From positions 1 to 27,260 of the IMG/VR virus record IMGVR_UViG_3300034066_002196: a stretch of 27,260 nucleotides of DNA; one strand, 5' to 3'. Shown here piece by piece: positions 1 to 27,260 of the stretch. A program made the position numbers and the translations under genes. The notes beneath the pieces were generated by a model. It saw nothing but the letters and a program-made list of their open reading frames with translations, was not told the DNA's origin and did not search any database. Each line of letters begins with the position of its first letter. The stretch's first letter is position 1. Source of the DNA: a virus.

Positions 1-151
1 TGTTTGATGGCAATACCATCAAGCCATAAAAACCGCCTTTGTATTCCGCAACCGCTTGGCGGTGTTTCTCGATCGCCATCCGGAGGCGATCAACCTCGGC
101 CCTCGCCTCTTGGAGTTCGGCCAGCATATGGGCCCCGTCTCGATCGCTCAT
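1..151 (-). CDS. Partial small coiled-coil-like phage protein (N-terminus only)
   Basis: The first 50 codons are visible and the frame runs off the left edge of the window. ATG starts at 151, with a GGGAG ribosome-binding site 8 bases upstream. The N-terminus is MSDRDGAHMLAELQEARAEV, followed by a charged, heptad-like helix (roughly residues 8-40) and then KGGFYGLM. It is the next gene after the methyltransferase-like gene, so it is probably co-transcribed in the early operon. I do not recognise the family. A short helical start is compatible with many small phage accessory proteins, and the C-terminal part cannot be judged here. Confidence 0.6.
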   Translation of the reverse strand, partial: MSDRDGAHMLAELQEARAEVDRLRMAIEKHRQAVAEYKGGFYGLMVLPSN

Positions 152-182
152 AAATAAATCTCCCTTAAAGACTTTTTAAATA

Positions 183-788
183 TCAAATAAATCTCAATGA
201 ATGACAAGCCCCCCATTGTTCGGCCATTGCCGCCGCTATTCCGGAGTATGTCTTCGACCGTATTTTCCAACGGTCTTTCGACGGGGCCAGTTTGTTTTGC
301 CCGGACCCGGTTTGGTTTTCCCATCTCCCTCCCGGAGGAAGAGGGAGAACATTAGTCGGAACCAGAAGGGGAAGTCCGACCAACCAAAGACAAGTTCTTT
401 TAGATTCAGGGTGTCCAAATTGCCAAGGGTGGACAGACTGGTTTGGTTTGCGGATCTTGGTCGAGATGATCGATACGGGATTTTCCAAGGCGATCATTGG
501 GACCGGGGCCGACAGGAGGACCCTGACAAAGTCGAGGGCCTCTTCCGTCAGTCTGGGATCTCTTAACCCTCTTGTCGTCCAATGCATTCCCGAAACAGAA
601 AGATAAGTACAGGGAGGATGGGCGACCATAAGGTCCCAACCATCCCCGAGGATGTCTCGGACATCGCCTTGATAGTGTGGCCCTGGGGACTCGGTCGGAA
701 GGATGTCGCAAGATGTCGCATCATGGCCCAAGGCTAAGAAAGAATCCCGAACCGTTCCCGAATATTCACAAGCTACAAGGACTTTCAA
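183..788 (-). CDS. DNA cytosine-methyltransferase-like protein (SAM-dependent, small phage type)
   Basis: A 201-residue protein resembling the catalytic half of C5-cytosine DNA methyltransferases. The N-terminal strand KVLVACEYSGTVRDSF fits the SAM-binding region, HPPCTYLSVSG near residues 57-67 carries the PPC loop with the candidate catalytic cysteine, and IALENP near residue 99 stands where ENV is expected. The C-terminal GIAAAMAEQWG resembles the last conserved helix. It is much shorter than full Dcm/HhaI enzymes (about 320-480 residues) and has no clear target-recognition domain, so DNA methylation is inferred rather than certain. The start is TTG at 788, behind AAGGGGG, 12 bases after the helicase stop. 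It belongs to the early operon and could protect phage DNA against host restriction. Confidence 0.75.
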   Translation of the reverse strand: MKVLVACEYSGTVRDSFLALGHDATSCDILPTESPGPHYQGDVRDILGDGWDLMVAHPPCTYLSVSGMHWTTRGLRDPRLTEEALDFVRVLLSAPVPMIALENPVSIISTKIRKPNQSVHPWQFGHPESKRTCLWLVGLPLLVPTNVLPLPPGGRWENQTGSGQNKLAPSKDRWKIRSKTYSGIAAAMAEQWGACHSLRFI

Positions 789-800
789 AGGTTCCCCCTT

Positions 801-2519
801 TCAAAACGGTAGGTCGTCGACATCGTCACCAGGCGGGACGGTCTCGGCGGGGTCGTGTTCCAGGCCTGGCCTTGGCCCCAGTTTCCAACGAGTGATCTCG
901 GGAAAACTTTCCGGGGTCTTGCGTTTGACCGTGACCTCGACCGCCTGGGCCAGGGATCCGCCCTCGGCCATCCGGACCGCCTCGTCGATGGTGTCGGGTA
1001 CAGGGTCGGGAGACCTCGCCTCCCACCAGGCCTCGGCCTTCCCCCTGGCGAAGGATCCCCGGGGGTGTTCCAGGCAAACCCACTCGGAGACAGTCGGCCA
1101 CCGTTCCGGCATCATTCCCGAGGGTTGCCAGTAACCAACCCGGAGGGACGGGACCAGAGTCCGCCCGTCCCCTTTGTCTTTCGGGAAGTGTTTCGAGTAG
1201 GTGACCCTCTCGACTTCGATGGTGTCGATGGTCGGTTTGTCGTCGGACAGGATCGGCAACTCGGCCGGGGTGTCCCGGTGTTCGTTGATTGAATTCTCGG
1301 GGAACGGTTGCCCGCATCCTGGACATTCCCGGGCGGAGGCGTGGGTCCTCTCCCCGCATTCGGAGCAAGACTTGGTTGGGGCCTCGCCCTTCTCGCCCGG
1401 TCCTTTCCGTTTGGGTTTGACCGAGACCTGGTCGATCGGGCCGTGGGTCAAGAGGAGGTCGGCATAATCAAGGACAAGACAGTTTTCTTTGTCAGGGTGT
1501 AACCTCAACCCCCGGCCGATCATCTGGACATACAAGGCCGCCGACTTGGTCGCCCGCAAGAGACAAACCGCATCGACCCCGGTTGCGTCGAACCCCGTTG
1601 TAAGGGCCTGGCAATTGACCAGGACCCGGAGCAACCCCCGGCGGAACTCGTCGACCAACCAACCCCGCTCCAGGCCTGGAGTTTTCCCGGTGACAAACCC
1701 GACCGGGATCCCCTTCGACCGGAACTCGGCCAAGACAAGTTCCCCGTGGGCGATAGTCGGACAAAAGACCAGGATCGACTTGCGACCCTGGCAACGGTCG
1801 AGGACATCCTCGACCGTATCGGGGACCAGGTAACCGCTTGACATCCGACGACCCAACTCGTCGAGGTTGTAGTCGCCGCCGGAAACCGAGACCCCTAGGA
1901 GATCCGCCTGGCAAGACTTGGCCCCGACCCTGGAGACCAGGGCCGACAGGTAACCCGCCTCGATCAAGTCCCGAACATTGGCCTCGAAAATGACATCGTC
2001 GAAAAGTTCCCCCGGCCCGACGATCGGGCCCGAGTCCAACCGGAACGGGGTCGCCGTCAAACCGACTAGGCGGGCGTGGGTGTTGGCCGCCTGGAGTTCC
2101 GCCAGGAACCCCCGGTACATTCCATCCCCGGACCGTGGGACCAGGTGGGCCTCGTCGATCAAGACCAGGTCCCGGCGGCCGAACGAGTGACCGCCGACCC
2201 GGTAGGCCGATTGGATTTGGCCAACCAAAACCGGATGGTCCAGGTCCCGAGATCCCATCGAGGCGGAGTAGACTCCGACATCTCCAGGCGAAAGCATTCC
2301 CGTCAAGGTCCGGGATAACTGCTCGACCAGTTCGCCGACATGGGTCAAGACGATAACCCGCCCATCCCAATTGTCGATCGCCTCCCGGCAAAGGGCGGCA
2401 ATAACCGGGGTCTTTCCCGCCCCGGTCGGGAGAACGAGACAACCGTTTTTTCCGGGGTTGTTCCGAAGATATTCCCAAGTGCGTGTGACCGACTCGGTTT
2501 GATACGGGCGAAGGTCCAA
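801..2519 (-). CDS. Superfamily 2 DEAD/DEAH-box helicase with zinc ribbon
   Basis: A 572-residue ATP-dependent helicase/translocase related to the UvrB/type III restriction/RapA group. Visible motifs are Walker A PTGAGKT (31-37), DEAH (122-125), TATP (155-158), TTGFDATG (about 307-314) and the arginine-finger motif QMIGRGLR (332-339). After the two RecA domains there is a four-cysteine zinc ribbon (C385, C388, C399, C402) and a C-terminal region of about 160 residues that I do not recognise. In phages such helicases accompany ssDNA annealing and replication functions, and here it follows the DUF669-like and Sak4-like genes. The chosen start is TTG at 2519, behind GGAGG with 9-base spacing. 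The preceding gene stops three bases upstream of it. Confidence 0.92.
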   Translation of the reverse strand: MDLRPYQTESVTRTWEYLRNNPGKNGCLVLPTGAGKTPVIAALCREAIDNWDGRVIVLTHVGELVEQLSRTLTGMLSPGDVGVYSASMGSRDLDHPVLVGQIQSAYRVGGHSFGRRDLVLIDEAHLVPRSGDGMYRGFLAELQAANTHARLVGLTATPFRLDSGPIVGPGELFDDVIFEANVRDLIEAGYLSALVSRVGAKSCQADLLGVSVSGGDYNLDELGRRMSSGYLVPDTVEDVLDRCQGRKSILVFCPTIAHGELVLAEFRSKGIPVGFVTGKTPGLERGWLVDEFRRGLLRVLVNCQALTTGFDATGVDAVCLLRATKSAALYVQMIGRGLRLHPDKENCLVLDYADLLLTHGPIDQVSVKPKRKGPGEKGEAPTKSCSECGERTHASARECPGCGQPFPENSINEHRDTPAELPILSDDKPTIDTIEVERVTYSKHFPKDKGDGRTLVPSLRVGYWQPSGMMPERWPTVSEWVCLEHPRGSFARGKAEAWWEARSPDPVPDTIDEAVRMAEGGSLAQAVEVTVKRKTPESFPEITRWKLGPRPGLEHDPAETVPPGDDVDDLPF

Positions 2520-2522
2520 CTC

Positions 2523-3224
2523 TCAATCCCTCCAGGTTTTTGATTTTCCGACGATCCAAACCTGGCCGGTCTCGTCCAGGCGAAGGCCCGACCAGGGAGA
2601 AAAACGGTCGTTGGTGTCCCGCTCCAGGCGGAGGCCCTTGGTCCCGATCGGTTGGGTCGGATCGTCCCAAGCCCGCTCGAACTTAAAAAGTGCGGTGAGT
2701 TGATCGAGATCGATTAACCATCTTTGGATCGGCGGAAGGTGGAAACGACCGGTCGCCCTGGTTGCCCTGGCGGGCCTGGCCCAAGTGATGGTGTCCGACT
2801 CCAGGATCGTTGACCCGCTCAACTCGACCCCCGCCCAACCGTGCCAGACAGACCAGGAATCCCCCGACCAAACCGAACCAACCCCGGGGAGTCGGTCGTC
2901 GATCTGCCCGGTCGCCGCCTGGGCGATCATCGACAACCGCCCCAAGGTGTCGGCCTGGGACCGGATCCTCGGGTCGAGGTTGTCAATGGTTTGGCCCTTG
3001 GTCTTGGTTTCCAGGAGTCCGAACTGGCGAACCAGCTGGAAAAATGTCCCGGGTTTTTCCTCGTTCGGGATCGAGTGGCGGTGGGCAACCTGGTCGATGT
3101 CCGAGAAGACAACGACCAACGAGGGGAGGTCGGGATTTTCCCGCCGCCAGGCCTCGATCGGCCCGTCGGGGTGGTTGTCCAGGCGGGACGCACAAAGTTT
3201 TTTTTTCGCCAAGGTAACTCCCAT
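2523..3224 (-). CDS. Hypothetical early phage protein (VRR-NUC/replication neighbourhood)
   Basis: A 233-residue protein with no motif I can assign. It starts with a basic segment (MGVTLAKKKLCASRLDNH). The middle contains VVVFSDIDQVAHRHSIPNEE, which could be a beta strand followed by acidic residues, and the rest is a mixed alpha/beta region rich in Trp (SWSVWHGWAGVE). No membrane segment or signal peptide is visible. ATG at 3224 has a near-ideal extended ribosome-binding site (GGGGTGG, three bases before ATG). It sits between the DUF669-like gene and the helicase in the early operon, so a role in DNA replication or recombination is likely by context only. The name hint to a nuclease is a guess from position, not from catalytic residues. 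Confidence 0.7.
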   Translation of the reverse strand: MGVTLAKKKLCASRLDNHPDGPIEAWRRENPDLPSLVVVFSDIDQVAHRHSIPNEEKPGTFFQLVRQFGLLETKTKGQTIDNLDPRIRSQADTLGRLSMIAQAATGQIDDRLPGVGSVWSGDSWSVWHGWAGVELSGSTILESDTITWARPARATRATGRFHLPPIQRWLIDLDQLTALFKFERAWDDPTQPIGTKGLRLERDTNDRFSPWSGLRLDETGQVWIVGKSKTWRD

Positions 3225-3296
3225 TCACCACCCCCCAACCCGCCGCCAGGGACTCGAACCCCGGAGTCTTCCCGTCGGCGAGACGATCCCCCTCGG

Positions 3297-3770
3297 TCAC
3301 CAAGGCCGACGACCAGGGTCTCCTCCCTGTGGTTTTTGTGGTGGTGGTGGTGGTGGTGGTGGTGTCGAGACTTGGCCCCGGCGGTAGGCCCTGACCTCGT
3401 TCCGCATTTCCCCGGTGTCTTTCCTCGGGGCGACCTTGACCGAGGCCAAGACGGTTTTCCCGATCAACTCGGCGGATGTCTTGGCCCCAGGGGCGGCCGC
3501 CTCGATTAGACTCTTGAGTCTGGATCTCCCAATTTGCTGGGCGATCTCGGTCGGGTGTACGACGATTAGTCGGTCGTAAATCCGGCGGCCTTGGTGTTCG
3601 CCCTCCGAGATGTCGACTCGGACAGAGACCGCCCTGGTCGGGACACCGTCCCGGGTTTCCCCGGCCTCGTCGTTGGCCTCGACGATCGTCCCTAGGTATT
3701 CCCCGGCGGGGAGAGGTTGGATCGATCCGGCGGCCTGGACGGTGGAAAGGTTTAGTTCATCAAAGTTCAC
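3297..3770 (-). CDS. DUF669-like single-strand-DNA-binding-type protein with poly-proline tail
   Basis: A 157-residue protein similar in layout to the DUF669 family found beside phage Sak4/RecA-like ATPases. Features are VNFDEL at the N-terminus, LPAGEYLGTIVEAN near residues 20-33, strands VSVRVDISEGEHQGRRIYDRLIV, and a C-terminal LIGKTVLASVKVAP strand. The last 25 or so residues change to a run of eight prolines followed by a basic QKPQGGDPGRRPW tail, encoded by nine GTG/CAC repeats at 3338-3364. The start is GTG at 3770, with GGAG 8-9 bases upstream. The family is thought to coat ssDNA or assist recombination; here the role is inferred from similarity and from its neighbour, the ATPase 60 bases upstream. 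Confidence 0.75.
   Translation of the reverse strand: MNFDELNLSTVQAAGSIQPLPAGEYLGTIVEANDEAGETRDGVPTRAVSVRVDISEGEHQGRRIYDRLIVVHPTEIAQQIGRSRLKSLIEAAAPGAKTSAELIGKTVLASVKVAPRKDTGEMRNEVRAYRRGQVSTPPPPPPPPQKPQGGDPGRRPW
3338..3364. repeat. Trinucleotide microsatellite (GTG)9 / (CAC)9
   Basis: Nine uninterrupted GTG units on the plus strand. On the coding strand they give CCA proline codons near the 3' end of the DUF669-like gene. Unit number changes would lengthen or shorten the proline run without breaking the frame. Confidence 0.9.
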
Positions 3771-3829
3771 GGTCAAAACTCCTAAAAAACAAGGTAAAAA
3801 CAACGCGTAAAAAATACAATACGGGTAAA

Positions 3830-4579
3830 CTATTTACAGAACTCCCGGACCCTCGACCAGCTCAAGGGTGTAATCTCGCCCGGAGGATGAGAAAACCTTG
3901 TCTTCGCCAAGACTCCGCCAGTCGGGACGCAACGGAAAAACCTTTCAGGGTTCCCGTCCTGGTCGGTGAGGACGGTTGCCCGCCCTTTGTCCTGGCCCTT
4001 GTTCTTCGAGACTAAGGTCCGGATCCCGACATGGGCGACGAGGTCCGACTTCTCGACCGCCAGGGCGGCGACCTTGGCGTTTAGTTTCAGGCCGACCCGG
4101 TCGAAGGTGTCGCCCGCTGGGGTCTCGACTTTGGTACTCGACGAGTGACAGGTCCAGAGAACGACCCGACCCTGGGTGACGATCCCCTCGAAGAAGCCCC
4201 AGAGTTTTCGCAACTCGGCGACCGCCTGGTCGAACCCTCGACCGTAGGCGATATTGCCGATCTGCTCGACACCGTTGGCCCTTGCGACCTGGTCGAAAAT
4301 CAAACTTTGGAGGGCATCCAAAGAATCGAACCCGATCGCCTGGCCCGCCGAGGGATCCGCCCAAAATTCATGGGTAACCCCGAGGACATCGTCCCAACGG
4401 TCAGGAACAAACCGCCGGGCCTCATAGTGGGCGGCCGACCGTTCGGCATCGACTAGGAGGATCCCGGGGACATCTAGGGCGAGGGAGGTTTTCCCGCTTC
4501 CTGGTTCCCCGTAAATCCCGAGGATGACACCGTGGCCGGTGTCCTTCCCGGTTGTAACTTTCGACAGGAACTTACTCAC
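3830..4579 (-). CDS. Sak4-like RecA/RAD51-type ATPase (AAA_24 family)
   Basis: A 249-residue P-loop ATPase. Walker A is GEPGSGKTS (24-32), with a strand ILLVDAERSA just after it, a second acidic strand AIGFDSLDALQ near residue 85, and VVLWTCHSSS further on, which fits the sensor strand of the RecA fold. The length and the order agree with phage Sak4 single-strand-annealing ATPases. These promote homologous recombination together with an SSB-like partner, here probably the DUF669-like product encoded next. The start GTG at 4579 overlaps the upstream stop as GTGA and has GGAGG upstream. An in-frame extension further upstream would overlap the neighbour by about 30 bases and lacks such a site. 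Confidence 0.85.
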   Translation of the reverse strand: MSKFLSKVTTGKDTGHGVILGIYGEPGSGKTSLALDVPGILLVDAERSAAHYEARRFVPDRWDDVLGVTHEFWADPSAGQAIGFDSLDALQSLIFDQVARANGVEQIGNIAYGRGFDQAVAELRKLWGFFEGIVTQGRVVLWTCHSSSTKVETPAGDTFDRVGLKLNAKVAALAVEKSDLVAHVGIRTLVSKNKGQDKGRATVLTDQDGNPERFFRCVPTGGVLAKTRFSHPPGEITPLSWSRVREFCK

Positions 4580-4989
4580 TCCGAACCCTCCTCGGTCTCG
4601 TCGCCCCACCAATCAACAGCCCCGAATTTGTCCAGACGATCCGCCTCAACCCACGACAGAATCTCGAGCATGACCGCCAACGGATGTCGGATTGAAGGGT
4701 GTTCGTTTGGTTTGTCGTTTTTCCCGACCCAGAGTTGGGCCGGTCTCCAGAAAAAACCTTGGCGGAATTGGTTCCAAAGTTTTTTCTCGACATGGACGGA
4801 ACCATTCCGAACTAAGACCCGGAAGTTTCCCCCGCCGTCCCCGTACGGGTGCAACGGTCCGCACCAGTCAATGGTCGTCGAGTTTTCGTCGTCGGTCTTT
4901 TCGAGAACCCATCGACACAGGTCGGCGAAAACAGTCCGATCAATCGGCAACTCGTAGGGGTCAAAAGCGTATAAAGGGTCAGGCGACAT
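4576..4989 (-). CDS. Hypothetical early phage protein (137 aa)
   Basis: An acidic protein of 137 residues with many tryptophans (CRWVLEK, IDWCGPLHPYG, AQLWVGK, VDWWGDETEEG). No known domain or catalytic motif is recognisable and there is no membrane segment. ATG at 4989 is preceded by GGAGGTCGCCC, a good ribosome-binding site. The gene overlaps the previous one by 11 bases and the Sak4-like gene by four, so it is translationally coupled within the early operon. The segment YGDGGGNFRVLVRNGSVHV resembles a beta-hairpin. Function unknown. Confidence 0.75.
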   Translation of the reverse strand: MSPDPLYAFDPYELPIDRTVFADLCRWVLEKTDDENSTTIDWCGPLHPYGDGGGNFRVLVRNGSVHVEKKLWNQFRQGFFWRPAQLWVGKNDKPNEHPSIRHPLAVMLEILSWVEADRLDKFGAVDWWGDETEEGSE

Positions 4990-5332
4990 GGGCGACCTCC
5001 TCGACGATCTCGTCCTGGGCGATCTCGTCCTGGACGATCTCCAGGCGGACCTCCTCTTGGTTCATCTCGTTTTCTGCTTGGAAACAGTATTCACACAAGG
5101 GCCGGTCCCCCAGGGACTGGCAAGCCCGGAACCGGATCGACCCTTGTCGAATGTGGCCCCGGATCGACCGCTCGTCGGTGATCGAGTTCCCGCCCCGGCG
5201 GACCGTCCAGTTTCCACAAAGGTGACAGACTGAGACTTTCAGTCGGCCAGGGACAGGGACCCACCTTTGAGAATGGCGAGGGAGGTCGAGAAGTTCCTCG
5301 GTGTTGCTTGGTATCCTGGTCTTGCGACTCAT
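4979..5332 (-). CDS. Zinc-ribbon-like early protein with acidic glutamine/glutamate tail
   Basis: 117 residues. The middle has two CxxC knuckles, CHLCGNW (about 36-42) and CEYCFQAENEM (about 80-90), with a basic stretch between them (TVRRGGNSITDERSIRGHIR). This is the pattern of a small zinc-binding, possibly nucleic-acid-binding fold. The C-terminal tail is a short near-repeat, EIVQDEIAQDEIVEE. ATG at 5332 overlaps the upstream stop as ATGA. The CxxCFQAENE ending strongly resembles the CQFCYRQENE end of the protein encoded at 5571-5738, so the two may share an origin. Specific function unknown. Confidence 0.72.
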   Translation of the reverse strand: MSRKTRIPSNTEELLDLPRHSQRWVPVPGRLKVSVCHLCGNWTVRRGGNSITDERSIRGHIRQGSIRFRACQSLGDRPLCEYCFQAENEMNQEEVRLEIVQDEIAQDEIVEEVAHVA

Positions 5333-5553
5333 CGGAGACCCCCTTCCCACACAGTCCCCGCCAGGGCGGAGGCGTATCGGTCGTCCCCCTGGATGGTCTC
5401 TTCCCCGAGGTCGTCGGTTCGTCGGATGAGAACCGACTTGGGAAGGTCCAGGAGGACGGTAGTCTTTCCGCCATCGAGTTCGATGGTCCCGAAACGACCA
5501 TCGCCAAAATCCAACCGGAACTTGGTCCGGCCTTTGTGACTTCTAACAAGCAT
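5329..5553 (-). CDS. Small hypothetical beta-rich early protein
   Basis: A 74-residue protein, MLVRSHKGRTKFRLDFGDGR followed by alternating strands (FGTIELDGGKTTVLLDLPKSVLIRR) and a short acidic and polar tail. ATG at 5553 has AAAGGG upstream and follows the stop of the zinc-ribbon gene by about 17 bases. A longer reading frame continues upstream to about 5844, but that part overlaps the zinc-ribbon gene in another frame and looks non-coding, so I chose the internal ATG. No family recognised. Confidence 0.65.
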   Translation of the reverse strand: MLVRSHKGRTKFRLDFGDGRFGTIELDGGKTTVLLDLPKSVLIRRTDDLGEETIQGDDRYASALAGTVWEGGLR

Positions 5554-5570
5554 TTGCAATCCCTTTCGGG

Positions 5571-5738
5571 TCACTCGTTTTCTTGGCGATAACAAAATTG
5601 ACACAGGATATAACCGGACCCATAAGCCCCGGCGATCGGGACCCCGCAACGGTTGCAAACCGAGGGAATTTGAGGCGGCGGAATATCCTCTGGGCGAGGG
5701 GTTTCCCCCCCCTCCGGTTGGTCTTTTTTGCCTGGCAT
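5571..5738 (-). CDS. Zinc-ribbon microprotein
   Basis: 55 residues with a proline-rich, polar first half (MPGKKDQPEGGETPRPEDIP) and a zinc ribbon made from CNRC and CQFC, separated by a glycine-rich turn. It ends with CYRQENE. It is the first gene after the structured leader at 5739-5944 and so probably opens the early operon. ATG at 5738 has GGGTGGA about ten bases upstream. A GTG at 5753 in the same frame would add five residues (VDSFL) but has its AAAGG directly abutting the start, so I prefer the ATG. Likely a small nucleic-acid- or protein-binding regulator; this is inference from the fold only. Confidence 0.65.
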   Translation of the reverse strand: MPGKKDQPEGGETPRPEDIPPPQIPSVCNRCGVPIAGAYGSGYILCQFCYRQENE

Positions 5739-5798
5739 AAGAAAAGAGTCCACCCTTTAAGCCCCGAGGAATCCCGGGGAAAAATGTCGGTTTAGACA

Positions 5799-5822
5799 TC
5801 CAGCATTTTTTTTTTTGCTGGA
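5799..5822. repeat. Perfect 7-bp inverted repeat with homopolymer loop
   Basis: TCCAGCA and TGCTGGA flank a run of ten T on the plus strand (ten A on the minus strand). The odd homopolymer loop lies in the leader of the early operon. Confidence 0.75.
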
Positions 5823-5898
5823 AAGTGTGCGGGGTGGGCTGCAAAAAGCGTAAGATATTTTTGCCAACCTGGAAGGGGAGGCGACCGGTTCGTCCGGG

Positions 5899-5940
5899 AC
5901 AAGCCCCTGGGGATGACAGTCCCCGGGGGTTTGTTTTTTT
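5899..5940 (+). terminator. Rho-independent terminator oriented on the plus strand
   Basis: A 15-bp stem (5899-5913 with 5920-5934, two G-U/T-G wobbles), a six-base loop TGACAG, then an uninterrupted run of seven T at 5934-5940. Only the plus-strand transcript gets the U-tract; on the minus strand the same bases give an A-tract before the hairpin. No plus-strand gene is recognisable upstream, so the terminated transcript would be a non-coding or antisense RNA, or read-through from outside. Confidence 0.75.
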
Positions 5941-5944
5941 CCCG

Positions 5945-6151
5945 TTAGTTCCTAGCCGCCTGTTCGGCCAAGTCCTTAAGGTATTCGTCGACAGTCGAGG
6001 CCAACCAACGGCGGGCCCCTCCTACTTTGAAACCTTGCGGACCAAGGCCTCGTCGGTTCAGTCTTGCCAAGGCGACAGGGTGGATTCTCAAAATACTGGC
6101 GACCTCCCCCGCTTTTAACAAAACATGACCGACAGGCGTTTTCGTTTTCAT
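5945..6151 (-). CDS. Excisionase-like / MerR-type HTH DNA-binding protein
   Basis: 68 residues with a helix-turn-helix of the HTH_17 (excisionase/MlrA) type: LLKAGEVASILRIHPVALAR followed by LNRRGLGPQGFKVGGARRWL, then VDEYLKDLAEQAARN as the last helix. The wing pattern (G-x-x-x-x-G-G-x-R-R-W) is typical. It probably directs excision together with the integrase encoded 180 bp upstream, or regulates the promoter region beside it. ATG at 6151 has AAAGGGTG upstream; an in-frame GTG at 6157 is possible but poorly spaced. Its stop is followed at once by the plus-strand terminator. Confidence 0.82.
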   Translation of the reverse strand: MKTKTPVGHVLLKAGEVASILRIHPVALARLNRRGLGPQGFKVGGARRWLASTVDEYLKDLAEQAARN

Positions 6152-6330
6152 TGACACCCTTTGAGTTTTTGAAATCCGCCGGGGGAACTCTCCCCGACAG
6201 AGACAGACTAACTGTTCACTAAGTGAAAAGTAGTTGGTTCATAACAAATTGCCGTAAGTCAGATGATTACAATGGTTTACGGCGATAACTTTTTGTTCCT
6301 TTTTGTTTGATGTAATCATTGATGATTACT
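6152..6330. promoter_or_regulatory. int-xis intergenic control region with multiple inverted repeats; attP candidate
   Basis: A+T-rich spacer of about 180 bp directly after the integrase stop. It contains TTCACT-A-AGTGAA (6215-6227, perfect operator-like palindrome), GCCGTAA(6251-6257)/TTACGGC(6277-6283), and three copies of ATGATTAC: direct at 6263-6270, inverted at 6312-6319 and direct at 6322-6329. The last two form a near-palindrome. These could be arm-type integrase or excisionase sites, or repressor operators. A spacer next to int is the usual place of attP, but no host tRNA-like core is visible here, so the attachment site is only a candidate. Confidence 0.45.
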
Positions 6331-7500
6331 TTATGTTAGTGGTTTGCCCATCAATCGATCGATCAATCGTCGATCCGTTGTCGGTGAAAGGTGCGAATAG
6401 TGTTTAGAGACGATCGAGATCGACGACCAACCGCCCATCTCTTTTAGGAGCAATAGGGGAACCCCGCCCCTGGCCAGGTGACTGGCCCCGCCGTGGCGTA
6501 TCGAGTGAATACAGGCGACACCTTCGTAGGTTTGCTTGGGAATCTTGGCGGCTTTGAGGTCGGCTTGGAAAATCTCCTGGAGTCCGCCGCCCCGGTCGGT
6601 CAGACAGGCGAAGAGCCTACCACCCTTTGTTTCCGAGATCAACCGTCGGAGATCCGGGACCAACCTATCGGGGACCGGGACGAGTTGGGCCTTTTTTGTT
6701 TTGGCGTGTTCCGCCCGAAAGGTGACAACCGCCCCGCCGTTCCCATCGAGGGCGAAGTCTTTCCCAGTCAGGGCCAGGATTGCCCCTCGCCGTCCAATGG
6801 TTGCGAATGCCAGGCGATAGAAGAGACACCTCGGCCAGGGTGCGACCTTCGCCAGTTTCTCGACATCCTCAAACCAAAGGGGTCGCCGTTGGTTGGTCAG
6901 GGCGGAACTTGACTTCGGCAACCGTGGGACCTCGGGGATCAACTTTTGGTCGAGCAACCATCGGAGGAACTGCCCGAGGCGAATTAGTTTTTTGGCATTG
7001 GTCCCCGGGGTCGTGGTCAACCCGGTGAACCACCGAGACACCCTCGAAGAATCCAGGCGGCGGACATCGTCCAGGGACTCCAGTCCCAGGGCCTTGACCG
7101 CCGGGCGGAGGGACTGGAACAGATTGTCCAGGCTACGCCTTCCCAACCCCTCGGCCTGTTTCTCCCTCTCGTATCGGTCGACCAGTTCGTCGACCGTCTC
7201 GAGGGACTTGATAACCGGGGCCTCCAGTCCGGCCCGGACCCGGTCCTCGGTCCTTTGAAGGTCCCGCAACATGGCGGCCGAGGCCTCTTTGTCCGAACAC
7301 AGTTTGACCAGGCGGGTCCGCCCGTCGGCCCCTTTTAACTGCCCGTGCCATTCCGAGTGTTGAACCCTGGCCCGGCCGCCCTTGCCTACGGGGACCCAAA
7401 CCATTCGCCCGCCGTGGCGGATTTGGACCTCGGTCCCGTCCTTGGTCTTGCGGGTTTTCGATCCTGGCGGGATCTCCCTGGTGTAAGTTGGTCGGTAAAT
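6331..7500 (-). CDS. Tyrosine-recombinase phage integrase (probable ATT start)
   Basis: A site-specific recombinase for integration and excision. The catalytic residues are visible, numbered from the internal ATG at 7404: Arg near 205 (TIGRRGAILAL), Lys near 235 (HAKTKKAQLV), H300 and R303 (HSIRHGG), W326 (GGWSS) and the nucleophile Y336 (KHYSHL). A SAM-like core-binding region lies around 70-160. The same frame stays open upstream of 7404 and encodes YRPTYTREIPPGSK and further residues, a segment I recall from planctomycete integrases, so the ATG at 7404, which lacks a ribosome-binding site, is not the true start. No ATG/GTG/TTG occurs before the stop at 7521; GGGGGTGG-AAA-ATT at 7498-7510 points to an ATT start at 7500, giving 389 residues. 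Confidence 0.88.
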   Translation of the reverse strand: MYRPTYTREIPPGSKTRKTKDGTEVQIRHGGRMVWVPVGKGGRARVQHSEWHGQLKGADGRTRLVKLCSDKEASAAMLRDLQRTEDRVRAGLEAPVIKSLETVDELVDRYEREKQAEGLGRRSLDNLFQSLRPAVKALGLESLDDVRRLDSSRVSRWFTGLTTTPGTNAKKLIRLGQFLRWLLDQKLIPEVPRLPKSSSALTNQRRPLWFEDVEKLAKVAPWPRCLFYRLAFATIGRRGAILALTGKDFALDGNGGAVVTFRAEHAKTKKAQLVPVPDRLVPDLRRLISETKGGRLFACLTDRGGGLQEIFQADLKAAKIPKQTYEGVACIHSIRHGGASHLARGGVPLLLLKEMGGWSSISIVSKHYSHLSPTTDRRLIDRLMGKPLT

Positions 7501-7764
7501 TTTCCACCCCCTTTTGAATTATGACCGCCGAAAATCTTGCGTCGATCTTGTGTGACCGGCCGCTATCGTTGGTTTCAAAAGGTTAAGAAAAGTTTCCAAT
7601 TGCTTCAATATTCTCGAGGATTTTTTTTTATTAGCTTGCAATAAGGTAGGAAAAATACATCCTTCCCGGATGTCTGGGTAGTTTAAAAACTGCCTAGAAA
7701 AACGAGGAAACCGCAAGGTCCTTACGGATCTTGCGGTTTTCTTGTGTTTACAAGTCTAGCTTGG
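7501..7764. promoter_or_regulatory. A+T-rich spacer between late operon end and integrase; int promoter/att candidate
   Basis: About 260 bp without a supported gene. It holds the bidirectional terminator (7708-7739), a small hairpin ACATCC/GGATGT around 7658-7674, an AGTTT/AAACT repeat near 7680-7691 and a run of nine T near 7621. On the minus strand TTGAAG, 17 bases, TAACCT is a weak sigma-70-like pair that could drive the integrase. The rest is unassigned. Confidence 0.4.
7708..7739 (-). terminator. Strong bidirectional terminator at the end of the late operon
   Basis: A perfect 14-bp stem (7708-7721 with 7726-7739, one G-U) closed by a TTAC loop. On the minus strand it lies 25 bases after the last late gene and is followed by TTT-CCTCG-TTTTT; on the plus strand it is followed by TTTTCTTG. 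It separates late transcription from the integrase. Confidence 0.85.
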
Positions 7765-8064
7765 TCAAACGGTCAAAAGGATCTTCAGAACAATCTGAAC
7801 AACCAGGGCCCAAGGAACGACCCCACCGAGGGCCCCCTCCTCGGGCGAATGGATGGCGGCCTCGAGGATCGCCTCGTCGGATAGTGTGCCCTGGTCGTCT
7901 GGTCCAGGTTGGGAGATCGGACCGCCAAGGGATTTCGCCAAGGCGAACCCGAGGACATTCCAACCGGCATGGGCCAGCTTGGCAGTATCGACCGCCTGGC
8001 CCTTAACCTTGGCCAGGACCAGGCCGAGGGCCTCGGCCGGGAATTCGTTCGGATAATTAACCAT
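7765..8064 (-). CDS. Small protein with C-terminal membrane anchor
   Basis: 99 residues. The first three quarters are soluble (MVNYPNEFPAEALGLVLAKV, then a Gly/Pro/Asp-rich middle), and the last 20 or so residues form one hydrophobic segment (GGVVPWALVVQIVLKILL) with only two residues after it. ATG at 8064 has AGAGGGTGG upstream; an in-frame GTG nine bases earlier overlaps that site and is less likely. It is the last gene of the late operon, directly after another small membrane protein and the cysteine protease. A tail-anchored layout could suit a holin, spanin-like or superinfection-exclusion role, but none of these can be shown. Confidence 0.65.
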   Translation of the reverse strand: MVNYPNEFPAEALGLVLAKVKGQAVDTAKLAHAGWNVLGFALAKSLGGPISQPGPDDQGTLSDEAILEAAIHSPEEGALGGVVPWALVVQIVLKILLTV

Positions 8065-8109
8065 GAGTTCCACCCTCTCGAGAATTAAAAAACAACAACC
8101 GCCCGGCCC

Positions 8110-8412
8110 TTATTGCTTCCCGGTTGGCCCGGGGTTCTTAAGGGCCGGGTTGGACTTTGTGGCCTCGGCGACTTGCTCGAGGATTGCATTTTGGGAAGTG
8201 ACCAAATTTCTTTGGGTTTGCTCCAGGACCTTTAGGAGTCCTTCGACCTCGTCCAAAAACCGGAAGTGCCGATCCCGTAGTGGGGTGACGACCTCACGAC
8301 CGACCCATTGGACGCAACGGGAGGCAGCGTAAACCACAAAAACCAAACCCAGGGTCGGAAGTCCGAACTCCCGGAGGAACTGGTAAACGGTCGGTAAGTC
8401 GCCCATCGTCAT
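8110..8412 (-). CDS. Small single-span membrane protein (holin-like candidate)
   Basis: 100 residues (98 if the second ATG at 8406 is used). A hydrophobic helix, GLPTLGLVFVVYAASRCV, at about residues 18-36 is followed by a basic and then strongly helical, charged region (VEGLLKVLEQTQRNLVTSQN) likely to form a coiled coil. GGGAG lies a few bases upstream. It follows the cysteine protease gene by ten bases. One membrane span with a charged C-terminal helix fits class III holins or small phage membrane proteins; the holin call rests on size, topology and position only. Confidence 0.65.
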   Translation of the reverse strand: MTMGDLPTVYQFLREFGLPTLGLVFVVYAASRCVQWVGREVVTPLRDRHFRFLDEVEGLLKVLEQTQRNLVTSQNAILEQVAEATKSNPALKNPGPTGKQ

Positions 8413-8422
8413 TTTCTCCCGA

Positions 8423-9352
8423 CTACCAGGACAACCGCCGAAGAGGAAACCCGTTCGGCATAACCGAGACCGCCCAAGAGTCGCCTCTCGACAGCATATT
8501 TTTTTCCAGGACCTCGGCATCGACCCAGAACCCGCCGCTCGGCATATCAAACGGGTATCGGGGGCCCGAGTTTGATCCAGCCCCCCAACTATTTTTGATA
8601 AACCCGCCTGGGCGTTTTCCCTTGCGGTAGCCAATGCCCGCCATGCAATGGGCCCACTTCCCGGACGGTTTGCAAAAACCGTCGGAGTCCCGGCGGGTGT
8701 TGTTGAACCCCTGGCTCGAGGCGACGATAACCCCGAACCCCGAGGCGATCGCCCGGCAAAAATCGTCGAAGGTCCGGACCCTGGAGATCGAGGTAAACCG
8801 GTGGGCCTTGGCGGCCTCGACCAGTTCGGCGGGGACTCCCCGGGTCCCCCACTCCCGGCAACGGGCCTCGTTGTATGCGGACAGGTCAAACGACCCGTAA
8901 ACATCCTTGGCCAGGATCCCGAAGTCTTTCATCGCCTGGGCGACCCAGGCCCCGGTCGATCCGTCGGACCGGAAGGGCGACCGGCCGCCGTTTACCTGGA
9001 CTCGGGAAAACCCGTAAATAACCTCGGGCGACGGGATGATCGCCGCCTCGGGATCCCCCGAGACGACCTCCCCGGCGAGTGCCAGCATTGCGGAATGGGC
9101 GGCCCCGAATGAGCAACAAGACCCGACCGATCCCTGGGCCATTTCTGGGAAGTCGATCCCGGTTGCAATTTTCCACCACCTCCAACCAAAGGCCTCGTCG
9201 GGAATGTCGGTCTCCAGGCCCGCCTCGGTGTTGCCAAAACTTGGGATCGGTTGGGCCTGGGCGACCACCTCGACATCCTCGGGGAGATCGACCCACCCAA
9301 AGGCGTTGTCGGGGGTGTCAATGTATTCCTGGATTTGTTCGTCTGACATCAT
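8423..9352 (-). CDS. Papain-like (C1 family) cysteine protease
   Basis: 309 residues with the full papain catalytic set: Q73 and C79 in QGSVGSCCSFG, H235 in KWAHCMAGIGY, N254 in FIKNSWGAG. The residue after the catalytic cysteine is Cys instead of the usual Trp. The first 65 residues form a pro-like region with two near-identical motifs, PDNAFGW and PDEAFGW. No signal peptide is visible, so export would need a holin or virion packaging. It sits between a Pro-linker protein and two small membrane proteins at the end of the late operon, where lysis genes usually lie. Possible roles are cell-envelope protein degradation (lysis or entry) or virion maturation; the first is my preferred inference. 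Start ATG at 9352 (or the adjacent ATG at 9349) behind GGAGGCGG. Confidence 0.9.
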   Translation of the reverse strand: MMSDEQIQEYIDTPDNAFGWVDLPEDVEVVAQAQPIPSFGNTEAGLETDIPDEAFGWRWWKIATGIDFPEMAQGSVGSCCSFGAAHSAMLALAGEVVSGDPEAAIIPSPEVIYGFSRVQVNGGRSPFRSDGSTGAWVAQAMKDFGILAKDVYGSFDLSAYNEARCREWGTRGVPAELVEAAKAHRFTSISRVRTFDDFCRAIASGFGVIVASSQGFNNTRRDSDGFCKPSGKWAHCMAGIGYRKGKRPGGFIKNSWGAGSNSGPRYPFDMPSGGFWVDAEVLEKNMLSRGDSWAVSVMPNGFPLRRLSW

Positions 9353-10062
9353 CCGCCTCCCAGCTTGGCGAAGATGGCGGCGAATTTTTTCGCCAGGGCC
9401 TCGGCCTTTCGGCCGGGGTCACCGACCAGGGAGGTCGCCGGGTCTTCGCCGATCTCGTCGGAGACGATGTCGCCGACCTTCTGGCGGATCGCCGCCAGGG
9501 CCCCCAAGGGAACCCCCTGGCGAGTGATCTCCGCCCGGACGGCCGAGTTCCAGCCGCCGAGGGTTTTCGCCTGGGCGATCATCTCCGGGGCCTTCGACCA
9601 GGCCTTTGATAGTTTGGCCAAGTTGGCCGCCTGGTTGGCCTCTTGGAGGCCTCCCGCCAGGGACTGGAAGGTTTGAAAGGTTGGGTCTTGGGTGATGTCG
9701 CCAGGTGTCGGGGAAGGCCCCGGGTTTGGGCCTGGGTCGGGTCCTGGGTTGGGCCCTGGTTCGATCCCGTCCTGGGTGATCGAGACCGACAGGATAACCG
9801 GAGGCGAGGGTTTGTCGCCTTTGGCGGTATATGCCAGGATACGGTATTTGCCGACCCGGTTCCCGGTGACGACCAGGGTCGTCTTGTCGGCGAGGAGATC
9901 GCCAGGGAAAACCGAAAGGCCCGGGTCGATGGCAAAATATTGGACCGACCCGCCGTCGACCTTAATCGGCCGGACGACAACGAACTCCCCGGCCCGGCCG
10001 GAGACTTTGTCGGGTAGTTCGAGGGACTGACCAAACAAGAGAAGGGCGACGGGTAGGATCAT
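9349..10062 (-). CDS. Probable exported or structural protein with Ig-like domain and GPNP linker
   Basis: 237 residues. It begins with a hydrophobic stretch MILPVALLLFGQS that resembles a signal peptide, although no basic residue precedes it. Residues 14-96 are predicted beta strands (FVVVRPIKV, TTLVVTGNRVGKYRILAYTA, PPVILSVSI), as in Ig-like or cadherin-like folds. Residues 101-121 are a Gly/Pro/Asn linker (EPGPNPGPDPGPNPG), and the rest is an alpha-helical domain with Ala/Lys-rich helices. ATG at 10062 has GGTGG three bases upstream. The stop overlaps the protease start as ATGATG, so the two are translationally coupled and may act together. No known family. Confidence 0.7.
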   Translation of the reverse strand: MILPVALLLFGQSLELPDKVSGRAGEFVVVRPIKVDGGSVQYFAIDPGLSVFPGDLLADKTTLVVTGNRVGKYRILAYTAKGDKPSPPVILSVSITQDGIEPGPNPGPDPGPNPGPSPTPGDITQDPTFQTFQSLAGGLQEANQAANLAKLSKAWSKAPEMIAQAKTLGGWNSAVRAEITRQGVPLGALAAIRQKVGDIVSDEIGEDPATSLVGDPGRKAEALAKKFAAIFAKLGGG

Positions 10063-10105
10063 TGACCACCATTTTTTGGGGGAACCGTTCCCACAAAATG
10101 TAACC

Positions 10106-10135
10106 GGCCCGCCAAGGTGAAAGACTCGGCGGGCC
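10106..10135 (-). terminator. Hairpin between tail-fibre repeat gene and Pro-linker gene (weak terminator candidate)
   Basis: Perfect 8-bp G+C arms GGCCCGCC (10106-10113) and GGCGGGCC (10128-10135), with partial pairing inside the loop. On the minus strand only a short CATTTTG follows, so it may cause pausing or RNA processing rather than strong termination. A near-perfect GGGAAC-C-GTTCCC palindrome lies about 20 bases downstream (around 10079-10092). Confidence 0.4.
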
Positions 10136-10158
10136 TGGCGGTCGTATCCTTCCCGAAG

Positions 10159-10638
10159 TTAGAAGGTGGACAGGGAAGCCCTCTTCCAAGAATTGGCCGC
10201 CGTACAAACAAAAAGGTAACTCGGGGAAACCCGGATCTCTCCGGGCGATCCCGTGCTGGTACTTGAAAAGGTGTCCAACTCAGTCTTGGCCGAGAAGATG
10301 TCGAAGATCGACCGGAGAGAAGTCTTTTTGGTAGGTGTCGCCGTTGCGTCCTCGATTGGGAGGACATCGGTTTGGACCGGTGTCTTTGTCGCCAAGTCTT
10401 TGACCAGGTCGAAAACTTGTTGAACGGTCGCCTTTCCGGTCGGTGTCGCCGAACTCGACTCAACGGGAAAAACATCGGTCAAAATCGGCGTTTTGTTCGC
10501 CAGGTCCTTGACCAGGTCGAAAACCTTTTGAACGGTCGCCTTTGTCGCCGGTCCGCTTGTCGGTCCAGAAAATGGCAAAATATCCGTTATTAAAGGGTCT
10601 CGGATCCCGAGTTGATCGATCCGTTTTCCAGCCATCAT
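10159..10638 (-). CDS. Repeat-containing tail fibre/tip protein
   Basis: 159 residues built from a 36-residue repeat: ATVQKVFDLVKDLANKTP, then ILTDVFPVESSSATP, with a second full copy and a partial third (SLRSIFDIF). An initial half copy is RDPLITDILPF. At DNA level two units are nearly identical with a spacing of 108 bases (10401 and 10509). The C-terminus (GSPGEIRVSPSYLFVCTAAN then SWKRASLSTF) matches a common ending of phage fibre and tail-tip proteins. I chose ATG at 10638, which overlaps the upstream stop as ATGA behind GGGGGAG; the longer frame start has no support. Probably a host-binding or fibre-associated protein. Confidence 0.8.
   Translation of the reverse strand: MMAGKRIDQLGIRDPLITDILPFSGPTSGPATKATVQKVFDLVKDLANKTPILTDVFPVESSSATPTGKATVQQVFDLVKDLATKTPVQTDVLPIEDATATPTKKTSLRSIFDIFSAKTELDTFSSTSTGSPGEIRVSPSYLFVCTAANSWKRASLSTF
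10398..10545. repeat. 108-bp tandem repeat inside tail-fibre gene
   Basis: The stretch beginning TGACCAGGTCGAAAAC occurs at 10401 and again at 10509, continuing through GAACGGTCGCCTTT. The period of 108 bases equals 36 codons. Confidence 0.8.
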
Positions 10639-12206
10639 TCTCCCCCTTTCCAGTCGTCGCAACTAAAACAAATCATCTCGGACCCTTTCGGGTATCCGGT
10701 TTTCCGGCATTCGCCGTGAAGTGTGCAACGGCGAAGGACCGCCGTCCCGCACCCACAAGACGACGGGTCTTCGATCGGTTCCCCCAGGTAGACACAAGGT
10801 AAAGAGACCCGGCGGATCGCCTCGGCCCTGGCCGACTCCAAGTTGGGGGCGGCCTGGCCGGTTGGTTCGTCGGTTGGCCCCGTCATCATCGAGGCCGGGA
10901 CACAAACCGTGGAGCATTGGTCGATTGTAGAAAATGGCCCCATAGTCGCCCCGGCCGGTTGCGTGTACGACCAGACACAGGCCCCATTGACGCAATAAAA
11001 CCCCGGGTTTGGTTGTGGGGCCGGGTCGAGGGCGGTCGAGCATTCATCGGGCAAGATTGCCGGATTTGGGAAGATCATCGAATAAACCCAAACGGTCGCC
11101 CTTGAGAATGTCGCCTTGAGAATATTTGGGCTTGATGTCTGGACGACCGTTGGTTGAACGACCTCGTAAGTTCCGGAGGAGTTTTTCCAAGCCAAATAAA
11201 GGGGCCCGCCGTTAATTGATTTGGCAACCAGAGGGCCGCCGACCTGAATCTCTTGGATAACTCCGACCGCCTCGCCTGGGACCCCGATCGTCCCGAACTC
11301 GGAGACAAACCCGGGGTCCTTATTTTTAAGGGCCCAATTGGGGCCGGTCGCCTTCAAAACTATCTGGTCGCATTGGCAATAGGCCCCCGACCCGAGTTGA
11401 CCGCAAGGGGCCGGATCCCGGCCCATTTGAATCAGTCGGCCCGGTTTGTTGTTGCCGGTCATCAAGGGATTGTTTTCCGGGTCGTCCCATTGAATCGAGT
11501 CGGCCTCGATCGTCCCGTCCCAAAGGATCGGTTCGTCGAACTCTTCTAGGTGGGCGACTAGGCAACTATGCCAACCCGAACCGGTCCAAAAACCGCAAGG
11601 CGGGACACCGTTCGACTTGGACCCGCAACCGGAAACCATAGCAGAGAATCCGAGTTCCAACTTTATGAACGAGACCGGGTCGCCCTTTCCGCCATTCTCC
11701 GAGACGGTGATCGGAAGATAATCCGAAACAAACCCTCGACCTCTCCAGGGTTCCGGGTTGTATGGGTGGGCGATCTCGTCCAGGCTAGCCGACTTGGTGA
11801 AGTAGGTCTCCCAGGCCTTGGCCGAGTTTAACCAATAAACCGTCAGGCTAACCGTAACGGTGTCCTTGTCGACGACCGAGACAGTCGCCGAGAATTTGTA
11901 AGAGTTGGCACTCCCCCCGACCGAGATCCCAGAAAAATATCCGATCGCCCCCCAGGTGTTTGGGTTTGGTTCGGCATCATTTCCAGGATTGAAACAAAAC
12001 CAACGGAACTCCCTTGGTGCTATCCCCAACCAATACGACGGGGCCGGTTGGTTTGTCGTCGGGCAAACCGGACCCCAAAAAGAGATCCGGACTCTTCCGT
12101 CGGTCATCGGCCAACCCAAGCCACAGAGAGAGCAATCGATCGACGGGGCGACCAGGGATTGGTCGACGCACACATCATAGGCGACAACTTTGGTCGATTG
12201 TGTCAT
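10635..12206 (-). CDS. Cysteine-rich tail/adhesin-like protein
   Basis: 523 residues, predicted mostly beta strand and loop, with many tryptophans and cysteines. CVDQSLVAPSIDCSLCGLGW opens the protein; a second small cluster, YCVNGACVWSY to CSTVCV, lies around residues 415-445; and a C-terminal cluster has C471, C484, C486, C494, C500, C513 and C516, including RRCTLHGEC. The last cluster has the spacing of a metal-binding or disulfide-knot domain. It overlaps its neighbours on both sides by four bases, so it belongs to one translational cascade of tail-tip genes. A receptor-binding or baseplate role is inferred from location behind the tape measure; no enzyme motif is visible. Confidence 0.78.
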   Translation of the reverse strand: MTQSTKVVAYDVCVDQSLVAPSIDCSLCGLGWPMTDGRVRISFWGPVCPTTNQPAPSYWLGIAPREFRWFCFNPGNDAEPNPNTWGAIGYFSGISVGGSANSYKFSATVSVVDKDTVTVSLTVYWLNSAKAWETYFTKSASLDEIAHPYNPEPWRGRGFVSDYLPITVSENGGKGDPVSFIKLELGFSAMVSGCGSKSNGVPPCGFWTGSGWHSCLVAHLEEFDEPILWDGTIEADSIQWDDPENNPLMTGNNKPGRLIQMGRDPAPCGQLGSGAYCQCDQIVLKATGPNWALKNKDPGFVSEFGTIGVPGEAVGVIQEIQVGGPLVAKSINGGPLYLAWKNSSGTYEVVQPTVVQTSSPNILKATFSRATVWVYSMIFPNPAILPDECSTALDPAPQPNPGFYCVNGACVWSYTQPAGATMGPFSTIDQCSTVCVPASMMTGPTDEPTGQAAPNLESARAEAIRRVSLPCVYLGEPIEDPSSCGCGTAVLRRCTLHGECRKTGYPKGSEMICFSCDDWKGGE

Positions 12207-13369
12207 GGTGTCAAATAAACCCGCATCGAGGAGAAACCGAACTGGATTGTCTGGGCGACATCTCCAACCATATTAAATTGGACAGGGAAAATATATTGAG
12301 ACTGTAATGGTCCGTGAACCGCGTAAAAATACTCGTTGACCGGATCGGGTTCGGCGGTCGGGTCGTTGTAGAACCAATGGCGTATCGAGGCGACTTTTGG
12401 GCTCCCAACTTGAGGGTTGTCGCAAACCATAAACACATGGGTGTCTATCGTCCAAAGTTGGTTCGAGTTGAGGATCCTCGGTTTTTTCCCGGTGTTGTCA
12501 GGTGTCCCCCGATAATTCTCTGGGAGAAAAGGGTTCGTCGTTGTCGCCTGGCCGTTTTGGTTCGTTGTTGTTTCCGTGTGGTCACCGTAGTGGACAAAGG
12601 CGAAAGAAAAATAGTGGATCATCGTGTAACCGATAAAGGTCCCGAGAACCGTTCCCGACGAGTCCCTGGCCCGTAGGGGGTCACAAAACGGGATCGTCCA
12701 TTGGCGATTGTTTTCCGGGTTTGGAGATTGTCCGGTTTGCTCGTAGTGGGTCTCGGCCAAGAAAGGTTCCACTAACCCTTTGTTAGTCCAAATACAATGG
12801 GCCGGGTGCAATTGTCCAAGGTAGTCGGTTTGTCCGTTAATTGGTGCGGTAGCATCGGTGAAATTAAACTTGTACCGTTTTTGGTAATTTGAATTATTCG
12901 CCCCGGAGACTCCCTTCAAACGGCGGCGGACCGTTGTCGCCAGGTGTCCCCATTGGATGGAGGGACCAGACGAAAAGTTTTGGTAATAATTCGGGACATA
13001 CATCGCCCTTGGTTTCCATCGGTACAAATCGTTGGAAGCAAAATAAAGATCGCCGCCGCCAATGGTTTTCAGGACGACCGGGTTTTCGACTCGCCTCCCG
13101 TATGGTTCACCATATGCGGTTGATCCACTCGGAAGGTTGAAAGGTTCGATCCTGGCGGTCCCAATACTTCCGACCCCGTTCCCCATTGTGTCGGTTCGGA
13201 AACCACAACCGCACATAGCCGCTTGGATCCCGGAAGTCCCGGGAGGATCGCCGAAAACGGTATGGACGGTGAACTCCCGAAACGGCATGGCAAAGGCGGG
13301 AACATTGTTCCTGGTCGGTACGGTGAGACAAGTCCCCGAAACAAGTTTGGCCCATGCACCGTATCCCAA
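12203..13369 (-). CDS. Putative tail-tip/baseplate protein (388 aa)
   Basis: A 388-residue protein rich in Tyr, Trp, Asn and Gly and low in charged residues, as expected for a beta-rich virion protein. Recognisable local features are MCGCGFRTDTMGNG (about 52-65), WTIPFCDPLRARDSSGT near 226, and a C-terminal half dominated by aromatic residues (YFSFAFVHYGDHTETTT). The start is TTG at 13369, with GAGGG and an AT spacer upstream, three bases after the previous stop. No known domain. Position in the tail-tip cluster makes a structural or adhesion role likely. Confidence 0.75.
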   Translation of the reverse strand: MGYGAWAKLVSGTCLTVPTRNNVPAFAMPFREFTVHTVFGDPPGTSGIQAAMCGCGFRTDTMGNGVGSIGTARIEPFNLPSGSTAYGEPYGRRVENPVVLKTIGGGDLYFASNDLYRWKPRAMYVPNYYQNFSSGPSIQWGHLATTVRRRLKGVSGANNSNYQKRYKFNFTDATAPINGQTDYLGQLHPAHCIWTNKGLVEPFLAETHYEQTGQSPNPENNRQWTIPFCDPLRARDSSGTVLGTFIGYTMIHYFSFAFVHYGDHTETTTNQNGQATTTNPFLPENYRGTPDNTGKKPRILNSNQLWTIDTHVFMVCDNPQVGSPKVASIRHWFYNDPTAEPDPVNEYFYAVHGPLQSQYIFPVQFNMVGDVAQTIQFGFSSMRVYLTP

Positions 13370-13372
13370 TTT

Positions 13373-13816
13373 TTAACCCTCGTAAGTGATAACAAAAGGG
13401 GCGGTACAAATACCGTTGGACCATGTCCCCTCGATCCTGAATGTCGTCACCCCGTTGGCGGATTGGGAGCAACTTCCGGTAACATTGGTCGCATTGGAGA
13501 CATACCAACCGGGCAAAGTTGACTGATTGATTTGGGTCGAGACGGGAGGAACCCCACCAGTTGAAAGCAATATCCCATCGCTCCCCCTGGTATAACCCCA
13601 AACAAATTCACAAGGCCCGGTCCTTGCCATTGTCCCAGAAACCTTTGGACCTACGCAACTTGGCGGCGGGTTGGCGTTTGGGTCGTTCGCCGTGAATGGT
13701 CCCCACTCGATTTGGAAACTAGAAGGGAGGACCTTTTTTCCCCAACATTGGTGGAAGACCGGAGCATAAACCCCGGGGGCGTGGGTCTCTTTACAATTGG
13801 TGGAGGTTGTTGTCAT
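13373..13816 (-). CDS. Small cysteine-containing tail-tip protein (147 aa)
   Basis: 147 residues: MTTTSTNCKETHAPGVYAPV, then beta-like segments (SSFQIEWGPF, PCEFVWGYTRGSDG, TTFRIEGTWSNGICTAPFVI). Six cysteines are spread through the protein. It overlaps the upstream gene by four bases (ATGA) and shares the GACACCATGACA start context with the gene at 12206, which suggests local duplication of the control sequence. Family unknown; probable virion tail-tip component. Confidence 0.7.
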   Translation of the reverse strand: MTTTSTNCKETHAPGVYAPVFHQCWGKKVLPSSFQIEWGPFTANDPNANPPPSCVGPKVSGTMARTGPCEFVWGYTRGSDGILLSTGGVPPVSTQINQSTLPGWYVSNATNVTGSCSQSANGVTTFRIEGTWSNGICTAPFVITYEG

Positions 13817-14283
13817 GGTGTCGAGTTACAACCTGTTCCGTATGTGACTGCCAAATATCCGCCGGTACAAACCACCCCGGAGACATGGGGACAGTCGAGG
13901 GTATTCCCTCCCCCGCCCTTGTTCACCGAAAAGACTCCGGTCGCCACCCCGTCCTTGACGACGGTCTCGAGAAAGTTCCCTTGGTATTTTTGCCCTTCGG
14001 TCAAAGTGTTCTCGTTCAACTCATAAACCAAGATCGCCTCGGGCGACTCGTACCAAACCCCGGTATACGGGTCGGCAAACAACAGAGTCCCGGCGTGGTA
14101 ACCGGCGGGCCATCCGGTCGCCGTCGCCCCGGCCTGGACCCAGAAACCACCCTGGCCAGGTGTCAGGGTTTCCCCGGTCTCCTGGTCCCGATTGGTCAAC
14201 CGGCCCGCCTCGTATTCCCGGACGATCTTCCCCAACCGTTTGGCGGTCTCGTAATTGACGGTAAAACCTGGAGAGTTTGCCAT
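13813..14283 (-). CDS. Hypothetical tail-associated protein (156 aa)
   Basis: 156 residues. The N-terminal helix GFTVNYETAKRLGKIVREYE is followed by GRLTNRDQETGETLTPGQGG and a beta-rich region (FWVQAGATATGWPAGYHAGT, VWYESPEAILVYELNENTL). The layout resembles small phage proteins of tail-tip modules that carry a conserved helix followed by a beta sandwich. The two C-terminal cysteines (CPHVSGVVCTGG) plus one more near the end might form a disulfide. Function not recognised. Confidence 0.7.
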   Translation of the reverse strand: MANSPGFTVNYETAKRLGKIVREYEAGRLTNRDQETGETLTPGQGGFWVQAGATATGWPAGYHAGTLLFADPYTGVWYESPEAILVYELNENTLTEGQKYQGNFLETVVKDGVATGVFSVNKGGGGNTLDCPHVSGVVCTGGYLAVTYGTGCNSTP

Positions 14284-14292
14284 TTGTCGGAC

Positions 14293-15264
14293 TCACAAAG
14301 GTGACGGAAAAATGACATCGTCCAGATAATCGAAAGTGTGCTTGTAAACGGTCCGACCGTTAGTCGAGGTCACGACAAACCCGTTAGCATCGAGGAGTTG
14401 GGGGCCGGTCAAAAACCGATCGACTTCCGTAATGGCGACCTTTTTGGTCTCAAAGTTTCCGGTCGCCTTGTTTTTTAAAGAGTAAAAAGCCCGGTTGCCC
14501 ATCGAGAGGGGTTTCCAACTCCAGAACTCCCGTACACAAAAGACGATCGTCCATCGGTAATAGGAGATCCCCTCCTCGAAAACCCTTTGGGCGGAGCAAC
14601 TTTCGAGGCGGGCCCACTTGGCGGGGATCGACCAAAGGTCGATCGTTAACGGGTTCCGGTTGAGTTTGTGCAGGGCGGCGACCCAGTTCCCTCCAGGCGG
14701 AGAAAGGGAGTTCAGTCCGACGGTAATCTGGACCCCTGGGATCGTGATCGTCGGCGGACTGGGGAACGGGTCCCCGGCGGTGTTCCGGAAAGGGACGATA
14801 TTTCCGCTTGAGTCGACCGAGGAACGGATAACCTCTTGGCCGACGACCATCGTCGAATAGGCATAATCTCGGGCCCGGACGAGTGGGGCCGACTCCCGTT
14901 GAGTCGGAGGGGTCCCGGCTTGTTGTGTGTCAATCAACGGGTTCCCGGATGTCGAACCGCCGCCTCCGCCGCCTCCGGTCCAACCGTCGATCGCATAGGC
15001 GAAAGAGGCGGTAATCTTCCAAAGCCAGGGGTTGTTGGTGTCCTGGACCGGGGCGATCGAGACACAGAAGGCCTTCCCGGTCGGGTCGTTGGGATAGACA
15101 TCGAAGATCTTTGGAAGACCGGAATATGACCCCGCTTCCCAAACGGTGTACGGGGCGAGGGCCCGGTCGGTCTCCAGGAGAAAAACCTTCTGATAAGTCC
15201 TTTGGTAGCTCGAATTGACCGAACCAGATTCGTTGGTCAGGACTTGAAAGTTTGTGACCCCCAT
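14293..15264 (-). CDS. Putative baseplate/distal tail protein (323 aa)
   Basis: 323 residues, first gene after the tape measure on the operon. N-terminal beta region (YQRTYQKVFLLETDRALAPY) then a linker of seven glycines (WTGGGGGGGSTSGNP) at about residue 96, then a second domain with QESAPLVRARDY-type acidic/basic segments, an internal VQITVGLNSLSPPGGNWVAA and a C-terminal FYSLKNKATGNFETKKVAIT followed by DYLDDVIFPSPL. The layout is compatible with a distal tail or tail-associated protein. ATG at 15264 has GGAGG eight bases upstream. The assignment rests on gene order; no catalytic motif is seen. Confidence 0.7.
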   Translation of the reverse strand: MGVTNFQVLTNESGSVNSSYQRTYQKVFLLETDRALAPYTVWEAGSYSGLPKIFDVYPNDPTGKAFCVSIAPVQDTNNPWLWKITASFAYAIDGWTGGGGGGGSTSGNPLIDTQQAGTPPTQRESAPLVRARDYAYSTMVVGQEVIRSSVDSSGNIVPFRNTAGDPFPSPPTITIPGVQITVGLNSLSPPGGNWVAALHKLNRNPLTIDLWSIPAKWARLESCSAQRVFEEGISYYRWTIVFCVREFWSWKPLSMGNRAFYSLKNKATGNFETKKVAITEVDRFLTGPQLLDANGFVVTSTNGRTVYKHTFDYLDDVIFPSPL

Positions 15265-15279
15265 CGGAAAAACCTCCTC

Positions 15280-17367
15280 CTAGTTTGGAAGTATGAATTG
15301 GGCGGGCGGCGGCCCCTGGCCCGCCAAAACTTCCCGGAGGGCCTTGGCCTCGTCGAGGGACTGCTCCGAGACTCGGAGTTGTTTTTCCTGGGCGGAGGCC
15401 AAGCGTTCTTGAAGAGAGAGAGACCCGTCCCCGAATTGGGCCCGCATCTCGGCTTGGTAGGCCTCGAGGGATCCCTTCTCGGCCTGGCCCGCAAAAAATG
15501 AGTCGCCGATCTTGAACGAGTCGGCCAAGTTCCTGGCCATGTCACCTAGTCGCCTCTCGGCCAGGATTTGCCCGTTTTTGTCGCCGCCGCCTTTCGCCTT
15601 CTCCAGTTCGGCCAGGAGCCGCCCCCTGTCCTTGTTGAACTTTTCGGCCTCGGTCAAGACTGGATCGAGGCGGTCCTCCTGGGCCCTGGCGAGGGCGGCC
15701 TTCTGGCGGTCGAGAACTTCGGTCAAACGGCGGGCGACATCAGGGTCGGCCGACTGGGCGGCCGCCGCCAGGTCCTTGGCGATCCTGGCCGAGTCCTTGG
15801 TAAACTGCTCGAACGGTGTCAGGGTCCCCGCCTCCAAGTCGGCCAGGAGTTTCTCTTGGCGTTGTTTGATTAGCTCAAACCCTTGGCGAATTGTGTCGGC
15901 ATCAAATAACCTTTCCCCGTCGGTAAGGTCCCTGATTCGTCGGGCGGTCTTGTCCAGGTCGGCGAGTCCCTCGGTCAGGGTTGCCAGGGGACCGTCGGGC
16001 CCTGGGCGGAGGGCCTTGATAAATTCCTTGGCCTCGTTGTCGAACTTCCCGACCTGGCCCTGGTCGCCGAATTTGTCGACCGCCTTTTGTGCGTCGACCT
16101 TGGCGAACTGCAACTTCTCGGCGAGTTTTTCAATGGGCCCGAAGGCGGTCTCATATCGTGGGGCCAGGTCCTTGAGTTTTTTCTCGAGTTCAAAGGCGAG
16201 GAGTTTTTGCCCGCCCTTGCTGGCCTGGTCGATCTGTTCCCGGACATCGAGGACCTCTTTCGCCAACGACTCGTAAGCGTTTAGGGGGACCTTAGCGAAC
16301 TCCTGGATTAGTTGGTCCTTGCGTTTTTTCGCCAGGTCGCCGGTTTGTTTGAACCGTTCGTCGGTATTTGAAAGGCGAATATTTGCGTCTAGGTTGGAGA
16401 ACTCGTCGAGCATTTTGTCCAGGGGAGACTTGACCGCCTTCGAGAGTTCCTCGTTGACCTTGCCGAAGTAGGCGGTCAATTGCCTCATCATCTCGGCCCG
16501 CTCGTTGGCAGCCCCGCCAAGGGCGACCTTCCCGGCGTTGACGGTTTTCGACTCGGCCCCAAACGGGGCGAAAAAGGCGGAGACAAACGACCGGAGTCCG
16601 TCGAGTTCCTCGGTGTAAATTTTGTCGCCGATCTTCTGGGCGAACTGGATCGGGGAGGCCAATTGCCCGAGGCGGCCCAAGATGGTGTCGGCCTCGGCCC
16701 GCTTTGACTTTGCATCGGATCCCTGGAGAGAGGCGGCGATCGCCTGGGCCCCCTGGAAACCAGTAACCCGGCCCGCCTTAACCATCCGCTCCGCCTGGTC
16801 GGCGGTCGTCCCGATCGCCTTCCCAAGGTCGTCGTATGCGTTGACACCCTTCGCCCTCAGTTTGTCAAACAAGTCGGCCGAGGCGACCATCTGGCCATTG
16901 AGGTTGGCGATCCCGCCGGAGATCTCGGCGACACCCTGGCCGCCCCCGCCAAATAACCAATCGAGTTCCCCGGCCCCCTGGAGGATCTCCAGGGACTTCC
17001 CCAGGCCGAACCCGGCCCCGGCAAGTTTTTCCATCGAGCCAGCCAGGGATTCGACATTTGTTCCGGTCGTGCTTGAGATCTTGGACAGTCCGCCGAGAAT
17101 CTCCCCGCCTCGGGAGAGGTTGCCATACATGGCCCCGAGGGACTTCCCGAGTTTGTCGGACTGGTCGGCGAACCTGGCGAACTCTCCGGCGGTCTCGACC
17201 GCCTTGGTCGCCAACCAGGTGAAGGCCCCGGCAACGGCGGCCTTTCCAAAGTTGGCGACAGTTTTCCCAAGACCGTCGACCTTGTCGCCGAGTTTCCCGA
17301 GTCCGGACATCGCCTTTTCGGCGTTGAGGCCGACATCGATCGACAGGGTCGAGACATTCTCAGCCAT
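15280..17367 (-). CDS. Tape measure protein
   Basis: 695 residues, by far the longest helical protein of the window. N-terminal STLSIDVGLNAEKAMSGLGK and repeated Gly/Ala-rich segments (LGKTVANFGKAAVAGAFTWL) are typical of phage tail length determinants, as are the long Lys/Glu/Ala/Gln helices up to residue 670. One hydrophobic patch (about 40-60) may insert into the host membrane at infection. The usual relation of about 0.15 nm per residue suggests a tail near 100 nm. I chose ATG at 17367 (MAENVSTLSID); the longer frame to 17442 overlaps the T-like frame without need. The start overlaps the end of the chaperone fusion by eight bases. Confidence 0.92.
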   Translation of the reverse strand: MAENVSTLSIDVGLNAEKAMSGLGKLGDKVDGLGKTVANFGKAAVAGAFTWLATKAVETAGEFARFADQSDKLGKSLGAMYGNLSRGGEILGGLSKISSTTGTNVESLAGSMEKLAGAGFGLGKSLEILQGAGELDWLFGGGGQGVAEISGGIANLNGQMVASADLFDKLRAKGVNAYDDLGKAIGTTADQAERMVKAGRVTGFQGAQAIAASLQGSDAKSKRAEADTILGRLGQLASPIQFAQKIGDKIYTEELDGLRSFVSAFFAPFGAESKTVNAGKVALGGAANERAEMMRQLTAYFGKVNEELSKAVKSPLDKMLDEFSNLDANIRLSNTDERFKQTGDLAKKRKDQLIQEFAKVPLNAYESLAKEVLDVREQIDQASKGGQKLLAFELEKKLKDLAPRYETAFGPIEKLAEKLQFAKVDAQKAVDKFGDQGQVGKFDNEAKEFIKALRPGPDGPLATLTEGLADLDKTARRIRDLTDGERLFDADTIRQGFELIKQRQEKLLADLEAGTLTPFEQFTKDSARIAKDLAAAAQSADPDVARRLTEVLDRQKAALARAQEDRLDPVLTEAEKFNKDRGRLLAELEKAKGGGDKNGQILAERRLGDMARNLADSFKIGDSFFAGQAEKGSLEAYQAEMRAQFGDGSLSLQERLASAQEKQLRVSEQSLDEAKALREVLAGQGPPPAQFILPN

Positions 17368-18042
17368 TGGACTGGGTCCTCGGTTCGAGTTTTCCACCCC
17401 AAGAAACCAGGAGGGCCCGAAGTTTTTCCGGATCCTGGACACCGTCCCCGGCGGTTGGGTCTTTCCACCAGGGGAGGCGGATCCCTTCGATTAACTTTTT
17501 GGGATCCGAGGCCGAAGGACCCGCAACGGCGTAGGAAAAACCCATAGTCGCCAAGACATCCTCCCGATACGGGCCCCAAGGTTCGATCCCCCGGAGGGCC
17601 AACCATTCGACCAACTCGCCCGCCCCCATTCGTTCCGACAGTTCGGCGACTGTCATCCCGAGGTGTCCAGCCAGGGCGAAGGCCGCCCGCCGGACGGGCG
17701 ACCTTAGTTTTTTTCGACGGTCTCTTGGGCCATCCCGTTCAGGTCGAAAACGGCGGCCTGGACCTTCTCAAAGTCTCCCCTGGTCAACGAGTCGCCCAGG
17801 ACTGCCGCCTCGTCGTCCTGAAATAATCTCTTCCCGTCCTGGCCGACGATCGACCGGGCGAAAAGCCAAAGGATCAACCCCGACTTATCGGCGACCGAGG
17901 AGGCCGAGGCCGACTTTTGACCGAACTCCAGGAACTCCCCGGCGGAAAGTTCCCGGACCGTCACCTCCCCGCCAAGATCGGGGAGAGTAACGGTCCGCTT
18001 TTTCAACCTGGCGAAAGGTTGAAAGTTTTCTTTTGTCAACAT
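17360..18042 (-). CDS. Tail assembly chaperone G-T-like fusion made by -1 frameshift
   Basis: Ribosomes that slip by -1 at A AAA AAC (17707-17713) continue from the G-like frame into the frame ending at 17360. The joint adds L-R-S-P-V-R-R-A-A-F-A-L and then GHLGMTVAELSERMGAGELV, with no stop between. The T part (115 residues) looks like the DUF4035/GpT family: RRAAFALAGHLGMTVAELSE, then EWLALRGIEPWGPYRED. The fused product has about 227 residues. By analogy with lambda gpG/gpGT, the minor fusion recruits tail tube subunits to the tape measure. An independent start at ATG 17656 is possible but has no good ribosome-binding site, and the RRxA segment upstream of it belongs to the family. Confidence 0.85.
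17681..17714 (-). other. Programmed -1 ribosomal frameshift signal (slippery site plus hairpin)
   Basis: On the minus strand the codons read GAA AAA AAC TAA, giving the canonical heptamer A AAA AAC directly before the stop. Three bases later, GGTCGCCCG (17703-17695) pairs with CGGGCGGCC (17689-17681) around a TCCGG loop: nine pairs, one of them a T-G wobble. The -1 frame is open through to the T-like domain. Confidence 0.88.
17704..18042 (-). CDS. Tail assembly chaperone, G-like major product
   Basis: 112 residues: MLTKENFQPFARLKKRTVTL followed by GGEVTVRELSAGEFLEFGQK, a pattern typical of phage tail assembly chaperones (lambda gpG/HK97-type), then a helical region (SGLILWLFARSIVG, GDSLTRGDFEKVQAAVFDLN). 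It ends ETVEKN-stop where the last three codons GAA AAA AAC contain the slippery heptamer. ATG at 18042 has the extended ribosome-binding site GGGGTGG three bases upstream; the longer frame start (MIDSQKGWAM) overlaps the tail tube gene and lacks one. It lies between the tail tube and tape measure genes, the standard place. Confidence 0.88.
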   Translation of the reverse strand: MLTKENFQPFARLKKRTVTLPDLGGEVTVRELSAGEFLEFGQKSASASSVADKSGLILWLFARSIVGQDGKRLFQDDEAAVLGDSLTRGDFEKVQAAVFDLNGMAQETVEKN

Positions 18043-18061
18043 TGCCCACCCCTTTTGAGAA

Positions 18062-18508
18062 TCAATCAACCTGGAAACCGACCTCGTAACTCAAAACATT
18101 GTCGTCGTTGGCGATCGACGGGGTCCCGACCGAGGAGATATATCCCTCGAAGGTGATCAATGGGGTCGTATCGTCGAAAACGGCGGTCGTCCCCTGGATG
18201 TCGACGGTGATCTTGTACTTTTTCCGCCCCTGGAGTTTGGATCGGAAGTCAGTCAGTTGGTTGGTCGCCGGGGCGGTGTCGTTCGCCGTGAAGGTAAAGG
18301 ACACAGTCCCCTTGTCCAGGCGGGCCGGACGGCGGCGGATGTAGGTGTCGGCCAGGGAGGTGACATCCGAAAAGGACATCGTCCAGGAGTTCCCGGTAAT
18401 TGCCCGGAGGTTGTCCAAAGTTGTGGCGGTTGAATAGGTTCCGCTTCCCGCCGTGGTTTCCTCGGCGATCTTTACAATCGTTCCGGTCGAAAAAAGAGGG
18501 TTTGGCAT
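18062..18508 (-). CDS. Major tail tube protein
   Basis: 148 residues with the tail tube layout: N-terminal strand GTIVKIAEETTAGSGTYST, a loop with NLRAITGNSWTMSFSDVTSL, then DTYIRRRPARLDKGTVSFTF and a C-terminal sheet (KYKITVDIQGTTAVFDDTTP, ITFEGYISSVGTPSIAND, LSYEVGFQVD). The motif of a domain that asks for a change in value per layer (FEGYISSVG) is typical for this family. ATG at 18508 lies 22 bases after the preceding stop. Its product polymerises into the hollow tail shaft around the tape measure. Confidence 0.87.
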   Translation of the reverse strand: MPNPLFSTGTIVKIAEETTAGSGTYSTATTLDNLRAITGNSWTMSFSDVTSLADTYIRRRPARLDKGTVSFTFTANDTAPATNQLTDFRSKLQGRKKYKITVDIQGTTAVFDDTTPLITFEGYISSVGTPSIANDDNVLSYEVGFQVD

Positions 18509-18530
18509 TGGTCAGAACTCCAAAGGATTG

Positions 18531-18944
18531 TCAGATAAAACAAAAGGCCCCGGTCAAACTCATTCGGACTTGCCGGATCGACTCGTCGGAACCGTCGAGG
18601 ACGATCTCCGAAACATGGCCCGAGGTCGTCACCCTCCACCAAAAGACCTTGATCTCCGACACCCCCGACCAACTCCCTGGCCCGGACTTGTCGAGGATCC
18701 AGCGGAAGGCCTCCTCGCATTGGGCGACAGTCTTGGCGGTGACTGTCAGGTCGAAGGACTCCACCTTATAAATTGACCGCCCGGCCAAGTCGAATTGGTC
18801 GACGATCTCGACCCCGCTATAAACCCCAAAGGTTGTCGAGGCGGCCGAGGCCGGGGCGATCTCGGCGAAAATCCCCCCTGGGATCTTGGCCGAGAAACCA
18901 GGAACCCCGACCAGGTATTGGCGGAAGGCCTTCGCCAGGGACAT
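18531..18944 (-). CDS. Probable tail terminator / tail completion protein
   Basis: 137 residues beginning MSLAKAFRQYLVGVPGFSAK, then a region of strands (IFAEIAPASAASTTFGVYSG, SIYKVESFDLTVTAKTVAQC) and a helix with EEAFRWILDK. The pattern, a short helix then a sheet for inter-subunit contacts with the usual length of 120-140 residues, fits tail terminators of the DUF3168/lambda gpU type. Its place between the gp10-like gene and the tail tube gene agrees with this. The start ATG at 18944 overlaps the previous stop (TAATG) behind GGGAG; a longer frame start at 18986 is inside the neighbour. Confidence 0.72.
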   Translation of the reverse strand: MSLAKAFRQYLVGVPGFSAKIPGGIFAEIAPASAASTTFGVYSGVEIVDQFDLAGRSIYKVESFDLTVTAKTVAQCEEAFRWILDKSGPGSWSGVSEIKVFWWRVTTSGHVSEIVLDGSDESIRQVRMSLTGAFCFI

Positions 18945-19675
18945 TAGATATTTCTCCCGTTTCTCAACATTCCCCGCCTCTTCCAATATGTCTCGATCTC
19001 GACCTTGAGGATCCCGGCCGCCAGGTTTTTTGCCTGGTGTTTGGTCTCACGGAAGGCGATCGACATATACGGGCGAGGTTGAACATAACCCCGAACCTGG
19101 CCCCGGATTTTCAGGACATGACCGCCCTCGATTAGGTGGGCATATCGGGCCGGGTCATTCATTACCAGGCGGCGAGTGAACGGCGAAAAGGCGACGATTC
19201 GTTGGTGTTTGTGACCGACAAAACCATTGACCTTTCCGGACCCTCGGGACTTCCACTTGGCGTTGCCCTTGGAGTCGGTGACCTGGAAAGACTGTTTTTT
19301 CCCGACGACGATTTTTGTCGTGACTGATTTCCGAAGGGATCCAGTTCGGCCGACGATTAGGAAAGAATTTTCTAGTCCTTTCTTCCCCCGATATTTGGGA
19401 TTGGATCGGTGTAAATGCCACAGGCCCCTCTCGTCGTTGTCCCTGGGTCCGCCCCAAACCGAGTAGCCAACCGAGTTCCCGCCCTTGGCGAAAACCGATT
19501 TTCCCTTCGAGGCGGAGGTCCGCCAGACATTTTTCTTGACGGCGGCCTGGATTGGTTTGACGGCGGCCCGGACCGCCTTTTTTAACATGGCGGTCTTTCC
19601 GCCCTGGATCGCCGCCAGGTTCTCCAAAAGTTGTTGGTCGCCCGAGAGGGCCAGACTAAAGTCGGATCGACTCAT
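18944..19675 (-). CDS. HK97 gp10-like head-tail joining / minor tail protein
   Basis: 243 residues, longer than the typical 130-150 residues of gp10-like proteins. The N-terminal LSGDQQLLENLAAIQGGKTA and LKKAVRAAVKPIQAAVKKNV helices are characteristic of the family. The C-terminal part (YAHLIEGGHVLKIRGQVRGY, VQPRPYMSIAFRETKHQAKN) contains the usual Y-A-x-x-x-E-x-G and R-P-x-x motifs. The insertion between them, around residues 60-180, is rich in Lys, Arg and Ser (SKGKSVFAKGGNSVGYSVWG). ATG at 19675 overlaps the adaptor stop as ATGA. Confidence 0.85.
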   Translation of the reverse strand: MSRSDFSLALSGDQQLLENLAAIQGGKTAMLKKAVRAAVKPIQAAVKKNVWRTSASKGKSVFAKGGNSVGYSVWGGPRDNDERGLWHLHRSNPKYRGKKGLENSFLIVGRTGSLRKSVTTKIVVGKKQSFQVTDSKGNAKWKSRGSGKVNGFVGHKHQRIVAFSPFTRRLVMNDPARYAHLIEGGHVLKIRGQVRGYVQPRPYMSIAFRETKHQAKNLAAGILKVEIETYWKRRGMLRNGRNI

Positions 19676-20013
19676 GTGATGGGAACCTCCTCAGTACAGG
19701 CGAAAACGATCTCTTCCCGGGGTTTCTCCGGGTTGCGATCGATAGAGGAGACAACAAAGTCCCGGCCTTTAAACCTGACCCGCCAGGTCTCTTGGACCTG
19801 GGCGAGTTCGGAACAATCCCGGACGGTGACAGTATGCGAAAAGGTAACCTGGCCCCGGCCGACGACCGCCTGGGTCCCGCCGCCGTTCCCGGCAACCAAG
19901 GCCCAAGTTTGGAAGTGTTCGGCAAACGAGAGGACATCCTGGCCAAAACTGTCGACGGTCCTCGTCGGTTTGAGGATGGCGACCCGGTGACGGTATTGGC
20001 CCGACGGTTTCAC
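19672..20013 (-). CDS. Head-tail adaptor (phage head-tail joining protein)
   Basis: 113 residues from a GTG start: VKPSGQYRHRVAILKPTRTV, then SFGQDVLSFAEHFQTWALVA, a later RGQVTFSHTVTVRD and a C-terminal VRFKGRDFVVSSIDRNPEKP. This order (R-H-R-V x-I, a tryptophan then W-A, R-Y-R-x-R-x-x, I-x-x-I-x-x-x-x-x) is that of Phage_H_T_join/SPP1 gp16 proteins, which seal the portal-connector opening. GTG at 20013 overlaps the stop of the connector gene as GTGA behind GGGGAG. A longer frame to 20034 would need a TTG within the neighbour and has no support. Confidence 0.85.
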   Translation of the reverse strand: MKPSGQYRHRVAILKPTRTVDSFGQDVLSFAEHFQTWALVAGNGGGTQAVVGRGQVTFSHTVTVRDCSELAQVQETWRVRFKGRDFVVSSIDRNPEKPREEIVFACTEEVPIT

Positions 20014-20633
20014 TTGTACTCCCCGGAGTCCCAAAGGCGGAGGATATTCTCGACCGAGAACGGGATCGGTAGGCCCGCCTCATTTGAGGCCGCCTCCCTG
20101 TTCATGTACCAATGACCGACCAGGAGAAGGATTGCCAATTTGAGTGGGCGAGGGACATTAGTCCCGTCGACACCATAACCGGCGGTATATTCGATCTCGA
20201 CCGGTAGGGGCCGCCAGGTTGTCAGAAAGGGCCAAAACCAGGCGTTGTAAAGTCGGACGGTTGGCGGGGTCCCCGTGGCGGCGAGAAAGTCGCCGTCCGT
20301 TTGGTCGAGGAGAAAGATCTCCTCGACTTCCGTCCCCTGCCAATAACGGACAACCGGAGACGATAGGCTTTTATTTGCATTGGTCGAAAGGATCATCGGC
20401 CGCCGAGGCAGTTCGATGTCTCCATTATCCTCGGGGAACCCCTCCAGGCGATAACGCCAACGGGTTGCAACCAGGGAGAGGCGGGTTTGCTCCTCGATGT
20501 ATTCCCTTGCGGCGGCGACGAGATAACCGACAAGGGTGTCCTCGTCGGTTGAGTCGATCCGTAGATGGGCCTTGGCCTCGGCCAGGGTGACCGGTTCCAC
20601 ACTCGGCCCGGAAACCTTTTCGAGGACTGGCAT
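20010..20633 (-). CDS. Head-tail connector (gp6-like)
   Basis: 207 residues. VTLAEAKAHLRIDSTDEDTL near the N-terminus, LVAAAREYIEEQTRLSLVAT next, and IEYTAGYG at about 155 followed by PRPLKLAILLLVGHWYMNRE near 170 are the conserved elements of the HK97 gp6 connector family. They form the helical ring below the portal. ATG at 20633 overlaps the preceding stop (TGATG) and follows GGGGG. The insertion around residues 72-125 (beta-rich, FPEDNGDIELPRRPMIL) is the usual variable domain. The whole protein appears intact. Confidence 0.92.
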   Translation of the reverse strand: MPVLEKVSGPSVEPVTLAEAKAHLRIDSTDEDTLVGYLVAAAREYIEEQTRLSLVATRWRYRLEGFPEDNGDIELPRRPMILSTNANKSLSSPVVRYWQGTEVEEIFLLDQTDGDFLAATGTPPTVRLYNAWFWPFLTTWRPLPVEIEYTAGYGVDGTNVPRPLKLAILLLVGHWYMNREAASNEAGLPIPFSVENILRLWDSGEYK

Positions 20634-20878
20634 CAGGCCCCCTTGGACTTTGTCGCCTTTGGTTGGGCGGCCTTCTTGGCCTCGAACTCGTCTTCCGCCG
20701 GTTTGGGTTGTTCGGGTTCTTGGACACCCTGGGCAGGTTGAATGTCGGCGAGGACCGCCAAATTAGCGGCGATCATGCTTGCCGAATCCTCCTCGGACTG
20801 GCACTCGTAAATCTCCCCAGACTGCCAGCATTTTTCAGAACTGACAACGGATTCCAAAAGTCGAACTAAAAATGGCAT
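20633..20878 (-). CDS. Small head-region protein between capsid and connector
   Basis: 81 residues: MPFLVRLLESVVSSEKCWQS, GEIYECQSEEDSASMIAANL, then AVLADIQPAQGVQEPEQPKP and a Lys/Ala/Pro-rich tail. Similar tiny proteins with a G-E-x-x-E and A-x-x-M-I-x-x-x-x-A-x pattern are common in this position in HK97-like phages, where no firm function is known. ATG at 20878 has GGAGG six bases upstream; the longer frame to 20911 lies over the terminator stem and is not preferred. The tail is probably disordered. Confidence 0.75.
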   Translation of the reverse strand: MPFLVRLLESVVSSEKCWQSGEIYECQSEEDSASMIAANLAVLADIQPAQGVQEPEQPKPAEDEFEAKKAAQPKATKSKGA

Positions 20879-20891
20879 GGCGAACCTCCAT

Positions 20892-20927
20892 AAAAAGGCG
20901 AGGCCGGTCAAAATTGTCCGGCCCCGC
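20892..20927 (-). terminator. Intrinsic terminator after the major capsid gene
   Basis: On the minus strand, GCGGGGCCGG (20927-20918) pairs with CCGGCCTCGC (20907-20898), nine standard pairs plus a G-U, and CTTTTT follows at 20897-20892. It lies directly after the major capsid stop at 20940 and before the next ribosome-binding site. It could keep capsid mRNA abundant while lowering expression of the downstream connector and tail genes. The other strand also has a T-run (20933-20940). Confidence 0.75.
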
Positions 20928-20939
20928 TTCTCGTTTTTT

Positions 20940-22334
20940 TTAATTTGAGGTCAAATACTTAATCCCGTTAGGGTTGATAACCGTTGAGTCCGACCTTGCA
21001 ATCGCCAGGAAACCGGTTTGAGAAAACTCAAAATATCGTTCCATTGATTGCATGATTTCAATGTCGAGGGAGTCACGAATCCAGAATTGCGACATATCGC
21101 CAAAAACGACCGCTCTCCCTGCGTTCCCAATATTTGGCATCGAGTTATTCACGATGACCGGATAAGAGAACAAACGAGTTGGGGCCCCGTCTTGACGATA
21201 GTCGACATTGAATATCGGTTCTCCGCTTGTTGCATAACGCAACTTTCGGAGGGCGATCAAGGTCGCATCATTCATAATAAAGACCGCGTTTTGGCGATAT
21301 GCCAAGTCTACTTTTGAAATTAAATTCAAAAGATCATCAACCGAGATAACACCAGAACCGGCGGAACTTAAGCCAAGCCCGGCCCCTTGAGTAAGTCCAA
21401 AGGGTTGGGTCCCACCAACTCCGTTGGTGAAGTGGTCGAGCTGGATCCGCCCGATCCTTTCGCCCAATGCGGTCCCCACAACCTCGGAGATATTTACCGC
21501 CGAGTCCGAAAGAAGTTCGTTTGAGATCCGAACGATCTTTGAGGAGTATTTGAAGGCCCCCAAGTTCCTTTGGCTGAAGGTCGGGTCTAGTTCGTTGTGG
21601 GCCAAGTTTTCACCGACTATTTCACCCCTTGAGGCGGTGTCGTCCATCGTCGGAATTTCCAAGGGGTTTCCCCGCTCGGTACGAATTACTTTGGCAAACT
21701 CCCGGATTGGGCAAGTGTATAACAAGGCCTTTTCTAGTTGCTCAACAAAATCACGGGGGACCGTCCAACCGCCCGAGGCGGCGGGAAGGGTCGCCAAGGC
21801 CCGGGTTGAAAAGTCGGCGAACTTCGGGGCCCTGGTCGAGAGTTGGATCCGGAGGGACCTTTGGTTGAGGTCGAACCCGATTTCACGGGCGGCCTTGACG
21901 AACTCGGGGCGAACCTGGCCGGAACCGGCGAGGGCCCAACCCCGGAAGGCGAGGTCACGGTTCCGGTTTGCCCTGGTGTCGTTGAGGTCGGAGACAAAGG
22001 CCGGGGCGGACTGGATCCGTCTCGGGGCCTGGCGAACAACAACGGGAGGGGCCTGGAGGTTCCGGACGGAAACCGCTGGCAATGACCTAGAGGCCGTTTC
22101 GTCGGTCGTCTCCGCCGCATCGTCGGCGGGATCCTGGGCCAGTTCGGCCTCGAGGGCGGCGAGGCGGCTGTCGAGGTTGTGAATGGTTTGGACGAGTTGC
22201 TCCAGGGTCGCCATGTCCTCGGGGGACATCTCGGCCCGCTTGGCGATCTCGTTGGCCTGGGTCAGGGTGTCCGACCGTTGGGCCAGGATGTCGGCGTGGT
22301 CGGAGATCAACTTGTTTCGGGTTTCAATGCTCAT
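20940..22334 (-). CDS. Major capsid protein, HK97 fold, with N-terminal scaffold (delta) domain
   Basis: 464 residues. The first 100 or so residues are a coiled coil (LISDHADILAQRSDTLTQAN, DMATLEQLVQTIHNLDSRLA) expected to act as internal scaffold and to be removed by the protease encoded just upstream. The HK97 fold follows: PAASGGWTVPRDFVEQLEKA, then PTMDDTASRGEIVGENLAHN (E-loop region), a helix SNELLSDSAVNISEVVGTAL, GTQPFGLTQGAG and a C-terminal FGDMSQFWIRDSLDIEIMQS. These are the usual landmarks of the Phage_capsid family. ATG at 22334 (MSIETRNKLI) has GGAG upstream; a longer frame to 22370 is not supported. Confidence 0.94.
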   Translation of the reverse strand: MSIETRNKLISDHADILAQRSDTLTQANEIAKRAEMSPEDMATLEQLVQTIHNLDSRLAALEAELAQDPADDAAETTDETASRSLPAVSVRNLQAPPVVVRQAPRRIQSAPAFVSDLNDTRANRNRDLAFRGWALAGSGQVRPEFVKAAREIGFDLNQRSLRIQLSTRAPKFADFSTRALATLPAASGGWTVPRDFVEQLEKALLYTCPIREFAKVIRTERGNPLEIPTMDDTASRGEIVGENLAHNELDPTFSQRNLGAFKYSSKIVRISNELLSDSAVNISEVVGTALGERIGRIQLDHFTNGVGGTQPFGLTQGAGLGLSSAGSGVISVDDLLNLISKVDLAYRQNAVFIMNDATLIALRKLRYATSGEPIFNVDYRQDGAPTRLFSYPVIVNNSMPNIGNAGRAVVFGDMSQFWIRDSLDIEIMQSMERYFEFSQTGFLAIARSDSTVINPNGIKYLTSN

Positions 22335-22390
22335 TGGGTAAACTCCAAAAATGGGGGAACTAGAGATCATTAACCGGCGAACTTAACCGG

Positions 22391-22978
22391 CTAACGAAGG
22401 CGAACCAGATCCAGGCGGAGAAGTTCCGCCCGGAGTTTCAAAAGTTTTTTCCCGTCGTCCGCCTGGGCGAGTGATCGGAGGGCCGCCTCGGTCGACGCAT
22501 AGGCGGGGATCGAGACGGCGGAGACCTCGACCAGGTCGATCGCCCGCAAGGTCCGCAACCGGCGGGGATCCTCGTCGGAGACGATCCCCCACTCGTCCCC
22601 GCCTGGCGGAGTTCGGAACCCAAAAGAGAATTGGTTAAGGTCGCCTCGGGCCAGGAGGCGGCGGAGATCCTCGGCGTAGCTGACCCCCTCGGGTAGGTCA
22701 CACTCAACCCGGAGGCCGATCGAGTCCTCGACGAGGCGGAGAGTTCCCGAGGACATCCGGCCGAGTAGTTTTGATTGGTCGTGTTCAACAAAACAACGGA
22801 CATCGGCCCCGCCGTCCAGAGACCTGGCGAAGGCCCCGGGTCGGATAACTTCGACGAACCCGCCAAGGTCCTCCGAGAAAGAGTCGAACTTGGCGGCGTA
22901 GCCAACTAGGCGGCGACCATCGTCCTCGGCCTTAATGGTCGAGGTAAAGGTTCGGACTTCTAACCCCTTGGGTTGCAT
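22391..22978 (-). CDS. Prohead protease, HK97 type (S78 family)
   Basis: 195 residues with the expected catalytic residues: H66 (VEHDQSK), S118 (NQFSFGF) and E151 (DLVEVSAVSIPAYA). Conserved neighbours such as GYAAKFDS, EVIRPGAFARSL and LLGR are present. The protein cleaves the capsid scaffold domain during maturation and is normally degraded or lost. ATG at 22978 has GGAGG six bases upstream. Length and order agree with typical S78 proteases (about 180-220 residues); the last 30 residues (DGKKLLKLRAELLRLDLVRL) form a basic helix. Confidence 0.94.
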   Translation of the reverse strand: MQPKGLEVRTFTSTIKAEDDGRRLVGYAAKFDSFSEDLGGFVEVIRPGAFARSLDGGADVRCFVEHDQSKLLGRMSSGTLRLVEDSIGLRVECDLPEGVSYAEDLRRLLARGDLNQFSFGFRTPPGGDEWGIVSDEDPRRLRTLRAIDLVEVSAVSIPAYASTEAALRSLAQADDGKKLLKLRAELLRLDLVRLR

Positions 22979-23163
22979 CGGTAAACCTCCGGCGGTCGTT
23001 CCGTTTTCAGGACTCCCCGTTGGCGGTATTCCGCCAGGGGAGGAGGGAAAAGGTCGTCGGCCTCAATCCGTATCGGCGGGAGACTGGCGGGCCCTACGGG
23101 TAACCGCCTGGGACCTCCGACAAACAAAACCGAACCGTCCCAGCCGTTTTCTTCCGGGGTCAA
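22960..23163 (-). CDS. Small TTG-start protein between portal and prohead protease
   Basis: 67 residues: (M)TPEENGWDGSVLFVGGPRRL then PVGPASLPPIRIEADDLFPP and PLAEYRQRGVLKTERPPEVY. The VLFVGGPxxLPVG and Y-R-Q-R patterns recall small phage proteins with a VGGP-DG motif found near capsid genes. TTG at 23163 has GGAG nine bases upstream and overlaps the portal stop by four bases; the 3' end overlaps the protease start by 19 bases. Tight coupling, and otherwise a gap of 180 bp in a gapless operon, favour a real gene. Function unknown. Confidence 0.6.
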   Translation of the reverse strand: MTPEENGWDGSVLFVGGPRRLPVGPASLPPIRIEADDLFPPPLAEYRQRGVLKTERPPEVYRCNPRG

Positions 23164-24713
23164 GGGTTTGTCTCCTGGGCGACCGGTCGGACCTGGACCG
23201 GGTCGAAAATCGAGTTGATGATCGAGGCCGCCAGGAACGGGAACGAGGCGGAGGCGATCGCCTTCGCCGAGGCGGCGGGGACAAGGCCTTGGCCGACCTG
23301 GTTCACCAGTTCGACCAGGGAGGCGATTTGGGCCCCGTTGAGTGCGGTTGAGGCGACATCGGGCGAACCGCCAGGGACTTGGGCGGCGGCCTTCCCGGCC
23401 GGTTGGATTGGAGGAACCCCTCCCTCCCCCGGAAGGATGTCCTCGCCTGGGGTGGGTTCGTCGATCGACATCTCGGCGGAGAGAGGGGACTCGGAAGACG
23501 GGGCCCTGGCCCCGGGGGCCCCGAGATCGGGGACCAGGGGGGACATATTAACGGGCGAAAGAAAGGTATCGCCGCCGTCAATTGCTGGCATATTTTCTAA
23601 TTTGCGAATCTCGTTGGAAGACATGATCCCCCAGTTTTTCGCTACGGAATAGGCCTTGAACCTCGAGACGATGTCAGCCCGGAGGATCCCGTCAATCGAG
23701 TGTTCCCAGTAGAGGGAGACTTTCTCGCCGTCCAGGAGAAGTTTTTTCGAGGATAGTTCCTCGAAACGAACCAGGTATGGTCGAATGCAATCCTGGAGGA
23801 AAATGATTTGGGTCGCCTCGGGTGAATTGGTGTTACCGTCCACGAGTTTGCCGATCGGGATCCCGAAGACCCTGGCACACTCGGCGACCTGGAATTGCCT
23901 CATCTCGACCGCCTGGGCGGTTTGGTTCGATCCGTTGTTCGAGGAGTAGGTCGCCCCGCCCTGGAGGATCGCCGTGCGGAACGAGTTCCCAATCCCGGAA
24001 TGTCTTCGCTCCCATTCCCGCCGCAACCGTTCGGCGGCCTCGGAGTTCAGGACACCAGGGACCGAGAGGGTCCCGCCAGGTTGGGCCCCGTTCTCGAAAA
24101 CTGCTTGGGCGTATTCTTGGGCCGCCCTGGTCAGTTCCAGGGACTTCGAGCAAACTTCCCCAAGGCCCTTACCCATGAAACCGGAAAAACAAAACATAGA
24201 CGAATCGGGGAGGATCCTGGTCCGACCGGTCCCGTCGTGTTCGTTGATTTTCCAAACCCGTTCCCCGGTGACCGAGTTTTCATCCTCCTGGACATCGGCG
24301 AACGGGATCGGCGACAGGGAAACCGCCCGGCCTAGCTCGTCGTGGGAGATCTCGGCGTATCCGTAACCGTAAACCAGGGCGGAGAAAACGAGTTCCTCTC
24401 GGATCTCAATCTCGGTTTGGAAAGGGTTTGGCCTGGCGAAAATCCCGGCGACAGGATGGCCCCGGGCCGACAGGGCGGTCCGCCCGTTGTCGTTGTCCCG
24501 TTGGTACAGTTTGAGAGGGAGAGAGGCGATCGTCGAGGCGATCAACCGGACCGAGGTCCAGACCGCCGGGATCCCGAGATAGTCCTCGGCCCTGGGGTTG
24601 TAGGCCCAAGGGTTTGTGAACTGGTTCCAGTCCCGCAACTGGCGGACCGGGTGCGACCGCCGGAAAAGGCGGGACCCAAAAGTCGAAACAAGGCCGAGGA
24701 AACCGGTTGCCAT
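23160..24713 (-). CDS. Portal protein, HK97 family
   Basis: 517 residues with the family landmarks: RAEDYLGIPAVWTSVRLIAS near the N-terminus, SLPLKLYQRDNDNGRTALSA, LVFSALVYGYGYAEISHDEL, MGKGLGEVCSKSLELTRAAQ, EMRQFQVAECARVFGIPIGK, FLQDCIRPYLVRFEELSSKK and a C-terminal Ala/Pro-rich tail. Twelve copies form the portal vertex through which DNA enters and leaves. The last 120 residues (APGARAPSSESPLSAEMSID then PAGKAAAQVPGG) are longer and more Pro/Ala-rich than usual and may be flexible. ATG at 24713 has only a weak, very close purine stretch as ribosome-binding site. Confidence 0.93.
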   Translation of the reverse strand: MATGFLGLVSTFGSRLFRRSHPVRQLRDWNQFTNPWAYNPRAEDYLGIPAVWTSVRLIASTIASLPLKLYQRDNDNGRTALSARGHPVAGIFARPNPFQTEIEIREELVFSALVYGYGYAEISHDELGRAVSLSPIPFADVQEDENSVTGERVWKINEHDGTGRTRILPDSSMFCFSGFMGKGLGEVCSKSLELTRAAQEYAQAVFENGAQPGGTLSVPGVLNSEAAERLRREWERRHSGIGNSFRTAILQGGATYSSNNGSNQTAQAVEMRQFQVAECARVFGIPIGKLVDGNTNSPEATQIIFLQDCIRPYLVRFEELSSKKLLLDGEKVSLYWEHSIDGILRADIVSRFKAYSVAKNWGIMSSNEIRKLENMPAIDGGDTFLSPVNMSPLVPDLGAPGARAPSSESPLSAEMSIDEPTPGEDILPGEGGVPPIQPAGKAAAQVPGGSPDVASTALNGAQIASLVELVNQVGQGLVPAASAKAIASASFPFLAASIINSIFDPVQVRPVAQETNP

Positions 24714-24762
24714 TCCCCGAGAATATCCAGGCGGCCAAGGCGAGTTGGCGGCCTCAATTCAT

Positions 24763-25125
24763 TTAGCTTTTATTAGCATTTTTCAATTTATTCAGGAGAC
24801 TTGACCTTTCTCTTTCCAAGAACAAGATTCTTTCCATCAATTCATTTAAAACATGGTCCTTGACAAATTCCTTTGGGATCGGAGAAAAATCGTCGTTTGG
24901 ATCAAACGAGACTTTAATCGTCAAGTCGCAAGTGGTTCTCCCAGGAGAAGACCGGACTTGAGAATCAAAAGAAGTTGTTACATCCATAATTTTTAAATTG
25001 GACTCGACAACAAAATCGACAAGATTTGGGACTTCTATCCCATGCAAAGAAACCTTGGGAAGATTGGACTTTGATTGACTTGGGTCCGCCTCGATGGTCC
25101 AAGGTCCGATTTTTACTTCACTCAT
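24763..25125 (-). CDS. Moron-like hypothetical protein of low G+C
   Basis: 120 residues: MSEVKIGPWTIEADPSQSKS, then SLHGIEVPNLVDFVVESNLK, IMDVTTSFDSQVRSSPGRTT and CDLTIKVSFDPNDDFSPIPK, with a charged helical end (ELMERILFLERERSSLLNKL). No family recognised. Its coding region is clearly richer in A+T than the neighbouring genes and uses A/T-ending codons (many AAA, ATT, TTT). ATG at 25125 has GGGTGG three bases upstream. Placed between terminase and portal, where an extra gene is unusual; it may have been gained by transfer. Function unknown. Confidence 0.75.
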   Translation of the reverse strand: MSEVKIGPWTIEADPSQSKSNLPKVSLHGIEVPNLVDFVVESNLKIMDVTTSFDSQVRSSPGRTTCDLTIKVSFDPNDDFSPIPKEFVKDHVLNELMERILFLERERSSLLNKLKNANKS

Positions 25126-25174
25126 AATCCACCCAAAAAAAATGCCAGTTAGTCTTCTACCATACTTTAAAACC

Positions 25175-26767
25175 TCAAACAAAAACGACCCCGCCGTCCC
25201 AACCGCCGCCCGTCGGGGCGAAGACCCGGAGTCGATCCAAAGCCATGAGGGCGGCGACGGTTGCGTCGATCCGTTGAGACCTAACCCCGCTCTTGTTCGG
25301 TTTCTGGTTGCCCGCCGGATCCCGAACGAGGCCACAGTTCCCTTGGCAATAGGAGAGGATCTCGTTCCCGTCGTGGATGAGTTGGCCCGACAGGATGGCC
25401 CGCTCCCAACCCTTGGTCGAGGGATCCATTGAGGCGTAACCCTGGCCGTGGCCCGTAATATTAAACCCGGCGGAAGATTGTAGCTCGGCCGCCAGTTGGG
25501 CGATTTGCCAACGGTCGCAAACGATCTCGGAGATCCCGAACCGTTCCCCGAGTTCCAGGACCTTCGCCCGCACAAAATCGAACTCAATGACATCGCCAGG
25601 GATGAGGGTCAACCAACCCCGCTTGGCCCACTCCCGCCAGGGAGTCAGGGTGGACCGTTCCCGGTCGACGATCGCCTCCGGCAAAAAACAATGGCAGTCG
25701 ACAAAGAAACGACCGTCCGGAAGTTTCCAAACGGTCGAGATCGCCGTTAGGTCGGAGGTCCCCGAGAGATCCAAACCCATAACGGCGGGCGATTTTTTCA
25801 GGGTCTCCAGGTCGGGGCGGTCGCCCTGGCAAGCCCGCCAACGGTCGGCCGGGATCCAGGTCGACGACGACGACCGCCAGGCGTTTAGATGTAACTGGAG
25901 AAAAGAGTCCATCCTGGACGGGATCAAAAGGGCCTCGTTATAGGCCTCCTGGAGAAAATCCTCGTACACAGTTTGGCCAAGGCCTGGATTGCAAGCCGCC
26001 CAAGTCTTTGGGTCCCCGATGTCCTGGTCGGGTTTGAGTCCGTAAATAACCGGGAGAAAGTTCGGGTCCTCGACATCCCCGGCGGCGACCCGTTCGGCGT
26101 GTCGCCATTGCTCGAAACAAAGACTCCCCCGGTCGTGACCGGCGGTCGTAATGGCAACGACCTGGGACTGGAGTCGACCCGCACAACCCGAAACAATTGC
26201 GTCCCACAAGTCCCGGCCCTTCCAAAGGTGGATCTCGTCCGCCAGGGCGAAAGACAGGTTCGCCCCGTGAAGGGTCGAGGCCTCGGAACTGTAGACTTTC
26301 ATAACGGAATCGGTCGGCTTGTAGTGGATCTCCCGCCGGTAGATCCGGCAACGGGTCGCAAAAAATGGGTAGCTCTCGATCATCGCCTTGGCGATCCCGA
26401 AGGCGATCGCCGCCTGGTTTGCATCGCTTGCGGCGTAGGCGACCTCTCCGCCTTGTTCTCCGGACAAGAGAAGGTGGAAAATCGCGATCGCCGCCGCTAA
26501 GGTTGTCTTGGCGTTTTTCCTGGGCATGGCGACAAAGGCCTTGCGGTAACGGCGGCGACCGTCCGGCCTTTTCCTACACAAGAGGGGTTTGATTATTTCA
26601 TCGAACTGGAAGTCGAGGAGGCGAAGGGGTTTCCCCGCCCACTCGCCCTTACAAAGTTTGAGGTTGGGGAAAAAATCCTGGCGAAGGTCGGCCGCCATTT
26701 GGAGGTCGATGTAATCCCCGCCAGGGAGTTCCTGGGGACTTAAGAGTTTTTGGCGTTTTGCCGTCAT
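25175..26767 (-). CDS. Terminase large subunit
   Basis: 530 residues with both domains. ATPase: MPRKNAKTT (81-89) as Walker A, FALADEIH (173-180) as Walker B with D177/E178, and AITTAGHD (205-212) as coupling motif. Nuclease: D333 in GLDLSGTSD, D418 in CDRWQ and D501 in RIDATVAAL as the three acidic metal ligands. The order and length fit the HK97/Terminase_1 (Pfam 03354) group, which produces cohesive ends in many relatives. ATG at 26767 overlaps the small subunit stop as ATGA. It cuts and pumps DNA into the prohead through the portal. Confidence 0.95.
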   Translation of the reverse strand: MTAKRQKLLSPQELPGGDYIDLQMAADLRQDFFPNLKLCKGEWAGKPLRLLDFQFDEIIKPLLCRKRPDGRRRYRKAFVAMPRKNAKTTLAAAIAIFHLLLSGEQGGEVAYAASDANQAAIAFGIAKAMIESYPFFATRCRIYRREIHYKPTDSVMKVYSSEASTLHGANLSFALADEIHLWKGRDLWDAIVSGCAGRLQSQVVAITTAGHDRGSLCFEQWRHAERVAAGDVEDPNFLPVIYGLKPDQDIGDPKTWAACNPGLGQTVYEDFLQEAYNEALLIPSRMDSFLQLHLNAWRSSSSTWIPADRWRACQGDRPDLETLKKSPAVMGLDLSGTSDLTAISTVWKLPDGRFFVDCHCFLPEAIVDRERSTLTPWREWAKRGWLTLIPGDVIEFDFVRAKVLELGERFGISEIVCDRWQIAQLAAELQSSAGFNITGHGQGYASMDPSTKGWERAILSGQLIHDGNEILSYCQGNCGLVRDPAGNQKPNKSGVRSQRIDATVAALMALDRLRVFAPTGGGWDGGVVFV

Positions 26768-27204
26768 TCGCCCGAGGCCTTCATAAGTCGGATGATCCCG
26801 CCGGTCTCCCCTGCATCGCCTGGGGTCACGGGTTCGGAAGGACTGGGGCGTTTCGACGAACCGCTAAGGGCGGCCCTGGTTGTTAGAAGTAGTTTGCCCA
26901 ACAAGGTCCCATAAGAGCATTCGGCCGCCCGGAGTTCCCTAACCAAAGGGTGGACGGTCTCGGACCCCGTCGATCCAATAATTACGATGTCGTCCAGGTT
27001 CCGGACCCTCTTCCGAAAATAGTCGACCCGGGCCTTGAGACAGGCCGCCAGGATAACCTCTTCGACCGAGGCCGCCGACTCGGTCCCCTTCTTCCGGATT
27101 TGCCGAACGAGTTCGGCGTAACAATCCAACTCATCTTGAGTAAACTCCCCATCTGGTTTAGATGGCAAAGGGTATCCGTTCTTCTGAATTCTCTTTCTAG
27201 GCAT
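26764..27204 (-). CDS. Terminase small subunit (P27 family)
   Basis: 146 residues: FTQDELDCYAELVRQIRKKG near residue 20, VEEVILAACLKARVDYFRKR, a later SETVHPLVRELRAAECSYGT and LLGKLLLTTRAALSGSSKRP. The pattern of a P27-like small terminase (first helix for DNA binding, then H-P-x-x-x-E-x-R-x-A-x) is clear. The last 35 residues are Ser/Pro/Gly-rich and may bind the large subunit. ATG at 27204 has GGAG eight bases upstream. Confidence 0.88.
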   Translation of the reverse strand: MPRKRIQKNGYPLPSKPDGEFTQDELDCYAELVRQIRKKGTESAASVEEVILAACLKARVDYFRKRVRNLDDIVIIGSTGSETVHPLVRELRAAECSYGTLLGKLLLTTRAALSGSSKRPSPSEPVTPGDAGETGGIIRLMKASGE

Positions 27205-27260
27205 CTTTGTATCTCCAAGTATATATTTAGGGTAAAACTGGTCGTGATTTTTCGACGCAT
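27205..27260 (-). promoter_or_regulatory. A+T-rich leader before the terminase genes
   Basis: The short region up to the window edge contains TAAATATATACTTGGAG, that is a TATATA box-like sequence 20 bases before the ribosome-binding site. No matching -35 box is convincing. It may be the late promoter and, by position, might adjoin a cos site beyond the window; neither can be shown. Confidence 0.3.

Follow-up and report, generated by a model that had tools for sequence, protein, structure and literature searches.

In lambda and many other phages, the lysis genes sit between the tail genes and the terminase. The window analysed here, a 27,260-base IMG/VR virus record (IMGVR_UViG_3300034066_002196) from a temperate siphophage, ends its late operon with genes for an Ig-like protein (IG), a papain-type cysteine protease (PROT) and two small membrane proteins (TM1 and TA), which raises the question of whether such a phage leaves its host by means of a protease. 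The initial annotation of this DNA had proposed that, if the host is a planctomycete with its protein-rich envelope, a cytosolic protease released through a holin could act as lysin. The genes, their recurrence, their slot and the lack of a hydrolase have held up on analysis; the premise of a protein wall is contested. We infer, with rather more belief than doubt, that the cassette serves a temperate siphophage of planctomycetes for host lysis, with PROT in place of the endolysin and acting on a presumed wall substrate.

Planctomycetes possess lysozyme-sensitive peptidoglycan (PMC4432640), and a proteinaceous wall layer appears in older descriptions of the group (PMC3035269). Lysis is not a given, since one planctomycete phage is reported to leave its host by chronic release without lysis (PMC10945688). 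None of the open papers searched appears to describe how planctomycete phages lyse their hosts, and no paper describing such a cassette was found in the open-licence literature.

Gene order at the end of the late operon

All four genes of the initial annotation (the Ig-like/Pro-linker protein, the protease with a C-H-N triad and the two membrane proteins) are present on the minus strand within 7765-10062 (Table 1). The start of PROT overlaps the end of IG by ATGA, and the hairpin after TA is stable when the segment 7690-7770(-) is folded (-25.6 kcal/mol, z -3.85). Read from an upstream GTG start, TA would be 102 aa long; a longer TM1 frame reaching 8904 was rejected as spurious. TerL ends 18.3 kb before PROT on the same strand, and the S78 prohead protease gene adjoins the capsid gene. 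Between the window and its sister contig, dN/dS is 0.18 for PROT, 0.06 for TM1 and 0.19 for TA, indicating purifying selection.

Two other genes of the window deserve mention in their own right. The early region (183-788, minus strand) encodes a 201-aa protein whose start resembles DNA methylase-like phage proteins and which has no Pfam match at E 0.01. A tail-end protein (10159-10635, minus strand) contains internal repeats (KATVQ-VFDLVKDLA, twice), and its C-terminus matches a tail-protein PHROG.

Table 1. The cassette and the features around it in the window
Feature	Position	Strand	Description
IG	9349-10062	-	237 aa; signal-like N-terminus, Ig-like domain (about residues 10-98), Pro-rich linker, C-terminal helical domain (about residues 127-234)
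PROT	8423-9352	-	309 aa; papain-fold (C1A-type) cysteine peptidase without N-terminal membrane span
PROT catalytic codons	C79 9118-9116; H235 8650-8648; N254 8593-8591	-	also Q73
TM1	8110-8412	-	100 aa; N-terminal transmembrane span, then conserved PLRDRHxxFL coiled-coil-like helix
TA	7765-8064	-	99 aa; small C-terminally anchored membrane protein; final late-operon gene
Terminator-like hairpin	7700-7745	-	intrinsic, with T run; immediately 3' of TA
Late operon upstream of cassette	10159-27204	-	TerS, TerL, portal, S78 prohead protease, HK97-type capsid, connectors, tail tube, tape measure, tail proteins
Tyrosine integrase	6331-7404	-	Pfam PF00589, E 4.8e-13; first gene past the terminator, marking where the late region ends

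PROT has a predicted papain fold with conserved catalytic residues

Structure prediction, which the initial annotation had suggested as a check, gave a confident papain-fold model for PROT (AlphaFold2, 53 homologues, mean pLDDT 92.6) and an Ig-like model for IG. Among solved structures, xylellain (3ois) matches PROT at Z 23.5, with an rmsd of 2.7 across 238 residues and about 18% identity, and papains and cathepsin B zymogens match at Z 19-22. The alignment profile searched against PDB chains likewise retrieved C1A papain-family enzymes (best E 5.7e-6) in an alignment that pairs up the Q-x-x-x-x-G-S-C, H and NSWG motifs. Among 102 distinct homologues, C79 and H235 are each found in 102, position 254 has N in 96 and Q in the other 6, and the oxyanion residue Q73 is kept in 84. 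The model and these alignments together confirm a predicted papain fold with a Cys-His-Asn triad plus the oxyanion Gln. No C1 model of Pfam matched the PROT of the window, the sole signal being a weak, sub-threshold one to Peptidase_C39_2; because the curated C1 models are unmatched, we call the protein papain-fold or papain-type and not a member of Pfam C1.

PROT is a single domain, fused neither to an amidase or glycosidase nor to a wall-binding domain; in the window it has no SAR-type N-terminal signal-anchor, and by Pfam it does not come from any known peptidoglycan-hydrolase family. Its papain-fold matches in BFVD include phage proteins named N-acetylmuramidase and peptidoglycan-binding, with weaker matches to mycobacteriophage Lysin A.

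IG, TM1 and TA

In the IG model (pLDDT 90.5) an Ig-like domain is connected to a helical domain by a Pro-rich linker of low confidence. Among the matches listed for its fold are Ig domains of tail, S-layer and PKD proteins, the nearest solved folds including the lambda tail-tube Ig domain and a tail protein of phage SU10. Chagasin is a papain inhibitor with an Ig fold, and a chagasin-like inhibitor was considered for IG; it did not figure among these matches. An N-terminal hydrophobic core resembling an export signal occurs in 69 of 76 members of the IG family, compared with 25 of 628 other genes, which speaks against a role in the virion. The overlap of the IG stop with the PROT start is usual (gap of -4 in 48 cassettes).

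Small membrane proteins lie beside the enzyme, and the TM1 and TA families are conserved; a holin role for them is putative. By topology TM1 is holin-like or inner-spanin-like, its N-terminal span plus coiled coil recalling an inner-membrane spanin, and a few of 50 pooled TM1, TA and other small membrane proteins gave weak Rz-like matches in PHROGs. Neither PHROGs nor Pfam assigns a function to TM1 or TA, and the cassette gene families have no annotated function in either. Profiles made solely of viral family members detect IG (family c1, E 5e-57), TM1 (c3, E 6e-28) and TA (c2, E 5.6e-28) of the window.

The cassette recurs in planctomycete phages and prophages

Single-sequence searches with PROT, IG and TM1 found the sister contig alone, and genome contigs scanned with two sequences gave no match; the wider PROT family was reached via planctomycete genomes and then with a nine-sequence profile. 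PROT is found in 98 of 398 Planctomycetia genomes, some with multiple copies, and the profile search retrieved relatives in 133 IMG/VR stretches, from which 80 loci were fetched on contigs of up to 189 kb. A second PROT subfamily adds five further IMG/VR relatives. Three diverse PROT queries had no match in 50,697 phage records and none in plasmids.

Around the called PROT, four gene families (c3, c1, c0 and c2) recur together in 84 virus loci. Scoring of 121 loci placed IG upstream in 92 and found TA in 57, TM1 in 54 and the complete set of four genes in 39, gene starts outside the window being approximate as they come from a purpose-written gene caller. It is this synteny across genomes that raises the observation above chance, a papain-type triad by itself being weak evidence. 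The gene set, which the initial annotation had proposed to look for in other phages, thus occurs in dozens of them. The supposed planctomycete host fared well for the family, where the link is strong, and viruses carrying the cassette probably infect planctomycetes; that link does not name the host of the window itself.

IG-PROT-thioredoxin sets are also present in some chromosomes without visible phage genes, and since they lie outside visible prophages the set may have another role as well. Long PROT relatives without IG or membrane partners (459 aa in L166 and 396 aa in L167) are chromosomal and are apparently host genes. PROT cassettes are found in large phage contigs too (189,675 bases in L376 and 109,065 bases in L370), which are far removed from small siphophages like that of the window. 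An ABC-type ATPase protein (L187:12650-13726, minus strand; also L161, L192 and the L173 region) recurs near the PROT cassettes of different prophages, with a GNAT domain in some copies.

In loci with a locatable TerL, PROT shares its strand. It precedes TerL by 1.3-7 kb in 16 loci and follows it in 9; the distance in these 9 is 14-26 kb for the window and for complete tailed prophages, and about 4 kb for two short remnants. Both positions are one place on a circular late map, from tail to terminase. The cassette therefore occupies the usual holin/endolysin position, as the initial annotation had stated, with PROT on the TerL strand and a terminator after TA.

PROT topology and the third gene

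An N-terminal hydrophobic signal or anchor is present in 34 of 121 PROTs. TA or TM1 was found near none of these 34, compared with 70 of the 87 PROTs lacking the span, whereas a secreted thioredoxin-like neighbour accompanies 27 of the 34 and 2 of the 87. Some cytosolic PROTs have neither TM1 nor TA by profile. On the tree the association amounts to about five well-supported switches, which is not significant for independence; the split is thus consistent with a SAR-versus-holin pattern, and is not statistically independent.

The thioredoxin identity of the third gene is firm, from Pfam, for the L187 type (E 3e-7) and indirect, from a profile-profile probability of 94%, for the other types. 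In two genomes (G066 and G212) the third gene has a trypsin-like domain instead. In two prophages, L179 (8261-9448, minus strand) and L180 (8496-9497, minus strand), the product of the gene after PROT is exported and has a trypsin-like domain (PF13365), giving two unrelated proteases per cassette, and in two prophages of one genome (L168:10436-11176 and L169:10457-11143) a holin-like hydrophobic segment is apparently fused to the protein after PROT.

Lysozyme and PROT look like alternatives

As the initial annotation had noticed by eye, no lysozyme, amidase or transglycosylase is visible in the window: no peptidoglycan hydrolase was found among the proteins scanned with Pfam, and CHAP and M15_3 searches were also empty. 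A hydrolase gene just outside the window had been named as evidence that would count against the proposal. Across PROT-positive virus records five families are absent: GH24, Amidase_2 and SLT (0/50 contigs each, record-wide) and CHAP and M15_3 (0/51 each, the window included), every search having given matches in well-known genomes as a control. Among the 25 families listed per scan, no peptidoglycan hydrolase appeared in 267 proteins of 15 PROT-positive regions or in 121 cassette-neighbourhood proteins, and none appeared among 25 of 29 families listed for 128 representatives adjoining viral cassettes.

The comparison set consisted of 18 portal loci without PROT, in which the PROT profile finds nothing; one of them has a phage lysozyme (Pfam E 2.7e-48). 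Across Planctomycetia, GH24 has 24 matches in 16 genomes, several of them 21-23 kb downstream of a portal gene (G056, G193, G134 twice and G038), and none of the 24 lies within 45 kb of PROT. Amidase_2 occurs 15 kb downstream of the portal in one PROT-less genome (G381), and among the matches listed none lies within 45 kb of PROT. Because GH24 occupies the portal-downstream slot in some PROT-less prophages and is never near PROT, the protease and the lysozyme look like alternatives within one host class. Absence of a hydrolase is by itself not specific, since many PROT-less planctomycete portal loci also have no known hydrolase. Separately, several Planctomycetia genomes have compact modules of terminase, head and tail genes that lack an integrase, PROT and any recognised lysin (L244 with L281 and L245, L247, L272 and L254); these are possible gene-transfer-agent-like elements or reduced prophages.

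These data bear on the protein-rich wall supposed in the initial annotation. With peptidoglycan present in planctomycetes (PMC4432640) and GH24 in some of their prophages, a protein wall is not needed to explain the cassette, although it may still be a target; and as a pure protein wall is disputed, PROT may cut stem peptides, wall proteins or both.

Alternative roles and a proposed mode of action

Placed at the tail tip or inside the particle, PROT could be a virion-borne protease that clears the envelope at DNA entry, with IG as an Ig-like virion decoration. The tail-protein folds nearest to IG agree with this, as does the position of PROT after the tail genes in the window and several prophages, but the export-signal-like start of IG is unusual for proteins assembled in the cytosol, the cassette of other phages lies before the terminase and apart from the tail genes, and many PROTs carry a signal or anchor; we regard a virion role as unlikely. 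Many phages encode assembly proteases, and a prohead-protease-like function in processing head or tail proteins would fit the PROT of the window in that it has no export signal. Such a morphogenesis role is nonetheless highly improbable, the window already having an S78 prohead protease and PROT being linked to exported and membrane proteins and not to the head module, with many relatives exported or anchored.

The cassette might also be cargo (a moron), that is, an operon for envelope remodelling, competitor killing or superinfection exclusion carried on phages and sometimes on chromosomes. IG-PROT-thioredoxin sets that belong to no recognisable prophage, in some cases beside chromosomal genes that are conserved (G138a/G197a), and lone PROT relatives in G058 and G013 point in this direction; the chromosomal sets, however, could be prophage remnants, a TerL-like gene lying 4.3 kb upstream in both G138a and G197a. 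The strand and slot shared with the late genes, the IG/PROT overlap, the terminator after TA, the membrane-protein partners and the lack of a hydrolase in PROT-positive phages all weigh against cargo, to which we give little credence.

Under the preferred reading as a lysis module, PROT and secreted IG would be produced together late in infection, PROT folding in the cytosol. At a programmed time TM1 and TA would open or perturb the inner membrane, and PROT would then enter the periplasm and cleave peptide bonds on which the wall depends for its cohesion, whether in the stem or cross-link peptides of peptidoglycan or in wall protein. IG, already periplasmic, may anchor PROT to the wall or keep it inactive. 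Relatives with their own N-terminal signal or anchor would dispense with both membrane proteins, and the secreted thioredoxin-like protein, often adjoining, plausibly keeps the catalytic cysteine reduced. More tentatively, and with the balance of belief against it, the cassette may represent proteolytic lysis free of peptidoglycan hydrolases, in which a wall stabilised by disulphides and protein is taken apart by a papain-type protease, acting in some lineages together with a secreted thioredoxin-like protein or with a second protease of trypsin-like type.

If the lysis reading is true, phages leave planctomycetes by a route not described before, and PROT represents a new class of endolysin whose substrate may be unusual. 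A hydrolase-free protease cassette in more than 100 virus contigs and a quarter of the Planctomycetia sampled would give a handle on the disputed composition of the planctomycete wall, and lysozyme or protease at one slot would be a natural experiment on the evolution of lysis. The cassette also offers a genetic marker by which planctomycete phages can be recognised in metagenomes.

Comparison with known systems

The cassette resembles holin-endolysin cassettes of the lambda and T4 type in its place, which is either last among the late genes or shortly ahead of the terminase, in combining small membrane proteins with a soluble degradative enzyme, and in not having been found together with GH24 lysozyme in the same host class. 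It differs in that the enzyme is a papain-type peptidase and not a lysozyme, amidase or transglycosylase, that an exported Ig-like partner is usually adjacent, and that no outer-membrane spanin was recognised with it in a non-systematic look. In P1 Lyz, an example of the SAR or signal-peptide endolysins, a cysteine active site can come under redox control. The PROT relatives that have a signal or anchor and no small membrane proteins are similar to such endolysins, whereas the PROT of the window has no signal-anchor and PROT is not a glycosidase. Xylellain and other C1A peptidases share with PROT the fold, the Cys-His-Asn triad, the oxyanion Gln and the NSWG motif, although xylellain is a bacterial and not a phage enzyme of low identity to PROT. 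The N5 domain of mycobacteriophage Lysin A is a papain-family peptidase in a phage lysin (PMC3314691), and PROT is like it in being a cysteine peptidase of the papain superfamily; N5, however, forms part of a multidomain lysin, whereas PROT stands alone, without a wall-binding domain, in planctomycete phages. We provisionally file the cassette under phage lysis modules and not as a new category.
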